A stretch of DNA of 64,000 nucleotides from Burkholderiaceae bacterium (GTDB lineage: Bacteria > Pseudomonadota > Gammaproteobacteria > Burkholderiales > Burkholderiaceae_E). The notes beneath the pieces were generated by a model. The model ran no database searches, was not told where the DNA came from, and saw only the letters and a list, made by a program, of their open reading frames with translations. The translations under genes were made by a program, and so were the position numbers. Below, piece after piece: positions 1 to 64,000 of this stretch. Location: contig JAHBZV010000002.1 in NCBI GenBank assembly GCA_019635275.1, forward strand, positions 1-64,000, written 5' to 3'. The stretch's first letter is position 1; each line of letters starts with the position of its first letter.

Positions 1-66
1 TCGAGTTGCGAGTCGTGTCGTTCATGCAGCGATTGCTGCGATGGTGCCTGTTGTGAGTTGTCGGCG

Positions 67-2028
67 ATGAAACACCGTATCGCCCTTGCCGCGATTGTAG
101 GGCTGATCGGCGTGTGCACCCTGGCGCCGGTGCAGGCCGGCAAGCGCCCTGCGGCGCGCGTTGCAGAGATGACTCCCGACGAGGCGCTCGTGGCGGCACG
201 CGAGGCCTTCGCCCGCAACGACCTCCCCCGCTTCGACGCTGCCGCCGCGCAGGCACGGGGGCACCCGCTGTCCGAGTACCTCGACTTCTGGCGACTGCGC
301 CTGCGGCTGCAGCCGCCCCAGCCCGATGCCGACTCGGGGGCGGCCGACGCGGAGATCCGCACCTTCATCGACGACCACCCCGGCACCCTCGTCGCCGACC
401 TGATGCGCCGCGACTGGCTGCTCAACCTCGGCCGGCGCGGCGTCTGGACTACCTTCGACGGCGAGTACGCGAAGTGGGTGCTGCGCGACGACGACGAGGT
501 GCACTGCTACGCGTCGCTCGGCCGGCTTCAGCGCGGCGAACCGACACCGGCGGCGGCGCGCGAGCTGTTGTTCTCGGTCCGCAAGTTCGGCGACGGCTGC
601 GGCGCCCTGCTCGACGCGATGGTGCACTCGGGCGCGATGCAGCGCGCCGACCTGCGCGCGCGGCTGCGCGTGGCCATCGAGACCAACTCGCCCGACGCAA
701 TCCGCCGCACGGCCGACCTGCTCGCCCTCGACCGCGCATCGGTCGAGTCGGCGCTGTCCAGGCCGTCGCGTGCGCTCGGCCAGGCCAGCGGCAGCGAGAT
801 GGCCCTGATCGCAGTCGGCCGGCTGGCCCGCAGCGATCCTGCCGCCGCCGCGGAGCGGCTGCAGGCCGGCGTGGCGGCACTACGCGGCGAAGACCTCGAC
901 TTCGCGTGGTCGCAGGTGGCGGCGGCCGGCATGCGCCGCCTCGCGCCCGAGTCGCTCGACTGGACGAAGCGGGCGCTGAAGGCGCCCGCCACCGACGAGA
1001 CCTGGTTCTGGCTCGCGCGCGCCGCGCTGCGCGCCCAGGACTGGCCGACCCTGCGCGCGGTCGTCGGCCGCATGTCCGAGGCGGGCCGGCGCGATCCGAC
1101 CTGGATCTACTGGATGGCGCGCGCGATGCGCGAGACCGGCGAGTCGGCCGGCGCCGACGCGCTGCTGCACACCGTGGCCGGCCAGTTCAGCTTCTACGGC
1201 CAGCTCGCCGCCGAGGAGCTCGGCAAGCTCACGGCGCCGCCGCCGCGCGCCGTCGACCCCACCGAGGCCGAGCTCGCCGAGCCGGCGCGCAATCCGGGCT
1301 TCGCCCGAGCCCTCAAGTTCTACGAGCTGGGCCTGAGGCTCGAGGGCAACCGCGAGTGGAATTTCCAGCTGCGCGGCATGACCGACCGGCAGCTGCTCGC
1401 GGCGGCCGAGTGGGCGTGCCAGCGCCAGGTGCTCGATCGCTGCGTCAACACGGCCGACCGCACCGAGACCGAACACGACTTCCGGCTCCGCTTCGTGTCG
1501 CCGTTCCTCGACGAGCTCAAACCGGTGGCGGCCGAACGCGGCCTCGACCCGGCCTGGGTTTACGGGCTGATCCGCCAGGAGTCGCGCTTCGTCATGGATG
1601 CCCGCTCGTGGGCCGGCGCGCAGGGGCTGATGCAGATCATGCCGTCGACCGCCCGCTGGATCGCGCGCAAGCTCGGCGAGCGCGACTTCCGCGTCGAGCA
1701 GCTCCACGACCTGCCCACCAACCTGCGCTTCGGCACCTACTACCTGCGCAGCGTGCTCGACGACCTCGAAGGCTCGCCGGTCCTGGCGTCGGCCGCGTAC
1801 AACGCGGGCCCCGGGCGGCCGCGCAACTGGCGCTCGACGCTGCCGCGGCCCGTCGAGGGTGCGATCTTCGCCGAGATCATCCCGTTCAACGAGACCCGCG
1901 ACTACGTGAAGAAGGTGCTGTCGAACGCCGTCTTCTACGCGGCGCTGTTCTCGGGCGAACCGCAATCGTTGAAGGCGCGACTCGGCAGCGTCGTGCCGCA
2001 GCCGGCCTCGCCCAGCGACCTTCCCTGA
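67..2028 (+). CDS. slt: Soluble lytic murein transglycosylase (Slt70-like)
   Basis: This 653-residue protein cleaves the MurNAc-GlcNAc bond of peptidoglycan non-hydrolytically in the periplasm. The N-terminus has a signal peptide (MKHR then a hydrophobic run ending in VQAG). The middle is a long alpha-helical, alanine- and arginine-rich superhelix typical of the Slt70 U- and L-domains. The C-terminal catalytic SLT domain (about residues 475-620) shows the expected GLIRQESRF motif with the catalytic Glu, then AQGLMQIMPSTA and AYNAGPGR. The ATG at 67 is preferred over a TTG at 58 because it begins a normal signal peptide. The next gene starts 12 bases downstream, suggesting co-transcription. 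The family is certain; the exact physiological substrate preference is not visible. Confidence 0.93.
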   Translation: MKHRIALAAIVGLIGVCTLAPVQAGKRPAARVAEMTPDEALVAAREAFARNDLPRFDAAAAQARGHPLSEYLDFWRLRLRLQPPQPDADSGAADAEIRTFIDDHPGTLVADLMRRDWLLNLGRRGVWTTFDGEYAKWVLRDDDEVHCYASLGRLQRGEPTPAAARELLFSVRKFGDGCGALLDAMVHSGAMQRADLRARLRVAIETNSPDAIRRTADLLALDRASVESALSRPSRALGQASGSEMALIAVGRLARSDPAAAAERLQAGVAALRGEDLDFAWSQVAAAGMRRLAPESLDWTKRALKAPATDETWFWLARAALRAQDWPTLRAVVGRMSEAGRRDPTWIYWMARAMRETGESAGADALLHTVAGQFSFYGQLAAEELGKLTAPPPRAVDPTEAELAEPARNPGFARALKFYELGLRLEGNREWNFQLRGMTDRQLLAAAEWACQRQVLDRCVNTADRTETEHDFRLRFVSPFLDELKPVAAERGLDPAWVYGLIRQESRFVMDARSWAGAQGLMQIMPSTARWIARKLGERDFRVEQLHDLPTNLRFGTYYLRSVLDDLEGSPVLASAAYNAGPGRPRNWRSTLPRPVEGAIFAEIIPFNETRDYVKKVLSNAVFYAALFSGEPQSLKARLGSVVPQPASPSDLP

Positions 2029-2040
2029 GCGCGCGCCGCC

Positions 2041-3006
2041 ATGGCCCACGCGCGCGTGCTCCTCGTCGGCGGCACCGGCTTCATCGGAAGCCAGATCGCC
2101 GGCCGGCTCGCGGCGGGCAACCGCCGCGTGCTGGTCCCCACCCGGCGCTACGAGCGAGCGCGGCACCTGCTGCCACTGCCGACGGTCGAGGTGGTCGAAG
2201 CCGACGTGCATGACGATGCCCAGCTGCGCCGGCTGATCGGAGGCGTCGATGCGGTCATCAACCTCGTCGGCATCCTGCACGGACGCCGCGGCTCGCCGTG
2301 GGGGCCCGAATTCGACAAGGCGCACGTGCGCCTGCCCGCGCGGATCGCGGCCGCGTGCGCCGATTCGGGCGTTCGCCGGCTGCTCCACATGTCGGCGCTC
2401 GGCGTGCAGGCCGGCAGCGAGCGATCGGCGCCGTCGATGTACCTGCGCTCGAAGGCCGCCGGCGAGCAGGCGGTGCGCAATGCGCCCGCGCTCGACTGGA
2501 CGATCTTCCGGCCTTCGGTCGTGTTCGGGCCGGGCGACAGCTTCCTGAACCTCTTCGCCCGCCTGCAGGCCTGGTTGCCGGTGATGGCGCTCGCCCGCGC
2601 GGGTGCGCGCTTCCAGCCGGTGTTCGTCGGCGACGTCGCACGGGCCTTCGTCGACGCGCTCGACGCGCCGGCCACCCACGGCGGCTGCTACGAGCTCGCG
2701 GGGCCCGACGTCTTCACGCTGCGCGAACTGGTTGCGCTGGCCGGCCTCCATGCCGGCCACGAGCGCCCGATCGTGGCGCTCCCCGACGGCCTCGGCCGCC
2801 TGCAGGCGACGCTGCTCGAGTTCGCACCCGGCCCGACGCTGATGTCGCGCGACAACTTCGACTCGATGGCGATCGACAACGTCGCGAGCGGTCCGATCGC
2901 GCCCGGGCTCGGCCTGACGCCTACGCCGCTCGCAGCGATCGCCCCCGCGTACCTGCGCCGCGGCCCGGCCCGCTTCGGCCGCGAGCGCGCCCGCGCGCGC
3001 CGCTGA
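2041..3006 (+). CDS. NAD(P)-binding epimerase/dehydrogenase, complex I NDUFA9-like family
   Basis: This 321-residue protein has an N-terminal Rossmann fold with the dinucleotide motif [15 protein letters not shown] at residues 6-20, and belongs to the atypical short-chain dehydrogenase (NDUFA9/YbjT-like) group. The NLVGILHG segment and [11 protein letters not shown] segment are typical of this family. No classical YxxxK catalytic pair stands out, so it may bind nucleotide without ordinary dehydrogenase activity. It lies between slt and cca, a neighbourhood common in Burkholderiales. Substrate and pathway are unknown. Confidence 0.8.
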
Positions 3007-3040
3007 GCGCGGCGGCGATGCGGATGCTGCGCCCCGCTCG

Positions 3041-4264
3041 ATGAAGATCTACTGCGTCGGCGGAGCGGTACGCGACGAACTCCTGGGGCTGCCCGTCAAG
3101 GACCACGACTGGGTGGTCGTCGGCGCCACGCCCGAAATGCTGATCGAGCGCGGCTTCCAGCCGGTCGGCCGCGACTTCCCCGTGTTCCTCCATCCGCAGA
3201 CGCACGAGGAGTACGCGCTCGCGCGCACCGAGCGCAAGACCGCGCCCGGCTATCGCGGCTTCGCCGTCCACTACGCGCCCGATGTGACGCTGAAGGACGA
3301 CCTGCTGCGGCGCGACCTGACGATCAACGCGATGGCGCGCGACGCCGACGGCACGCTGATCGATCCGCACGGCGGGCTCGCCGACCTGCGCGCCGGCGTG
3401 CTGCGACACGTCGGCGCGGCGTTCACCGAGGATCCGGTGCGCATCCTGCGGCTGGCGCGGTTCGCGGCGCGCTTCGACCGCTTCGTCGTTGCGCCGGAGA
3501 CGATGGCCCTGATGCGCCGGATGGTCGAGCATGGCGAGGTCGACGCGCTGGTGGCCGAACGCGTCTGGCAAGAGCTATCGCGCGGCCTGATGGAGCGACA
3601 TCCGTCGCGGATGTTCGCGGTGCTGCGCGATTGCGGCGCGCTGGCGCGCATTCTCCCCGAGGTCGACCGGCTCTGGGGCGTGCCGCAGCCGCCGGAGCAC
3701 CACCCGGAGATCGACACCGGCGTGCACGTCATGATGTCGATCGACCATGCCGCCGCCATCGGCGCACCGCTGGCCGTGCGATTCGCGACGCTGCTGCACG
3801 ACGTGGGCAAGGGCCTCACGCCGCGCAGCGAGTGGCCCCGCCACGTCGGGCACGAGGAACACTCGGCGCAGATGATCGACGCGCTGTGCGAGCGGTTGCG
3901 CGCGCCGGTGGACTGTCGCGACCTCGCGCGGCTCGTCGCGCGCGAGCACGAGCTGATGCACCGCGCGCTCGAGCTTCGCGCCGGCACGCTGACGCGGCTG
4001 CTCGAGCGCCTGGACGTGCTGCGCAAGCCGCAGCGGCTCGAGGAGCTGATCGCCGCCTGCGAATCCGACTGGCGCGGACGGCTCGGCTTCGGCGACCGGC
4101 CGTGGCCGCAGGCTGAGCGCCTGCGCACCGGTGCGCAGGCGATGCGAACGGTCGACGCCGGCGCCATCGCCGCCGCGCACGCCGGCTCGACCACCGGGCT
4201 GCGCGAGGCGATCCACGCCGCGCGCGTCGCGGCCGTCAGCGCGGCGATCGGCGACCTGCGCTGA
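3041..4264 (+). CDS. cca: Multifunctional CCA-adding tRNA nucleotidyltransferase
   Basis: The 407-residue enzyme adds or repairs the 3' CCA of tRNAs from CTP and ATP in the cytoplasm. The class II nucleotidyltransferase head begins at once: [11 protein letters not shown] near residue 5, then the metal-binding DHDWVVVG and the [10 protein letters not shown] motif that reads the incoming nucleotide. A C-terminal HD domain follows (LLHDVGKG near residue 250), as in the gammaproteobacterial and betaproteobacterial form, which also carries phosphohydrolase activity. Length and motif order are as expected for the family. Confidence 0.96.
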
Positions 4265-4331
4265 GGTCCGCGGGGTCGAGCCCGGACGCAGGCCGGTGCC
4301 GGGCGACCCGTGGCGCGGGCGCCCTCCCGGT

Positions 4332-4526
4332 TCAGAGCAGCTTCGCGAGCAACGCCGCCAGCAGCGACAGCAGGATCGTCGAAGCGAGCGGAATCGACCA
4401 GTCGCGCCCGAGCGCGCGGAATTCGAAGTCGCCGGGCAGCCGACCGATGCCGAAGCGGCGCAGCAACGGCATCAGGCCCGAGAACAGCGCCAGCGCCAGC
4501 GTCACCACGAGCAGCCACTTCAGCAT
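4332..4526 (-). CDS. DUF2905 small membrane protein
   Basis: This 64-residue protein has two hydrophobic helices (about residues 3-22 and 46-64) separated by a short loop with RFGIGRLPGDF and a Trp-Ser-Ile-Pro turn. This is the DUF2905 pattern of small inner-membrane proteins with no known function. It lies at the end of a minus-strand block (acyltransferase, MidA, cytochrome c), 22 bases after the cytochrome stop. Confidence 0.8.
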   Translation of the reverse strand: MLKWLLVVTLALALFSGLMPLLRRFGIGRLPGDFEFRALGRDWSIPLASTILLSLLAALLAKLL

Positions 4527-4548
4527 CGTCGAACCCCGGCGCGCGCGC

Positions 4549-5391
4549 TCACCGCGCGTGGCGCTGCAGGAACGCCACGATGTCGGCGGCGCGCAGTTGC
4601 GGCTCGCGAACGTCGAATCGCGTTCCGGCCACCCGGTTCATCCACATCATGTTGGCCTGCATCCGGCGCACCACGGCCGGCCAGTCGGCCGCGACGTGGC
4701 GCTTCGGGTCGGGCAGCACGTGGCACTGGTCGCAGGCGTGGCGGAACATGCGCCCGGCGTCGGTGTCGAGCGCGCGCGCCAGGCCGGGCTGCGTCGGGTC
4801 GAGCGGCTGCTGCGCGTGCCGCTGCAGGTAGGCGACGATCTCGCGCGCCTCGCCCGGCCGCGGCGCGGCCAGCCCCGGCGCCTGCGCGCCACCGGGCGCC
4901 TTCATCATGTCGGCCATCAGCGCGCCGAGGTTGCCCCTGCCTTCCATGCGCGGCACCATCCGCTGCACGACGCCGCGCCAGCGGTCGGCGTCGTGCATCG
5001 CCGGGTCGGGCAGGTGATGGCACTGCACGCAGTACAGCGCAGTGAGCCTGGCGCCGCGCGAATCGGGCTCGGGCAGCTCCGACGGGCGCGGCCCCGCAGG
5101 CAGGATCCGCAGCAGCATCTGACCGTGCCGGCTCGTCGACCAGCGCTGGCGCGACTCGGCGGCGAGCCGGTCGAGCTCGTCGATCGACAGGCGCTCGACG
5201 TCGGGGCGCACGCCTTGGGCCGTGGACTTCGCCGGCGCCCGCGCGGCGAGCTCCCGCGTCGCGACATCGGCGCCGGCCTGCGCCGAGGCCGCACGCGGCA
5301 CCGCCAGCACCGTCGCGCACGCGACGGCGATCGCGATCGCGCCGCGCGCGGCAACCGCGCGCGCGCCGATCCGGGTTCGACGGGTGTCCAC
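4549..5391 (-). CDS. Secreted di-heme c-type cytochrome
   Basis: This 280-residue exported protein has a hydrophobic signal segment ending near ASAQ (about residue 36) and two CXXCH heme c sites, YCVQCHHLP and HACDQCHVLP. Each is followed by a similar W..V..RM segment, so the protein seems to be an internal duplication of one cytochrome domain. It likely carries electrons in the periplasm. The start is a GTG three bases after the MidA stop, so it is probably translated with that gene. No partner oxidase or reductase is adjacent. Confidence 0.8.
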   Translation of the reverse strand: MDTRRTRIGARAVAARGAIAIAVACATVLAVPRAASAQAGADVATRELAARAPAKSTAQGVRPDVERLSIDELDRLAAESRQRWSTSRHGQMLLRILPAGPRPSELPEPDSRGARLTALYCVQCHHLPDPAMHDADRWRGVVQRMVPRMEGRGNLGALMADMMKAPGGAQAPGLAAPRPGEAREIVAYLQRHAQQPLDPTQPGLARALDTDAGRMFRHACDQCHVLPDPKRHVAADWPAVVRRMQANMMWMNRVAGTRFDVREPQLRAADIVAFLQRHAR

Positions 5392-5394
5392 GGC

Positions 5395-6585
5395 CTATTC
5401 CAGCACGGCGCGCCGGTCGCGCGTGGCGAAGCCCGGCGCGTCGTCGGGGACATCGCGCCCGAACGCGATCGCCTTGAACAGTTCGCCCATCTCCGCCTCG
5501 GAGAGCAGCATCTGCGCGGCCTGCGCCTGCCTCGCCCACTCGCGCGCGTCGCCGCGCGGCAGCGCCGCCAGCCGGTCGAGCAGACCGCAGTCGAGCAGGA
5601 AGCGCGCCTGCGAGTTGAAACCCAGCGCCGCGAGGCCCGCGTCGCGCGCGGCCCCGGCCACCGCGGTGAAGTCGACGTGCGCGGTGATGTCCTGCAGCCC
5701 CGGCCACAGGAACGGATCCGCGTGCACGCGGTGACGGTAGTGGCACTGCAGCGTGCCGGTCGAGCGGTGCGGATGGTAGTACTCGGCGCGCGGGAAGCCG
5801 TAGTCGAACAGCAGCATCGCGCCGCACGCCAGCCGCTCGGCGACCGTCGCCACCCAGCCCGCGGCCTGCTCGCCGATCTCCGAGACGTAGTCGCCGCGCG
5901 GCGTCGCGCCCTCGCGCCAAACCTGCTCGACGGTACGCCGCACGCGCCCGGCGAACGCGTCGTCGGCGGGGCGGTCGGCGAACGCGAAGCCGCCCGCCGG
6001 CGCGCAGGCGACGCCGCGCTCGTGCACGGCGCCGTCGGACCAGCGGAACAGCCGCACCGGCATCGCGTCGAGCACCTCGTTGGCCACCACCACGCCCTCG
6101 ATCCGCGGCGCCAGCGCGTCGAGCCAGCTCACGCGGCCGAGCAGCGCGGGCACCCGCCGGGACAGCAGTTCGCGCTGCCGTTCGCGCAACGACGCCGACA
6201 CTTCGACGATCTCGTAGCGCTCGGGCGCCTCGCCGAGCGCGTCCAGCGACGCGAGCAGCTCGGCGGCCAGGGCTCCGGAGCCCGCACCGAACTCGACGAT
6301 TCTCGGCCGCACCGACCCGAACCAGTGCGCGCACTGTGCCGCCACGCACTGGCCGAACAGTGGCGAGAGCTCGGGCGCCGTGACGAAGTCGCCCTCGGCG
6401 CCGAACTTGCGGCTGCCTGCCGCGTAGTAGCCGAGCCGGGGCTCGTAGAGCGCCAGCGCCATGTACCGATCGAAACCGATCCAGCCGCCGGCGCGGTCGA
6501 TCGCGTCGGCGATCCGCTTGGCGAGCTCGCGCGACACCTGCGCGGCGTGCGCCGGCGGCTCCGGTAGTGCGTCGCCCATCCTCAC
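5395..6585 (-). CDS. SAM-dependent methyltransferase, MidA/NDUFAF7 family
   Basis: This protein of about 396 residues matches the MidA family (bacterial relatives of NDUFAF7, which methylates an arginine of a respiratory complex I subunit). Seen features are an N-terminal GWIGFDRYMALALYEP segment, the family element GDFVTAPELSPLFGQ, the SAM-binding VEFGAGSGALA motif, and the later LLFDYGFPRAEYYHP stretch. A GTG at 6585 and an ATG two codons later are both possible starts. It heads towards the cytochrome c gene with only three bases between. The target in bacteria is not established. Confidence 0.87.
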   Translation of the reverse strand: MRMGDALPEPPAHAAQVSRELAKRIADAIDRAGGWIGFDRYMALALYEPRLGYYAAGSRKFGAEGDFVTAPELSPLFGQCVAAQCAHWFGSVRPRIVEFGAGSGALAAELLASLDALGEAPERYEIVEVSASLRERQRELLSRRVPALLGRVSWLDALAPRIEGVVVANEVLDAMPVRLFRWSDGAVHERGVACAPAGGFAFADRPADDAFAGRVRRTVEQVWREGATPRGDYVSEIGEQAAGWVATVAERLACGAMLLFDYGFPRAEYYHPHRSTGTLQCHYRHRVHADPFLWPGLQDITAHVDFTAVAGAARDAGLAALGFNSQARFLLDCGLLDRLAALPRGDAREWARQAQAAQMLLSEAEMGELFKAIAFGRDVPDDAPGFATRDRRAVLE

Positions 6586-6612
6586 GCGTCGACGGCCCCT
6601 GGGCCGGCAGCT

Positions 6613-7542
6613 TCAGCGGATCGCATCGGCGCGTCCCGACGCCTGCGCCTCCCCGGCGAGGATCTCCTCGATCCGGCGATCCTTGCGCTGCCACAGGTCG
6701 TGCAGCCACGCCTGGACCCGCTTGCGCAGCTTCGAGTCGCCCATGAAGTTCCCGCTGGAAAACTCCGCCGGAATCGCATGCCGGTCGACCCGTACCACGA
6801 TGCGCTCGACGTCGCCGCGCAGGAACTTCCAGAAGCTCGGCGCGCCCCCGGGATAGACGATCGTCACGTCGATCATCGAGTCGAATTTGTCGCCCAGCGC
6901 GTTGAGCGACAGCGCGAGCGCGCCGGCCTTCGGCTTGAGCAGGTGCCGGTACGGCGAGTGCTGCGCGGCGTGCTTGTCGGGCGTGAAGCGCGTGCCCTCG
7001 ACGAAGTTCATCACGCTGGTCGGAAGCAGCGCGAACTTCGCGCAGGCGCGCCGCGTGGTCTCGAGGTCCTCGAGGCGCTTCTCGGGGTGCTTCCTGAGGT
7101 ACTGCTCGGAGTGCCGGCGCATGAACGGGAAATCGAGCGCCCACCAGGCCAGCCCCATCACCGGCACCCAGATCAGTTCGTGCTTCAGGAAGAACTTCAG
7201 CAGCGGGATGCGCCGGTTGAACAGGTGCTGCAACACGAAGATGTCGACCCAGGTCTGGTGGTTCGCGCAGACCATGTACCAGCCCCGATACTCGAAGCCG
7301 TCGAGCCCCTCGACGTCCCAGGCCGTGCGCTGCGTGAGCCGCATCCAGCCGCTGTTGCCCGCGATCCAGCGCGTGGCGATCCCGTTGAGCACCGGGTCGA
7401 TCGCGGCGCGCACCGCGGCGAACGGCAACGCCAGCTTCACGAGCGCCAGCGCGAACAGCAGCAGGCACCAGAACAGCGTGTTGACGACCAGCATCAGGAT
7501 CGCCACGACCCCGCGCGCGGCCGCAGGAAGGAAGCTCAGCAT
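6613..7542 (-). CDS. Membrane acyltransferase, PlsC/LPLAT superfamily (YihG-like)
   Basis: This 309-residue protein has an N-terminal membrane segment and the PlsC-type acyltransferase signature CANHQTWVDIFVLQ (HX4D variant NHQTWVD). Later family blocks are MNFVEGTRFTPDKH and VTIVYPGG. These are characteristic of the YihG-like 1-acylglycerol-phosphate acyltransferase branch, which remodels phospholipid acyl chains at the inner membrane. ATG at 7542 is chosen; a TTG at 7551 would add three residues. It heads a minus-strand block with MidA and the di-heme cytochrome. Confidence 0.87.
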   Translation of the reverse strand: MLSFLPAAARGVVAILMLVVNTLFWCLLLFALALVKLALPFAAVRAAIDPVLNGIATRWIAGNSGWMRLTQRTAWDVEGLDGFEYRGWYMVCANHQTWVDIFVLQHLFNRRIPLLKFFLKHELIWVPVMGLAWWALDFPFMRRHSEQYLRKHPEKRLEDLETTRRACAKFALLPTSVMNFVEGTRFTPDKHAAQHSPYRHLLKPKAGALALSLNALGDKFDSMIDVTIVYPGGAPSFWKFLRGDVERIVVRVDRHAIPAEFSSGNFMGDSKLRKRVQAWLHDLWQRKDRRIEEILAGEAQASGRADAIR

Positions 7543-7643
7543 GCTCGCCAATGCCCTGGAGGCTCCACGAAGATGCGGCGATCGTACCAGCCCGGCCCGC
7601 TGCCGGGATGGATTAAACTGCCCACGCTCGATTCCCTCTCTAC

Positions 7644-8402
7644 ATGAAACCCGACTGCGTCGTCCTCGTCACGGGCGCGGCCCGGCGCGTCGGCGCCGAG
7701 ATCGCGCGCCACCTGCACGCCCTGGGCTGCAGCGTCGTGCTGCACTATCGGCACTCTGCCGACGACGCCAACCGCCTGGCGGCGTCGCTGAATGCCCTGC
7801 GCGAGAACTCTGCGCTGGCGCTCGCCGCCGACCTCTCGAGCGCGCAAGAGTGCGCGCGGATGGTCACGGCGGCGGCGCACTGGAAGAACCGGCTCGACGC
7901 GCTGGTCAACAACGCGTCGAGCTTCTACCGTACGCCGATCGGCAGCATCGACGAACGGCAGTGGTCGGAACTCGTCGACGGCAACCTGAAGGCCGCGCTG
8001 TTCGTCAGCCAGGCCGCAGTGCCGTGGTTGCGCCTGCGCGGCGGCGCGATCGTCAACGTCTGCGACGTGCACACCGAGCGCCCGCTGCCGCAGTTCTCCG
8101 TGTACACGGCGGCCAAGGCGGGCATCGTCGCGCTGACCCGCGCGCTCGCGCTCGAATTGGCGCCGCAGGTTCGCGTCAACGCAGTGTCGCCGGGTTCGCT
8201 CGACTGGCCCGAGACCCCGGTCTTCAGCGACGACGAGCGTCGCGCCGGCGAGGCGGCGATCCCGCTCGGACGGCTCGGCACCGGGCACGACATCGCGCGC
8301 GCGATCGAGTTCCTGCTCTTCGGCAACGACTACGTGACCGGCCACGTGCTGAACGTCGACGGCGGCGCGAGCCTGGTGTCGCACTGGATCGAGCCGCGCT
8401 GA
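7644..8402 (+). CDS. Pteridine reductase-like short-chain dehydrogenase
   Basis: This 252-residue SDR has the N-terminal VTGAARRVGAEIARHLH cofactor motif, where the ARR segment signals NADPH preference as in PTR1/FolM. It also has NNASSFYRTPIG, and a YTAAKAG catalytic Tyr-Lys pair near residue 153. It is followed 31 bases later by folB, so a role in reducing dihydropteridines or dihydromonapterin for the folate/pterin pool is the natural reading. This gene-folB-ttcA order is commonly seen in Burkholderiales. Confidence 0.88.
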   Translation: MKPDCVVLVTGAARRVGAEIARHLHALGCSVVLHYRHSADDANRLAASLNALRENSALALAADLSSAQECARMVTAAAHWKNRLDALVNNASSFYRTPIGSIDERQWSELVDGNLKAALFVSQAAVPWLRLRGGAIVNVCDVHTERPLPQFSVYTAAKAGIVALTRALALELAPQVRVNAVSPGSLDWPETPVFSDDERRAGEAAIPLGRLGTGHDIARAIEFLLFGNDYVTGHVLNVDGGASLVSHWIEPR

Positions 8403-8433
8403 GGCGCCCTCCCGCACTCCCGACCGGACCATC

Positions 8434-8808
8434 ATGCAAGACACCTATCACGACTGCTATCGGATCCTCGTCCAGGACATCGAGATCGACTGCTTCCTGG
8501 GCGTCTACGAGCGCGAGCAGGCGCGGCGCCGGCCGGTCGTCATCGACGTCGAGCTGTACGTGCCGCACGCGGCGAAGATCCATCGCCGCGACACGCTCGC
8601 CGAAACCGTCAACTACGAGCGCGTGGTCGAGGCCGTCGAGCGCATCGTCGCCGACCGCCGCTTCAAGCTGGTCGAGACGCTGTGCGGCGAGCTCGCCGAC
8701 GACCTCGCGCGGCTGCCGGGACTGCGGGCGCTGAAGGTGTCGGTCACCAAGCCGCAGCCGCTGCCGCGCGCGCGCGCGGTGCGGGTCGAGGTCTGGAGGC
8801 ACCCGTGA
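8434..8808 (+). CDS. folB: Dihydroneopterin aldolase
   Basis: This 124-residue enzyme converts 7,8-dihydroneopterin to 6-hydroxymethyl-dihydropterin and glycolaldehyde in folate synthesis. Family features are the near-N-terminal [11 protein letters not shown] motif, the [13 protein letters not shown] segment that binds the pterin with Tyr, and the [16 protein letters not shown]-terminus containing the catalytic-site Lys. Length fits the octameric FolB family. Its stop overlaps the GTG start of ttcA by four bases, indicating translational coupling. Confidence 0.93.
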
Positions 8809-9734
8809 GCACGGTCGAACTGCCCGCCACGCGCCGCGACGAGAAGCTCGCCTACGAGCGCAACAAGCTGCACAAGCGCCTGCTTCGGCTCGCCGGGCAG
8901 GCGATCGGCGACTACGGGATGATCGAGGCCGGCGACCGCGTGATGGTCTGCCTGTCGGGCGGCAAGGACAGCTACGCGCTGCTCGACCTGCTGCTCACGC
9001 TGCGCAGCCGCGCGCCCGTTGCGTTCGACGTCGTCGCGGTCAACCTCGACCAGAAACAGCCCGGCTTCCCGGCCGACGTGCTGCCGCGCTACCTCGAGTC
9101 GCTCGGCGTACCGTTCCATATCGAGAACCAGGACACCTACTCGATCGTCACCCGCGTGATCCCCGAGGGACGCACGATGTGCTCGCTGTGCTCGCGTTTG
9201 CGGCGCGGCATCCTGTATCGCGTGGCCGACGAGCTCGGCGCGACGAAGATCGCGCTGGGCCACCACCGCGACGACATCCTCGAGACCTTCTTCCTCAACA
9301 TGTTCTTCGGCGGCAAGCTCAAGGCAATGCCGCCGAAGCTCGTCTCCGACGACGGCCGCCACATCGTGGTCCGGCCGCTCGCCTACGTGAAGGAGGAAGA
9401 CCTCGCCGCCTGGGCTGCATGGCGCGAATTCCCGATCATCCCGTGCAACCTGTGCGGGTCGCAGGAGAACCTGAAGCGCCGCGAGATCAAGCAGCTGATG
9501 CGCGAATGGGAGCGGCGATTTCCCGGGCGCGTCGAGAACGTGTTCGCGTCGCTCGGCCGCGTCGCGCCCTCGCACCTGATGGACCGTGAACGCTTCGACT
9601 TCGCCGGGCTGCGGGCCACCGGCGAGCCGGTGGCCGACGGCGACATTGCGTTCGATGCGGACGCTTCGCTCGAGTCGCCGCTGCCCGTGCCCCCGTCAGG
9701 TGTAGGCGCTGCGGCTGAGCGTCTCGGAGGGTAG
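8805..9734 (+). CDS. ttcA: tRNA 2-thiocytidine(32) synthetase TtcA
   Basis: This 309-residue protein thiolates cytidine 32 of certain tRNAs using ATP and an iron-sulfur cluster. It has the PP-loop [15 protein letters not shown] near residue 48, the [10 protein letters not shown] pair of cysteines, [14 protein letters not shown], and a further [11 protein letters not shown] cysteine. The GTG start at 8805 overlaps the folB stop (GTGA). The last residues (about 13) are read from DNA that is also the antisense 3' end of the araC-type gene. That tail looks extraneous and may mark where an island joined the old gene cluster. Confidence 0.94.
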
Positions 9735-10697
9735 TTCGCCGAACATCCGGCGATAGTCCGAAGCGAAGTGGCTCAGGTGCCAGAACCCCCAGCGGGCCGC
9801 GATGTCCTGCACTGAGCCGCACTGGCGGTCGGCCGCCTTCAGGGCACGACGAACGCCGTTCAGCCTCAGCGCCCGAAGGTAACTCACGGGATTCACGCGG
9901 AGCACCTCGCGGAAGCTGTACTGCAGAGTGCGCCGGCTGACCCCGAGGCAGCGGCACAGGTCCTCGATGGTGAGCGGGTCCTCGACGTGCAGCCGCATGT
10001 AGTCCTGGGCGCGGCTGACGATCGCATGACTGCGCGTCGGCGGTTCGCGGCCGACGCCGTCGCAGTCGGGCCCGATGACGTCGAGCACGCCCGCGAAGAT
10101 TGCATGGCCCAGCGCCTTCTGCATCGCGGCGTGCTGAAGCTTTTCCGGGTTGTGCGAGATCGACTCGAGGGCCATCAGCAGCAGCTTGCGGAATCGCTCG
10201 ACGCGCTCGGGCGGCGGGGACACCACCCGAACCCCGCGCAGCTCGCGCTCTATGTCGCGCCCCTCGATTTCGCGTGCGTAGCGGCCCAGGTCGTCCACCG
10301 GCATCGAGACCGCCACCAGGTCGAGTTTGGGCGGCGCGCGCAAGTCCAGTTCCTGGCCGTCGCGCAGAACGATGACCGACTGGCGACGAATTGGCCTGCC
10401 GCCGTGATAGCCCTCGACCTCGCTGGCCACCGGCACGCCGAACATGTACGCGCCCGCCCGCCCGCTCCCCGATTCGTGGACCACCTGGCTGGTGGCTTCG
10501 CGAAACAGCTGGATGCCACCGAACAGGACCTCGACGAGATTGCCTTCGAACGGCCCGGGCGTCAGCTGCTCATAGACCTGATCCCAGGCGCTCAACCGCG
10601 CTGCATGCTCGTCGACATCGCGCGAATGCAGCCGGGCGAATGAATACGGCGCGGCGCCCGCGCCGCGGACCGTCGACTGCCGTTCGATTGCGGTCAT
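9696..10697 (-). CDS. AraC-family transcriptional regulator, probable controller of the amine dehydrogenase operon
   Basis: This 333-residue protein has a C-terminal AraC/XylS DNA-binding domain (about residues 225-333) with both helix-turn-helix units: [20 protein letters not shown] and a [18 protein letters not shown] second unit. The N-terminal part is a sensor domain of unknown ligand. ATG at 10697 is preferred over a TTG at 10751. It is divergent from the aauB-like gene, with about 276 bases between the starts, so it is the obvious candidate activator. Its 3' end overlaps ttcA by 39 bases tail to tail. Confidence 0.88.
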
Positions 10698-10858
10698 TGT
10701 CGTCCCCAGCGTTCGCTGCGCGAGTCGCAGCGGCCCCCGCGGCGTTTCCAACCGCCCGGGCAGACGGTCGAGTTAACACGAACGTCGGCCCGGTGGCAAT
10801 GATTCAGCCCCTTCCATCGGCCAATCCGTTGCAGTGACAACCATTTGGACAGAGAAAG

Positions 10859-10877
10859 ATGCACCAGAAAGGTGCAT
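10859..10877. promoter_or_regulatory. Inverted repeat in the AraC/aauB intergenic region, candidate operator
   Basis: The sequence ATGCACC-AGAAA-GGTGCAT is a perfect 7-base inverted repeat with a 5-base centre, about 97 bases before the aauB-like start. Its position in the divergent intergenic region fits a regulator site. A clean -35/-10 pair could not be assigned. Confidence 0.4.
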
Positions 10878-10973
10878 TTAGGGTTGCCGTTTTCGGCTAA
10901 CGCGACTGCGTCGGCGCAACCTAGAATTCCACGGGCAATTCGGCGAAGACCGGACCTGACGAGGAGATCGAAC

Positions 10974-12125
10974 GTGGCGAGTCGCAGGGGTGCCCGGCAC
11001 CTGGCAGGTTTGATTCTGGCCTTCGGCCTGACCGCAGCCGGAGCAGAATCGTTCCCCGAGAAACAAACTGTGACGGCGCTCGCACCGGCCGGACCGTACC
11101 GGGTCTACGTCTCCGACATCGCGGTCAACCACATGGTCGATGGGCGCCTGCACGTGGTCGACGTCGACACCGCCCGCTACGTCGGCGTGATCCCCACCGC
11201 GTTCGCCGGGCAATCGGTGCTCTCCCCGGACCGGCGCGAGATCTACGTCTCCACCACCTACTATTCGCGCCTGTCCCGGGGCACGCGTACCGAGGTGATC
11301 GACATCTGGGACAGTACGACGCTCACCCACAAGGGCGAGATCGTGATCCCCGATCGGCGCGCCCAGGCGCTGAACTACAAGGGTCTGATCACGGTTTCGG
11401 CCGACAGCCGCTGGCTGTTCGTGCAGAACGCCACCCCTGCGAGCACCGTCAGCGTCGTCGATCTGCGCGCGCGCAGGCTGGCCAGCGAGATCGCCACGCC
11501 CGGCTGCTGGCTCGCGCTTCCGGTGCGAAGCGCGCCGCAGCGCTTTGCCACGTTGTGCGGCGACGGGACGATCGAGACGATCACGATCGACGAGTCCGGC
11601 GCCCTGAAGTCGCAGTCACGCAGCGACCCCATCTTCGACGCCGACGGCGACCCGCTCTTCGTGCACGCCGAGGCGATCAACGACCGCCTCTTCTTCGTCT
11701 CCTATCTCGGGCAGGTCCATGAGGTCGACCTGTCGGAGGACAAGCCGCGGCTGCTGGCTCGCTGGCCGCTGGTCCAGGGTGCAGATGCGAAGAAGGCCTG
11801 GCGGCCCGGCGGCTACCAGCTGTTCGCCGTCCACGCGGCCAGCGGCCGGCTGTTCGTGGCCATGCACCCGGGAGGCGCCGAGGGATCACACAAGAACCCG
11901 GCCGCCGAGATCTGGGCGTTCGACATCGCCGCCCGCAAGCGCGTAGCCCGCATGCCCGGCCACAACGCGATCGCACTGGTCGCGGTGCCGGGCACGGCGC
12001 CCCGCCTGGTGGCGCTGGATGCCCTGAAGATGGGCCTGGTACTGATCGATGCCGGCGCGAAGCCGCGGGTCATCTCCCGGATCGACGGCGTGGCCGAGGC
12101 GGCCACCCAACTGGAACTGCACTGA
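10974..12125 (+). CDS. aauB: Aromatic amine dehydrogenase heavy (alpha) chain, AauB/MauB-like
   Basis: This 383-residue secreted subunit forms the seven-bladed beta-propeller of TTQ amine dehydrogenases, which oxidise primary amines to aldehydes and ammonia in the periplasm. The GTG start at 10974 has GAGGAG seven bases upstream and begins a signal peptide (ASRRGARHLAG to AGAES). Segments closely resembling the Alcaligenes faecalis AauB sequence, as remembered, include VGVIPTAFAGQ, YVSTTYYSRLSRG, QALNYKGL, VQNATPASTVSVVD and PAAEIWAFD. The resemblance is clearly closer to AauB than to methylamine-type MauB. It is followed by mauE, mauD and the light chain in the aauBEDA order, with overlapping stops and starts. 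The true amine substrate is not readable from sequence. Confidence 0.9.
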   Translation: MASRRGARHLAGLILAFGLTAAGAESFPEKQTVTALAPAGPYRVYVSDIAVNHMVDGRLHVVDVDTARYVGVIPTAFAGQSVLSPDRREIYVSTTYYSRLSRGTRTEVIDIWDSTTLTHKGEIVIPDRRAQALNYKGLITVSADSRWLFVQNATPASTVSVVDLRARRLASEIATPGCWLALPVRSAPQRFATLCGDGTIETITIDESGALKSQSRSDPIFDADGDPLFVHAEAINDRLFFVSYLGQVHEVDLSEDKPRLLARWPLVQGADAKKAWRPGGYQLFAVHAASGRLFVAMHPGGAEGSHKNPAAEIWAFDIAARKRVARMPGHNAIALVAVPGTAPRLVALDALKMGLVLIDAGAKPRVISRIDGVAEAATQLELH

Positions 12126-12676
12126 TGCCGGCCCTCGCGACCGACCCCGTGCTCGGGCACGCCGCGGCAGCGGCCCTGGCAATCGTCCTGCTCGCTGGCG
12201 CCTGGCACAAGTTCGTCGACCTGGACTCGTTCGGCCTGGCAGTCGAGCGTTACCGCCTGCTCGCCCCGGCAGCCGCACGCGCGACCGCCCTGTCACTGCC
12301 GCCGCTCGAGGCGTTCGCCGGGCTCCTGCTGCTGCATCCGGCCTCGCGCGGGGCCGGGGCGGCGCTCGCTGCCGCGGTCTTGTTGCTGGTCACCGGGGCG
12401 GTCGTGATCAATTTGATGCGCGGCCGCCGCGACATCGACTGCGGATGCGGCGCACCGGGCTCGGCGCAGCGCCTGTCGTGGATCCTCGTCGCGCGCAATG
12501 CCGCCCTGCTCGGGATGTGCGCGCTCGCGGTCGCCCCGATGTCGCCGCGCGAGCTGGTCTGGCTCGACGGATTCACGACCGCGTTCTCCGCGCTGGCGCT
12601 CTGGGCGGTCTACGGCGCCGTCAACGAACTGTTCTCCGACCCGCAACGATTCAACGCCTCACGGACCGAATCATGA
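12125..12676 (+). CDS. mauE: MauE-type membrane protein for amine dehydrogenase light-chain maturation
   Basis: This 183-residue integral membrane protein with about five hydrophobic helices carries a DIDCGCGAPG cysteine motif near residue 102. That motif is characteristic of MauE/DoxX-related proteins needed for export or disulfide formation of the multi-disulfide TTQ light chain. The ATG shares one base with the aauB stop (TGATG), and its end overlaps mauD (ATGA). Position between heavy chain and mauD is as in mau and aau operons. Confidence 0.88.
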   Translation: MPALATDPVLGHAAAAALAIVLLAGAWHKFVDLDSFGLAVERYRLLAPAAARATALSLPPLEAFAGLLLLHPASRGAGAALAAAVLLLVTGAVVINLMRGRRDIDCGCGAPGSAQRLSWILVARNAALLGMCALAVAPMSPRELVWLDGFTTAFSALALWAVYGAVNELFSDPQRFNASRTES

Positions 12677-13272
12677 CCGAAGCCCTCGTCGTATCGAACA
12701 TCGTCCTGTGGGTCGCCGTGCTCGCGCTGCTGGGCACGGTATTCGCGCTGGCCCGCCAGATCGGCGTGTTGTACGAGCGCATCGCGCCGATGGGCGCGCT
12801 GATGCTCGACAGCGGCCCGAAGGTGGGCGAAGCCGCGCCTGCGCTGGACCTGGTCACCCTCGACGGCCGGCCGTTCCAGACCGGCGGCGCGCGCCCGAAG
12901 AGCCTGCTGCTGTTCTTCCTCTCGCCCACCTGCCCGGTGTGCAAGAAGCTGCTGCCGATCCTGCAGCGCGTCGCGGTCGACGAAGAGCGGTGGCTCGAAC
13001 TCGCGTTCGCCAGCGACGGCGACCCCGAAGAGCACACGGCGTTTCGCGCCCGCGTCGGACTGCAGGGCCATCCGTACGTGCTCTCTGCAGACCTCGGTAT
13101 GGCCTACCGGATCGGCAAGTTGCCGTACGCGGTGCTCGTCGACGAGTCCGGCAGGGTCCGCGCCAAAGGCCTGGTCAACTCGCGCGAGCAGATCGAAAGC
13201 CTGTTCACCGCCCGCGACCTCGGCGTCGCGTCGGTCCAGGAGTACCTCGGCATGGAGGCGCGCGGCGCATGA
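12673..13272 (+). CDS. mauD: MauD thioredoxin-like methylamine/aromatic amine dehydrogenase accessory protein
   Basis: This 199-residue protein has an N-terminal membrane anchor (about residues 7-27) and a periplasmic thioredoxin fold with the CPVCKK active-site motif near residue 95, the same CPVC motif as MauD. It is thought to form or isomerise the six disulfides of the TTQ light chain; without it the light chain is degraded in Paracoccus. Start and stop both overlap neighbours by four bases, so the set is translationally coupled. Confidence 0.92.
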   Translation: MTEALVVSNIVLWVAVLALLGTVFALARQIGVLYERIAPMGALMLDSGPKVGEAAPALDLVTLDGRPFQTGGARPKSLLLFFLSPTCPVCKKLLPILQRVAVDEERWLELAFASDGDPEEHTAFRARVGLQGHPYVLSADLGMAYRIGKLPYAVLVDESGRVRAKGLVNSREQIESLFTARDLGVASVQEYLGMEARGA

Positions 13273-13799
13273 AATGGCTCGACGACGCATTCGAACGCTC
13301 GACCCGCGCAGCGGCGCAGCGCACCTCGCGGCGCAGCGCGCTGGCGCGCGCCGGACGCTTCCTGGTGGGCGCGGCGCTCGCCCTGCCGGTGCTCCCGTTC
13401 GACCGGACTTCACACGCAGCCGGCGGCCACGGCGGCGGCGGCAAGTCGAAGGGCCCCGACGACCAGCAGTGCGATTACTGGCGCTATTGCGCAGTCGATG
13501 GCTTCCTCTGCTCGTGCTGCGGCGGAACCGTGAACAGTTGTCCGCCCGGCACCGAACCGTCGAAGGTCTCGTGGATCGGCACCTGCCGCAACCCGGCCGA
13601 CGGCAAGGACTACCTGATCAGCTACTACGACTGCTGCGGCAAGGCCGCGTGCGGGCGCTGCCTGTGCAACACGAACCTCGGCGAGCGGCCGGCCTACCGG
13701 ATCACGCTGCACAACGACATCAACTGGTGCATGGGAAGCACCAGCACGATGTTCCACTGCACGGCCTCGCTCGTGGTCGGCATCGCGGACAAGAAGTGA
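13269..13799 (+). CDS. aauA: TTQ amine dehydrogenase light (beta) chain, AauA/MauA-like
   Basis: This 176-residue catalytic subunit carries the tryptophan-tryptophylquinone cofactor. A twin-arginine leader is visible (TSRRSALARAGRFLVG, residues 19-34). The mature part has 14 cysteines, enough for the six disulfides of the family, in the pattern CDYWRYC, LCSCCGG, DCCGK, CGRCLC. The two tryptophans that cross-link to TTQ are present as W102 (VSWIGTC) and W153 (INWCMG). TTQ formation needs oxygen insertion by a MauG-type di-heme enzyme; no mauG lies next to this gene, but two MauG-like genes lie 9 kb downstream in the same gene run. Confidence 0.94.
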   Translation: MKWLDDAFERSTRAAAQRTSRRSALARAGRFLVGAALALPVLPFDRTSHAAGGHGGGGKSKGPDDQQCDYWRYCAVDGFLCSCCGGTVNSCPPGTEPSKVSWIGTCRNPADGKDYLISYYDCCGKAACGRCLCNTNLGERPAYRITLHNDINWCMGSTSTMFHCTASLVVGIADKK

Positions 13800-13815
13800 C
13801 ACCACAGGAGACGAC

Positions 13816-15180
13816 ATGAAGGGGTGGGAGAAACTCTCGGCAGCCGTCGCGCTCGCCGTTGCCTGGGGTTCGGCGGGCGCCGGCGTGAGCGAACAGGAAG
13901 CCGCGCGGCTGGGCAAGGAGCTCACTCCGGTCGGCGCCGAAAGGGCCGGCAACAAGGACGGCACGATTCCGGCCTGGACCGGGGGCGTCACCAAGCCGCC
14001 GGCGGGGTGGAAGGTCGGCAACCCGCGCATCGACCCGTACAAGGACGACAAGGTCCTGTTCTCGATCGACGCGTCGAACGTCGACAAGTACAAGGACCGC
14101 CTGTCCGAGGGGCAGCAGACGCTGATCCGCACGCTCAAGGGCTACCGGATGGACGTCTATCCGACGCGGCGTTCGTGCGGATATGCCGATGCAGTGTACG
14201 AGCGCAGCGCGCAGAACGCCCGCGTGGCCCGGCTCGCCGAAGGGGGCTGGCAGCTCGAGAACGCAGTCGGCGGCGGCGTGCTGTTCCCGATCCCGAAGAA
14301 CGGCGCCGAAGCGGTCTGGAACCACAAGCTTCGGTACCAGGGCGAGGGACGCATCGAGCACTACTCGACGCTGTTCTCGAACAAGAGCGGGAACTTCTCG
14401 CAACTGGCGCAGAACCAGTGGCTCATCTACCCGCTCCACGAGGCGTCCACCAAGAGTTTCGACGACGTGAAGAAGTCGGAAGCCAAGATCCTCAATGAAG
14501 TCGTGGCGCCAGCCGCGCGCGCCGGCGAGATGATCCTGGTTCACTGGTTCATGGACCGCGGCTCCGATGCGTGGCTGTACTTCCCGGGGCAGCGTCGCGT
14601 GCGCCGCGCGCCCTCGTTCGCCTACGACAACCCGGTGCCCGGCTACGAGAACCTCGAGACGGTCGACCAGTACCCCATGTACGCGGGCGCGATGGACCGC
14701 TACGACTGGAAGCTGGTCGGCAAGAAGGAGTTGTACATCCCGTACAACAACTGGAAGCTGATCGACAAGAGCCGCAAGTACAAGGACATCTACCTGCCCG
14801 AGTACGTCAACCGCGACCTGATGCGCTACGAGCTGCACCGCGTCTGGGTCATCGAGGCGACGCTGAAAGAGGGCATGCGGCACATCTTCCCGCGCCGGGT
14901 GATGTACATCGACGAGGACAGCTGGACGCTGATCCTCACCGACCTCTACGACGCGCAGGGCAAGATCTGGCGCGTCCAGGAGGCGAGCCTCTGGGTCGCG
15001 CCCGAGATTCCGGCCTGCGTGAGTCAGGAATTCGTCGGCTACGACCTCAACGTCGGCCGCTACATCGCCGAGACGGCGACGCAGGAGCATCCGCCCACCG
15101 ACTGGCTCGCCGGCCGTGAGGGGCGCATCAACCCGAACATGTTCAGCCCCGACGAGCTGCGCCGGCGCGGCGAGCGCTGA
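13816..15180 (+). CDS. DUF1329 periplasmic lipoprotein-carrier-like protein
   Basis: This 454-residue protein has a signal peptide (to about residue 23) and the DUF1329 sequence pattern: ELTPVGAERAGNKDGTIPAW near the start, then YDNPVPGYENLETVDQYPMY and YIPYNNWKL. The family has a LolB/LolA-like fold and usually sits beside DUF1302 porins and RND permeases, as here. AGGAG at 13806-13810 lies five bases before the ATG. It follows the light chain by 16 bases, so it appears to belong to the amine operon. It may shuttle a hydrophobic molecule between membranes. Confidence 0.88.
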   Translation: MKGWEKLSAAVALAVAWGSAGAGVSEQEAARLGKELTPVGAERAGNKDGTIPAWTGGVTKPPAGWKVGNPRIDPYKDDKVLFSIDASNVDKYKDRLSEGQQTLIRTLKGYRMDVYPTRRSCGYADAVYERSAQNARVARLAEGGWQLENAVGGGVLFPIPKNGAEAVWNHKLRYQGEGRIEHYSTLFSNKSGNFSQLAQNQWLIYPLHEASTKSFDDVKKSEAKILNEVVAPAARAGEMILVHWFMDRGSDAWLYFPGQRRVRRAPSFAYDNPVPGYENLETVDQYPMYAGAMDRYDWKLVGKKELYIPYNNWKLIDKSRKYKDIYLPEYVNRDLMRYELHRVWVIEATLKEGMRHIFPRRVMYIDEDSWTLILTDLYDAQGKIWRVQEASLWVAPEIPACVSQEFVGYDLNVGRYIAETATQEHPPTDWLAGREGRINPNMFSPDELRRRGER

Positions 15181-15261
15181 GGGCGCGGCCATCGGCATCC
15201 GATTCGAAACGCGCCGGGCTTCGGGCCCGGTGCAACAACGACAACCAGGAGGAACGGGACC

Positions 15262-17094
15262 ATGACCAGCAGCATCGGCAGCACGGGGGTAGCGCGGGCG
15301 GTCGCAGGCGCGCTCGCCCTCGTGGCGACAGGAGCGATCGCCCCGCCGGCGCACGCCTTCAAGTTCGGCAATGAATCGGTCTCTGGAAACTTCGACTCGA
15401 CGATCTCGTTCGGGTTCATCAAGCGCCTGCAGGGCACGAGTCGCAGCATCATCGGCAACGACAACGGCGGCAACGTTCCGACCACGAGCGAGCTGGAATC
15501 GCGGGTGAACGCCTATTACGGCGGAGGCGCGATCGCCAATCCCGACTTCAACTTCCTGCAGGCCGACGACGGCAACCTGAACTACAAGAAGGGCGACATC
15601 GTCTCCGCGGCGCTCAAGGGCACGCACGAACTGGTGCTGCATGGGCCGGGCGGCCTGAGCGGCATGTTGCGGGCGACCTGGTTCAAGGACTGGAAGACCG
15701 ACGACACCGACCGCACGCCGCTCGATCCCGCGTCGCGCGCGGTGGCGGTCGACAAATGGACCTGGCTCGACGCCTGGGTCGCGAAGGAGTTCGAGATTGC
15801 CGGTCGCCCGGCGAAGGTCAAGGTCGGCAATCAGGTGATCAGCTGGGGCGAGGATGTCTTCATCTACGGTGGCGTCAACGTCACCAACGCGATCAACCTG
15901 CAGAACGCTCACGTACCCGGCACGCAGCTCAAGGAGATCTTCAAGCCCGCTCCGATGATCTCGCTGAACGCCAACATTGCCGAGGGCCTGAGCGTCGAGG
16001 GGTACTACCAGTTCCGCTGGAACGCGTTCACCTTCGACCCGGTGGGCACCTTCTTCTCGGTGACCGACGTGATCGGCAAGGGAGGACGCAACGCGTTCAT
16101 CAACTCCACGCTGCTCGGCCTTCCGCCCGGGACGGTCGGAGACATCGGGACGATCAACCCGACCACCGGCCAGCCGTTCACGCTCGCGGAGCTGGCGGCG
16201 GGCACCGCGACGGTGCCGGTCGCCGGCGTCGCGTTGCCGACGCTCGTCTACCCGATGGCGACCAGGGAACCGAAGGACTCGGGCCAGTTCGGCCTGGCCA
16301 CCCGATGGTTGCCGGCCGACTCCGAGACCGAGTACGGCCTTTACTGGATCCGCTACCACGACAAGCTGCCCTTCGTCGGGTTCAACTTCGACCCCGGCCG
16401 CCACACGACCAACGTCGCCGGCCTCGCCTACTACGTCGACTACGGCGAGAGCCGCAACGTCTTCGGCGTATCGGCGAACACACGGGTCGGCACCTGGGCG
16501 GTCGGCGCCGAGCTTTCGTACCGGCCCAAGGACAGCGTCGGCATCGACACGACTGTGCCCGCGAGCGGCAAGTACTCGGTGTTCGATTACGTGGGCAAGA
16601 CCACCCGCGGCTTCGTCGAAGAGCGCAAGTGGCAGGCCCACCTGACGGGCTTCAAGCTGATGGCGCCGGCCGACCTCGGCGGCCTGATCGGCAGGCTCGG
16701 CGCCGAAGAGGGCTATTTCCTCGGCGAGGTCGCCGTCGCGCACTACCCCGGGCTCGACCGCTCCGGTCGCATCCCGTACCTGCTGACCGACTATTCGCTT
16801 CCCGATCGAACGTCGGCCGGCATGGTGATCTCCACCGGACTCACCTACGCGAACGTCGGCGACAGCGGCTGGAACATGATGCCGCAGCTCGACGTGGCCT
16901 GGGACTTCCACGGCACCTCGCCGAACGCGGTGCCGTTCGTGGAAGGCCGCAAGGCGGCAACTCTGTCGCTCAACTTCAACCGCTCCGACAAGTGGAAGGC
17001 CGGGATCGGCTACACCCGCTTCTGGGGCGGCGGCGGTAACAACCTGATGAGGGATCGTGACTTCCTGTCGGTGATCACCTCCGTGTCGTTCTGA
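15262..17094 (+). CDS. DUF1302 outer-membrane beta-barrel protein
   Basis: This 610-residue secreted protein has a signal peptide ending at AHAF (about residue 33), alternating hydrophobic/polar strands, and a C-terminus ending in phenylalanine (VITSVSF), the usual outer-membrane barrel signature. NFDSTISFGFIKRLQG and VKVGNQVISWGEDVF are recognisable DUF1302 elements. GGAGG precedes the ATG. The constant pairing with DUF1329 and an MMPL permease suggests an outer-membrane channel for a hydrophobic compound. Confidence 0.88.
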   Translation: MTSSIGSTGVARAVAGALALVATGAIAPPAHAFKFGNESVSGNFDSTISFGFIKRLQGTSRSIIGNDNGGNVPTTSELESRVNAYYGGGAIANPDFNFLQADDGNLNYKKGDIVSAALKGTHELVLHGPGGLSGMLRATWFKDWKTDDTDRTPLDPASRAVAVDKWTWLDAWVAKEFEIAGRPAKVKVGNQVISWGEDVFIYGGVNVTNAINLQNAHVPGTQLKEIFKPAPMISLNANIAEGLSVEGYYQFRWNAFTFDPVGTFFSVTDVIGKGGRNAFINSTLLGLPPGTVGDIGTINPTTGQPFTLAELAAGTATVPVAGVALPTLVYPMATREPKDSGQFGLATRWLPADSETEYGLYWIRYHDKLPFVGFNFDPGRHTTNVAGLAYYVDYGESRNVFGVSANTRVGTWAVGAELSYRPKDSVGIDTTVPASGKYSVFDYVGKTTRGFVEERKWQAHLTGFKLMAPADLGGLIGRLGAEEGYFLGEVAVAHYPGLDRSGRIPYLLTDYSLPDRTSAGMVISTGLTYANVGDSGWNMMPQLDVAWDFHGTSPNAVPFVEGRKAATLSLNFNRSDKWKAGIGYTRFWGGGGNNLMRDRDFLSVITSVSF

Positions 17095-17179
17095 AGCCCG
17101 CGCGCGGCGGGCCGCCCAGCCAGCCGCCGCGCCCCACCGCGCCTGCATCGTCCGCGGCCACCGGACCCCTTCCTCGTTC

Positions 17180-19540
17180 ATGATCGCGAACTTCGTCGAC
17201 CGCCTGGAGCGCCTGATATTCGGCCATCGCGGCATCCTGCTCGTGCTGCTCGGCCTGCTCACCGCGGTCATGGCGCTTTTCGCGAGCCAGTTGCGCATGG
17301 ACGCTGGCTTCGACAAGCAGCTTCCCCAGGACCACGAATACGTCCGCACGTTCTTCCAGTACCGCGAGCAGGTGTTCGGCGCCAACCGCGTGATCGTGGT
17401 GGTCCGCGCGCGCAACGGCGAGATCTGGAGTGCGCCGGGCCTGCGGCGGCTCTACGACGTCACGCAGTCGGTGATGTTCCTGCCGGGGATCGACCGGCGC
17501 ACGGTGACCTCGCTGTGGACCCCGAACACGCGGGTGCTCGGCGTGACCGAAGAGGGCTTCAAAGCCGAGGACGTCATCGGCGGCGACATCACGCCCGATC
17601 GGCTCGATCCGGGCCGCATCGAGCGGATCCGCGCCAATTCGCTGGCGGGGGGCTACATCGGCACGCTGGTCTCCACCGACAACGCCGCTGCAATGGTCGT
17701 CGCCGACCTGCTCGAGACCGACCCGGCCACCGGCAAGCGCCTCGACTACCTCGACTTCGCGCGGCGCATCGAGGAAGAGGTGCGCGGCCGGCACGAGGAT
17801 GCGTCGTTCGAAGTGCAGATCATCGGCTTTGCGAAGCAGATCGGCGACATCGCCGACGGCGCCCGCAGCGTTGTCGAATTCTTCACGCTGGCGTTCGTGC
17901 TCACCGCGCTGTCGGTGTGGCTCTACTGCCGATCGGTCGCGCTCACCGCGATCACGCTGCTTTCCTCGCTGGTGTCGGTGGTCTGGCAGTTCGGCACGCT
18001 GCGGCTGCTCGGCTACGGACTCGATCCCCTTGCGGTACTGGTTCCCTTCCTGGTGTTCGCGATCGGCGTTTCGCACGGCGTGCAGCAGATCAACTTCGTG
18101 GTCAAGGGCGTGTGCGCCGGCGCCGACAGCATGACGGCGGCGCGGCGCGCCTTCAGCGGGCTGCTGGTGCCGGGCTCGATGGCGCTGGTGACCGCATTCG
18201 TCGGCTTTGCCACGCTGACGCTAATCCCGATCCCGATGATCCGCGAGCTCGGGATTACCGCGTCGATCGGCGTGGCGTACAAGATCGTGACGAACCTGGT
18301 GATGCTGCCGGTGTGCGCCTCGTTCCTGCGCTTCGACGACGCCTACGTCGCGCGGCTCACGCGGCTGCGCGCGGCGCGCGAGAAGGCGATGGCGGTCCTC
18401 GGACGGGTCGCCGAGACGCGCAACGCGGCGATCGGCACGCTGGTCTGCGCGGCACTGTTCGCGGTGGCTTTCGTGCAGAGCCAGGGTCGACACGTCGGGC
18501 ACCTCGCCTCGGGCGCGCCCGAGCTGCGCCCCGATTCGCGCTATAACCTCGACGCGGCGTCGATCGTCGGCAGTTTCGACCTCGGCCTCGACGTGCTCAC
18601 CGTGGTCTTCGAGACGCCGGACGATGGCTGCTACCGGCTCGACGTGATGGCCCACGTCGACCAGTTCGCCTGGCACATGCAGAACGTTCCGGGGGTGATC
18701 TCGGTCGCCTCGGTCGCACAGCTCGCCAAGCAGGCCTACTCGGGCACCAACGAGGGCCACCCGAAGTGGACCGCACTCGCGGCCGACGAGCGCTCGCTGG
18801 CGAACTCGGTGGGGCTGATCCCCGAAGGGACCGGACTGTTCAACCCCGGCTGCACCGTGCTGCCGGTCAACGTCTACCTCACCGACCACAAGGCGTCGAC
18901 GGTCAAGCAGGTCATTGCGGCCGTTCGCGAGTTCCGCGACAGGGAGAAGCTCGACGGCGTGAACCTTCGCCTCGCGAGCGGCAACGTGGGTGTGCAGGCG
19001 GCGACGAACGAGGTGCTCGAGACAACCGAGCTGCCGATGATGCTCTGGGTCTACGCGACGATCGTGGCGCTGGTCTTCTTCACCTACCGTGACTGGCGCG
19101 CAATGATCGCCTGCTGCCTGCCGCTCACGCTGGCGACCTTCCTCGGCTACTGGTTCATGAAGGCGCTCGACATCGGGCTGACGGTGGCGACGCTGCCGGT
19201 AATGGTGCTGGCGGTAGGCATCGGCGTCGACTACGCGTTCTACATCTACAACCGACTGCAGCTGCACCTTTCGCAGGGCGCGGACATCGTGGTCGCGTTC
19301 AAGCAGGCGCTGATGGAGACCGGCAACGCGACGATCTTCACCGCGATCACGCTGTCGGTGGGGGTGGCCACCTGGTCGTTCTCCGACCTGAAGTTCCAGG
19401 CGGACATGGGGATGCTGCTCACGTTCATGTTCATGGTGAACATGCTGATGGCGATCACGCTGCTGCCGTCGCTCGCGGTGATGATCGACGCGCTGGTTCC
19501 CCGGAGGCGTCCGGTGCGCTCGCCGTTCCTCGTCCACTGA
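17180..19540 (+). CDS. MMPL/RND-family inner-membrane transporter
   Basis: This 786-residue protein has two repeats of one plus five membrane helices with large periplasmic loops, as in the MMPL/HpnN branch of RND proteins. The second half has FLGYWFMKALDIGLTVATLP and VLAVGIGVDYAFYIYNRLQ, where the in-membrane Asp of the proton relay (GIGVDYAFY) is present. The first half has the equivalent FAIGVSHGVQQINF with no Asp there. With DUF1329 and DUF1302 it forms a likely three-layer export or uptake route for lipid-like substrate or product. Confidence 0.9.
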   Translation: MIANFVDRLERLIFGHRGILLVLLGLLTAVMALFASQLRMDAGFDKQLPQDHEYVRTFFQYREQVFGANRVIVVVRARNGEIWSAPGLRRLYDVTQSVMFLPGIDRRTVTSLWTPNTRVLGVTEEGFKAEDVIGGDITPDRLDPGRIERIRANSLAGGYIGTLVSTDNAAAMVVADLLETDPATGKRLDYLDFARRIEEEVRGRHEDASFEVQIIGFAKQIGDIADGARSVVEFFTLAFVLTALSVWLYCRSVALTAITLLSSLVSVVWQFGTLRLLGYGLDPLAVLVPFLVFAIGVSHGVQQINFVVKGVCAGADSMTAARRAFSGLLVPGSMALVTAFVGFATLTLIPIPMIRELGITASIGVAYKIVTNLVMLPVCASFLRFDDAYVARLTRLRAAREKAMAVLGRVAETRNAAIGTLVCAALFAVAFVQSQGRHVGHLASGAPELRPDSRYNLDAASIVGSFDLGLDVLTVVFETPDDGCYRLDVMAHVDQFAWHMQNVPGVISVASVAQLAKQAYSGTNEGHPKWTALAADERSLANSVGLIPEGTGLFNPGCTVLPVNVYLTDHKASTVKQVIAAVREFRDREKLDGVNLRLASGNVGVQAATNEVLETTELPMMLWVYATIVALVFFTYRDWRAMIACCLPLTLATFLGYWFMKALDIGLTVATLPVMVLAVGIGVDYAFYIYNRLQLHLSQGADIVVAFKQALMETGNATIFTAITLSVGVATWSFSDLKFQADMGMLLTFMFMVNMLMAITLLPSLAVMIDALVPRRRPVRSPFLVH

Positions 19541-19563
19541 ATCCTTCACCGATCGGGAGCCCT

Positions 19564-20046
19564 ATGCTCGAACGCCTGATCGCCCGCCTTTCCGGCCAGC
19601 CCGACCCGCCACCGGGCGACGATCCCGCCGCGCGACGCAGGCTCGCGGTAGCCGCGCTGCTGGTCGAGGCGGTGCGCGTCGACCGCCAGGCGGACGCCGA
19701 GGAACGCGACGCAGTCAAGTCACTGCTGCGCGAGCGCTTCGGGCTGCCCGACGACGAGGCCGAGCACCTGGTCGAACTGGCCGAGGCACGCTTCGCCTCG
19801 GTGCTCGACGACTGGATATTCGCGCGTGCGGTCAGGCAGGGTTACGACCACGACGAACGCGCCGAGATCCTCGGCATGCTCTGGGAGACGGTCTACAGCG
19901 ACGGGCGGCTGGCGGCCTTCGAAATGGACCTGCTGCAGCGGCTGACCGGGGCGCTCGAAGTCGAGCCGGCCGCCGCCGAGGCGGCGCGTGCGCGCGCGTT
20001 CGCGCGCATCGGGTTGAGCGAGCCCGAAAGCGGAGCCGACGAATGA
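19564..20046 (+). CDS. TerB-like domain protein
   Basis: This 160-residue soluble helical protein matches the TerB fold: LAVAALLVEAVRVDRQADAEER near residue 29, then GMLWETVYSDGRLAAFEMDLLQRL near residue 108. Two acidic helix-loop elements are seen. TerB domains bind metal or membranes in varied settings, so tellurite resistance is not implied. It overlaps the next gene by four bases (ATGA) and sits inside the operon. Confidence 0.8.
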   Translation: MLERLIARLSGQPDPPPGDDPAARRRLAVAALLVEAVRVDRQADAEERDAVKSLLRERFGLPDDEAEHLVELAEARFASVLDDWIFARAVRQGYDHDERAEILGMLWETVYSDGRLAAFEMDLLQRLTGALEVEPAAAEAARARAFARIGLSEPESGADE

Positions 20047-21038
20047 ATCCGCGCGCACGCAGGACGCTGCGGCTGCTCGCGTCGATCGCCGCCTGCATGG
20101 CGACCGCGCTGCCGGGGCCCGGCGCCCGCGCGGCCGAAGGCGCCCAGAACCGCGCCCCGGCGGCCAGTGTCACCCGGCAGCAGGCGCAAAGAGTGGCGCA
20201 CCCGGAACGCGCGCCGCTGATGGCCGCTGCCCGGGCTGGCGCTCGCATCGTCGCGGTCGGCGACTTCGGCACGGTGCTGCTCTCCGACGACGATGGCGCG
20301 AGCTGGCGGCAGGCCACCGAGGTGCCGACGCGGGTGACGCTCACTGGAGTGCAGTTTCTCGACGCCGGGCACGGCTGGGCGGTGGCGCACGGCGGGATCG
20401 TCCTCGCGACCGAAGATGGCGGCGAGCACTGGCGCATCGCACATCGCGCCGGAGCCGGCACCTCGTTCTTCGCGGTGCGCTTCGCCGACGCGATGCACGG
20501 ATTGGCGGTAGGCGCCTTCGGCGCCGCGATCGCCACCGAAGACGGGGGCCGGACCTGGCGCGAGGTCGCCATCGGCCAGGGCGAGTTCTCGGATCGCCAC
20601 CTGTATCAGATCTTTGCCGACGCGGACGGAACCACCTGGATCACCGCCGAAAGCGGTGTCGTCTACCGCTCGACCGACTGGCGAACGTTCGTTCCGGTGT
20701 CGCTGCCGTATCGGGGCTCGATCTGGGGTGGCATGGCGCTGCCCGACGGCGCGATCCTGGTCTGGGGCATGGGCGGGCACGTGCTGCGCAGCCGGGATGC
20801 CGGCGCGTCGTGGCGCGAAATCGCAAGCGGCACGGAGAACCCGCTCACCACCGGGTTGCTGCTGGGCAAGCGGCTCGTACTCGCGGGACTCGGCGGCGCG
20901 GTGCTGACCAGCGACGACCTCGGCGCGAGCTTTCGCGCCGAGATCCGCCCCGACCGCCTGTCCTACACCGCCGCGGTGGAGGCCGCAGGCGCGCCGCTGC
21001 TCACCAGCCTCTCCGGAATCGCTGGGACGCGCCACTGA
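20043..21038 (+). CDS. YCF48/BNR-repeat periplasmic beta-propeller protein
   Basis: This 331-residue secreted protein has a signal peptide (to about residue 29) and repeated short blades of the pattern LLSDDDGASWRQ, LATEDGGEHWRI, IATEDGGRTWRE and LRSRDAGASWRE. These are the aspartate-box repeats of YCF48/sialidase-like propellers. Such proteins accompany DUF1329/DUF1302/MMPL modules in many proteobacteria. It probably acts as an assembly or periplasmic scaffold; no enzyme active site is seen. Confidence 0.85.
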   Translation: MNPRARRTLRLLASIAACMATALPGPGARAAEGAQNRAPAASVTRQQAQRVAHPERAPLMAAARAGARIVAVGDFGTVLLSDDDGASWRQATEVPTRVTLTGVQFLDAGHGWAVAHGGIVLATEDGGEHWRIAHRAGAGTSFFAVRFADAMHGLAVGAFGAAIATEDGGRTWREVAIGQGEFSDRHLYQIFADADGTTWITAESGVVYRSTDWRTFVPVSLPYRGSIWGGMALPDGAILVWGMGGHVLRSRDAGASWREIASGTENPLTTGLLLGKRLVLAGLGGAVLTSDDLGASFRAEIRPDRLSYTAAVEAAGAPLLTSLSGIAGTRH

Positions 21039-21085
21039 ACACCCGGCCGCTGCGCCGCAGCGGCCAGCCACCAAGGAGGAGAGAG

Positions 21086-22579
21086 ATGAACCAGTCCGTA
21101 CAGAGCCAGCAACCCGAGCTCGCCGCGATCCGGCAGAAGATGTTCGTCGACGGCAAGTTCGTCGACGCGCGATCCGGCAAGACGCTGCCGGTGTTCAATC
21201 CGGCCACCGGCGCCGAGATCGCCCGCGTACCCGATGCGCAAGCCGAGGACGTCGATTCGGCGGTTCGCTCGGCGCGCGCGACCTTCGATTCGGCGGCGTG
21301 GCAGGGCATGCTGCCCGCCGAGCGCGAGCGGCTGCTGCTGAAGCTGGCCGACCTGATCGAGCAGCACGGCGAGGAGCTCGCGCGGCTCGAGACGCTGAAC
21401 AACGGCAAGCTGCTGATGTTCTCGCGGATGCTCGAGGTGGGCGCCAACGCGCAGTGGACGCGCTACATGGCCGGCTGGGCCACGAAGATCGAAGGCTCGA
21501 CGCTGGACGTGTCGATTCCGTTTCCCCCCGGCGTGCGCTACACCGCGATGACCCGTCGCGAACCGGTCGGCGTCGTCGGCGCAATCGTGCCATGGAACTT
21601 CCCGCTGCTGATGGCGATGTGGAAGATCGCGCCGGCGCTGGCCTGCGGCTGCACCGTGGTGCTCAAGCCGGCCGAGGAGACGCCGCTCACCGCATTGCGG
21701 CTGGCCGAGCTGGTGATGGAGGCGGGTTTTCCGGCGGGCGCGGTCAACGTGGTCACCGGCTACGGCGAGAGCGCCGGTGCGGCACTGGTGCGCCATCCGG
21801 GGGTCAACAAGATCGCCTTTACCGGCTCGACCGAGGTCGGCAAGATCATCGGCCGCAGTTGCATGGACGACATGAAGCGCGTCTCGCTCGAGCTGGGCGG
21901 CAAGAGCCCGGTAATCGTGCTCGACGACTGCGATCCCGCAGTCGCGGTCGCGGGCGCGGCCGGCGCGATCTTCTTCAACCACGGTCAGGTCTGCACCGCG
22001 GGCTCCCGACTGTTCGTGCACAGGAGCCGCTACGACCAGGTCCTCGCCGGGCTCGCGTCCGCGGCCGAGTCGACGAAGCTCGGCGACGGTTTCGACGAGA
22101 CCGCGCAGATGGGCCCGATGGTGTCGGCGACGCATCGCGACCGCGTGGTGCGCTACATCGAGTCGGGCAAGGCCGAAGGGGCCGAACTGCTCGCCGGCGG
22201 CCAGGCGCAGCCCGGATCGGGCTACTTCGTGCGGCCCACCGTGTTCTCGAACACCACCGGCAAGGACCTCACGATCTCGCGCGAGGAGATCTTCGGGCCG
22301 GTGGTCGTGGCCACGCCCTTCGACGACCTCGACGACGTGGCGCGCAAGGCCAACGACAGCCGCTACGGACTGGGCGCCAGCATCTGGACCAACAACCTGA
22401 CGCAGGCCTACCGGCTGATCCCGAAAGTGCAGGCCGGCACCGTCTGGCTGAACTGCCACAACATGGTCGACCCGAACCTTCCGTTCGGCGGCTACAAGGA
22501 CTCCGGCGTCGGGCGCGAGCACGGCCGGGCGATGATCGACGTCTACACGGAGACGAAGTCGGTGTGCGTGGCCTATTGA
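21086..22579 (+). CDS. NAD-dependent aldehyde dehydrogenase, phenylacetaldehyde dehydrogenase-like
   Basis: This 497-residue enzyme oxidises an aldehyde to the acid with NAD. AAGGAGGA lies five bases before the ATG. Seen motifs are VPWNFPLLMAMWKIAPALA, FTGSTEVG, the catalytic Glu269 in LELGGK, and the nucleophile Cys303 in FNHGQVCTAGSR. The protein resembles the FeaB/StyD phenylacetaldehyde dehydrogenase group. In this operon it would remove the aldehyde made by the amine dehydrogenase; for phenylethylamine that would give phenylacetate. The substrate assignment is inference from context and resemblance. Confidence 0.88.
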   Translation: MNQSVQSQQPELAAIRQKMFVDGKFVDARSGKTLPVFNPATGAEIARVPDAQAEDVDSAVRSARATFDSAAWQGMLPAERERLLLKLADLIEQHGEELARLETLNNGKLLMFSRMLEVGANAQWTRYMAGWATKIEGSTLDVSIPFPPGVRYTAMTRREPVGVVGAIVPWNFPLLMAMWKIAPALACGCTVVLKPAEETPLTALRLAELVMEAGFPAGAVNVVTGYGESAGAALVRHPGVNKIAFTGSTEVGKIIGRSCMDDMKRVSLELGGKSPVIVLDDCDPAVAVAGAAGAIFFNHGQVCTAGSRLFVHRSRYDQVLAGLASAAESTKLGDGFDETAQMGPMVSATHRDRVVRYIESGKAEGAELLAGGQAQPGSGYFVRPTVFSNTTGKDLTISREEIFGPVVVATPFDDLDDVARKANDSRYGLGASIWTNNLTQAYRLIPKVQAGTVWLNCHNMVDPNLPFGGYKDSGVGREHGRAMIDVYTETKSVCVAY

Positions 22580-22947
22580 GTTCGGGCAGGCTCGCGGCCG
22601 GGCTGCTGGCGGCCGGGCTGCTCCACGGCGGCGCGGCAGCGGCCGCGCCGCCCGCAGTCGCATCGGCGCCGCAGAACGCGGCGACGCTGTACGCACTGAA
22701 CTGCATGGGCTGCCATCCGCCGCCGCGCACGCCCGTCGCGGACCCCGGGCCCCTGCGCGGCGAGTTCTATCTGAACGCGCGCGGCCGCAACTTCTACATC
22801 CGCGTGCCGCAGGACGGCAAGCGCGTGCTCGGCCCCGACGAGGAAGCGCGGCTGCTCGACGAGATCATGACCTGGAAGCGCAGTTGCGCGGTGATCCTGC
22901 AGGAGGCGCCCCAGGTGAACTACAGCGGCGAGCGCTTCGTCAAATGA
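22564..22947 (+). CDS. Small secreted mono-heme c-type protein
   Basis: This protein of about 127 residues begins at a GTG (22564) inside the end of the aldehyde dehydrogenase, giving a proper signal peptide (VRGLLSSGRLAAGLL and an alanine run). A TTG at 22576 is the alternative. It has one CXXCH site, NCMGCHPPP, and ends four bases into the next gene. The rest, including FYIRVPQDGKRVLGPDEE and MTWKRSCAV, matches no family I recognise with certainty. It is the likely electron carrier for the MauG-like proteins that follow. Confidence 0.75.
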   Translation: MRGLLSSGRLAAGLLAAGLLHGGAAAAAPPAVASAPQNAATLYALNCMGCHPPPRTPVADPGPLRGEFYLNARGRNFYIRVPQDGKRVLGPDEEARLLDEIMTWKRSCAVILQEAPQVNYSGERFVK

Positions 22948-24110
22948 GTGCACGTGCGCTGCTGCGGGTCGTCGGCGCGGCGCTGCCTTCCGCGCTGCGC
23001 TTCGTGCCGCACACCGTGCTGGTCTGCGGGCTGCTCGCGGCGACGCCCGCACCCACGCCCGCGGCGACCCCTGCCGCGGCGCCCGCGCGCGCAGCCGACC
23101 GCGTCTTGCCGCCACCGTCGCCGGCAGCCGGCGCAGCCCTGCTCGAGCTCGGCCGCCACCTGTTCTTCGAGTCGCGCCTGTCCGGCGACGGCAGCCGCAG
23201 CTGCGCGAGCTGCCACGCGCCGGCGCGCGGCTTCTCGGAGGGGGCGGCGCTGTCACGCGGCTACAACCACACCGGGCACTTCCGCAACGCGCCCGGCCTG
23301 CTCGGCCTGCGGCTGAAGGAGCGACTCGGCTGGGACGGGCGCTACCGCTTCGACGAGCTGCCGAAGCTGGTCGAGGAGATGCTGACCTCGCCGATCACGA
23401 TGAACGGCAACCCGGGCATCATCGCCGAGCGCGTCCGCCAGGTGCCCCAGCTGCTGCAGTTGTGGCAGCGGGCGTTCGGCGAGCGCACGCAGCCCTCGTT
23501 CGACGGCGTGGCACGCGCGATCGCCGCCTGGTCGGCCGCGCACGACGGCGGCGACACCGCGGTCGACGCGGCGCTGCGCGGCGACGCGTCGGCGCTGTCG
23601 CCGCGGGCCGCCGAGGGGCTGCGGCTGTTCACCGGCAAGGCGGGCTGCTCGCGCTGTCATTCCGGGCCTGCATTCTCCGACGGCCAGGCGCACCGGCTCG
23701 GCGTTCCGGAATCGCCGCAGATCCTGCGCGACCCCGAGCGCACGGTCGCGCTGCTGGCTCATCACGCGAGCCGCGGCTCGGCCGACCCGATGAGCGAGCG
23801 CAGCGACACCGGTGTGCATGCGCTCACCCGCAGGGCCGCCGACCGGGGTCGCTTCTTCACGCCGGGCCTGCGCGGCGTGGCGCAGACCGCCCCGTACATG
23901 CACAACGGCATCCTGCCCGATCTCGCGGCCGTCGTCGCGTTCTACGACCGCGGCGGAGGCCGCGGCTCCGAGACGAAGCCACTCGGCCTGACCGCGGGCG
24001 AGCGCGAAGCGCTGGTGGCGCTTCTCGAGGCGCTGACGCCGCGCACCCCGGTCGCCGTGACCCCGCCGCCCGCCTTCGATTACGCCACGCAGGCCGGGGC
24101 GGGGCGATGA
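22944..24110 (+). CDS. MauG/CcpA-type di-heme cytochrome c protein (first copy)
   Basis: This 388-residue secreted protein has two heme c sites, CASCH (87-91) and CSRCH (235-239), in the bacterial cytochrome c peroxidase/MauG architecture. It also has FFTPGLRGVAQTAPYMHNG. The later AAVVAFYDRGG puts a Tyr (334) where MauG has the unusual axial Tyr ligand, if my alignment is right. MauG uses peroxide or oxygen to finish TTQ in the light chain, so this is the best candidate for maturing AauA. The start overlaps the previous stop (ATGA) and its own end overlaps the second copy. Confidence 0.82.
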   Translation: MSARALLRVVGAALPSALRFVPHTVLVCGLLAATPAPTPAATPAAAPARAADRVLPPPSPAAGAALLELGRHLFFESRLSGDGSRSCASCHAPARGFSEGAALSRGYNHTGHFRNAPGLLGLRLKERLGWDGRYRFDELPKLVEEMLTSPITMNGNPGIIAERVRQVPQLLQLWQRAFGERTQPSFDGVARAIAAWSAAHDGGDTAVDAALRGDASALSPRAAEGLRLFTGKAGCSRCHSGPAFSDGQAHRLGVPESPQILRDPERTVALLAHHASRGSADPMSERSDTGVHALTRRAADRGRFFTPGLRGVAQTAPYMHNGILPDLAAVVAFYDRGGGRGSETKPLGLTAGEREALVALLEALTPRTPVAVTPPPAFDYATQAGAGR

Positions 24111-25309
24111 GGATCCGGCTCGCGACACGTGGGCTGCTAGCGCTCGCGGCGAGCGCCGCGGTCGCCGTCGCCGCGCTGTCGGTCGCGCGCGCGCCGGCGC
24201 CGGCATCGGCCGACCGGATCCCCGCGCTGGCGCTGCTGCCTCCGGTCCCGGTGCCGGCCGACAACCCGATGAGCGCGGCCAAGGTCGAGCTCGGGCGGCT
24301 GCTGTTCTTCGATGCGCGCCTTTCGGGCGACACCTCGACCTCATGCGCGTCGTGCCACGTCGCGCAGATGGGCTGGACGCACGACGATGCGCTCGCCCCC
24401 GGCTATCCGGGCCACCGGCTGTGGCGCAACAACCCCACGGTGCTCAACGCCGCGCATTTCCGCCGGCTGATGTGGGACGGCAGCCTCGACCGTCTCGAGG
24501 TGCAGGCGCGATCGGCGATGCAGGCGCCGGTCGAGGGCAACGGCAACGCCGCCATCGTCGAAATGCGGCTGCGGCTGGTACCGGAATACGTCGACCGCTT
24601 CCGCGAGGCGTTTGGCACCGATTGGCCGAAGCTCGACGATGCCTGGCGGGCGATCGCGGCCTTCGAGCGCACCGTCGTCTCCGATCCGCGCAAGGTGCCG
24701 TTCGACCGGTTCCTGGCCGGCGACGCGAAGGCGCTGACTGATGCGGCGAAGCGCGGTTACGCGCTGTTCACCGGCAAGGCGGGCTGCATCGACTGCCACC
24801 ACGGCCCGCTCGCGAGCGACGAGGGCTATCACGCGCTCGGCGTCCCGCGCCAGTCGCTGTACGACTCCAGCGCGCTGGTGCAGGTCGCGGTGCGCTGGCA
24901 GAACGCCCAGCGCGACGCGCCGCGCGCGCTGTACCGTAGCGCCGAGGAAGACCTCGGCCGTTACTACCGCACCCGCGATCCGGCCGACATCGGCAAGTTC
25001 CGCACCCCGTCGCTGCGCGAGCTGCGCTACACCGCCCCCTACATGCACAACGGCGTGTTCCGCACGCTGCAGGAGGTGGTCGACTTCTTCGATCGCGGCG
25101 GCGGCGACGCGCCCAACAAGTCGCCGCTGCTGCGCCCGCTCGGGCTCACCGGCGACGAGAAGCGCGACCTGGTCGCCTTCCTCGAATCGATGAGCATGGA
25201 CGAGCCGCTGCTCATGGCCGCGCCCGAGCTGCCGCCGATGCAGCCGCTGGTCGAGGACGCCGCAGGCCGCTGCAGCACGCACGACGCACCGGGAGGGGGG
25301 GCGGGATGA
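24107..25309 (+). CDS. MauG/CcpA-type di-heme cytochrome c protein (second copy)
   Basis: This 400-residue secreted paralogue has heme sites CASCH (80-84) and CIDCH (227-231), KFRTPSLRELRYTAPYMHNG, and VVDFFDRGG. The residue aligned with Tyr334 of the first copy is Phe328, so the high-spin/low-spin heme environments of the two copies probably differ. It is coupled to both neighbours by ATGA overlaps. A peroxidase role or a partner role in cofactor maturation are both possible. The 35-residue C-terminal extension after MSMDEP is rich in Pro and Ala. Confidence 0.82.
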   Translation: MRIRLATRGLLALAASAAVAVAALSVARAPAPASADRIPALALLPPVPVPADNPMSAAKVELGRLLFFDARLSGDTSTSCASCHVAQMGWTHDDALAPGYPGHRLWRNNPTVLNAAHFRRLMWDGSLDRLEVQARSAMQAPVEGNGNAAIVEMRLRLVPEYVDRFREAFGTDWPKLDDAWRAIAAFERTVVSDPRKVPFDRFLAGDAKALTDAAKRGYALFTGKAGCIDCHHGPLASDEGYHALGVPRQSLYDSSALVQVAVRWQNAQRDAPRALYRSAEEDLGRYYRTRDPADIGKFRTPSLRELRYTAPYMHNGVFRTLQEVVDFFDRGGGDAPNKSPLLRPLGLTGDEKRDLVAFLESMSMDEPLLMAAPELPPMQPLVEDAAGRCSTHDAPGGGAG

Positions 25310-27645
25310 CGAACGCCGGCAGGCTCTGGAACCGGTTTGTGATGAACCCCCGCGGTTGGTGGCTGCCGCTGCTCGCGGTGCTCGCGATCGGCGTGGGCAG
25401 CATGTTGTACATGGGCACGCGCACCTACCTCGATGCGCCGCCGGTGCCCGATTTCGTCGATGAGCGCGGCGTCGCGGTGGTCCCTGCGGCGGCGATCAAG
25501 CGCGGGCAGGCGGTGTTCCTGAAGTACGGCCTGATGAACTACGGCAGCATGTTCGGCGACGGCGCCGGCCGCGGCCCGGACTTCACCGCCGACGCGCTGC
25601 ACCAGATGGCGCGCGCGATGCGCGATCATCATGCGTCCGCCGACGGCGTCGACGCCGATTCCGCGCTCGCCGCGGCGCAGCGCGAGATCAAGCGCAACCG
25701 CCACGATGCGATCACTGGCACGGTCACTGTCGGCGCAGCGCAGGCCTATGCCGCGCGCGAGATCGGGCGCCGCGTGGCCGCAATGTTCCGCGGCGAAGGC
25801 AGCGAAGCCTTCCACCCTGCCGGGTTCATCGCCGACGAGGCCGAACTGCGCGACCTCGCGGCGTTCTTCTTCTGGGGCGCGTGGGTCTGCGGCGTCGAGC
25901 GGCCCGGCAAGGCCTACACCTACACGCACAACTGGCCGTACGACGAACTGGCCGGCAACCGGCCGAGTGCGCAGGTCATGCTGTGGAGCGTGATCGCGGT
26001 GCTCGCGCTCGTGGCCGCGCTCGGCGCGGTGCTGTTCCTGTACGGCCGCTACGCGTCGATCGCCGGATGGCGTCCTGCGCAGCGCGGCGACGCGTTCCCG
26101 CAGGCGGGGTCGATGGCCGGCGCCGCGGCGGTCGATGCGCTGCGCCCCGGCGCGCTGCAGCGCGCGACCTACAAGTTCTTCGCCGCCGCCGTGGTGCTGT
26201 TCGTGCTGCAGGTCGCCGCCGGCATCCTGACCGTGCACGACTTCCTCGGCATCACCCGCGTGCTCGGTGTCGATCTCGCGCAGGCGCTGCCGATTCCGGT
26301 GGTCCGCGGCTGGCACCTGCAGCTCGCGCTGTTGTGGATCACCGCCTGCTGGGTCGGCGCGTCGATCTTCGTCGTGTCGACGGCGACGCCGCGGGCGCCG
26401 GCCGGACAGTTGCGGCGGGTCGAGCGGCTGTTCGGCCTGTTCGTCTTCACCGCGGTCGGCGGACTGGCCGGCGTGGCGCTCGGGCCGCACGGTCTGCTCG
26501 GCGACTGGTGGCACCTGCTCGGCAGCCAGGGCTGGGAGTTCGTCGAGCAGGGCCGGCTCTGGCAGGCGCTGCTTTTCGCGGTGTTCGCGCTGTGGTGCCT
26601 GGTGCTCGCGCGAGCGGTCCGGCCGATCTGGCGCTCGGGCGATGCGTGGATGCTGCCGAAGTGGCTGCTCTACTGCGTCGCCTGCGTGCTGGTGCTGTTC
26701 GTCTCAGGGTTCGTCGCAACGCCGCAGACCAACTTCGTGGTCGCCGATTTCTGGCGCTGGGCGGTGATCCACATGTGGGTCGAGGCGTTCTTCGAAGTCT
26801 TCACGACCGCCGTGCTCGCGTACTTCATGGTGCTCATGGGACTCGTGAGCCACGCCGCGGCCTCGCGCATCGTCTATCTCGCCGCGCTGCTGTTCCTTGG
26901 TTCGGGCCTGCTCGGCATCTCCCACAACTTCTACTGGAACGCCAAGCCGGTCGAGACGCTGGCGATCGGCAGCGTTTTCTCGACGCTGCAGGTGGTGCCG
27001 CTGATCCTGCTCACGCTCGAAGCCTGGCAGTTCCGCAACGCGCCGCAGCGCGCCGGCGGCGCAGGCGGCTTCGGCCAGTCGGAGGCGTTCCTGTTCCTGC
27101 TCGGCGTGAACTTCTGGAACTTCCTGGGCGCCGGCATGTTCGGCTTCATGATCAACCTGCCGATCGTCAACTACTACGAGCACGGCACCTACCTGACGGT
27201 GAACCACGGCCACGCCGCGCTGATGGGCGTCTACGGGAACCTCGCGATCGCGACGATCGTCTTCTGCGCGCGCTGCCTGGTCGAGCCGGCCCGCTGGAAC
27301 GTCGCACTGCTGCGCCGCGTCTTCTGGTCGCTCAACGTCGGGCTGCTGCTGATGGTGGCCGCCGATCTCTTTCCGGTGGGCATCGCGCAGCTGCTGGACG
27401 TGCTCGAAAACGGCTTCTGGCACGCGCGCTCGCAGGCGTTCATCGGCAGCGACCTGTTCCAGGCGCTCACCTGGGCGCGCATCGTCGGCGGCGCGCTGTT
27501 CGTGCTCGGAGGCGTGCTGCCGCTCGCCTGGTTCGTCGTGAGCCGCGCCGCCGCGCTGAAGGCGCCGACGGCCGAGCCGTCGGAGGATGCGGCGACCCGC
27601 GTCATTCCGGGCGTGGCCGCGCTGCCCGAGAGCCAGCGCGGCTGA
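25306..27645 (+). CDS. nod: Nod-like non-canonical quinol NO reductase (putative nitric oxide dismutase)
   Basis: This 779-residue membrane protein has the qNOR layout: N-terminal helix, a periplasmic cytochrome-like domain without heme (to about residue 220), and about 13 helices of the heme-copper fold. Heme ligands are kept (H337 in GWHLQL; H634 and H636 in NHGHAAL), as are FeB ligand H489 and E493 in HMWVEAFFE. The usual HH pair is H540-N541 (GISHNFYW). The active-site Glu 21 residues on is Gln562 (STLQVVPL). The quinol-site Glu (VEG motif) is absent and the C-terminal quinol Asp is Gly729 (RIVGGALF). Loss of quinol binding with His-to-Asn and Glu-to-Gln is, as I recall the published comparisons, the hallmark of NO dismutases (2 NO to N2 and O2). 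It is coupled to the second MauG-like gene (ATGA). Confidence 0.82.
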   Translation: MTNAGRLWNRFVMNPRGWWLPLLAVLAIGVGSMLYMGTRTYLDAPPVPDFVDERGVAVVPAAAIKRGQAVFLKYGLMNYGSMFGDGAGRGPDFTADALHQMARAMRDHHASADGVDADSALAAAQREIKRNRHDAITGTVTVGAAQAYAAREIGRRVAAMFRGEGSEAFHPAGFIADEAELRDLAAFFFWGAWVCGVERPGKAYTYTHNWPYDELAGNRPSAQVMLWSVIAVLALVAALGAVLFLYGRYASIAGWRPAQRGDAFPQAGSMAGAAAVDALRPGALQRATYKFFAAAVVLFVLQVAAGILTVHDFLGITRVLGVDLAQALPIPVVRGWHLQLALLWITACWVGASIFVVSTATPRAPAGQLRRVERLFGLFVFTAVGGLAGVALGPHGLLGDWWHLLGSQGWEFVEQGRLWQALLFAVFALWCLVLARAVRPIWRSGDAWMLPKWLLYCVACVLVLFVSGFVATPQTNFVVADFWRWAVIHMWVEAFFEVFTTAVLAYFMVLMGLVSHAAASRIVYLAALLFLGSGLLGISHNFYWNAKPVETLAIGSVFSTLQVVPLILLTLEAWQFRNAPQRAGGAGGFGQSEAFLFLLGVNFWNFLGAGMFGFMINLPIVNYYEHGTYLTVNHGHAALMGVYGNLAIATIVFCARCLVEPARWNVALLRRVFWSLNVGLLLMVAADLFPVGIAQLLDVLENGFWHARSQAFIGSDLFQALTWARIVGGALFVLGGVLPLAWFVVSRAAALKAPTAEPSEDAATRVIPGVAALPESQRG

Positions 27646-27710
27646 AGCGTGCGCCGGTGATCGCCGTGGCCTGCGGCCTGCCGCACGCAGCCGCGCGCCG
27701 CGAAGTGCAA

Positions 27711-29069
27711 TCAGGCGCCGCAGCTGACGAGCGCCGCCTCCAGCGCATCGACGATCAGGTCGATTTCCGGGCGCTGGATCACCAGCGGCGGCGACAGGAT
27801 CAGGTTGCCGCCCGAGACGCGGACCATCGCGCCGTTGCGGAAGGTCTGCTCGGCCACGGCCGCGGGCAGTGCCGCCTTGCGGTCGAGCGGCGTGCGCTTC
27901 TCCTTGTCGGCCACCAGCTCGACGCAAGCCATCAGCCCGATGCCGCGCACGTTGCCCACGGCTCGGAACTTCTGCTCGAGCGGCTTCAGCCGCGACATCA
28001 GGTACTCGCCCTGCACGCGCGCGTTCTCCGGCACGTTCTCGCGCTCGACGATGTCGAGCGCCGCCAACGCCGACGCGCAGGCCACCGGATGACCGCTGTA
28101 GGTGTAGCCGTGCATGAGCGCGCCGCTGCCGGTCTGGTCGCCGAGGAACACATCGGCAATGCGCGCCGAGACCGCGGTCGCGCCCAGCGGCACGTAGCCC
28201 GAGTTGATGCCCTTGGCCAGGCACATGATGTCGGGCTGCACGCCCCAGAGCCGCGCGCCGAACATCGAGCCGGTGCGGCCAAAGCCGGTGACCACTTCGT
28301 CGGCGATCAGCAGAACGCCGTGCGCGTCGCAGACCTGGCGCACCAGCGGCCAGAAGTTCGGCGGCGGCACGATGACGCCGCCGGCGCCCTGCACCGGCTC
28401 GGCGATGAACGCCGCGACCGTGTCGGGCCCCTGGAAGCGGATTTCGCGATCGAGCAACCCGGCGCAGATCTCGCCGAGCCGCTTCGGGTCGTCGGTGTAC
28501 GGGTTGCGGTAGTCCCACGGCGTGTCGATGTGGAAGCACCCCGGGAGCAACGGCTCGTAGGCACGCCGGAACGCGGTGTTGCCGTTCACCGACATGCCGC
28601 CGAAGTGCACGCCGTGGTAACCCTGCTTGAGCGCGATGAACTTGTGGCGGTCGGCCTGGCCCATCAGCTTCCAGTACTGGCGCGCGATCTTCAGCGCGCC
28701 CTCCACCGCGTCGGAGCCGCCGCTGGAGAACGCGACGCGCGCCATGCCCTCGGGCTGCAGCATCCCGACCAGCCGCACCGACAGCTCGATCGCGCGCGGA
28801 TGCGTGGTGCCGCGAAAGCACGAATAGAACGCCAGCTCGTCGAGCTGGTCGACGATCGCTCGCTTGATCTCCTCGCGCCCGTAGCCGAGGTTGATGTTCC
28901 ACAGGCCCCCCACGCCGTCGACCACGCGATGGCCGTCGATGTCGGTGATCCAAACGCCGTCGCCGCGGGCCACGATGATCGGGGGCTGTTCCTGCATCTG
29001 GCGCGGGTGCGCCATCGGGTGCAGCATGAAGCGCGCGTTGTGTGCGCGCAGCGCGTCCGGGCCGGTCAT
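27711..29069 (-). CDS. Class III pyridoxal-phosphate aminotransferase
   Basis: This 452-residue omega-type aminotransferase has FSSGGSDAVEGALKIARQYW, GYHGVHFGG, the cofactor Asp in LIADEVVTGFGRTG, and the Schiff-base Lys in CLAKGINSGYVPLGA. Members move amino groups from omega-amino acids, diamines or amines to pyruvate or 2-oxoglutarate. Its ATG at 29069 overlaps the stop of the HAD gene. It is the last gene of a four-gene minus-strand unit divergent from an aldehyde dehydrogenase and an APC permease, suggesting that the amine is transaminated to an aldehyde there. Confidence 0.9.
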   Translation of the reverse strand: MTGPDALRAHNARFMLHPMAHPRQMQEQPPIIVARGDGVWITDIDGHRVVDGVGGLWNINLGYGREEIKRAIVDQLDELAFYSCFRGTTHPRAIELSVRLVGMLQPEGMARVAFSSGGSDAVEGALKIARQYWKLMGQADRHKFIALKQGYHGVHFGGMSVNGNTAFRRAYEPLLPGCFHIDTPWDYRNPYTDDPKRLGEICAGLLDREIRFQGPDTVAAFIAEPVQGAGGVIVPPPNFWPLVRQVCDAHGVLLIADEVVTGFGRTGSMFGARLWGVQPDIMCLAKGINSGYVPLGATAVSARIADVFLGDQTGSGALMHGYTYSGHPVACASALAALDIVERENVPENARVQGEYLMSRLKPLEQKFRAVGNVRGIGLMACVELVADKEKRTPLDRKAALPAAVAEQTFRNGAMVRVSGGNLILSPPLVIQRPEIDLIVDALEAALVSCGA

Positions 29070-29779
29070 GAGGTTTCTCCGGGAGCGAAGCGGTCGATGC
29101 CGAGCCGGGCGCGCACGCGTGCGAAGCTGCCTTCGGGGTCGGCGAGGTCGAAGAAGATCGCGTCCATGCCCACTGCGCGCGCGCCCTCGACGTTGCGCGG
29201 CTGGTCGTCGACGAACAGCGCGCGCGCCGCGGGCACGCCGAGCGCCTCGAGCGCGGCGCGATACGCGCGCGGATCGGGCTTGAGCACGCCGGTGTGCGTG
29301 GCGTCGACCAGCACGTCGATCTCGCGCAGCAGCTCGAGCCGGTCCATGAACGGCCGGCCCCAGAAGAGCTCGAGCTCGTTCGAGACGATGCCCACCCGCA
29401 GGCCCGCGGCACGCGCCGCCCCGATCGTGCGTCGCGCGCAGTCGCGCACCGCGCGGTTCGGGTCGTCGCCGCGGATCGCCTTGAAGTAGTCGAGCGGCGT
29501 CCACGCGTCGTGGCCGAGCATGCGGCCGACTTCGGCCGCGCGCTGCGCCCAGTAGTCGCGTTCGCTGATCGCCCCGGCGGTCATGCTGCGCCACAGCGGG
29601 TCGGTGGGCGGGTCGACCGGGCCGAGCCAGTCGAGCGTGCCGGCCGCCAGGCCGAGGATCGTCTCGATCTCGCGCTGCCGCTCGAAGGCCGATATCGTGA
29701 TCACGCTGCCGAAGTCGAGCAGCAGCGCGTCGAACAGGCGCTCTTCGACCCGATGGGCGCGCGCTTCGGGGGCGTTCAT
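29066..29779 (-). CDS. HAD-superfamily hydrolase
   Basis: This 237-residue HAD protein has motif I LLLDFGSVITIS, where the usual second Asp is Ser/Gly as in the YihX-like DLGNV branch. It also has the GIVSNE motif II, K in GVLKPDPRAY and motif IV FVDDQPRNVEGA. It is probably a phosphatase. It overlaps both neighbours by four bases (ATGA at each end), so it is made together with the PEP-synthase-like subunits and the aminotransferase. Its substrate may be the product of that kinase. Confidence 0.85.
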   Translation of the reverse strand: MNAPEARAHRVEERLFDALLLDFGSVITISAFERQREIETILGLAAGTLDWLGPVDPPTDPLWRSMTAGAISERDYWAQRAAEVGRMLGHDAWTPLDYFKAIRGDDPNRAVRDCARRTIGAARAAGLRVGIVSNELELFWGRPFMDRLELLREIDVLVDATHTGVLKPDPRAYRAALEALGVPAARALFVDDQPRNVEGARAVGMDAIFFDLADPEGSFARVRARLGIDRFAPGETS

Positions 29780-30849
29780 GTCATCCTGGCTCCATAGCGC
29801 AGTGCGTAGCGCACCGGATCCCATTGCGGCGGATCGGTCGGGCCGGCACCGGCGGCGGTCACCGGCCGCGCCTGCACCAGCACGATCGTGTCGCCCTCGC
29901 GGCGGCCGCGCTGCAGCACCCATTCGATGTCGACCGGGTAGCCGTAGTGGGCCTCGACCGCGACGGCGCTGCGCGCGATCGCCGCGATCTCGTCGTCGTC
30001 GAGCACGCGTGCGGCCGCGAACGCGGGCGGCATCGGACGCTCGACGACCGCGCCGCGCCGATAGTCCATCACCGAGATCACCGTCTTGTCGGCGATCCGG
30101 TAATCGAGCAATTCGAAGCCGTCCTTGTCGAGCTCGGCGTGATCCGGCACGACCAGCCCGCCGACCACAGCCTCGCCGTATCCCCAGGAACCCTCGACCA
30201 CCACTCGGTCGCGCCGTCCGGTGAGCGGATGCACCGAGAACGCGACGCCGGCGGCACGTGCGCGCACCAGCTCGAGCACCCCCACGGCCATCGGCATCGC
30301 TGCAGCGCCGAGCCCGGACTGCCTGCGGTAGCCGATCGCCCTCGCGGAGAACAGGCTCGACCAGGCGCGCCTGATGCTGTCGTCGACCGCGTCGAGCCCC
30401 GAGACACCAAGGAAGGTCTCGTACTGGCCGGCGAAACTGTGGTCGGCCGCATCCTCGCCGACCGCCGAACTGCGAACCGCCACCGGCTTGTCGACCTCGC
30501 GCACCTCGAAGCACAACGCGTCGTAGGCGCGCTCGAAACACGCGCGCATCGCATGGGGCAACGGCTGCGCGGCGAAGCGCCCGCGGATGCGCGACGAGGC
30601 GGCTTCGAGTCGGTCGAGGTCGTTGCCGTCGCCGATCGAGGCCAGTTCGGCGATGATCGCGGTCTCGAGCCGCGTTTCGCGCACGAAATGCAGATACGCC
30701 TCGACCGTCACCGCGTATCCAGTGGGCACCTGGAAGCCCGCCCGCCGCAGTTCAGCAAGCCGCGCCAGCTTCGGGCCGACGACTTCGGCGTTCGCGGCGG
30801 CCGGCTCGGCCATCGCAACCACCCACGGGCTGGCGGCCGCGCCTGCCAT
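29776..30849 (-). CDS. PEP synthase/PPDK N-terminal ATP-binding subunit
   Basis: This 357-residue protein is only the ATP-grasp nucleotide-binding half of a phosphoenolpyruvate synthase-type enzyme. Seen are PKLARLAELRRAGFQVPTGY at the start, VRSSAVGEDAADHSFAGQYE near residue 125, GYRRQSG, and VDIEWVLQRG near residue 305. The phosphohistidine domain is in the gene just upstream (three bases apart). The pair resembles phenylphosphate synthase subunits of anaerobic phenol degraders in layout, although other two-part phosphotransferases share it. Confidence 0.85.
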   Translation of the reverse strand: MAGAAASPWVVAMAEPAAANAEVVGPKLARLAELRRAGFQVPTGYAVTVEAYLHFVRETRLETAIIAELASIGDGNDLDRLEAASSRIRGRFAAQPLPHAMRACFERAYDALCFEVREVDKPVAVRSSAVGEDAADHSFAGQYETFLGVSGLDAVDDSIRRAWSSLFSARAIGYRRQSGLGAAAMPMAVGVLELVRARAAGVAFSVHPLTGRRDRVVVEGSWGYGEAVVGGLVVPDHAELDKDGFELLDYRIADKTVISVMDYRRGAVVERPMPPAFAAARVLDDDEIAAIARSAVAVEAHYGYPVDIEWVLQRGRREGDTIVLVQARPVTAAGAGPTDPPQWDPVRYALRYGARMT

Positions 30850-30852
30850 CGC

Positions 30853-32577
30853 TCAGGCCGCCTTCAGCACGGTGACCGTGCCCGCGCTGCCGTCGACGTC
30901 GACCAGGTCGCCATCGGCGATGACGCGCGTGGCCACCGCGGTGCCGACCACGCAGGGCACGCGGTATTCGCGGCTGATGATCGACGCGTGCGCCAGCGTA
31001 CCGCCCTGGTCGCACACGCAGGCGGCGATCTTGGTGAAGGCTGGCGTCCAGCTCGGCGACGTGCCTTCGCAGACCAGCACTTCGCCCGCCTGCACGCGAT
31101 GCAGGTCCTGCGGGCCGTGAAGCACGCGCGCGCGCCCGCTCGCCCGGCCCGGCGCCGCTCCGAGCCCGCGCAGCCTTTCTCCGGGCGCCGCGCCGACGCG
31201 CACCGCCGCGAGAAACTCGTCGGTCACGCCATCGATCTCGATCAGGATCGGGTCGCTGATCGACTCGGGGGCGGCGCCCAGGTACTTCGGCATCGTCTTG
31301 CGGCATTCGCGCCAGGACGCGTGATATGCACGCCGCGCGTCGATCAGCGCGTCGAACGAAGCGATCGGCTCGCCGCGGGCGACCCGCAGCAACTCGGGAT
31401 AGAAGAGGAAGAACACGTCGTCGGCGTTGCGCCCGGCCGTGCGCGCGCCGATCGCGAGCGCCGCGCGACGCAGCGGAATCGTCGCGCGCAGGTCGATGTA
31501 GTGGTTGTGGTCTTCATTCCACCAGACGAAATTGGCGCGCTCGCAGCTGGCCAGCGCCGCGTCGAACGCCCTGCGCTCGGCCCGGGTGAGTCGCGCGCGG
31601 GCCGCCGCGATCGCGGCGTCGCGCTCGGCGCGCGCCTCGTCGATGCCGGCGTCGAAATCGTGGCCTTCGCCACGCTCGAGCAGGAAGGTGCGAAGGTTGC
31701 CCAGCGGCGTGGTCGGATCCTCGCGCCAGCAGGGCAGCATCGGATCGGCCATTCCGTCGGTGCGGCATCCCCATTCGTCGAGAAACGCACCGAAGCGCTC
31801 CAGCCAGCGTGCGCCCTCGGTGCCCGCCGCGGCCAGCGCCGCGGCGATCGATTCGGGCGGGTTCTCGACGAATGCGGCGGCAAGCCGCGTGCCGCGCAAC
31901 TCGCGCGCGAAACCCCACAGCGCGCGGTCGCAGCGCGTCATCGGCGTCTCGTAGCCCTGCAGGAAGCGCGGCACCTCGGCGCGCGCGATCCCGAGTTCGT
32001 CGCACAGCCCGTAGAAGCCCGCCTGGTTCAGCAGCAGCGGGTACATCAGCTCGAAGTGCACCTCCCAGGCGCGGCGCTGGAAAGCGCGCGCCCGCTCGAG
32101 GTAGTCAACCTGTGCGCCGGCCGCATCGCCGCGCGGGTCATGGCGCTCGAGGGCGCGGGCGTCCGCGTCGAGTTCGCCGGCGATGCGCGCCCACGACTCG
32201 GGAAAGCGCTCGAGGAAGCCCGGAAGCGCAGCGCTCAACGCGGCCGCGCGCTCGCGCGCTTCGTCGGGCGACCGCTGCTCGATCTCGGTGAAGTAGACGT
32301 GCGTGCCGGCGCAACGCACGGTGAGCCCGTTTGACGTGGGCAGTGGCACCGCCTGCGCGGCGCGCTGCGTCGCCCAGGCGTAGCCGTCGTCGAGCAGGCA
32401 CATGCCCAACGGCGTGATGCCGTCGGGAAAGCGGTATTCGAGCAGCCAGAAGCGTTCGAGGTCGTCGCGGCGCATCGGTGCGACGCGCTCGAAGCGAACC
32501 ATGTCGGGACGATGCGCATCGTCGGCGCCCGGATAGCCCGGGTCGTCCACGATTCGCTGCAGCAGGTCGGCGTGCAT
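30853..32577 (-). CDS. PEP-utilising enzyme subunit with swivelling phosphohistidine domain
   Basis: This 574-residue protein ends in a PEP-utiliser mobile domain with the phospho-accepting His530 in GGTLAHASIISREYRVPCVVG. The N-terminal 400 residues hold a substrate domain that I do not recognise beyond a resemblance to phenylphosphate-synthase alpha-type proteins (acid-rich, with NFVWWNEDHNHYID). With the adjoining ATP-grasp subunit it should transfer phosphate from ATP through His to an unknown acceptor. It is the first gene of its operon, start ATG at 32577, opposite the aldehyde dehydrogenase. Confidence 0.8.
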   Translation of the reverse strand: MHADLLQRIVDDPGYPGADDAHRPDMVRFERVAPMRRDDLERFWLLEYRFPDGITPLGMCLLDDGYAWATQRAAQAVPLPTSNGLTVRCAGTHVYFTEIEQRSPDEARERAAALSAALPGFLERFPESWARIAGELDADARALERHDPRGDAAGAQVDYLERARAFQRRAWEVHFELMYPLLLNQAGFYGLCDELGIARAEVPRFLQGYETPMTRCDRALWGFARELRGTRLAAAFVENPPESIAAALAAAGTEGARWLERFGAFLDEWGCRTDGMADPMLPCWREDPTTPLGNLRTFLLERGEGHDFDAGIDEARAERDAAIAAARARLTRAERRAFDAALASCERANFVWWNEDHNHYIDLRATIPLRRAALAIGARTAGRNADDVFFLFYPELLRVARGEPIASFDALIDARRAYHASWRECRKTMPKYLGAAPESISDPILIEIDGVTDEFLAAVRVGAAPGERLRGLGAAPGRASGRARVLHGPQDLHRVQAGEVLVCEGTSPSWTPAFTKIAACVCDQGGTLAHASIISREYRVPCVVGTAVATRVIADGDLVDVDGSAGTVTVLKAA

Positions 32578-32628
32578 CGGTCGTCTCGCAGGGTGCTCGA
32601 TCGGCGCCAGTGTGCAATGCCGATCGAT

Positions 32629-32644
32629 AGTTGTCAATGCAACT
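32629..32644. promoter_or_regulatory. Inverted repeat AGTTG-N6-CAACT, candidate MarR operator
   Basis: A perfect 5-base inverted repeat with a 6-base centre lies 52 bases upstream of the minus-strand operon start. The same GTTG-N6-CAAC layout recurs at 32752-32765, which supports a dimer-binding site. Confidence 0.45.
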
Positions 32645-32688
32645 AAATATCCGGATCGGATGGCTTTCTGGGCGTCGCGTTCGACACG

Positions 32689-32704
32689 CATTGCACTTGC
32701 AATG
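32689..32704. promoter_or_regulatory. 16-base palindrome CATTGCA-CT-TGCAATG, candidate operator
   Basis: Both 7-base arms match exactly around a 2-base centre. It is in the middle of the 235-base divergent intergenic region, which is AT-richer than its surroundings. Size and symmetry fit a MarR-type dimer site; the marR gene is the last of the plus-strand unit. Confidence 0.5.
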
Positions 32705-32751
32705 AGAGATCCGTCTGCCCGCTTCCCGCGCCGAAGAAAACCCCTGAATTG

Positions 32752-32765
32752 GTTGCAAACACAAC
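32752..32765. promoter_or_regulatory. Inverted repeat GTTG-N6-CAAC, candidate operator
   Basis: This 4-base inverted repeat with a 6-base centre copies the design of the one at 32629-32644 and lies 48 bases before the aldehyde dehydrogenase ATG, where it could overlap that promoter. Confidence 0.4.
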
Positions 32766-32812
32766 AGTCTGGTGCTTATGATACGTCCCGGTACAACGCA
32801 TCGACGACGAGC

Positions 32813-34297
32813 ATGCTTCCCGAGCCGGCCTCCGCCCCGCATCCGGCAGCGTCCGCGGCCGCCTACCCCGCTCCCCGCCTGTACATCGACGGAGCCTGGC
32901 TTGAATCGGCGTCCGCCGGCTCCGCATCCCTCACCAACCCGGCCACCGGCGAGTCGCTCGGCGAAGTGCCGCTGGCCGGCGACGACGAGGTGTTCGCCGC
33001 GGCGGCGGCCGCGCAGCGCGCGCAGGCCGACTGGGCCGCGAGCACGCCGCTGGCGCGCTTCCAGGTGATCACCCGCGCCACCGCGCTGCTGCGCGAGCGC
33101 GCCGACACGATCGCCCGGGTGATGACGCTCGAGCAGGGCAAGCCGCTGGCGGAATCGAGACGCGAGGTGCTGCTGTCGGCGGACATCATCGATTTCCTGG
33201 CCGAGGAAGGCAAGCGCGCCTACGGGCGCCTCGTGCCGCCGCGCACGCCGGGCGTGGTCGCGCAGATCGTCGCGCCGGTGCCGGTCGGGCCCGCAGCGCT
33301 CTTCACCCCGTGGAATTTCCCGCTCAACCTTCCGGCACGCAAGGTCGGCGCGGCACTCGCCGCCGGTTGCACCGCGGTGCTCAAGCCCTCGGAAGAAACG
33401 CCCGGCAGCGCGACCGCATTGGCGCAGGCCTTCCACGATGCCGGGCTGCCGCCGGGCGTGCTGAACCTCGTCTGCGGAGCACCCGCGCGCGTCTCCGAAT
33501 CACTGATCGCTGCGCCGCAGATCCGCAAGGTCTCGTTCACCGGCTCGGTGCCGGTGGGCAAGTCGCTCGGCATGCTGTGCGCGAAGCGCGTCAAGCGCTA
33601 CACCGCCGAACTCGGAGGCCATGCGCCGGCGCTGGTGCTGCCGCAGATCGACGTACGACGCGTCGCCGCGCTGTCGGTACCGGCCAAGTTCCGCAACGCC
33701 GGACAGATCTGCACCTCGCCGACCCGCTTCTACGTTCACGAGTCGATCGCCGACGACTTCATCGACGCGTTCGCCGCGGGCGCGTCCGCGCTGCGGCTCG
33801 GCCACGGCCTCGATCCGGCCACCACGATGGGCCCGCTGTCGAACGCGCGCAGGGTGGCCGACGTCGGTGCGCTGGTGCGCGACGCGGTCGAACAAGGCGC
33901 GCGACTCGTCTGCGGCGGCGCCCCCCTCCCGGGCCCGGGCCACTTCTACGCGCCGACGGTGCTGGCCGACGTGCCGGCCTCGGCGCGCATCATGCGCGAG
34001 GAACCGTTTGGACCCGTGGCCGCCATCAACCGATTCGCGCGCCTCGAAGACGCAATCGCGCTCGCCAACGGCCTGCCCTATGGCCTCGCGGCGTATCTCT
34101 TCACGCAGGATCTCGCCCTGGCACACGGCGTCGCCGCGCGCCTCCAGGCAGGCATGGTCGGCGTCAATCATTTCGGCACCTCGCAGCCCGAGACGCCGTT
34201 CGGCGGCGTCAAGGAGAGCGGCCTCGGATCCGAGAGCGGCAGCGAAGGGCTCGCCGCCTACTTCGACACGAAACTGGTCAGCATCGGCACCGGCTGA
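32813..34297 (+). CDS. NAD-dependent aldehyde dehydrogenase, succinate-semialdehyde dehydrogenase-like
   Basis: This 494-residue aldehyde dehydrogenase has FTPWNFPLNLPARKVGAALA, FTGSVPVG, the Glu of TAELGGHAP and the catalytic Cys in FRNAGQICTSPTRFYV. The EEGKRAYGR and GVNHFGTSQPETPFGG blocks favour the GabD/semialdehyde branch. ATG at 32813 is chosen; the reading frame is open further upstream but that stretch is AT-rich and carries the operators. With the divergent aminotransferase and the downstream permease it fits uptake, deamination and oxidation of an amine or omega-amino acid. Confidence 0.87.
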   Translation: MLPEPASAPHPAASAAAYPAPRLYIDGAWLESASAGSASLTNPATGESLGEVPLAGDDEVFAAAAAAQRAQADWAASTPLARFQVITRATALLRERADTIARVMTLEQGKPLAESRREVLLSADIIDFLAEEGKRAYGRLVPPRTPGVVAQIVAPVPVGPAALFTPWNFPLNLPARKVGAALAAGCTAVLKPSEETPGSATALAQAFHDAGLPPGVLNLVCGAPARVSESLIAAPQIRKVSFTGSVPVGKSLGMLCAKRVKRYTAELGGHAPALVLPQIDVRRVAALSVPAKFRNAGQICTSPTRFYVHESIADDFIDAFAAGASALRLGHGLDPATTMGPLSNARRVADVGALVRDAVEQGARLVCGGAPLPGPGHFYAPTVLADVPASARIMREEPFGPVAAINRFARLEDAIALANGLPYGLAAYLFTQDLALAHGVAARLQAGMVGVNHFGTSQPETPFGGVKESGLGSESGSEGLAAYFDTKLVSIGTG

Positions 34298-34367
34298 GGC
34301 ACCCGCGAAGGCCGGCGAACCGCGCGAAGAACGAACGACAAGCGAACGACAGCGAGGAGGAGCGCAC

Positions 34368-35750
34368 ATGCAGCAGGCATCGGCAGGGCCGGCGGGCGCA
34401 CGCGGCGGCCTTGGGCTCAGGGCGCTGGTGGCCACCGCGGTCGGCGTCGTCGTGGTGCAGAGCACGATGATCAGCATGCTCAACGGCGCGGGGCTGGGCG
34501 CGATCAACTACCTCGCGGCCATCGGACTCGCAGCGCTGCTCGCGCTCAGCTACGTGCTGTCCTTCGCCGAGCTCGCGCTGATGCTGCCGCGGGCCGGGTC
34601 GGTCAGCGCGTACACGCAGGTCGCGCTCGGGCCGGGGCTAGCGATCGTCGCTGCGCTGTCGGGCTACGTTGCGGTCGCGCTGCTGGGCATTCCGGCCGAA
34701 CTGATCCTGGTCGACGCGCTGCTCGAACAGCTCGTGCCGCATCTCTCGCAATGGGCGGGACAGCCGAGCCTGCTGCTGCTCGCGCTGTTCTTCCTGCTCA
34801 ACCTGCAGGGCATCGACATGTTTGCGCGCATCCAGAGCGGACTCGTCGCCACGATGTTCGCCGGCATCCTGGTGATCGGCGCCCTCGGCGTCGCGAGCGG
34901 CGACACCTCGTCGATCGCCACGGCCCAGCCCTTCGAGCCGGCCGCCGCATTGTCGCTGGTCGCGCTCGCGATCTGGGGCCTGGTCGGACTCGAGTTCGTC
35001 TGCCCGATGATCGGCGACGCCCGCGCGCCCGCGCGCGACGTGCCCCGCGCGATGTTCATCGGCTTGGCCCTGATCGTGGTTGCCTACGGCCTGTATTGCG
35101 CGGCCGGCATCGCGAAGCTCGCGCCCGCCAAGCTGGTCGAGGCGACCCCGCACATGGACCTGGCGATCGCGGTGTTCGGCCCCGCCGCGCGGGTCGGCTT
35201 CGGTCTGCTCGCCATTCTGGGCAGCGCCACGCTGCTCAACACGGTGCTCGCCAGCGTGTCGCGGATGATCCAGGGGATGGCGCAGAGCGGCCAGCTGCCT
35301 GCGTTCCTTGGTCGCGAGAACCGGCGCGGCGCACCGGCGCCGGCGCTGGCGGCGCTGGCGTTGGCGATCGGCGCGGTGCGCGTTCCGCTGGGGATGGACG
35401 CAGGATCGATCCTCACGCTCACCGTCGCGGCCGCCGGCTGCTGGCTGATCGCCTACATCATCGCGCACCTCGACCTGATCGTGCTTCGCTACCGGCTGCC
35501 GGCGACGCCGCGTCCGTTCCGCTCGCCGTGGTTTCCGCTGCCGCAGGTGCTCGGCATCGTCGGAATGGCCTACGTATTCGCTAATATCTCGCCGACGCCG
35601 GAACTGGCCGGCCCGATTTACCGCAACGTCGCAATCATGCTGGGCATCACCTGCGCGTATTCGCTCGTCTGGACCCTCTTCGTGATCCGCCGCAATCCCT
35701 TCAAGGCCGACCCGCTGCCCGCCCCCTCGGCCGAGCGGACCCCCAGCTGA
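34368..35750 (+). CDS. APC-superfamily amino acid/amine permease
   Basis: This 460-residue protein with about 12 membrane helices starts at ATG 34368 with GAGGAGG seven bases before. The first helix contains the substrate-loop glycines (MLNGAGLGAINYL), then LPRAGSVSAYTQVALGP and the helix VALAIWGLVGLEFVCPMIGDA, as in amino acid/polyamine/organocation transporters. It is 70 bases after the aldehyde dehydrogenase and 15 before marR. The substrate is unknown, possibly the amine consumed by the divergent unit. Confidence 0.88.
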   Translation: MQQASAGPAGARGGLGLRALVATAVGVVVVQSTMISMLNGAGLGAINYLAAIGLAALLALSYVLSFAELALMLPRAGSVSAYTQVALGPGLAIVAALSGYVAVALLGIPAELILVDALLEQLVPHLSQWAGQPSLLLLALFFLLNLQGIDMFARIQSGLVATMFAGILVIGALGVASGDTSSIATAQPFEPAAALSLVALAIWGLVGLEFVCPMIGDARAPARDVPRAMFIGLALIVVAYGLYCAAGIAKLAPAKLVEATPHMDLAIAVFGPAARVGFGLLAILGSATLLNTVLASVSRMIQGMAQSGQLPAFLGRENRRGAPAPALAALALAIGAVRVPLGMDAGSILTLTVAAAGCWLIAYIIAHLDLIVLRYRLPATPRPFRSPWFPLPQVLGIVGMAYVFANISPTPELAGPIYRNVAIMLGITCAYSLVWTLFVIRRNPFKADPLPAPSAERTPS

Positions 35751-35765
35751 GCCGCGGCGCGAAAT

Positions 35766-36299
35766 ATGCCGACACGCAAGCCCGCTTCGACCGCCCGCGC
35801 GCGCCCGCCCGTCTCGGGCGACGGCGGCGCGTTGTGGCTGCACGAGTTCATTCCCTACAAGCTCGCGGTCGTGGCCAACCGCCTGAGCCAGTCGATCGGC
35901 TCACTGTTCGAGGAGCGCTTCGGGATCCAGATTCCCGAGTGGCGCATCCTGATGGCGCTTCATGCGCACGGGCCCACGGCCCCCAACGAAGTGGTCGAGC
36001 TCACCAGCATGGACAAGGCGCGGGTGAGTCGCGCCCAGCGCCGCCTGGTCGAGCAGGACCTTGTCGCAGTCAGCGAAGACCCTCGCGACCGGCGCCGGCT
36101 GGTGCTGTTCCTCACCCGGAAGGGCGCGGACATCTGCCGCGACATCATCCCCGAGGTGCGGCGCATGGAGCAGTGGTTCCTCGCGGTGCTCGATGCGCGC
36201 GAACGAGCCGCGCTCGACGAAACGCTGAGCCGGCTGTTCGAGCGCAGCCAGGAATTGCGGCAGCTGGGCGGTCGGACTCCCGACGGTGACGGCGCCTGA
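35766..36299 (+). CDS. MarR-family transcriptional regulator
   Basis: This 177-residue winged-helix protein has the recognition region TAPNEVVELTSMDKARVSRA (about residues 71-90) and wing DPRDRRRLVLFLTRKGAD. The first 25 residues are Arg/Pro-rich and disordered. As the last gene of the aldehyde dehydrogenase-permease unit it probably represses both divergent transcripts through the palindromes at 32629-32765, with an aromatic or amine ligand relieving repression. Confidence 0.88.
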   Translation: MPTRKPASTARARPPVSGDGGALWLHEFIPYKLAVVANRLSQSIGSLFEERFGIQIPEWRILMALHAHGPTAPNEVVELTSMDKARVSRAQRRLVEQDLVAVSEDPRDRRRLVLFLTRKGADICRDIIPEVRRMEQWFLAVLDARERAALDETLSRLFERSQELRQLGGRTPDGDGA

Positions 36300-36352
36300 C
36301 GGCGACGTCGCGTTCGACGCCGATCCGTCTCCGGAGGCGGCTGCCCCGCCGA

Positions 36353-36697
36353 TCAGCGTGCCAGCTCGCCGATCCGGTACTTCGGAAGCAGCTGCGCCGC
36401 ATACGGCGAGTGGGGCCGCCCGACGTCCTTCGTCCTGAACGCCTCGCTTGCCTCCTTCCCGCAGTGCTTCAGCATCGCCGCCGGGTCGGCCGGGTGCTGT
36501 GGCAGGTAGGCGGTGAAGTCGTAGACGACGCCGTCGATCGCCATCCAGCAACTCTTCGCGTCGGCGTGGCGCGCGACCTCGACCAGCGTGTAACTCGCCG
36601 CGCCGCCCGCGGCGGCCGGCTCGCGCGCCGCCATCAGGTTGATGCCTGCGACGGCGACCCAGAACGCGACCGTCGCGATCGTAACCGCATGCTTCAT
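36353..36697 (-). CDS. Cytochrome b5-like heme-binding protein, membrane anchored
   Basis: This 114-residue protein starts with a hydrophobic anchor (to about residue 22). A cytochrome b5 domain follows: YTLVEVARHADAKSCWMAID, VYDFTAYLPQHPADPAAMLKHCGKE, with the axial His likely in LPQHP and a second His in GRPHSP. The ATG overlaps the stop of the flavo-reductase gene, so the two are coupled, and the reductase may reduce this b-heme. Confidence 0.85.
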   Translation of the reverse strand: MKHAVTIATVAFWVAVAGINLMAAREPAAAGGAASYTLVEVARHADAKSCWMAIDGVVYDFTAYLPQHPADPAAMLKHCGKEASEAFRTKDVGRPHSPYAAQLLPKYRIGELAR

Positions 36698-37878
36698 CGG
36701 AAATCGAACCTCTCGCTGTGGATGTCGCGCGGCGCGACGCCAGCCGCGACGAGCCGCCGGCGCAGGGCGTCGACGAGCGGCGGCGGCCCGCACAGGAACG
36801 CCTGCCTGCCGGCGAACTCGCCGATCTGCGCGGCGAGCGGCGCCCAGGCCTCGTCGACGTCGCCCGCGGTCTCGACCTGGAGCAGGCGCACGGGGCCCGG
36901 CAGCGCCGCAGGAAGCAGTGGCAAACAGGCTCGCGCCGGCAGGTCGCCCGGCCGGTGCACGTGGACCAGGTCGACCGGCGCGGCGCCTCCGGCGACCTCG
37001 CGCTCGAGCGCCGCGAGGAACGGGGTGATGCCGATCCCTCCGGCCACCCACAGTTGCGGCCGCTGCGGATCGCGTTGCGCGAGGAAGGCGCCGTAAGGGC
37101 CCTGCACCATCGCCGCGACCCCGACGCGCACCGTCTGCAGGTGCCGTGTGCAGTCGCCCAGCGAACGGATCAGCAGTCGCATCCGGTCGTCCGCGGCCTG
37201 GCCGGCGACCGTGTAGGGATGGTATTCGCCGCAGCCCTGCCAGCCCGGCCCGTCATGAAACGCGACGAACACGAACTGCCCCGGCTGCCAGCGCACCGGC
37301 GCGCCGCAGGGTTCGAGGTCGAGGTCGAGCAGGCCCGGTCCGGGATGCGCGACGCGCGACACGCGGTACGGATGCCCGCGGACCCATCCGCGGCCCAGCG
37401 CGTAGCGGTACGCGAGCGCGACAACCGCGACGACGATCATCACGGCCAGCGCCAGCTGCAGCGCCCGTCCGCCGAACGGCCACGCGTGCGCGACGCCCGC
37501 AGCGAACGCGGGCGCGGTCACGGCGTGCACCGCGCGCCAGCGCGTGTACGCGAGGGGGAGGAGGAAGGTCGCCACCATCATCGCCATCAGCAGCGCCAGC
37601 GCGAGCCAGCCGGCCTGCACCGCGGCGCCCGCGCCGGGCGGGGTGATCGTCGCCGCCGCGGCCGGCCAGCCGCCGCCGGCGAAGGCCCGCGCCGACAGCG
37701 CCAGCGGGTGCGCGAGCGCGAGCAGGTAGGCGAGCGCGCCGCAGGCGTGGTGCCACCAGTACAGCCGGTCGAGCCCGCCTGCCGCGCGCTCGAGCCGGCG
37801 CAACCTGAGCATCAGCACGAAGCTCGCACACCAGAGCGCGAGGGCGGCGATGCCGAGCGTCGAGGCGATGGTGTGCAT
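36694..37878 (-). CDS. Ferric-reductase-like transmembrane oxidoreductase with FAD/NAD(P) domain
   Basis: This 394-residue protein combines a membrane domain with about six helices and heme-ligand histidines (RLYWWHHACG, ALAHPLAL, GVAHAWPF) with a cytosolic ferredoxin-reductase-like part. The FAD site is in EYHPYTVAG and the nucleotide-binding site is in VAGGIGITPFLAALE, with CGPPPLVDAL at the end. The architecture is that of FRE/NOX-type reductases, moving electrons from NAD(P)H across the membrane. The coupled cytochrome b5 gene is a plausible acceptor. Confidence 0.87.
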   Translation of the reverse strand: MHTIASTLGIAALALWCASFVLMLRLRRLERAAGGLDRLYWWHHACGALAYLLALAHPLALSARAFAGGGWPAAAATITPPGAGAAVQAGWLALALLMAMMVATFLLPLAYTRWRAVHAVTAPAFAAGVAHAWPFGGRALQLALAVMIVVAVVALAYRYALGRGWVRGHPYRVSRVAHPGPGLLDLDLEPCGAPVRWQPGQFVFVAFHDGPGWQGCGEYHPYTVAGQAADDRMRLLIRSLGDCTRHLQTVRVGVAAMVQGPYGAFLAQRDPQRPQLWVAGGIGITPFLAALEREVAGGAAPVDLVHVHRPGDLPARACLPLLPAALPGPVRLLQVETAGDVDEAWAPLAAQIGEFAGRQAFLCGPPPLVDALRRRLVAAGVAPRDIHSERFDFR

Positions 37879-37911
37879 CAGCGGTCGGCGCGCCGGCGCG
37901 AGAGTCGCCGG

Positions 37912-38973
37912 TTACGCCACGCCGCCGGCGCGCAGCCGGCGCGACAGCTGTCGCAGCATGCCGGCGAAGGCCGCCGCCCACGCCAGCAAGGCGACCGCGA
38001 GGAACGACGGCGGCAGGAAGCCGAGGAAGGCGAAGTCCATTGCTCGCGCCATCTCGTGCGTGCTCGCCGCGTACATGCCGAGCGGAAACACTGCGCCCCA
38101 GTACAGTGGGTCGTACCTCAGCGGAAAACGCTTGTAGACGTAGCGCCACGCGGCCAGCACCAGCAGCATCGGAATCCACCAGGTACCGGTCGCCCAGTAG
38201 AACACCGTGAAACCCTTCAGGAACGGCAGCAGCGAGCGCAGGAATGGCGCATCGGGCGCATTGACGATCAGCAGCGACCCCGCGAGCGTCGAGATCGCCA
38301 TCGCCCCCATGTTGATCCAGTACGGCGGCGCGAGGTCGCCGGGCGAGAAGCGGAAGAAGGCGTACCGGTAGAAGATCAGCGACATCATCCAGATGTACAG
38401 CATGCCGCCCCACAGCCACATCGACAGCGCGAAGAAGTTCAGCTCGAGCTTCCAGGGCTGGTCGATGTGGGCGGCCAGCAGCGCGCTGAGCACTGCAATC
38501 GACTGCGTCGCGACGACCGCGAGCAGCCACCCGCCGGTGATGCCGCGATCCAGCGTCGGCTTGTCCTCCTTGATCGTGAACGCGGCGAACACGGTGTAGG
38601 TGAGGCCGACCCAGAGCACGATCGCGAACGCCCACAGCGCGATCGCGGCCCGGTATTCGCCCGCCAGCAGCGCGCACTGGCTGCCCAGCACCGCGGTGCC
38701 GGCCACCATCGTGAAGAAGCCCGGCCCGCGCAGGTGGTCGACCATGTCGCCGAAGAAGCGCCGGCGATGCCGGATCATCCGCAACGCGCTGAGCAGCCAC
38801 AACACGAGCCAGGCGACGACGTTCAGGCCGAACAGCGCCACGGCGATCGAGTGCAGCCCCATCTGCTGCGAGGCGAGCGAGACGATGCCGGTCGCCATCA
38901 CCAGCGCGAAGTACGCCGGCGAGAGCTCGGCGAGGCCAGCGGCGCCGGTGGCGGGCGCCTGCGCCACGCTCAC
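37912..38973 (-). CDS. TDT/SLAC1-family membrane transporter
   Basis: This 353-residue integral membrane protein with about ten helices starts at GTG 38973, overlapping the previous stop. LSPAYFALVMATGIVSLASQ near the start and YWGAVFPLGMYAASTHEMA near the end are typical of the TDT (tellurite-resistance/dicarboxylate, Ssu1 sulfite efflux) family. The transported anion cannot be deduced. It is in a five-gene minus-strand unit with the flavo-reductase and cytochrome b5. Confidence 0.87.
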   Translation of the reverse strand: MSVAQAPATGAAGLAELSPAYFALVMATGIVSLASQQMGLHSIAVALFGLNVVAWLVLWLLSALRMIRHRRRFFGDMVDHLRGPGFFTMVAGTAVLGSQCALLAGEYRAAIALWAFAIVLWVGLTYTVFAAFTIKEDKPTLDRGITGGWLLAVVATQSIAVLSALLAAHIDQPWKLELNFFALSMWLWGGMLYIWMMSLIFYRYAFFRFSPGDLAPPYWINMGAMAISTLAGSLLIVNAPDAPFLRSLLPFLKGFTVFYWATGTWWIPMLLVLAAWRYVYKRFPLRYDPLYWGAVFPLGMYAASTHEMARAMDFAFLGFLPPSFLAVALLAWAAAFAGMLRQLSRRLRAGGVA

Positions 38974-39383
38974 GAGAACCAGCGCAGGAACGCCGCCGCG
39001 GCGAGCGCGACGACGGCCAGCGCCGCCAGCAGGTTCCACGCACGGCGCCGCGCGCCTTCGCCCCAGCGGTCGGTGCGGCGCAGGAACAGCGCCGCGATCA
39101 CGAAGCCCGCCAGCGCGCACGCGACCTTGACCCGCAGCGCCGCGACCGCCGTGCCGTGAATGTCGGGGAACTGGCCGTAGAAGTGCAGGCTGATCGCCCC
39201 GAACAGCGCCCCGCTTCCCGCCTGCGCCGCCCAGCCGGCCAGCACCAGCCAGGCCAGCTGCCGCTGGCGCCGGACGTCGGCCGAGGCGAGCCAGCGCGCG
39301 GCCAGCGCGCCACCGACGACCGCGGCGGCGCCGAAGTTGTGGACGACCTGGACGACCGCGTAGGCGAGGTTCTCGGCGCTCAT
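38970..39383 (-). CDS. Four-helix membrane protein of unknown function
   Basis: This 137-residue protein has four predicted membrane helices, with a His early in helix one (VVQVVHNFGAAAVVGG) and a basic loop RRTDRWGEGARRR. The helix and histidine layout faintly recalls CopD-type proteins, but no firm family assignment is possible. Its stop overlaps the GTG of the TDT transporter (GTGA), and it follows the small secreted protein by ten bases. Confidence 0.7.
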   Translation of the reverse strand: MSAENLAYAVVQVVHNFGAAAVVGGALAARWLASADVRRQRQLAWLVLAGWAAQAGSGALFGAISLHFYGQFPDIHGTAVAALRVKVACALAGFVIAALFLRRTDRWGEGARRRAWNLLAALAVVALAAAAFLRWFS

Positions 39384-39393
39384 CGCACGCCGG

Positions 39394-39741
39394 TCACTCG
39401 ACGCTCGCGCTCACGCAGTCCTGGACCCCGATCGGGGTGTGCGCCTTGTTCACGACCTTGACGCAGATCGTGTGCCGTCCCGGCGCCAGCGTCTCGAGCG
39501 CGTAGCTGCCCTTGAGCTGGCGCAGGATGCCGACTTCCTTGTCGTCGACGTAGACGTGAACGTGGTCGCCGCGCGGTCCGGGCTCGACCTCGTAGACCAG
39601 CCGGTTCTGCTCCATCGCGTCGAGCCGCGCGCCGTTGGCGGGCTGCGTGATACGCACGAACGGCGCCCCGGCCGCCCCCGCGGAGAGCGGAGCGGCGACG
39701 CCGACGAATGCCGCGACGACGAGCGAAGTTCGGATCTTCAT
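39394..39741 (-). CDS. Small secreted Ig-like domain protein
   Basis: This 115-residue exported protein has a signal peptide ending near AGAAG (about residue 25) and one beta-sandwich domain: VRITQPANGARLDAMEQNRL, HVHVYVDDKEVG, LAPGRHTICVKVVNKAH, with a terminal Cys pair (TICVK and QDCVS). Paired His in HVHVY and the late NKAH could bind metal. First gene of the five-gene unit; function unknown. Confidence 0.7.
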   Translation of the reverse strand: MKIRTSLVVAAFVGVAAPLSAGAAGAPFVRITQPANGARLDAMEQNRLVYEVEPGPRGDHVHVYVDDKEVGILRQLKGSYALETLAPGRHTICVKVVNKAHTPIGVQDCVSASVE

Positions 39742-39794
39742 GGCGCCTCCGTGCGTGCCCTGGCCCGCGGCCAATATACCGCAGCGGGCGCCGC

Positions 39795-40397
39795 TCAACG
39801 ACGGCCGCGCCAATGGCCGGACAGCCGTCCCCCGAAACGGTACGCGATCCAGCCGCCCGCCATGCCGCCGAGATGCGCGAAGTGCGCGACGCCCGATGCC
39901 GTTCCGGTCACGCCGAGCACGAGCTCGAGCGCGCCGTAGAGCACGACGAACACGCGAGCCGGCAGCGGAACGGGCGGGATCAGCAGCATCACGATACGGT
40001 TCGGGAAGACGATCGCGTAGCCGGCCAGCATCGCGAACACTCCGGCCGATGCACCGATCACCGGCGCGTCCGACGCGCCGAAGGCGACGACCACGAAGAC
40101 CTGCGCGAGCGCGCCGATCGCGACGCCGCTGAAATAGCCCAGCGCGAGCCGCTTCGCGCCCCAAACCCGCTCGAGGTCCGAGCCGAACATCCACAGCGCG
40201 AACATGTTGAACAGCAGGTGCGTGACGCCCGCATGCAGGAAGCCGTAGGTCAGCAGCGTCCACGGCGCCGAGAGCACCGCACCCGGGTCACCGGGCCACA
40301 GCGCGAACCACTCGAGGAGCTGCACGCCGAGCGCGCCCTGCGCCAGGAAGGCGGCGACGTTGGCGATGATCAGCCACTGGACGAGGGGAGGGAGCAT
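39795..40397 (-). CDS. Rhomboid-family intramembrane serine protease
   Basis: This 200-residue six-helix membrane protein has the rhomboid catalytic dyad: Ser in APVIGASAGVFAM and His in VAHFAHLGGMAGGW, plus the HLLFNMFALWMFG block of helix two. It should cleave membrane proteins within the bilayer. Its gene is 36 bases from the TDT-unit leader transcript region but appears to be separately expressed. Substrates are unknown. Confidence 0.92.
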   Translation of the reverse strand: MLPPLVQWLIIANVAAFLAQGALGVQLLEWFALWPGDPGAVLSAPWTLLTYGFLHAGVTHLLFNMFALWMFGSDLERVWGAKRLALGYFSGVAIGALAQVFVVVAFGASDAPVIGASAGVFAMLAGYAIVFPNRIVMLLIPPVPLPARVFVVLYGALELVLGVTGTASGVAHFAHLGGMAGGWIAYRFGGRLSGHWRGRR

Positions 40398-40488
40398 GGC
40401 ATTGCCCGCCGCGCGCGCGAGTCCTAAGCCTCACCTAAGGTCGGAGGAGAACACTGCAACGGTCCGGGCCAAGTTGAAGGGAGTCGCC

Positions 40489-41976
40489 ATGAATACCCGA
40501 TCGTTCAGCGCGAAGCAAATCGTCGTCGCATTGTCCGCGGCGGGACTTCTCACCGCGGGCGTGGGCACCGCCTGGCGGGTCGGGCACGCCGCGCCGCTTG
40601 TCCCTGCCGTCGTATCGACTTCGCACGCGAGTGACGTGCGGGCTGCCGGCACGGCCGCGCCGACGGCCCTGCCCGACTTCTCCTCGATCGCCGCGCGATA
40701 CGGCCCGGCGGTCGTCAACATCAGCGTCACGTCGATGAGCCCGGCGGCGGCCGTCGGTCCCGGTGACGGCAACGGGGCCGATCCGTTCGGTGACGACCCC
40801 TTCTACGAGTTCTTCCGACGATTCATGGGACCGAACGGGCGCCTGCGCGAGCTACCGGTTCGCGGCCTCGGCTCGGGCTTCATCGTCGACCCCGACGGCG
40901 TCATCCTCACCAACGCGCACGTGGTGCGCGACGCGAAGGAGGTCACGGTCAAGCTCACCGACCGTCGCGAGTTCCGCGCGAAGGTGCTCGGCTCGGATCC
41001 GGCCACCGACATCGCGGTGCTGAAGATCGACGCGAAGAACCTGCCGGTCGTTCCGCTGGGCAGCGCGCGCGACCTGAAGGTCGGCGAATGGGTGCTTGCG
41101 ATCGGCTCGCCGTTCGGCTTCGAGAACTCGGTGACCGCAGGGGTGGTCAGTGCCAAGGGCCGTTCGCTGCCCGACGAGGGTTACGTCCCGTTCATCCAGA
41201 CCGACGTCGCGGTGAACCCGGGCAACTCGGGCGGGCCGCTGTTCGACGCGCGCGGCGAGGTGGTCGGCATCAACTCGCAGATCTTCAGCCGCACCGGTGG
41301 CTACCAGGGACTGTCGTTCGCGATCCCGATCGACGTGGCTGCCCGCGTGCGCGACGAGATCGCGGCCCACGGCTCGGTGCGTCACGCGAAGCTCGGCGTC
41401 ACCGTACAGGAAGTGGACCAGACGCTGGCCGACTCGTTCAAGCTCGACAGGCCGCGCGGCGCGCTGGTCTCGAGCGTCGAGAAGGGCAGCGCGGCCGACG
41501 CGGCCGGACTGCGCAGCGGCGACGTGATCCTGAAGCTCGACGGCAAGCCGATCGTCGACTCGGGCGACCTGCCGGCGATGATCGGCCAGGCCCGGCCCGG
41601 CGAGAAGGTGGCGCTCGACTTCTGGCGCGACGGCGCCACGCACCAGACCGTCGCGCAGCTGCACGAGGCGGGCAACGCCGCCACGGCGAGCGCCGCCGGC
41701 GACGCGGGCCAGGGCACGCTCGGCCTGGCCGTGCGGCCGCTGCAGCCGAACGAGCGACGCGAGGCCGGCGTCGCCAGTGGCCTTCTGATCGAGGATGCGG
41801 CCGGCGCCGCAGCGATGGCCGGCATCCATTCGGGCGACGTCCTGCTGGCGGTCAATGGAACGCCAGTGAAGAGCGTCGAGCAGCTGCGGGCACTGATCGC
41901 GAAGTCCGACAAGTCGATGGCGCTGCTGATCCAGCGCGGGCACGACCGGATCTTCGTGCCGGTTCACATGGGTTGA
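40489..41976 (+). CDS. DegQ/HtrA-type periplasmic serine protease with two PDZ domains
   Basis: This 495-residue protease has a signal/anchor segment and a trypsin-like domain with His144 (TNAHVV), Asp174 (ATDIAVLKI) and Ser247 (NPGNSGGP), followed by two PDZ domains (about residues 290-385 and 405-490). It degrades or holds misfolded envelope proteins. The start ATG at 40489 is preceded by GAAGGGAG. Upstream there is a repeated CCTAAG in the short promoter region. The next gene follows by 17 bases. Confidence 0.93.
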   Translation: MNTRSFSAKQIVVALSAAGLLTAGVGTAWRVGHAAPLVPAVVSTSHASDVRAAGTAAPTALPDFSSIAARYGPAVVNISVTSMSPAAAVGPGDGNGADPFGDDPFYEFFRRFMGPNGRLRELPVRGLGSGFIVDPDGVILTNAHVVRDAKEVTVKLTDRREFRAKVLGSDPATDIAVLKIDAKNLPVVPLGSARDLKVGEWVLAIGSPFGFENSVTAGVVSAKGRSLPDEGYVPFIQTDVAVNPGNSGGPLFDARGEVVGINSQIFSRTGGYQGLSFAIPIDVAARVRDEIAAHGSVRHAKLGVTVQEVDQTLADSFKLDRPRGALVSSVEKGSAADAAGLRSGDVILKLDGKPIVDSGDLPAMIGQARPGEKVALDFWRDGATHQTVAQLHEAGNAATASAAGDAGQGTLGLAVRPLQPNERREAGVASGLLIEDAAGAAAMAGIHSGDVLLAVNGTPVKSVEQLRALIAKSDKSMALLIQRGHDRIFVPVHMG

Positions 41977-41993
41977 ACGGAGGTCACGCAATC

Positions 41994-42458
41994 ATGAAGA
42001 CGAAACTGATGAAGACGAGACTGGTTCACGGCATTCAGGCTGCGGCGCTGGGCGCCGCGTTGGCCGCAATCGTTCCGGCACAGGCGGCGAGCCTGCCGCA
42101 GGTCCGGCACAGCGGCGCGATCGAGTACCTGAGCGGCGGCATCGGGCACGACGAGGCCGCCGCGATCGAAGCGGCGAGCGCGCACTGGCCGGTGACGATG
42201 GAGTTCGCGGTGCGCGACGGCAAGCGAGCGGACTTCGCTGCCGACGTGAGGGTCGAGGTCCGCGACGCGAAGGGCCGCGTGGCCCTCGACACCCGCTCGA
42301 GCGGGCCGTTCCTGCTCGCGCGCCTCCAGCCCGGGAGCTACTCGGTGCGTGCGACGTTGAGCGACCACACGCTGCAGCAGGCACTGCACGTGAGTTCGGG
42401 CAAGCCGTCGCGGGTGGTGTTCGTCTGGCCGGCGGGCACCGACGAGCGCAGCGGCTGA
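41994..42458 (+). CDS. Secreted Ig/carboxypeptidase-regulatory-like protein
   Basis: This 154-residue protein has a signal peptide ending at AQAAS (about residue 32) and a beta-rich domain: YLSGGIGHDEAAAIEAAS, VTMEFAVRDGKRADFAADVR, LLARLQPGSYSVRATLSD. The pattern resembles carboxypeptidase-regulatory-like folds found in periplasmic proteins. It is 17 bases downstream of the HtrA-type protease and probably expressed with it. No enzymatic motif is visible. Confidence 0.7.
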   Translation: MKTKLMKTRLVHGIQAAALGAALAAIVPAQAASLPQVRHSGAIEYLSGGIGHDEAAAIEAASAHWPVTMEFAVRDGKRADFAADVRVEVRDAKGRVALDTRSSGPFLLARLQPGSYSVRATLSDHTLQQALHVSSGKPSRVVFVWPAGTDERSG

Positions 42459-42504
42459 AGGCGGCCGCGCCCTCGCACCCTCACGCGCTCCAGCGGTCGA
42501 GCGA

Positions 42505-43815
42505 TCAGCGGCCGAAGATGCCGCGGATCGCGTCGATGGCGCGGCCGGCGCCGGGCAACCCGGGAATCGACGGCGTCGCATCCTGGGCGGACTGTCCGGC
42601 CGGCTGCTCGCCCTGGCCTGCCGGCGCCGCCGATGGCGTGGACCCCCGCTCCCCGGCGGCCGCCGTGTCGACGCCCAGCATCGCCATCGTCGTCGCCTTC
42701 ACGCGCACCCGCGCGGCCCACTCGGGTTCCCACGGCGTGCGCGGGTCGGCGGGGCGCGGAGGGTGCGCCAGGTTCAGCTCGCTGCCCCAGGCGATCATCC
42801 GCAGCATGGCGCCCTCTTCCTTGCCCGACGCGAAGATGCCCTTCGGCACCGCGCAACGCGTCGTGCCGGCCGGCAGCAGCGCCTTCTCCGCCACCCAGCG
42901 ATCGACCGTGGCGTTCGACAGATAGTCGAACAGCCCCATGCCGGTGTCCGCGGTCTCGGCCGAACTCCACAGCACCATGTCCTTTCCGACGCTGGCCATC
43001 GCGTGCAGGTAATAGGCGCGCGCGTTGGCCACCGCCGGCCACTGCAGCGCGATGCTGTCGGTGAGCGCGCCGCTGGCAGCCAGTTCGATGGCGGGCATGA
43101 AATCGTGGGATTGGCCGAGCGCGAACCTCATGCTCGCGGGCACGCCGTCGCCGCGAATCGCGTGCTCGCCGGCCAGCGAAGCGCCGCGCGGCACCATCGC
43201 GCGGTGCTTCTCGTTGGGCCACAGCGAGTATCCGGGAGCGACCCGCGCGCCGCGGTCGGGTGCGTAGCGTCCGGCGAACGCCCGGCCGAACGCCTGCGGG
43301 TCCGCGCCGGCCAGGTCGATGATCCGCGGCTGGCCGGGCCGCACCGTCTCGCTGCAGCCCCAGTAGATCAGCAGGCGGCCGGTGGGCCGCTCGCGCAGGT
43401 CCTCGGGCGGCTCGCCGGGTTCGCGATCGGGCGTTCGGGGCGTCGCGGCCAGCGGCACCAGCGGCAGGCTCGCGCCCATCTGCATGCCCGGCGGGATCGA
43501 GTGCGTGGCCTCGCTGCCCGAGGGCTTGTTGCGCGTGTGCAGGGCCAGGTCGAGCCATCGGCCCGTCGCCATGCCGCGGGCATTGCCGTACTGGTTGCCG
43601 CCGGCGCCCGCCGCGCCCCCGCCCATGAAACCGGGCAGCGACGGCATCCCGGGCATCGCGGGCATCTCGGGCATGCCCGCCATCGTGTGCGTGGCGACGT
43701 CCATCCAGTACTGGGCAATCGGCGGCCTGACCACCTGCTGGGCCGACGCTCCGGGCGCGACGACGGTGGCGAATCCCGCCGCAGCGAGGCTGGCGAAGCG
43801 AATCGGAAAGGTCAT
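42505..43815 (-). CDS. Secreted protein with Met/Pro-rich N-terminal segment, unknown function
   Basis: This 436-residue exported protein has a signal peptide (to about residue 25) and then a striking Met-Pro repeat region (residues 43-65, MPEMPAMPGMPSLPGF). Its body contains GRLLIYWGCSETVRPGQP, SLWPNEKHRAMVP, WPAVANARAYYLHAMAS and WGSELNLAHPPRP. A low-complexity tail ends with AIDAIRGIFGR. ATG at 43815 is used; an upstream GTG would add 11 residues. I do not recognise a family. The Met-rich part could bind copper, which is speculation. Confidence 0.7.
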   Translation of the reverse strand: MTFPIRFASLAAAGFATVVAPGASAQQVVRPPIAQYWMDVATHTMAGMPEMPAMPGMPSLPGFMGGGAAGAGGNQYGNARGMATGRWLDLALHTRNKPSGSEATHSIPPGMQMGASLPLVPLAATPRTPDREPGEPPEDLRERPTGRLLIYWGCSETVRPGQPRIIDLAGADPQAFGRAFAGRYAPDRGARVAPGYSLWPNEKHRAMVPRGASLAGEHAIRGDGVPASMRFALGQSHDFMPAIELAASGALTDSIALQWPAVANARAYYLHAMASVGKDMVLWSSAETADTGMGLFDYLSNATVDRWVAEKALLPAGTTRCAVPKGIFASGKEEGAMLRMIAWGSELNLAHPPRPADPRTPWEPEWAARVRVKATTMAMLGVDTAAAGERGSTPSAAPAGQGEQPAGQSAQDATPSIPGLPGAGRAIDAIRGIFGR

Positions 43816-43977
43816 GACCGGGCTCCGTCGGAAGTTCGCGACGATCATAGGCCCTGCGCACCCGCCACGGGTTGACGCAGGTCGGGCCTGATCGCAGGCG
43901 CAGCGCGCGGGCTCGGGCCGCCCGGCCGACGGCTAGAATGGCGCGTTCCTCCAGGACCGCCCGCTTCCTCTCACGCC

Positions 43978-45540
43978 TTGCGCACCACCCGCCTCATCCG
44001 CATCGTGTTCGTCGCCTGGCGCTATGGCCTGGACGAGCTGGCCGCCTCGGGCGCCGCGGCGACGACCGGCTCGCGCTGGGCGCTGGCCGCGGTGCGCGTG
44101 CTGCGCTTCGGCCGCCGGCTCGACACCCCCCGCGGCGAGCGCCTGCGCCGCGCGCTCGAGAGCCTCGGCCCGATCTTCGTGAAGTTCGGCCAGGTGCTGT
44201 CGACGCGGCGCGACCTGCTGCCGGCCGACGTCGCCGACGAGCTGGCCCGGCTGCAAGACCGCGTGCCGCCGTTTCCCGGCGAGGTCGCGGTGCGCGAGAT
44301 CGAGCGCGGGCTCGGTCGCCCGATCGACGCGCTGTTCGACGACTTCGACCGAACGCCGCAGGCGTCCGCGTCGATCGCCCAGGTTCACTTCGCGCGGCTC
44401 AAGGACGGCCGCGAGGTCGCGGTCAAGGTGCTGCGGCCCAACATGGCGCCGGTCATCGAGCGCGACCTCGAGTTGCTGCGCACCGCGGGCGGCCTGCTGA
44501 TGCGCGTGTCGGCCGACGCGCGCCGGCTGCGCCCGCTCGACGTGATCGACGAGTTCGACAAGTACCTGCACGACGAGCTCGACCTGATCCGCGAAGCCGC
44601 CAACGCCAACCAGCTGCGGCGCAATTTCGAGGGATCGAGGCTGCTGCGCGTCCCGGAGATGTACTGGGACTGGTGCGCGACCAACGTGCTGACGATGGAG
44701 CGGATGCACGGCTTCCCGGTCAGCCAGATCGAGCGGATGCGCGAGGCCGGCATCGACCTGAAGCAGCTCTCGCGCGACGGCGTCGAGATCTTCTTCACTC
44801 AGGTGTTCCGGCACGGCTTCTTCCACGCCGACATGCACCCCGGCAACATCCTGGTCGGCGACGCCGGCCCCGACTTCAACCGCTACATCGCGCTCGACTT
44901 CGGCATCGTCGGCACGCTGTCGGACTTCGACAAGAACTACCTGGCGCAGAACTTCCTCGCCTTCTTCCGTCGCGACTACCGGCGCGTCGCCGAGCTGCAC
45001 GTCGAGTCGGGCTGGGTGCCGCCGACGACGCGCGTCGAGGAGCTCGAGGGCGCGGTGCGCGCCTGCTGCGAGCCGTTCTTCGACCGGCCGCTGAAGGAGA
45101 TCTCGCTCGGGCTGGTGCTGCTCAGGCTGTTCCAGGCGTCGCGCCGGTTCAACGTCGAGATCCAGCCGCAGCTGGTACTGCTGCAGAAGACGCTGCTCAA
45201 CGTCGAAGGGCTGGGCCGCCAGCTCGATCCCGACCTCGACCTGTGGGTCACCGCGAAGCCGATCCTCGAACGCTGGATGCAGGAGCAGATCGGCGTGGCC
45301 GGCTTCAACGAGCGGATGCGCAAGGAGTCGGTGCACTGGGGCCGGCTGCTGCCGGAACTGCCGCGGCTCGCGCACGCCGCGCTGGCCCGGGCGGCGCGCG
45401 ACGAGGTCGATCCGGGGATGCGCGCGCTGCTCGAGCGGCTGGTCGCCGAGCAGCGACGCACGCAGCGCTGGATCGGCTTCTTCGTGGCCGGTCTGGTCGT
45501 CGTGCTGGCGCTCGAGGCCGGACGCTTCTTCGGCTGGTAG
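43978..45540 (+). CDS. ubiB: UbiB/ABC1 (AarF) atypical kinase, ubiquinone biosynthesis
   Basis: This 520-residue protein carries the ABC1 family KxGQ motif in [16 protein letters not shown], the alanine-rich [13 protein letters not shown] loop, Lys in [10 protein letters not shown], the [11 protein letters not shown] catalytic loop and ALDFGIVG metal motif, and a C-terminal membrane helix ([17 protein letters not shown]). It supports ubiquinone synthesis, possibly extracting lipid intermediates from the membrane. The start is a TTG at 43978. It is not next to other ubi genes here. Confidence 0.93.
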
Positions 45541-45629
45541 CCGCTCGCAGGCCGGAATCGGGCCCTGCGCTTTACCCTGATGTCGAGTTACGCTACTGTG
45601 TCGCCCGCCCAGCCCCGACCGCCCCGACC

Positions 45630-47087
45630 ATGCTGACTTTCCTGGTGCTCGTCTACCTCGCCGTCACCGTCGGCATCGGGCTCTACGCAGCCCAGCGGGT
45701 CAAGAACTCGAAGGACTACCTGGTCGCCGGGCGCAGCCTGCCGCTGTACATGAACGTCGCGACCGTGTTCGCGACCTGGTTCGGCGCCGAGACCGTGCTC
45801 GCGGTGTCGTCGACCTTCCTGCGCGACGGCCTGCACGGCGTCGTCGCCGATCCGTTCGGCGCCGCGTTCTGCCTGATCATCGTCGCGCTGCTGTTCGCCC
45901 GTCCGTTCTACCGGATGGAGCTGCTGACGATCGGCGACTTCTACCGCAAGCGCTTCAACCGCACGGTCGAGATCGCCACCGGCGTCGCGATCACGCTGTC
46001 CTACCTCGGCTGGACCTCGGCGCAGATGGTCGCGCTGGGCATCGTCTTCAACACGTTGTCGGGCGGCGCGATCACGCTGTCGCAGGGCATCGTGCTGGGC
46101 GCCGGCGTGGTGCTCGTCTACACGCTGTTCGGCGGCATGTGGTCGGTGGCGTTCACCGACCTGTTCCAGACCGTGATCATCGTGCTGGGGCTGCTCTACA
46201 TCGCGTGGCTGCTCGGCGGCATGGCGGGCGGCTTCGGCGCCGTGTTCGAGACCGCCGCCCGCGAAGGCAAGCTCCAGTTCTGGCCCAAGGCCGAGCTGAA
46301 GGACTGGATCGCGTTCGTCGCGGCCTGGGCCACGATGGCGATCGGCTCGATCGCCCAGCAGGACGTGTTCCAGCGCGTCACCTCTGCGAAGAACGAGAAG
46401 ACCGCCGTGCGCGGCACGCTGCTCGGCGGCACCTTCTACCTGGTCTTCGCGTTCGTGCCGATGTTCATCGCGGTGTCGGCGCTGCTGATCGAGCCGGAGA
46501 AGGTGCGCACGGTGCTCGGCGAGGACGGGCTCGACTTCCAGCTGATCCTGCCGCAGCTCATCCTCGCGAAGACGCCGCTGTTCGCGCAGGTGATGTTCTT
46601 CGGCGCGCTGCTCTCGGCAATCCTCTCCACCGCCAGCGGCGCGCTGCTCGCGCCCACCGCGGTATTCACCGAGAACGTGCTGCGGCCGCTGATCGGCGGG
46701 CGCGTTCCCGAGAAGCAGATGCTGCTGATGCTGCGGATGGTGCTGGTCACCTTCGCACTGTGCGTGATGACGTTCGCGCTGAACAGCCAGTCGTCGATGT
46801 TCCAGATGGTGCAGAACGCCTACAAGGTGACGCTGGTCGCGGCGTTCACGCCGCTCGCGTTCGGCCTGTTCTGGCGACGCGCGACGCCGCAGGGCGCGAT
46901 GATGTCGATCGTGCTCGGCCTGACCGCGTGGGGCATCATGGAGCTGTCGGCCCCCGACGCACTGCTGCCGCCGCAGATCGTCGGCCTGGGCGCCGCGATG
47001 TTCGGCATGCTCGCCGGCTCGCTCGCCCCACAGGTCGCGGGCGGCCGCGGCCACCCCGACGCGGTCAGCGGGCCGCCAGCACGCTGA
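45630..47087 (+). CDS. Sodium:solute symporter (SSS family)
   Basis: This 485-residue protein with about 13 helices shows the SSS motif pattern: SKDYLVAGRSLPLYMNVAT, FATWFGAETVLA, LSYLGWTSAQMVALG, and TLFGGMWSVAFTDLFQTVI. It is most like the proline/pantothenate-type branch, though the substrate cannot be assigned. Its 3' end overlaps by 23 bases with the convergent lipoprotein gene. The ATG at 45630 follows ubiB by 89 bases. Confidence 0.88.
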   Translation: MLTFLVLVYLAVTVGIGLYAAQRVKNSKDYLVAGRSLPLYMNVATVFATWFGAETVLAVSSTFLRDGLHGVVADPFGAAFCLIIVALLFARPFYRMELLTIGDFYRKRFNRTVEIATGVAITLSYLGWTSAQMVALGIVFNTLSGGAITLSQGIVLGAGVVLVYTLFGGMWSVAFTDLFQTVIIVLGLLYIAWLLGGMAGGFGAVFETAAREGKLQFWPKAELKDWIAFVAAWATMAIGSIAQQDVFQRVTSAKNEKTAVRGTLLGGTFYLVFAFVPMFIAVSALLIEPEKVRTVLGEDGLDFQLILPQLILAKTPLFAQVMFFGALLSAILSTASGALLAPTAVFTENVLRPLIGGRVPEKQMLLMLRMVLVTFALCVMTFALNSQSSMFQMVQNAYKVTLVAAFTPLAFGLFWRRATPQGAMMSIVLGLTAWGIMELSAPDALLPPQIVGLGAAMFGMLAGSLAPQVAGGRGHPDAVSGPPAR

Positions 47088-47940
47088 AGTCGTCGGCGAA
47101 GTCGCGCAGCCGCTGGTGCAATTGCCGCCGCTGCTCGGGCCGCGCCAGGATCGCCGCCGACAACGCGTCGCCGGCGGCCGTCGACCGGGCGATCGCTTCG
47201 CGCCGCGTCGGGTCGGCGCTGCGCCACAAGCCGGTCAGCGTCTCGCGCACCCACTGCTGCGCGACCTCCTGCGTGGGCCGCTCGCGAACGATGCGCGCGA
47301 GCACGTCGAGCACCGCCTTCTGCCGCGCTTCGCGCTCGGCGAGCCAGTCGCCCTCGCTGGGTGGCAGCGCGGCCGCCGCCGCGCGGATCTCCCGCTCCTG
47401 CCGGGACGGCAGGTCGCCGACGAAGAAGCGTACGCGCTCGAGCACGCGCTCGGCGCGGGCGGCCTCGCGCCGCTCCGGCGTCTCGGGCAGCAACTTGCGG
47501 CGCTCGTCGCGATTGGATTCCTCGAAACGGCGCGCCATCCGCTCGAGTTGCGCCGGCCGCAGCGTGAGTGCGAGCGCAGCCACGTCGGGCGCCATCCGTT
47601 CGGCGAGCGGAGTCCACGCAGTGAGCGCTTCCTCTCGCCAGCGGCCAATGTCCTCGGGCCCGATCGGGCCGTCGAGGCGAGCCTGAACGGCCCCGAGAAA
47701 GGCAGTGTACGCCGGCAGCTGGGTCTGCCGGTGCCAGCGATGCAGCGCCTCGATGCGGGCCGACGCCATCTCGCGTTGGGTGGCGTCCAGCGCCAGGTAG
47801 CGGTCGAGCTGCCAGCCCAGCCACATCGGCATCGCGTCGTAGCCGAGCTTCGTGGACGAGCAGGCAGTCGCCACCAGGCAACTGGCGACGAGCGGTAGCA
47901 GGGCCCGCCACGGGCGCGTGATAAGCTTTTTGAGAAACAC
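47065..47940 (-). CDS. DUF6279-family lipoprotein
   Basis: This 291-residue protein starts at GTG 47940 with a lipoprotein signal ([20 protein letters not shown]); lipidation could be at Cys21 or Cys27. The rest is a long helical, Arg/Glu-rich domain: [19 protein letters not shown], then repeated helices to DFSVL. This matches the DUF6279 pattern. It is divergent from glmU with 40 bases between the two starts. Function unknown. Confidence 0.82.
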
Positions 47941-47980
47941 CCCGGATTCTTCCCCTAAGTACCTGAAAAACAAGGAAAAG

Positions 47981-49348
47981 ATGAACGTCGTAATCCTGGC
48001 CGCCGGGATGGGCAAGCGGATGCGCTCCGACCTGCCGAAGGTGCTGCACCCGCTGGCAGGCAAGCCCCTGCTCGCGCACGTCGTCGATTGCGCGCGAAGC
48101 CTGGGCCCGGGCCGCATCGTCGTAGTGTACGGGCACGGCGGCGAAACCGTCGTGCGCGCGATCAAGGGAGACGACCTGCGCTGGGCGCTTCAGGAGCCGC
48201 AACTGGGCACCGGCCACGCGGTGATGCAGGCGCTGCCCCACCTCGATCCGGAGGTGCCGACGCTGGTGCTGTACGGCGACGTTCCGCTCACCACCCACGA
48301 GACGCTGGCGCGGCTCGTCGGGGCTGCGGGCGCCGACAAGCTCGGGCTGCTCACCGTCGAGTTGGCCGACCCGAGCGGCTACGGCCGGATCGTCCGCGAC
48401 GGCGGCCGGATCGTCCGGGTGATCGAACACAAGGACGCCGACGCCGCCACCCGCGAGATCCGGGAGGTGAACACCGGCATCCTGGTCGCACCCACGGCCG
48501 CGCTGGCGCGCTGGCTGGGCGCCCTGTCGAACGACAACGCCCAGAAGGAGTATTACCTCACTGACGTGGTCGCGGCCGCGGTACACGATCGCGTGGCGGT
48601 CGTTTCGGCGCAGCCGGCCGACGTCTCCGAGACGCTCGGCGTCAACAGCAAGCGGCAGCTGGCCGAACTCGAGCGCCTCTTCCAGAACAGGGTGGCAACG
48701 AAGCTGATGGACGATGGAGTCTCGCTGGCCGATCCCGCGCGACTCGACGTGCGCGGCGATCTGCTGTGCGGGCGCGATGTGTCGATCGACGTGAACTGCG
48801 TATTCGAGGGCCGGGTCGTCATCGACGACGGTGCCAGCGTCGGCGCGAACTGCGTGATCCGCGACACGCACATCGGCGCGGGGGCGCAGATCCTGCCGTT
48901 CACGCTCATCGAAGACTCGTCGATCGGCGCGCGTGCTCGCATCGGCCCGTACGCGCGGCTGCGCCCCGGCACCGACCTCGGCGAGGAGACGCACGTCGGC
49001 AACTTCGTCGAGATGAAGAACACGCGGATGGCGGCGAGATCGAAGGCCAACCACCTGTCCTACCTCGGCGACACCGTCGTCGGCGAGCGCGTCAACATCG
49101 GCGCCGGCACCATCACCTGCAATTACGACGGCGCCAACAAGTACCAGACCGTCATCGAGGACGACGCGTTCATCGGCAGCGACACCCAGCTGGTCGCGCC
49201 GGTGCGGGTGGGCCGCGGCGCCACGCTCGGCGCGGGCACCACGCTCACGCGCGACGCGCCCGAACACAAGCTGACGATGTCTCGCACCCAGCAGACGACG
49301 GTCGAATCGTGGAAGCGGCCGGTCAAGAAACCGGCCGCCAAGTCCTGA
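47981..49348 (+). CDS. glmU: Bifunctional GlcNAc-1-phosphate uridyltransferase / glucosamine-1-phosphate acetyltransferase
   Basis: This 455-residue enzyme makes UDP-GlcNAc for peptidoglycan and LPS. The N-terminal uridyltransferase has [20 protein letters not shown], and GDVPL near residue 105. The C-terminal left-handed beta helix of hexapeptide repeats has the acetyltransferase [10 protein letters not shown] and [13 protein letters not shown] signatures near residues 350-385. AAGGA lies a few bases before the ATG at 47981. glmS follows 34 bases later. Confidence 0.97.
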
Positions 49349-49382
49349 CCCGTCGGGTCGGACGCCAGCAAGGAGCAGCAAG

Positions 49383-51236
49383 ATGTGTGGAATCGTCGGA
49401 GCCGTCGCGCAACGTAACGTCGTCCCGATCCTGATCGAGGGCTTGCGCAAGCTCGAATACCGCGGCTACGACTCGGCCGGCATCGCGATCATGAACGGCA
49501 AGATGGAGCGGGTGCGCGCCGTCGGGCGCGTCGCCGACCTCGAGGCGCGCGCGCGCGAGGTGCACGCCGACGCGCCGACCGGCATCGCGCACACACGCTG
49601 GGCCACGCACGGTGGAGTCACCGAGAAGAACGCGCACCCGCACTTCTCGTCGGGCAAGGGCATCGAGGTCTCGGTCGTCCACAACGGCATCATCGAGAAC
49701 CACGAGGCGCTTCGCAGGCGCCTGAAGTCGGCCGGCTACGAGTTCGCGAGCGACACCGACACCGAGGTGATCGCGCACCTGCTGCACAGCTACGTCGCTT
49801 CGGGCGACGACCTGTTCGTGGCGGTGCAGAAGGCGGTGCGCGAGCTCGAAGGCGCCTACGCGATCGCCGCGATCAACAATGCCGAGCCGAGCACCGTCGT
49901 CGGCTCGCGCAAGGGCTCGCCTCTTCTGCTGGGCATCGGCAATTCGGGCTCGGGCAAGGGCGAGAACTTCCTCGCGTCCGACACCTCGGCGCTGCTGCAG
50001 GTGACGAAGTACGTCGCCTACCTCGAAGAGGGCGACGTCGTGCAGATCCGTCCCGACGGGTACTCGATCGTCGACGCCGACGGCCGGCCCGCCGAGCGCA
50101 AGATCGTCGAGAGCCAGCTGTCGAGCGACGCGATCGAACTCGGCAAGTACCAGCACTTCATGCAGAAGGAGATCTTCGAGCAGCCCGGCGCGATCGCCAA
50201 CACGCTCGAGATGGTCGCCAATTCGGCGTCGCTGTCGGCCGGCCTGTTCGGCGCCGAGTCGGAAGACATCTTCGCGCGCACGAAGCAGATCCTGATCCTG
50301 GCCTGCGGCACCAGCTACCACTCGGGCTGCGTCGCCAAGTACTGGATCGAATCGCTAGCCGGGTTGCCGGTGTCGGTCGAGATCGCCAGCGAATACCGCT
50401 ACCGCGACTCGGTCGCGTTGCCGAACACGCTGGTGATCACGATCTCGCAGTCCGGCGAGACCGCCGACACGATCGCGGCGCTGCAGCATGCGAAGTCGAT
50501 GGGCCTGCGCGACACGCTGGCGATCTGCAACGTGCCCGAATCGGCGCTGATCCGCCAGAGCAAGCTGCGCTTCCTCACCCGCGCCGGACCGGAGATCGGG
50601 GTCGCGTCGACCAAGGCGTTCACCACGCAGCTGGCCTCGCTGTTCGTGCTCGCGCTGGTGCTCGCCAAGCAGCGCAGCCGGCTCGCGCCGGCGCGCGAGA
50701 AGGAGCTGCTCGCGCAGCTGCGCCACCTGCCGGCCGCGATCGCGCACGTGCTCGATTGCGAGCCCGCCGTGCGCCACTGGGCCAACCGCTTCGCGCCCAA
50801 GCAGCACGCGCTGTTCCTGGGCCGCGGCGTGCACTTCCCGATCGCGCTCGAAGGCGCGCTGAAGCTCAAGGAGATCACCTACATCCACGCCGAGGCCTAC
50901 GCCGCCGGCGAACTCAAGCACGGGCCGCTGGCGCTGATCGACAGCGAGATGCCGGTGGTGGTGGTGGCGCCCAACGACGCGCTGATCGAGAAGCTGAAGT
51001 CGAACCTGCACGAAGTGAAGGCGCGCGGCGGCGAGCTGTTCGTGTTCGCCGACAAGGACACGCACATCGAGCCGGAAGACCGGATCAACATCATCAACCT
51101 CGGCGACCACGCCGGGCTGCTGTCGCCGATCCTGCACGTGATCCCGCTGCAGCTGCTCGCGTATCACGTGGCGCTGGCGCGCAAGACCGACGTCGACAAG
51201 CCGAGGAACCTGGCCAAGTCCGTCACGGTGGAGTGA
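49383..51236 (+). CDS. glmS: Glutamine:fructose-6-phosphate aminotransferase
   Basis: This 617-residue enzyme makes glucosamine-6-phosphate. The glutaminase domain begins with MCGIVGAV, giving the N-terminal Cys nucleophile. Two SIS domains follow, with ACGTSYHSG and [14 protein letters not shown], and the end is [12 protein letters not shown]. Length is normal. Its 3' end is the usual attTn7 position. A second, broken copy of this 3' end lies at 54704-54745. Confidence 0.97.
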
Positions 51237-51259
51237 CTCGGGCGCGCCCGTCACTCCAC
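51228..51259. terminator. Bidirectional hairpin at the glmS 3' end
   Basis: GTGGAGTGA pairs with TCACTCCAC (9 bases), enclosing a GC-rich core CGGGC-GC-GCCCG. It spans the glmS stop and lacks a clear U-run. A slightly altered copy occurs at 54737-54768 before maiA, as expected if it was the shared terminator of convergent glmS and maiA. Confidence 0.6.
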
Positions 51260-51602
51260 GTGGGTCGGGCAAACTGTCTTCTCTACCCGAAACAGTCGTC
51301 TCTACTGACGAACTGAATTCCTTACTCGACGAGCCGAAAGTAGGCACTCGCCCCTAGCCGTCCGAGTCGCCGCCGTTGCGGAGAATCGGGGGTTGCCCCA
51401 CGGCCCCGCTGCCGCCTTGGCAGCCGCCATCGACACGACCCAACCCTCTGTCCGGTGGCGGTGCCAGGCGTTCTTGCGTGGCGCGTCGACGCCCAGCGCG
51501 CGCACAAGGTACTGCAGCACGCGACGATCGTTCTGCCGATGGCGCGCCAGGTGCTCCGGCCGCCGCTGCTCGCCGCCGTCGCGCAGCAGACCCCGGCTGG
51601 CA
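51241..51602. repeat. Degenerate direct-repeat arm A of the glmS/maiA junction
   Basis: The segment after glmS (hairpin plus broken maiA) repeats the segment 54704-55320 in the same orientation. Between 51260 and 51450 similarity is too weak to align by eye. The two arms flank a three-gene insert. Confidence 0.65.
51450..51602 (-). pseudogene. Decayed maiA remnant (partial duplicate of 54760-55407)
   Basis: Bases 51453-51533 match 55001-55080 at most positions (for example the shared stretch gcgcgtcgacgcccag and ggtactgcagcacgcg). Bases 51535-51590 match 55254-55309. The 172 bases between are deleted here, and both ends of the gene are missing or scrambled, so no GST-type protein can be made. 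The remnant runs in the same orientation as the intact copy. Confidence 0.75.
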
Positions 51603-51726
51603 AGGCATCGAAGAGCTGCATCGAACAGGTGCCGGGTGGGTCAGATCTACTCCGACGTTTCCACCTCGAGGCGGAACGGTTCGACGAGAAGCGGCACGAC
51701 CTGCAGGGTTTAAAGACCCTCATTGC

Positions 51727-51749
51727 AGTCCTTCGCGTCGACAAGGACT
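51727..51749. promoter_or_regulatory. Hairpin AGTCCTT-N9-AAGGACT before the nitrobindin-like gene
   Basis: A perfect 7-base inverted repeat with a 9-base loop lies 40 bases before the chosen ATG. A second one, AGGGT-N6-ACCCT, lies at 51705-51720. They may form an operator or leader structure, or act as a terminator for the pseudogene side. Confidence 0.35.
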
Positions 51750-51788
51750 ACGCTCGATGCCATGTCTGGCCACAACGCGGAGACAGTG

Positions 51789-52394
51789 ATGGCAGAGATC
51801 CTGGGGCCTCAGAAGCTTGGGCCACTGACCCCGTTGGTCGGGGAATGGGAGGGCGATGCCGGTGTCGACCTCTCGTATCACAACAAGGACGACGAGACCT
51901 CGGAAACCGGCTATTTCGAGAAGGCCTGGTTCCGGCCGATTCCGATCGTCGAGAACGGCCAGCAGACGATGGAGGGGCTGAATTACGGAATGACGGCCTG
52001 GCGCCATGGCGAGGAAGCCATGGCCCCCTTTCACGACGAGGTGGGATACCTTCTGTGGGACAAGGCGAACGGACAGGTCATGCGCTGCTTTGCCGTGCCG
52101 CGCGGCTTGGCGATCCTGGCCGGAGGCAGTGCCCGAGCGCGCGACAGGACACTGCGTTTCAAGGCCGAGCCCGGATCCAGGTCGTACGGACTGTCGCAGA
52201 ACGGGTACCTGCTGGAGCGGGCCACGGCCGTGGCTTTCGAAAGCACCTTCGACATCCATGACGACGGCACCTTCAGCTACAGGTCGGACCTCGTCCTGAA
52301 GCTCGCCGCAATGGGCAAGGAAATGCACCATACCGATCGCAACACCTTGCATCGCGTCAAGCGGATTCATCCGGGCGCCGAAAACGCCGGGTGA
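51789..52394 (+). CDS. Nitrobindin-like heme-binding beta-barrel protein
   Basis: This 201-residue protein fits the FABP-like/nitrobindin fold (heme-binding beta-barrel, relatives of THAP4 and bacterial peroxynitrite isomerases). GPLTPLVGEWEGDAGVDLSY gives the GxWxG barrel start, with Y/E-rich strands, then ESTFDIHDDGTFSYRSDLVL. ATG at 51789 is preferred since GGAGA lies five bases before; an ATG at 51762 lacks a spaced ribosome site. Members bind NO or isomerise peroxynitrite, which would be relevant if the organism handles NO. First gene of the insert between the repeat arms. Confidence 0.7.
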   Translation: MAEILGPQKLGPLTPLVGEWEGDAGVDLSYHNKDDETSETGYFEKAWFRPIPIVENGQQTMEGLNYGMTAWRHGEEAMAPFHDEVGYLLWDKANGQVMRCFAVPRGLAILAGGSARARDRTLRFKAEPGSRSYGLSQNGYLLERATAVAFESTFDIHDDGTFSYRSDLVLKLAAMGKEMHHTDRNTLHRVKRIHPGAENAG

Positions 52395-52407
52395 CCTCCA
52401 CGCGCCA

Positions 52408-52953
52408 ATGAATCCGCTGCCGGTGTGCACGGTGGGCCATTCGAACCGGACGCTGGAGGCATTCGTCGGGTTGCTGCGCGCGGGTCGCGTGCAACAAGTG
52501 ATCGATATCCGGACCGTCCCGCGCTCGCGCCACAACCCGCAATTCGATGCGGACATGATCGATGAGGGGTTGCGGCGACATCGGATCGGCTATGCGCGAA
52601 TCGATCAACTCGGCGGCCTGCGCAGCAAGTCGAAGACGGTGCCACCCGAGGTCAATGCCTTCTGGGTCAATGCGAGCTTTCACAACTTTGCCGATTACGC
52701 GCTGTCGCCCGGATTCCGCGCAGGACTCGACCGCCTGCTCGGCGTCGCCGACGAGCAGCGCGCGGCGATCATGTGCGCCGAGGCGGTGTGGTGGCGCTGC
52801 CATCGCCGCATCGTCGCCGATTATCTGCTGCTCGCCGGTCGCGAGGTGCTGCACCTGATGGGCGAGAACCGGATCGAGCCCGCCCGCATGACCGAAGCCG
52901 CGGTGCCCGCCGACGACGGCATCCATTACCCGCTGCCGCTGTTGCCACCCTGA
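52408..52953 (+). CDS. DUF488-family protein
   Basis: This 181-residue protein has the DUF488 hallmark TVGHSNRTLEAFVGLLRAGRV at the start, then VIDIRTVPRSRHNPQFD and LGGLRS, and CAEAVWWRCHRRIVADYLL, which holds the conserved CAE...CHR motif. The family is thought to be nucleic-acid or small-molecule related but is uncharacterised. It follows the nitrobindin-like gene by 13 bases. Confidence 0.88.
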   Translation: MNPLPVCTVGHSNRTLEAFVGLLRAGRVQQVIDIRTVPRSRHNPQFDADMIDEGLRRHRIGYARIDQLGGLRSKSKTVPPEVNAFWVNASFHNFADYALSPGFRAGLDRLLGVADEQRAAIMCAEAVWWRCHRRIVADYLLLAGREVLHLMGENRIEPARMTEAAVPADDGIHYPLPLLPP

Positions 52954-53140
52954 CCGGTTTGCCGACCGGCATGGCCGGGCGCAGGTGCATGGGCTCCAGG
53001 ATGGCTCGGTGGCTGTTCGATGTGCGGCACGCCCGCATGGTTTCAGCGCAGTTCGTGGGTGGCCTTGCCTTATTCTCTTTTCGCGGGCCTTTTCGGTGAA
53101 TGGCGCGGTCGGCCCTCTTCACGACCTGGAGGACAAACCC

Positions 53141-54661
53141 ATGGCTTCGGATGTGGTCGAAAATGCCGGTCCTGACCTGACCCGGGGCGTCACGCTCGCC
53201 GACTTCGGCGACAAGCCGATGTTGCTGGGTCATGTCGGGGACAAGCCCGTGTTGCTCGCTCGGGTCGGCAACGACGTGCTGGCCGTCGACGCGGCGTGCA
53301 CCCATTACGGCGCTCCGCTGGCGAAGGGCATCGTCGCGGGCGACACGGTGCGCTGCCCTTGGCATCATGCCTGCTTTTCGCTGCGCACCGGCGAGGCGCT
53401 CCGGGCTCCCGCCTTCGATTCGCTCTCGTGCTGGCGCGTCGAGCGCGAGGGTGACCGGATCGTGGTCCGCGAGCCGATCGCCGCCGCGCCGCAGTCGGCG
53501 CCGGCGACGGCCGAGCAGCCGAAGGACATCGTCATCATCGGCGGCGGGGCTGCGGGGTTCGCCTGTGCCGAGATGCTGCGCCGGCGCGGCCATCGGGGGC
53601 GCCTCACGATGTTGAGCGAGGATGCGGACACGCCTTGCGATCGCCCGAACCTGTCGAAGGACTACCTGGCGGGCAATGCCCCGGAAGAATGGATTCCGTT
53701 GCGGCCCGAGGAGTTCTACGCGCTCAACGAGATCGACCTGCAGCTTCGCGCAAGCGCCGCACGAATCGACGTAGCGGCGCGCACCGTGACGACGGCCGAT
53801 GGCCGCGCATTCCCGTTCGAGCGCCTGCTGCTGGCTACGGGCGCCGAGCCCGTGCGGCTGCCGATTCCCGGTGCCGATCGATCGCATGTCTTCACCCTGC
53901 GTTCGCTCGCGGACAGCCGTGCCATCATCGAGCGGGCCAGGGCGGCGAAATCCGCGGTGGTGCTGGGTTCTGGCTTCATCGGCCTGGAAACCGCCGCCGC
54001 GCTGCGCGAGCGCGGTCTGCCGGTGCACGTGGTGTCGCTCGACGAGCGCCCGCTGGAAAGAGTGCTCGGCCCGGATCTGGGCGATTTCGTCCGCGCGCTG
54101 CACGAAGGCCACGGCGTGACCTTCCACATGGGCACGTCGCTGGCGTCGATCGGGCCGCAGGCGGTGGCGCTGAGCAACGGCACCGAACTTTCAGCGGATC
54201 TGGTCATCGTCGGAGTCGGAGTGCGGCCACGAATCGCTCTCGCCGAAGCGGCTGGCATCGCCGTCGATCACGGCGTCCTGGTCGACGAATACCTGCAAAC
54301 CAGCGTGCCCGGCATCTACGCCGCCGGCGACGTGGCGCGCTGGCGCGACCCGGGCAGTGGCCGCACGAGCCGCGTCGAGCACTGGGTCGTGGCCGAGAGG
54401 CACGGGCAGGTCGTGGCCGGGAACATGCTCGGCGCGCGAGAGCGCTTCCTGGACGTGCCGTTCTTCTGGAGCGCTCACTACGACGTCACGATTCGCTATG
54501 TCGGCCATGCGCCATCCTGGGACGCGATCGAAATCGCCGGCGACATCGCCGCGCGCGACTGCCTCGTCAGCTACTGGAAGGATGGCAAGCGCGTCGCGGT
54601 CGCGTCCATCGGACGCGACGCGCAGGCGCTGGAATGCGCCTCCGAATTGGGCAACCGGTAA
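53141..54661 (+). CDS. Rieske-domain FAD/NAD(P)-dependent oxidoreductase (AIFM3/ferredoxin reductase-like)
   Basis: This 506-residue fusion has an N-terminal Rieske [2Fe-2S] domain with CTHYGAPL and CPWHHACF (residues 46-92), and a two-dinucleotide-binding FAD domain: IVIIGGGAAGFACAEMLRRR, CDRPNLSKDYLAG, LLATGAEP, VVLGSGFIGLETAA for NAD(P), and GIYAAGDVARW. It resembles AIFM3 and ferredoxin reductases of dioxygenases. GGAGG lies eight bases before the ATG. The acceptor of its electrons is unknown. Last gene of the insert. Confidence 0.9.
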   Translation: MASDVVENAGPDLTRGVTLADFGDKPMLLGHVGDKPVLLARVGNDVLAVDAACTHYGAPLAKGIVAGDTVRCPWHHACFSLRTGEALRAPAFDSLSCWRVEREGDRIVVREPIAAAPQSAPATAEQPKDIVIIGGGAAGFACAEMLRRRGHRGRLTMLSEDADTPCDRPNLSKDYLAGNAPEEWIPLRPEEFYALNEIDLQLRASAARIDVAARTVTTADGRAFPFERLLLATGAEPVRLPIPGADRSHVFTLRSLADSRAIIERARAAKSAVVLGSGFIGLETAAALRERGLPVHVVSLDERPLERVLGPDLGDFVRALHEGHGVTFHMGTSLASIGPQAVALSNGTELSADLVIVGVGVRPRIALAEAAGIAVDHGVLVDEYLQTSVPGIYAAGDVARWRDPGSGRTSRVEHWVVAERHGQVVAGNMLGARERFLDVPFFWSAHYDVTIRYVGHAPSWDAIEIAGDIAARDCLVSYWKDGKRVAVASIGRDAQALECASELGNR

Positions 54662-54703
54662 ACCTGGCAACAGGCGGCTGCAGCAGGCGCGCGCGGCTGA
54701 AGC

Positions 54704-54745
54704 TGCAAGCCGCGGAACCTGGCGAAATCGGTCGCCGTGGAGTAA
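54704..54745 (+). pseudogene. 3' scrap of a second glmS copy
   Basis: In the glmS frame this reads [12 protein letters not shown] then TAA, against [12 protein letters not shown] at the true glmS end. Weaker similarity continues a little upstream (about 54685). The rest of the gene is absent. It directly precedes the convergent maiA and its hairpin. Confidence 0.8.
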
Positions 54746-54768
54746 CCGGGGCGCGCCCCTCACTCCGC
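54737..54768. terminator. Second copy of the glmS/maiA hairpin
   Basis: GTGGAGT and ACTCCGC form the outer stem (one G-T pair) around GGGGCGCGCCCC. It overlaps the maiA stop codon and lies where a terminator for maiA would be. Confidence 0.5.
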
Positions 54769-55407
54769 GTCCGGCTGGTTCTCCGGCGCCGCGTCGCGAA
54801 ACGCCCCCAGCCGCTCGCAAGCCTCGACGATGCGCAGGATCGTCGGCTTGTCGTGGAGCCGGCAATCGAAGCGGCGCGCATTGAACACCTGGGGGACCAG
54901 GCAGCAGTCGGCCAGCGTCGGCGAGTCGCCGTGACAGAACTCGCCGGTGCGCGGATCGCCGACGAGCATCCGCTCGAGCGCCGCCAACCCCTCGTCGACC
55001 CAATGGCGGTACCAGGCATCCTTGCGCTGCGCGTCGACGCCCAGCTCGCGCACCAGGTACTGCAGCACGCGAAGATTGTTCAACGGATGGATGTCGCAGG
55101 CGATGGCCTGGGCGATCGCCCTCACGCGCGCGCGCCCCGGTGGGTCCGTCGGCAGCAGCGGCGCCGCCGGATGCATCTCGTCGAGGTATTCGATGATGGC
55201 CAGCGACTGCGTGAACGTCCCGTCGCCGGCGCGCAGCACCGGAACCAGGCCCAGCGGATGGCGCGCCAGGTGCTCGGGCTGGCGCTGCTCGCCGCCGTCG
55301 CGCAGCAGGTGCACCGGCACCGGCCGGTAGCGCAGCCCCTTCAGGTTCAGCGCGATGCGCACCCGGTAGGCGGCCGAGCTGCGGAAGTAGGTGTAGAGCT
55401 CGATCAT
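54760..55407 (-). CDS. maiA: Maleylacetoacetate/maleylpyruvate isomerase (zeta-class GST)
   Basis: This 215-residue zeta-class glutathione transferase-like enzyme has the signature YTYFRSSAAYRVRIALNLKG, where the SSAAYRVR motif holds the catalytic Ser, and TQSLAIIEYLDEMHP and DIHPLNNLRVLQYL blocks. It isomerises the cis ring-cleavage product to the fumaryl form. The fumarylacetoacetase-type gene is directly upstream (18 bases), so the two should act in sequence on homogentisate or gentisate products. Confidence 0.93.
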   Translation of the reverse strand: MIELYTYFRSSAAYRVRIALNLKGLRYRPVPVHLLRDGGEQRQPEHLARHPLGLVPVLRAGDGTFTQSLAIIEYLDEMHPAAPLLPTDPPGRARVRAIAQAIACDIHPLNNLRVLQYLVRELGVDAQRKDAWYRHWVDEGLAALERMLVGDPRTGEFCHGDSPTLADCCLVPQVFNARRFDCRLHDKPTILRIVEACERLGAFRDAAPENQPDAE

Positions 55408-55425
55408 CGTCGACGATGCTGCCCT

Positions 55426-56457
55426 TCAGGCCGAATGCCGTTCGACGCGCTGCTCGATCGCGCCGAAGATGCTGCGGTTGGCCGCGTCGAGCATCTCGAT
55501 GCGCACCGTGTCGCCGAACTGCAGGTACGGGGTCTGCGGCTTGCCGTTCTCGATCGTCTCGTACATCCGCACCTCGGCCACGCAGCAGTACCCGACGCCG
55601 CCGTTGCGGATGCTCGAGCCGTGCAGGCCGCCCTGCTTGTTCGAGACCGTGCCCGAGCCGATGATCGAGCCCGCCTCGAGGTCGCGGGTCGCAGCGGCGT
55701 GCGCGAGCAGCCGCGGAAAATCGAACACCATGTCGGTGCCGGCGTCGGGCCGGCCGAACAGCTCGCCGTTGACGTGCACAACCAGCGGCCGGTGCACCTT
55801 CCCGTCCCGCCACGCGTCGCCCAGCTCGTCGGGGGTGGCCGCCACCGGCGAGAACGCCGACGCGGGCTTCGACTGGAAGAAGCCGAAGCCCTTCGCGAGC
55901 TCGGCCGGGATCAGGTTGCGCAGCGACACGTCGTTGACCAGCATCAGCAGGCGGATCGCGCCGGCGCAGCGCTCCGGGCTCGCGCCCATCGCGACGTCGC
56001 CTGTGACCACCGCCACCTCGGCCTCGAGGTCGATGCCCCAGTCGACGCTGATGGCGCGGATCGGGTCGCGCGGGCCGACGAAGGAATCCGATCCGCCCTG
56101 GTACATCAGCGGATCGGTCCAGAAGCTGGGCGGCATCTCCGATCCGCGCGCACGGCGCACCAGTTCGACGTGGTTCACGTAGGCCGATCCATCGGCCCAC
56201 TGGTAGGCGCGCGGCAACGGCGAGTGGCACGCGGCCGGATCGAACGGCATCGTCTGCCGGCCTGCGACGCCGTCGTCGGCGCCGCGATCGAGCGTCTCGA
56301 AGGCGCGCTGCAGCGCGGGCGCGGCGGTGTCCCAGTCGTCGATCGCCTGCTGTAGCGTGCCGGCGACATCGCCGACGGTGCGGCAACGGCCCAGGTCGCG
56401 GCTGACGACGACCAGCGTGCCGTCGCGGCCGCCGCGCTTCAGGGTGGCTAGCTTCAT
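55426..56457 (-). CDS. Fumarylacetoacetate hydrolase family protein
   Basis: This 343-residue FAH-fold enzyme has the metal-binding acid residues in ISVDWGIDLEAEVAVVTGD, the ARGSEMPPSFW region, the FFQSKPASAFSPVAATPDEL block and GSGTVSNKQG near the end. It hydrolyses a fumaryl-type diketo acid to fumarate plus acetoacetate or pyruvate; the length suits the larger bacterial fumarylacetoacetase-type proteins. It is between maiA and the TRAP system. A ring-cleaving dioxygenase of the classic type is not in the window. Confidence 0.9.
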   Translation of the reverse strand: MKLATLKRGGRDGTLVVVSRDLGRCRTVGDVAGTLQQAIDDWDTAAPALQRAFETLDRGADDGVAGRQTMPFDPAACHSPLPRAYQWADGSAYVNHVELVRRARGSEMPPSFWTDPLMYQGGSDSFVGPRDPIRAISVDWGIDLEAEVAVVTGDVAMGASPERCAGAIRLLMLVNDVSLRNLIPAELAKGFGFFQSKPASAFSPVAATPDELGDAWRDGKVHRPLVVHVNGELFGRPDAGTDMVFDFPRLLAHAAATRDLEAGSIIGSGTVSNKQGGLHGSSIRNGGVGYCCVAEVRMYETIENGKPQTPYLQFGDTVRIEMLDAANRSIFGAIEQRVERHSA

Positions 56458-56478
56458 CGTGGCAGCTTCTTCGAGGTC

Positions 56479-57480
56479 CTAGCGCTTGCGCAGCTTCGCG
56501 AGCTCGGAGCTGACCTCGTTGAACAGGCCCGGGCCGACCTCCTTCGAGAACTCGTCCCAGACCGGCTTGACCTTTTCGCGCATCCGCACCACTTCGGCCG
56601 GCGCGACCTCGTTCACCTGCATGCCGGCGGCGGCGAGCGCGGCCTGCGCCGAGCGCGCCTGGTCGCGCGCGACCTGGCGCTGGTAGCTGCGCGCCTCGAC
56701 CGCCGAGTCGACCAGGATCTTGCGATCGGCGTCGGAGAGCTTGTCCCAGAACTTCTTCGAGACGAGCGGAACGAAGGCGCCGTAGGCATGCTTCGTGATC
56801 GACAGGTACTTCTGGACCTCGCCGAGTTTGAGCGCTGCGATCACCGCGGTCGGCGTCCCCTGCCCGTCGACGGTCCGCGTCTCGAGCGCGGTGTACAGCT
56901 CGGGCACCGCCAGCGGCACCGGATTGGCCCCGAGGGCGCGGATGGTTTCCTGCGAGATCTTCGCCTGGATCGCGCGGAACTTCAGGCCCTGGAAGTCTTC
57001 GACGCGCGCGATCGGCCGCTTGCTGTTCGTCGCGTTGAAGAAGCCGTTCTCCCAGTAGGCCAGGCCGACCAGCCCCTTCTCTGGCAGCTTGTCGAGCAGG
57101 CGCTTGCCGATCGGGCCGTCGAGGATCGCGTCGACCTCCTGCTCGTTGGCGAACAGGAACGGGAAGTCGAGGATCTCCATCTCCTTGACCATTCCGGTGA
57201 GGGTCGTGGTTTGCGGCACCACGAACTCGATCGTCCCGCCCTGCAGCGCGGAGGTGACCTGCACGTCGTTGCCCAGCGCGCCGCTGTAGAACGGCTTGAT
57301 CCTGATCCTGCCCTGGCTCTTCTGCTCGACGAGCTGGACGAACCGCGCCACGCCCTGTCCCTGGTGGGACTTCTCGGGCAGGGTCACGGCGAACTTGGCG
57401 GTGACCTGCGCCACCGCGGCGCCGGGCATCAGCGCCGCGGCAGCCAGCACGAGCAATCCTTCGGCGAATTTCATTCTCAC
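56479..57480 (-). CDS. dctP: TRAP transporter solute-binding protein (DctP family)
   Basis: This 333-residue periplasmic binding protein has a signal peptide (MKFAEGLLVLAAAALMPGAA) and the DctP features LPEKSHQGQGVARFVQLVEQ, FLFANEQEVDAILDGPIG, and the ligand-contact Arg-containing FQGLKFRAIQ. GTG at 57480 is used since AAGGAGG lies eight bases before; ATG at 57474 is the alternative. It captures a carboxylate for the DctQM permease; the ligand is likely an aromatic or dicarboxylic acid handled by the neighbouring enzymes. Confidence 0.9.
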   Translation of the reverse strand: MRMKFAEGLLVLAAAALMPGAAVAQVTAKFAVTLPEKSHQGQGVARFVQLVEQKSQGRIRIKPFYSGALGNDVQVTSALQGGTIEFVVPQTTTLTGMVKEMEILDFPFLFANEQEVDAILDGPIGKRLLDKLPEKGLVGLAYWENGFFNATNSKRPIARVEDFQGLKFRAIQAKISQETIRALGANPVPLAVPELYTALETRTVDGQGTPTAVIAALKLGEVQKYLSITKHAYGAFVPLVSKKFWDKLSDADRKILVDSAVEARSYQRQVARDQARSAQAALAAAGMQVNEVAPAEVVRMREKVKPVWDEFSKEVGPGLFNEVSSELAKLRKR

Positions 57481-57510
57481 GATCTCGGCCTCCTTGGGGT
57501 TCACGGATGA

Positions 57511-58788
57511 CTATCGCCACCACCCGGCCGGCACATGAACCAGGGATGGGAACAGGATGATCGCCGCCAGCACCAGCAGTTCGGCGACCAGGAACGGGAG
57601 CACGCCGCGGGCGGCCTGCGCGAAGTCGATCTTGCCCACCGAGCTCACGACGTTCAGCACGACGCCGACCGGGGGCGTGATCATGCCGATCGAGCAGTTC
57701 ATGACGAACACGACGCCGAGGTAGACCGGGTCGACGCCCGCCTGCACGGCGATCGGCAGGAAGACGGGGGTGAAGATCAGGACGATCGGGATGAAATCGA
57801 GGACCATCCCGGCGAGGAACACCGCGACCATCATCGCGGCCACGAGGAGCACCTGACTGCCGGCAAAGGCCGTCATCCACTGTCCGACCTGGCCGGGGAT
57901 GTCGGCCACGGCGATCATGTACGAAGCGACCATCGCGAGCGCGGCGAGAATCAACACGACCGCGGTGGTTCGCGCGGTCACCAGCAGGCACTGGTAGATC
58001 GTGGCAGGCGTGAGCTCGCGATAGACGACCGCGCCGACGAACAGCGCGTACACCGCGGCCACCACCGCGGCCTCGGTCGGCGTGAACACACCGAACTTCA
58101 GGCCGCCGACGATGATCACCGGCATCAGCAGGGCCCAGAAGCCGCGCCCGAGCAGCGCAACACGTTCGCGGGCCGACTTGCGCGGCGCCACCGCGGTCTG
58201 GTCGCGGCGCGATACGAGCCACCAGGCGACGACAAGCGAGAGTCCCATGTAGACGCCTGGCGCGATTCCGGCGAGGAACAGACGCGTGATCGAGACGTTC
58301 GCGACGACGCCGAACAGCAGGAAGCCGATCGACGGCGGAATCACCGGCGCGATGATGCCGCCGGCGGCGATCAGCCCGCAGGCGCGCTCCGGGTTGTAGC
58401 CGGCACTGCGCATCATCGGCATCAGGATCGCGGCCAGCGCCGCGGTGTCGGCGACCGCCGAGCCCGACAGGCTCGCGAGGAGGACCGCCGCGACGATCGC
58501 CACGTAGCCGAGCCCGCCGCGCAGGTGCCCGACGAACGCGCCGACGAGCTCGACGATGCGCCTGGACAGCCCGCCCGCGTTCATCAGCTCGCCGGCGAGG
58601 ATGAAGAACGGCACCGCCATCAGGACGAAATTGTCGGCGCCGCCGATCGCGTTCTGGACGATGATCTGCGAGTCGAACTGCCCGAGCTGCACCATCACGC
58701 CGATTCCAGCGAACAGCAGCGCGAAGGCGATCGGCATGCCGAGGGCGATGGCGCCCAGCAGGATCGCGAGAAAGACCAGGGCGGTCAA
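57511..58788 (-). CDS. dctM: TRAP transporter large permease (DctM)
   Basis: This 425-residue protein of about 12 helices has the DctM elements FFILAGELMNAGGLSRRIVE, GSAVADTAALAAILMPMM, GIIAPVIPPSIGFLLFGV, and IGMITPPVGVVLNVV. TTG at 58788 overlaps the DctQ stop (TTGA). It uses the sodium gradient to import the DctP-bound solute. Confidence 0.93.
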   Translation of the reverse strand: MTALVFLAILLGAIALGMPIAFALLFAGIGVMVQLGQFDSQIIVQNAIGGADNFVLMAVPFFILAGELMNAGGLSRRIVELVGAFVGHLRGGLGYVAIVAAVLLASLSGSAVADTAALAAILMPMMRSAGYNPERACGLIAAGGIIAPVIPPSIGFLLFGVVANVSITRLFLAGIAPGVYMGLSLVVAWWLVSRRDQTAVAPRKSARERVALLGRGFWALLMPVIIVGGLKFGVFTPTEAAVVAAVYALFVGAVVYRELTPATIYQCLLVTARTTAVVLILAALAMVASYMIAVADIPGQVGQWMTAFAGSQVLLVAAMMVAVFLAGMVLDFIPIVLIFTPVFLPIAVQAGVDPVYLGVVFVMNCSIGMITPPVGVVLNVVSSVGKIDFAQAARGVLPFLVAELLVLAAIILFPSLVHVPAGWWR

Positions 58789-59351
58789 CGCCCGCCCTCC
58801 CCGCGCCGGCGCGCGGCGAGTTGCGCGACCTCCTCCTCGACACGGCTCTCCAGGTTCTGCGTGAGCACGAGCTCCTCGTCGGTGGGCCGGCCGAACAACA
58901 CGTCGCGGACATTCAGCAGGATGCTCACCGCCAGCCCGATCCCGAACACCACGGCGACACCGTACAGCCAGGCGTAGGCGATCCCGAGCACCGGATAGCT
59001 GTTGCCGAGATTGATCTTCGTCTGCTCCCAGCCGCCGATCACGAAGAACGCGCAGGCCGCAAGCATCAGGCCGGCGTTGAAGACGATCACCCCCTTGCGC
59101 GCGCCGGCCGGCAGCTTCCTGACCAGGCCATCGAAACCCAGGTGCGCGTGCTGCCTCGACGCGAGGATCGCGCCGAGGAAGATCAGCCAGACGAACAGCA
59201 GCCTTGCGAGCTCCTCGGAAACCGCCAACCCCGCATCGAACGCGTAGCGCAGCACGACGTTGCCGAACACCAGCACCGCCATCACCGAAAGGCAGGCGAC
59301 GATCGTGCCCTCGAGGGCACGCGTCACCCACCGTTCGAGCTTCGCGAGCAC
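58785..59351 (-). CDS. dctQ: TRAP transporter small permease (DctQ)
   Basis: This 188-residue four-helix protein has the DctQ motif GNVVLRYAFDAGLAVSEELA and a following FVWLIFLGAILASRQHAHLG. A charged cytosolic tail follows residue 150. GTG start at 59351. It is 24 bases after the VOC gene and coupled to dctM. Confidence 0.9.
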   Translation of the reverse strand: MLAKLERWVTRALEGTIVACLSVMAVLVFGNVVLRYAFDAGLAVSEELARLLFVWLIFLGAILASRQHAHLGFDGLVRKLPAGARKGVIVFNAGLMLAACAFFVIGGWEQTKINLGNSYPVLGIAYAWLYGVAVVFGIGLAVSILLNVRDVLFGRPTDEELVLTQNLESRVEEEVAQLAARRRGEGGR

Positions 59352-59375
59352 GCTGCGCCCCCCGGACGCCGATCC

Positions 59376-59915
59376 TCAGGCGCTGAACTCCTTCTCGTGC
59401 ATCCAGGCCGCGTGCTTGGGCGCCTTCTTCGTTCGCGCCCACTCCTCCAGCATCTCCCACTTGACCTCGTCGAGCTTGCGTGACATCTCGGGGGTCGCGG
59501 TGTTGAACGCGAGCTCCAGCCGATGGCCGTTCGGGTCGTAGAAGTAGATCGACTTGAAGATCGTGTGGTCGGTGGGCCCGATCACCTCGATGCCGTCGGC
59601 CTCCATGCGGGCCTTGACCTCGTGCAGCCGGTCCATCGAGCCGACTTCGAACGCGAGATGCTGCGTCCAGACCGGCGTGTTCGGGTCGCGCCCCATCGGC
59701 GGCTTGGTCGGCAGCTCGAAGAACGCCAGGATGTTGCCCCCGCCGGCATCCATGAAGATGTGCATGTAGGGGTCCGGGTCCTTCGTCGAAGGGACCTGGT
59801 CTTCGGCGATCGCGAGCACGAAGTCCATGTCGAGGTACTTGCGGTACCACTCGACGGTTTCCTTCGCGTCCTTGCAGCGGTACGCAACGTGATGGATCTT
59901 GCTGACGATACCCAT
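59376..59915 (-). CDS. VOC-family dioxygenase/glyoxalase-like protein
   Basis: This 179-residue vicinal-oxygen-chelate protein has the likely metal ligands in KIHHVAYRC (His), TQHLAFEVG (His) and HRLELAFN (Glu), the usual 2-His-1-Glu set. ATG at 59915 follows GGAGG. It is the first gene of the TRAP/FAH/MAI unit, divergent from lysR. It could be the ring-cleaving or dehydratase step that feeds the isomerase and hydrolase, but its reaction is unproven. Confidence 0.82.
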   Translation of the reverse strand: MGIVSKIHHVAYRCKDAKETVEWYRKYLDMDFVLAIAEDQVPSTKDPDPYMHIFMDAGGGNILAFFELPTKPPMGRDPNTPVWTQHLAFEVGSMDRLHEVKARMEADGIEVIGPTDHTIFKSIYFYDPNGHRLELAFNTATPEMSRKLDEVKWEMLEEWARTKKAPKHAAWMHEKEFSA

Positions 59916-59952
59916 GAGCGCTTCCCTCCGGTGGCCGTGGACGACAAAGGAT

Positions 59953-59960
59953 TTGCGCAA
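59953..59960. promoter_or_regulatory. TTGCGCAA palindrome in the VOC/LysR intergenic region
   Basis: An 8-base perfect palindrome lies in the AT-rich stretch between the divergent VOC gene and lysR. LysR sites are often near such dyads; TATGAT at 59985-59980 (minus) could be a -10 element. Weak evidence. Confidence 0.3.
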
Positions 59961-60022
59961 TTAGATTCCCCGGCGATCTATCATACAAACGGTTTTTCGT
60001 CATGCATTCATCGGGTAATCTC

Positions 60023-60925
60023 ATGAATGTCACGTTGCGCCAGTTGCGTGCCTTCGTCGCGGTCGCCCGTTCCGGCAGCTTCACGCTGGCGGCCGAGAAC
60101 CTGTTCGTCACGCAGTCGGCGCTCAGCGGCCTGGTCCGCGAGCTCGAGCAGTCGCTCGGGCTGCGGCTGATCGACCGCAGCACCCGGCGAATCCACCTGT
60201 CGGACGTCGGGCGCGACCTGTTTCCGCTCGTCGAGAAGATTCTCAACGACCTCGACGGGGTCCTGAACGAGGTCGTCAACCTCAAGTCGCTCAAGACGGG
60301 CACGGTCCGCGTCGCGGCGCCGCAGCTGATGTGTTGCACGCTTCTGCCAGAAGTCATCGCCGCATTCGCCGCGCAGCATCCGGGAATCCGGATCAGGCTG
60401 GTCGACAGTCCGGTCGAGAACGTCGCCGCCCGCGTGCTCTCCGGCGAGGTCGACCTGGGCATCGGTCCCGAGCGCGATCCGAACCCTCACGTCGAGGCGA
60501 CCACGCTGTTCGAGTTGCCGTTCATGGCGGTGATGCCCGCCGGTCACGAACTCGCGCGCCGCGCGTCGGTAAAGTGGAGCGATCTCGCCGGCTTCCCGCT
60601 GATCTCGCTGGGCGGCCCGTTTGCCGAGCGTCTGGCCGCCGACCTGCACGCCGCCGCGCGCGACCTGACGGTCGAGGCGAAGGTCTCGTTCATGTCGACG
60701 GCGCTGAGCATGGTGAGCGCCGGCATGGGCGTCACGGTCTGCATCCCGTATGCCGCGTCCCTCGTCCGGCTCTACAGCCTCGTCATGCGGCCGCTGATCG
60801 ACCCCGTCGTGACGAGGCGGTTCTTCGTGCTCGGCCGCAGTGACCGGTCGCTGTCGCCCGCGGCGCAGGCATTTCGCGGGTTCCTGTTCGAAGAGATCGA
60901 GAAGCGCAAGGGGTTCGTCGACTGA
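60023..60925 (+). CDS. LysR-family transcriptional regulator
   Basis: This 300-residue regulator opens with the LysR helix-turn-helix MNVTLRQLRAFVAVARSGSF and AAENLFVTQSALSGLVRELE, then a ligand-binding domain starting at TVRVAAPQLMCCTLLP. ATG at 60023 gives the standard family start; an in-frame ATG at 60002 would add seven residues. It is divergent from the VOC-TRAP-FAH-MAI unit and is its probable regulator. Confidence 0.92.
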   Translation: MNVTLRQLRAFVAVARSGSFTLAAENLFVTQSALSGLVRELEQSLGLRLIDRSTRRIHLSDVGRDLFPLVEKILNDLDGVLNEVVNLKSLKTGTVRVAAPQLMCCTLLPEVIAAFAAQHPGIRIRLVDSPVENVAARVLSGEVDLGIGPERDPNPHVEATTLFELPFMAVMPAGHELARRASVKWSDLAGFPLISLGGPFAERLAADLHAAARDLTVEAKVSFMSTALSMVSAGMGVTVCIPYAASLVRLYSLVMRPLIDPVVTRRFFVLGRSDRSLSPAAQAFRGFLFEEIEKRKGFVD

Positions 60926-61091
60926 CACGCGCGGACCTCGAGCGGCTGCCCCTCCGTCGTCGACGGCATCCGGGAGGTTGGATGCCACGGCGCCGTCGGA
61001 ATTGTTGACACCGGAAGCGACGAGGCGGGCACGACCCGCCACCGAGGCCGCCGCCGTCGCGACGTGGTCGCACGCTGCGGGACCACAAGTG

Positions 61092-61105
61092 CCTGATCCG
61101 TCAGG
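61092..61105. promoter_or_regulatory. Inverted repeat CCTGA-TCCG-TCAGG, candidate activator site
   Basis: A perfect 5-base dyad about 46 bases before the -24 element. An enhancer-binding protein for the sigma-54 promoter could bind here, though usual sites are often somewhat further upstream. Confidence 0.35.
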
Positions 61106-61150
61106 GGCTGCCGCGCCGCGAACGCCACGATCGCGCTCCGGCCAGATGCA

Positions 61151-61167
61151 TTGGCACGAATATTGCC
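61151..61167 (+). promoter_or_regulatory. Sigma-54 (-24/-12) promoter
   Basis: TTGGCACGAATATTGCC matches the RpoN consensus TGGCAC-N5-TTGC exactly, with correct spacing (61152-61166). It points to the flippase gene that starts 83 bases later. Confidence 0.75.
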
Positions 61168-61249
61168 TGCCGCATAGACTGGTCGCACGGCCCGGCCTGC
61201 GGTCGACCGGCTTCACCATTTCGCAAGGGCCGCGCGCGAACCGAATCCG

Positions 61250-62704
61250 ATGCCCAGTGTCCGCCGCTCGTTGCTGTTGTCGCTTGCCGACAGCTACCTG
61301 GGCCTCGTTCTCCAGCTCGCCGCGACGGTCATCGTCTCGCGCCTGCTGATGCCGGCCGAAGTGGGGGTCTTCGCGATCGCAGCCGTGTTCGCCGCTGTCG
61401 CCGGGACTGTCCGCGACTTCGGTGTCGGCGAATACCTGATCCAGGAGCGCAAGCTCTCGCGCCAGCACATCCGGGCGGCGCTTGCGCTGAACATCATCGT
61501 CTCCTGGGGAATGGCGCTGTTGCTGGTTGCCGCCGCCCCGCTCGCGGCCGACTTCTATCGCGAGCCCGGCGTCGCCAGGGTGATGGCCGTGCAGGCACTG
61601 GGCCTGCTGCTCGTGCCCTTCGGCGCGGTGATCCACGCCTGGTTCCGGCGCGAGCTCGATTACCGGCCAATCGTCATCGGCAACGCGCTGTCCAACGTCG
61701 CGTCGTTCATCGCCACCGTGTCGCTCGCTCTGCTGGGCTTCGGCTACATGAGCCTCGCCTGGTCGTCATTCGTCGGCATCGTCGTCAGCGTCTCGGCGAT
61801 CAACTGGCTCAGGCCGAAGGGCTTCCCCCTCATTCCGGGCACGAAGGGACTAGGCCACGCGTTCCACTTCGGCCGGTTCGCGGGTGCCGTCTACATCGTC
61901 GCGCAGATCGGCAAGGGCGCGCCGGAATTGCTGATCGGTCGCGCGCGGGGCGCCACCGACGTCGGCCTCTTCAGCCGCGCCGGCGGCCTGGTCGAGCTGT
62001 TCAACCGGCTGGCGACGCGCCCGGTGATGCAGGTCTGCATGCCCTACTTCGCACGAGCCCGGCGCGAGAGCGGCTCGGTGCTGCCGGCATACCTGAACAG
62101 CGTGTCGCTGCTCACCGCGGTCGGTTGGCCCTTCCTCGGTTGCCTCGTCGTCGTGGCTTGGGCGGCGATCCGCATCGTTTACGGCCCAAACTGGATGGCT
62201 GCCGTGCCGCTGGCGCAGGTCCTGTGCCTGGCTGGTGCAATCGAACTGCTGTTCATGCCGTCGCGCGAGGCGCTGCTCGCGTGCGGGGAAGCGCGTCGCG
62301 CCAACGCGCTGCAACTGCAGATCGTCGCGCTCCAGGTGGCGGGCCTGGCGGCCGTGTTTCCGTTCGGGCCGGCCGGCGCCTGCTGGGGACTGGCGGTCGC
62401 GGCGCTGGGCGGCGCAATGCTGTCGCAGTGGCACCTGGGCCGGCGCATCGGACTGCGCGTCGGCGAGCTGTTGCGCGCCTGCGGTCCGAGCGCAGCGCTC
62501 ACCGCGCTGACGGTCGCGCCGCTGGCGATCGCATCCGGAATTCGTCCGCCGGACGAGGCGAACTACATCGACTGGGCGGTGTTCGGCGCCGCTGCCGCCG
62601 CACTGTCGTGGCTTGCCGGGCTGTGGCTGCTGCGCCACCCGCTGCGCGACGAACTGCTCGCGCTGTGGCGGCGAATCGGGCGGCGCCGCCAAGTCTCGCC
62701 GTGA
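61250..62704 (+). CDS. Polysaccharide/oligosaccharide flippase (Wzx/MATE-like)
   Basis: This 484-residue protein with about 12-14 helices belongs to the polysaccharide transporter family (Wzx/RfbX-like): LADSYLGLVLQLAATVIVSR at the start, GTVRDFGVGEYLIQERKLS, AFHFGRFAGAVYIVAQIGKG and FSRAGGLVELFNRL. It likely flips lipid-linked glycan for exopolysaccharide. A sigma-54 promoter precedes it, which is a feature of some betaproteobacterial exopolysaccharide systems. It is alone here: no glycosyltransferases are next to it in the window. Confidence 0.87.
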   Translation: MPSVRRSLLLSLADSYLGLVLQLAATVIVSRLLMPAEVGVFAIAAVFAAVAGTVRDFGVGEYLIQERKLSRQHIRAALALNIIVSWGMALLLVAAAPLAADFYREPGVARVMAVQALGLLLVPFGAVIHAWFRRELDYRPIVIGNALSNVASFIATVSLALLGFGYMSLAWSSFVGIVVSVSAINWLRPKGFPLIPGTKGLGHAFHFGRFAGAVYIVAQIGKGAPELLIGRARGATDVGLFSRAGGLVELFNRLATRPVMQVCMPYFARARRESGSVLPAYLNSVSLLTAVGWPFLGCLVVVAWAAIRIVYGPNWMAAVPLAQVLCLAGAIELLFMPSREALLACGEARRANALQLQIVALQVAGLAAVFPFGPAGACWGLAVAALGGAMLSQWHLGRRIGLRVGELLRACGPSAALTALTVAPLAIASGIRPPDEANYIDWAVFGAAAAALSWLAGLWLLRHPLRDELLALWRRIGRRRQVSP

Positions 62705-62717
62705 CGCCGCCGCGGGC

Positions 62718-63710
<993 letters not shown>

Positions 63711-63783
63711 GGGGTGTCCTCCCTTCGGGTTGGCCTGCAGCGGCCGCGACGCTCCCGCCTCGTCGGCCGACGTGATCGGGAGA

Positions 63784-64000
63784 TTATCCGCCTGCCGCAA
63801 CGATGGTGCCCCGCGCGACGCAACGCCGGTGTCGCTCGTCGACGCGATTGGCGAACCACTCGGTGGTGAGCTTGCGCGTGATCTTCGGGCTTTGTAGCGC
63901 GATGCGCGGCACCACCGCGCGAGGCAGCGGCCGGCCCGCGGCGGCGTCCGCGAGCTCGAACACGCGCCGGTACAGCGCGCCGCGCTCGAACTCCGCGCCC
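63784..64000 (-). CDS. 3' end of a gene cut by the window edge, DUF1615-like
   Basis: On the minus strand an open frame runs in from beyond base 64000 to a TAA at 63784-63786, giving 72 residues: [52 protein letters not shown]. The helical, basic tail with [14 protein letters not shown] resembles the C-terminus of DUF1615 envelope lipoproteins, a tentative assignment. It lies 73 bases upstream of cysK in the same direction. Confidence 0.55.

Follow-up and report, generated by a model that had tools for sequence, protein, structure and literature searches.

The use of oxygen made by nitric oxide dismutase (Nod) outside of the methanotrophs is described as an open question in the accessible text of a recent study (PMC13386854). 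That question is posed in a concrete form by the stretch of DNA analyzed here, 64,000 nucleotides from a Burkholderiaceae bacterium (the window), in which a putative nod gene closes a gene cluster predicted to encode an amine dehydrogenase. If this Nod releases oxygen, what in the cell would consume it?

The nod-terminated gene cluster

The cluster, listed in Table 1, includes both chains of a dehydrogenase with a tryptophan tryptophylquinone (TTQ) cofactor. The light chain scored 191.8 bits against the aromatic amine dehydrogenase 2i0r, versus 161.2 bits against the best methylamine dehydrogenase, and a light chain of this type with an adjoining heavy chain points to an aromatic amine dehydrogenase, for which arylalkylamine oxidation is predicted. 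The last five genes, from styD through the small cytochrome c and the two diheme proteins (MauG1 and MauG2) to nod, follow one another with 4-base overlaps throughout. For the small cytochrome c, one completed Pfam search returned no match at E <= 0.0001. Loose matches to an FNR-type box number 15 in the window versus 4.19 expected, but the stretch that precedes the heavy chain (10752-10973) has none, nor does the region between position 24000 and the end of nod.

Table 1. Coordinates of the nod-terminated amine gene cluster and its divergent regulator within the window
Feature	Position	Strand	Remarks
AraC-family regulator	9696..10751	-	Divergent from cluster
TTQ amine dehydrogenase heavy chain	10974..12125	+	Frame open from 10845; GTG at 10974 is the likely start
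MauE	12125..12676	+	
MauD-like protein	12673..13272	+	Named by place, thioredoxin-like sequence by eye and matches in relatives
TTQ light chain	13269..13799	+	Best match aromatic amine dehydrogenase 2i0r
DUF1329 protein	13816..15180	+	
DUF1302 protein	15262..17094	+	
MMPL/RND-type transporter	17180..19540	+	
TerB-domain protein	19564..20046	+	
Ycf48-like BNR protein	20043..21038	+	
StyD-type phenylacetaldehyde dehydrogenase	21086..22579	+	NF045735, 900.2 bits (cut-off 850)
Small one-heme c-type cytochrome (CMGCH)	22576..22947	+	TTG start; 4-base overlap on each side
MauG1, diheme CCP_MauG protein	22944..24110	+	Two CxxCH; 4-base overlap with MauG2
MauG2, diheme CCP_MauG protein	24107..25309	+	Two CxxCH; 4-base overlap with nod
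nod, putative nitric oxide dismutase	25306..27645	+	Open frame of 779 aa, ATG start, TGA stop; assigned from open frame, residues, alignment, tree and model

Assignment of the nod product

The original prediction described this gene as a putative nod in a betaproteobacterial-type genome, a setting that agrees with its nearest named relative, Lautropia sp. SCN 69-89 (96% identity). The residues on which it was based (H337, H489, E493, H540, N541, Q562, H634, H636 and G729) are all present in the translation. When aligned with the Geobacillus quinol-dependent NO reductase (qNOR) 3ayf, N541 stands at the FeB ligand H560 and Q562 at the catalytic E581, with G315 opposite E332, the 'VEG'-motif Glu that had been reported missing, and G729 opposite D746. 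The intact FeB His pair, the catalytic Glu and the quinol-site Glu and Asp that mark qNORs are absent from the nod protein, while every other heme and FeB ligand is kept. A structure model of the protein matches 3ayf with TM scores of 0.87/0.90 at 35% identity, which together with the alignment bears out the predicted qNOR-like fold and heme ligands. The claimed loss of the quinol site holds for Glu332 and Asp746, but His328 seems to be kept as H311. His also occupies this position in 181 of the 200 Asn-bearing (Nod) rows of the family alignment described below; for soil nods, the accessible text of PMC10286720 reports His328 as replaced, although the alignment used there may place the residues differently. 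Residue changes of putative Nods are given in the accessible text of Ettwig 2012 (PMC3413370), and those at the FeB His, the catalytic Glu and two quinol-site positions are found in the nod protein.

These residues also bear on whether the protein might still be an N2O-making NO reductase, fed with amine electrons by the neighboring cytochrome c instead of by quinol. Such an enzyme would fit the two altered quinol-site positions, the apparent retention of His328 and the small cytochrome c gene in the overlapping run upstream of nod. Nevertheless, the catalytic Glu and one FeB His are replaced, and a CxxCH heme c site was not found in the nod protein itself, such that this explanation is regarded as improbable.

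The substitutions extend well beyond this one protein. Among 229 aligned rows, the H560 position holds Asn in 200 and His in 29; at the E581 position, Gln is found in 199 of the Asn rows (one gap) and Glu in all 29 His rows, and at the D746 position, Gly is found in 194 of the Asn rows (three gaps, two Ala and one Val) and Asp in all 29 His rows. Because the group of 200 is itself defined by Asn at the H560 position, the independent evidence lies in its agreement with the residues at the remaining sites and with the phylogeny. In two trees built by a quick method, the protein groups with other Nod rows in a clade separated from the qNOR rows (SH-aLRT 100), and this clade also holds rows from Algoriphagus and Scalindua, organisms reported to carry nod. 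At the level of sequence, the Asn/Gln/Gly set characterizes the family as a whole and matches a clade separate from the qNORs. The Nod sequences of M. oxyfera and HdN1 were left out of this comparison, and neither was found by name among the 120 matches listed from a protein search with an Arg315-bearing relative. A mutation or sequencing error in a single genome is ruled out by H540-N541 and Q562, which are common to the query and its 120 listed homologues (of 2069 matches). An ordinary qNOR with a shifted alignment is likewise ruled out, since no shift restores the His or the Glu and neither tree places the protein within the canonical qNORs. The residue changes and the separate clade support the membership of the gene product in the Nod family, as originally proposed; conversion of NO to N2 and O2 is predicted for it. 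According to the accessible text of PMC13386854, no Nod enzyme has so far been isolated or purified, and thus oxygen production by this product stays inferred.

Conservation of the linkage between nod and amine genes

The run of cytochrome c, MauG1, MauG2 and nod recurs together in 13 of the 80 loci scanned, and the entire cluster from AraC to nod was found in all seven relatives for which upstream DNA was fetched, with an aldehyde dehydrogenase match in five of them. The linkage holds down to approximately 70% nod identity, and in Sulfuritalea, as well as at one further locus (L022), the amine genes and nod are present in a different, divergent arrangement. The linked nods group together in a single clade (SH-aLRT 98 and 99 in two trees), and so part of the linkage reflects shared descent. 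This single clade would be expected had nod joined an amine cluster only once and been inherited along with it, the two sharing no task. Two further cases fit mere neighborhood: one locus within the linked clade (L003) lacks amine genes beside nod, and in one genome (G083) the cluster retains the diheme pair but has nod replaced by an AioBA-like pair. The persistence of the linkage to such low identity, through a changed gene order in Sulfuritalea, and its recurrence in L022, which lies outside of the clade, argue otherwise, and there is little reason to expect that neighborhood is the whole explanation.

The TTQ light chain was found in 17 of 24 proteobacterial nod genomes, versus 23 of 399 genomes in a sample of the order. 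It was not found in the remaining seven proteobacterial nod genomes or in any of the 26 other nod genomes searched, and Nod thus has other uses. Among 20 other Burkholderiales amine regions, nod was found in none and 19 had neither nod nor the diheme pair; accordingly, neither is required for such an enzyme in general. As for the literature, PMC13386854 (2026) describes, for Burkholderiales of lake-sediment metagenome-assembled genomes (MAGs), a nod that neighbors two cytochrome c peroxidases and mauABED, and its accessible text names no oxygen-consuming partner for these nods. Among the titles and abstract openings of the open-access papers listed in literature searches, this study apart, none was seen to link Nod with an amine dehydrogenase or MauG.

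A possible consumer of Nod-made oxygen

We tentatively favor the reading that the oxygen of the Nod-family protein supplies MauG-type enzymes that finish TTQ in the predicted aromatic amine dehydrogenase, a reasonable possibility if not yet a probable one. The cluster would be read as one transcript, and NirS of the same cell would supply the NO as the cell denitrifies. The Nod product would turn 2 NO into N2 and O2, and the two diheme proteins may use the released O2, or H2O2 made from it, to oxidize the two Trp residues of the light chain. The mature dehydrogenase would then turn arylalkylamines into aldehydes, to be oxidized to arylacetates by the StyD-type enzyme. The demand would be small, at just a few O2 per enzyme molecule. 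As described in the accessible part of the literature, MauG forms TTQ with the use of H2O2, and Trp gains oxygen in the process.

The diheme proteins themselves fit this role imperfectly. Both score far below the cut-offs of the NCBIfam models for MauG (153.0 and 211.5 bits; cut-off 443.85) and MbnH (160.6 and 214 bits; cut-off 362.85), and because the curated MauG score is missed, they are classed only as MauG-like. Their best-scoring PDB entries are cytochrome c peroxidases, with MauG lower. A mark of MauG is a sixth heme ligand that is Tyr instead of Met. In the alignment with classical peroxidases from which the ligand position was read, the residue opposite the Met ligand is Tyr in MauG1 and Phe in MauG2; across 15 loci scanned, this position holds Tyr in eight and His in two of 10 matched MauG1 copies, and Phe in all 14 matched MauG2 copies. 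The MauG scores, the peroxidase-like PDB matches and the Phe in MauG2 are counted against the proposal, as are the putative status of Nod activity, the amine clusters that lack nod, the nod genomes that lack a TTQ light chain, the shared descent of the linked nods and the window genome (86.82% complete), where NirS, NirK and NarG were not found over cut-off. In its favor are counted the Nod residues and clade, the overlapping operon layout, the conserved linkage, the rearranged Sulfuritalea and L022 loci, the enrichment of TTQ light chains, the chemistry of MauG, and the content of denitrification genes, with NirS-like genes in 10 of 12 nod genomes and no second NO-reductase-like match in 11 of 15.

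The same gene content would suit a Nod that serves mainly as an NO sink to guard the cell in denitrification, with the amine genes called upon in the same circumstances and whatever oxygen forms simply respired. In the accessible text of PMC13386854, regulators that respond to NO and to stress are reported close to other nods, and detoxification of NO is suggested. However, a cNOR-like gene is also present in three of the closest genomes searched (G399, G400 and G402), and a sink leaves unexplained the translational coupling of nod to the diheme proteins and its association, in differing arrangements, with the amine pathway. We consider it rather unlikely as the main role.

Oxygen could instead be needed further down the pathway, by the ring-opening oxygenase BoxB acting on benzoyl-CoA. 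BoxB exceeds its cut-off in 14 of 15 nod genomes, and in some of these (G404, G408 and the Sulfuritalea genomes G405 and G406) BcrC, of the O2-free benzoyl-CoA reductase, was not found over cut-off. On the other hand, BcrC is over cut-off in nine of the 15, the window genome included, and for this reason BoxB fits less well than TTQ maturation and is weakened as the sole reason for Nod-made oxygen. The cluster of the window showed no boxB or paaA, and the phenylacetate-specific oxygenase PaaA is over cut-off in only two of 12 genomes, on which ground oxygen supply to this phenylacetyl-CoA epoxidase is rejected for this nod group. Overall, a ring-opening role is improbable.

A conserved nod-ending cluster that also encodes an enzyme whose cofactor assembly requires oxygen provides a concrete and testable answer on the use of Nod-made oxygen. 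Were TTQ maturation the consumer, such oxygen would have a job beyond hydrocarbon activation, one for which trace amounts suffice, and oxygen-dependent protein modification could proceed within anoxic cells. A nod found in a wastewater, anammox or groundwater genome would then not suffice, on its own, to indicate methane or alkane oxidation. The wider view, in which Nod generates oxygen inside the cell for the building of a cofactor, so that MauG-like enzymes mature a tryptophylquinone dehydrogenase without air and denitrifiers can consume aromatic amines, is put forward as possible but doubtful.

Comparison with known systems

The cluster resembles that of the aromatic amine dehydrogenase of Alcaligenes faecalis (2i0r) in a light chain that matches 2i0r best and in having the heavy chain, MauE, MauD-like protein and light chain in one run; the gene order in Alcaligenes is aauBEDA. 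Unlike in A. faecalis, the cluster then continues with the DUF1329, DUF1302, MMPL and StyD genes, the cytochrome c, the diheme pair and nod. The nod product has the overall fold of the qNOR 3ayf and differs from it at the FeB His, the catalytic Glu and the quinol-site Glu and Asp. It shares with the putative Nods of Methylomirabilis, HdN1, Algoriphagus and Scalindua this fold, the FeB His-to-Asn and catalytic Glu-to-Gln replacements and an altered quinol site. The Methylomirabilis nod lies near a methane monooxygenase according to the accessible text of PMC13386854, whereas the nod described here lies in a TTQ amine dehydrogenase cluster. By description, the Burkholderiales nods of that study resemble this one in having two cytochrome c peroxidases and mauABED beside them; beyond this reported arrangement, the amine enzyme is here placed in the aromatic-amine class, and TTQ maturation is newly proposed as the consumer of Nod-made oxygen.

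Sequence and family of the putative Nod protein

The product of nod, the gene of the putative nitric oxide dismutase, matches the Pfam families NorB_cytochrome_c-like (residues 50-212) and COX1 (residues 287-730), while an NCBIfam profile search gave no match at E <= 0.001. The closest solved sequence is that of the Geobacillus qNOR (3ayf; 480 bits), and an AlphaFold2 model built on a 42-row alignment (pLDDT 85.1, pTM 0.88) matches its structure (TM 0.87/0.90 over 757 columns, 35% identity). In alignment with 3ayf, H337, H489, E493, H540, H634 and H636 are conserved, and His560, Glu581, Glu332, Phe336 and Asp746 are replaced by N541, Q562, G315, V319 and G729, respectively. The quinol-site His328 of 3ayf pairs with H311, a point absent from the original prediction.

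These features are characteristic of a family. The first protein search scored 7991 candidates and returned 2069 matches at E <= 1e-30; H540-N541 and Q562 occur in 121/121 sequences, comprising the query and the best 120 of the 2069. A genome scan confirmed 255 stretches, of which 80 loci were kept, and is biased towards Asn by the inclusion of HNFYWNAK among its search peptides. The joint alignment of 229 rows holds the 121 proteins, 79 of the 80 scan loci (L024 gave no usable row) and 29 relatives from the order. Position 541 is Asn in 200 rows and His in 29; as this Asn itself defines the 200-row Nod group, the weight rests on the matching split elsewhere. At the Glu581 position, the Asn rows carry Gln (199, with one gap) and the His rows Glu (29/29). 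The Asp746 position is Gly in 194 of the 200 Asn rows versus Asp in all 29 His rows, and the Glu332 position holds no Glu (one Asp) in the former and 27 Glu and two Asp in the latter. The His328 position is His in 181/200 and 29/29, respectively. Across 399 genomes sampled from the order there were 53 matches beyond that of the window, every one at <= 39% identity; the residue check covered 29 of these 53, those for which DNA was fetched.

Nod split from qNOR with SH-aLRT support of 100 in two trees (106 rows, and 98 rows with long branches removed), both made by a quick method with midpoint rooting and without bootstrap. The Nod side includes rows from Algoriphagus and Scalindua, both reported to carry nod (PMC10264387, PMC10359470). 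No Methylomirabilis oxyfera or HdN1 sequence was among the matches listed from the protein searches and genome scan. By the residue criteria of Ettwig 2012 (PMC3413370), together with the alignment and trees, the original prediction is sound as to Nod-family membership, and the betaproteobacterial setting that it proposed is supported by proximity to Lautropia sp. SCN 69-89 (96% identity).

The amine dehydrogenase cluster

The nod gene closes a cluster that encodes, in order, a tryptophan tryptophylquinone (TTQ) amine dehydrogenase heavy chain, MauE, a MauD-like protein, the TTQ light chain, DUF1329 and DUF1302 proteins, an MMPL transporter, TerB, a Ycf48-like protein, a StyD-type phenylacetaldehyde dehydrogenase, a small cytochrome c, two dihaem CCP_MauG proteins (MauG1 and MauG2) and Nod. 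The final five genes, styD through nod, are joined by 4-base overlaps.

Features of the nod region, in window coordinates
Feature	Position	Strand	Remark
AraC regulator	9696-10751	-	oriented away from cluster
Amine dehydrogenase cluster	10974-27645	+	heavy chain to nod
StyD-type aldehyde dehydrogenase	21086-22579	+	900.2 bits (cut-off 850)
Small cytochrome c	22576-22947	+	
MauG1	22944-24110	+	
MauG2	24107-25309	+	
nod	25306-27645	+	779 aa, ATG start, TGA stop
Second aldehyde dehydrogenase	32612-34297		downstream; a class-III aminotransferase gene and two minus-strand PEP-synthase-like genes lie in between

The light chain scores 191.8 bits against aromatic amine dehydrogenase (2i0r) versus 161.2 for the best methylamine dehydrogenase. 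Together with the presence of StyD, this points to phenylethylamine-like substrates.

Conservation of the link

The cytochrome c, MauG1, MauG2 and nod genes are adjacent in 13 of the 80 scan loci (L001, L002, L004-L010, L013, L015, L023 and L030). In every such locus for which the upstream sequence was retrieved (L175-L181), the cluster from AraC to nod follows the order of the window (7/7), with an aldehyde dehydrogenase match at its place in five and none in L178 and L179. The amine genes are divergent in the Sulfuritalea loci L008, L010 and L013. In L003 (8791-12334), nested in the clade of amine-linked nods, the AraC-like regulator is the only gene of the amine cluster next to nod, and a light chain lies at another place in the genome. 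Outside this clade, a Gammaproteobacterium (L022) has the heavy chain starting at 9814 (minus) and nod at 9932 (plus), with 117 bases between the listed starts; across L022:6955-12259, a TTQ amine dehydrogenase cluster that has no dihaem pair is arranged head to head with nod.

A search for the light-chain family (PF02975) in 50 nod genomes, covering 50 of the 80 loci, found it in 17: 17/24 proteobacterial genomes and 0/26 others. In the order sample it exceeds the cut-off in 23/399, counting the window genome. Fisher tests gave p = 1.4e-14 for 17/24 against 22/398, and p = 0.002 for genomes outside the linked clade (4/10; 3/9 and p = 0.013 with one sister pair merged), values weakened by the relatedness of the genomes and by a background from one order only.

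In G102 and G179, of the same genus as the window genome, a qNOR-like match (36 to 37% identity) occurs and the TTQ light chain is missing, whereas the window genome carries Nod without a qNOR. This contrast suggests that the whole cluster was gained.

Neighbours of other kinds recur elsewhere. At 31 non-proteobacterial loci (those listed being Bacteroidota or similar) there is a common small neighbour, Rrf2-type regulator-like by eye, and two common neighbours of ~547 and ~451 aa occur at 10 and 9 mostly planctomycetal loci.

As controls, 20 light-chain regions, drawn from 17 of the genomes sampled in the order, contained no nod match (0/20), where several regions end at contig ends and the sixteen not among the four extended span only ~10 kb per side. 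The cytochrome c-MauG1-MauG2 set was seen in one, from the Burkholderiales genome G083, and neither dihaem pair nor nod in the other 19. G083 has no Nod match in its genome, and the same amine cluster is present; at L161:4014-7167 an arsenite-oxidase-like AioB/AioA pair, slightly below curated cut-offs (93.2 vs 95.65 and 358.4 vs 359.05 bits), follows MauG2 where nod would stand. Thus, the dihaem pair is not dependent on nod.

Metabolic setting

Among the nod genomes of the group, NarG exceeds its cut-off in 10/15 and NirK in 0/15, and a NirS-like protein (PF02239 match > 490 bits) occurs in 10/12. A further NOR is seen as a cNOR-like match in 3/15 and a qNOR in 1/15; at E <= 1e-8, the other 11/15 show no NOR-like match besides Nod. 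The NosZ propeller is present in 14/15 despite this scarcity of other NO reductases, implying N2O from another source or from an undetected NOR. BoxB is over cut-off in 14/15, BcrC in 9/15 and PaaA in 2/12. In the window genome (86.82% complete), NosZ, BoxB and BcrC are present, but nothing passes the cut-off for NirS, NirK, NarG or another NOR. Genes for NarG and NirS-like proteins occur in the relatives nearest to it (G399, G400 and G407).

A proposed role in cofactor maturation

Turnover of TTQ dehydrogenases passes electrons to carriers and is not known to require oxygen. The formation of the cofactor does: MauG is reported to catalyze a six-electron oxidation of two Trp residues with H2O2, placing the second oxygen onto a Trp on which one is already present; formation of that first one is presumed to be autocatalytic. 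A denitrifying cell making a TTQ dehydrogenase would need a trace source of oxygen. Nod is predicted to supply it, and the predicted users are the dihaem proteins encoded between the dehydrogenase genes and nod. Weak points of this proposal are that MauG1 and MauG2 both fall below the MauG and MbnH cut-offs and find their best PDB scores among cytochrome c peroxidases. A third concerns the position aligned with the peroxidase Met haem ligand, which in a survey of 15 loci is Phe in 14/14 matched copies of MauG2, and Tyr (8/10) or His (2/10) in those of MauG1.

Among the papers listed by searches of an open-access library, we did not find the aromatic-amine assignment, the gene overlaps, the Gammaproteobacterial case or the TTQ proposal. 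The cluster is a lead on the purpose of Nod oxygen and merits a test at the bench. The neighbourhood of nod with amine genes is itself not new, as it is already described in print (PMC13386854; mSystems, June 2026), and the protein, a member of the Nod family as judged by its sequence, adds one more enzyme to an already known type.
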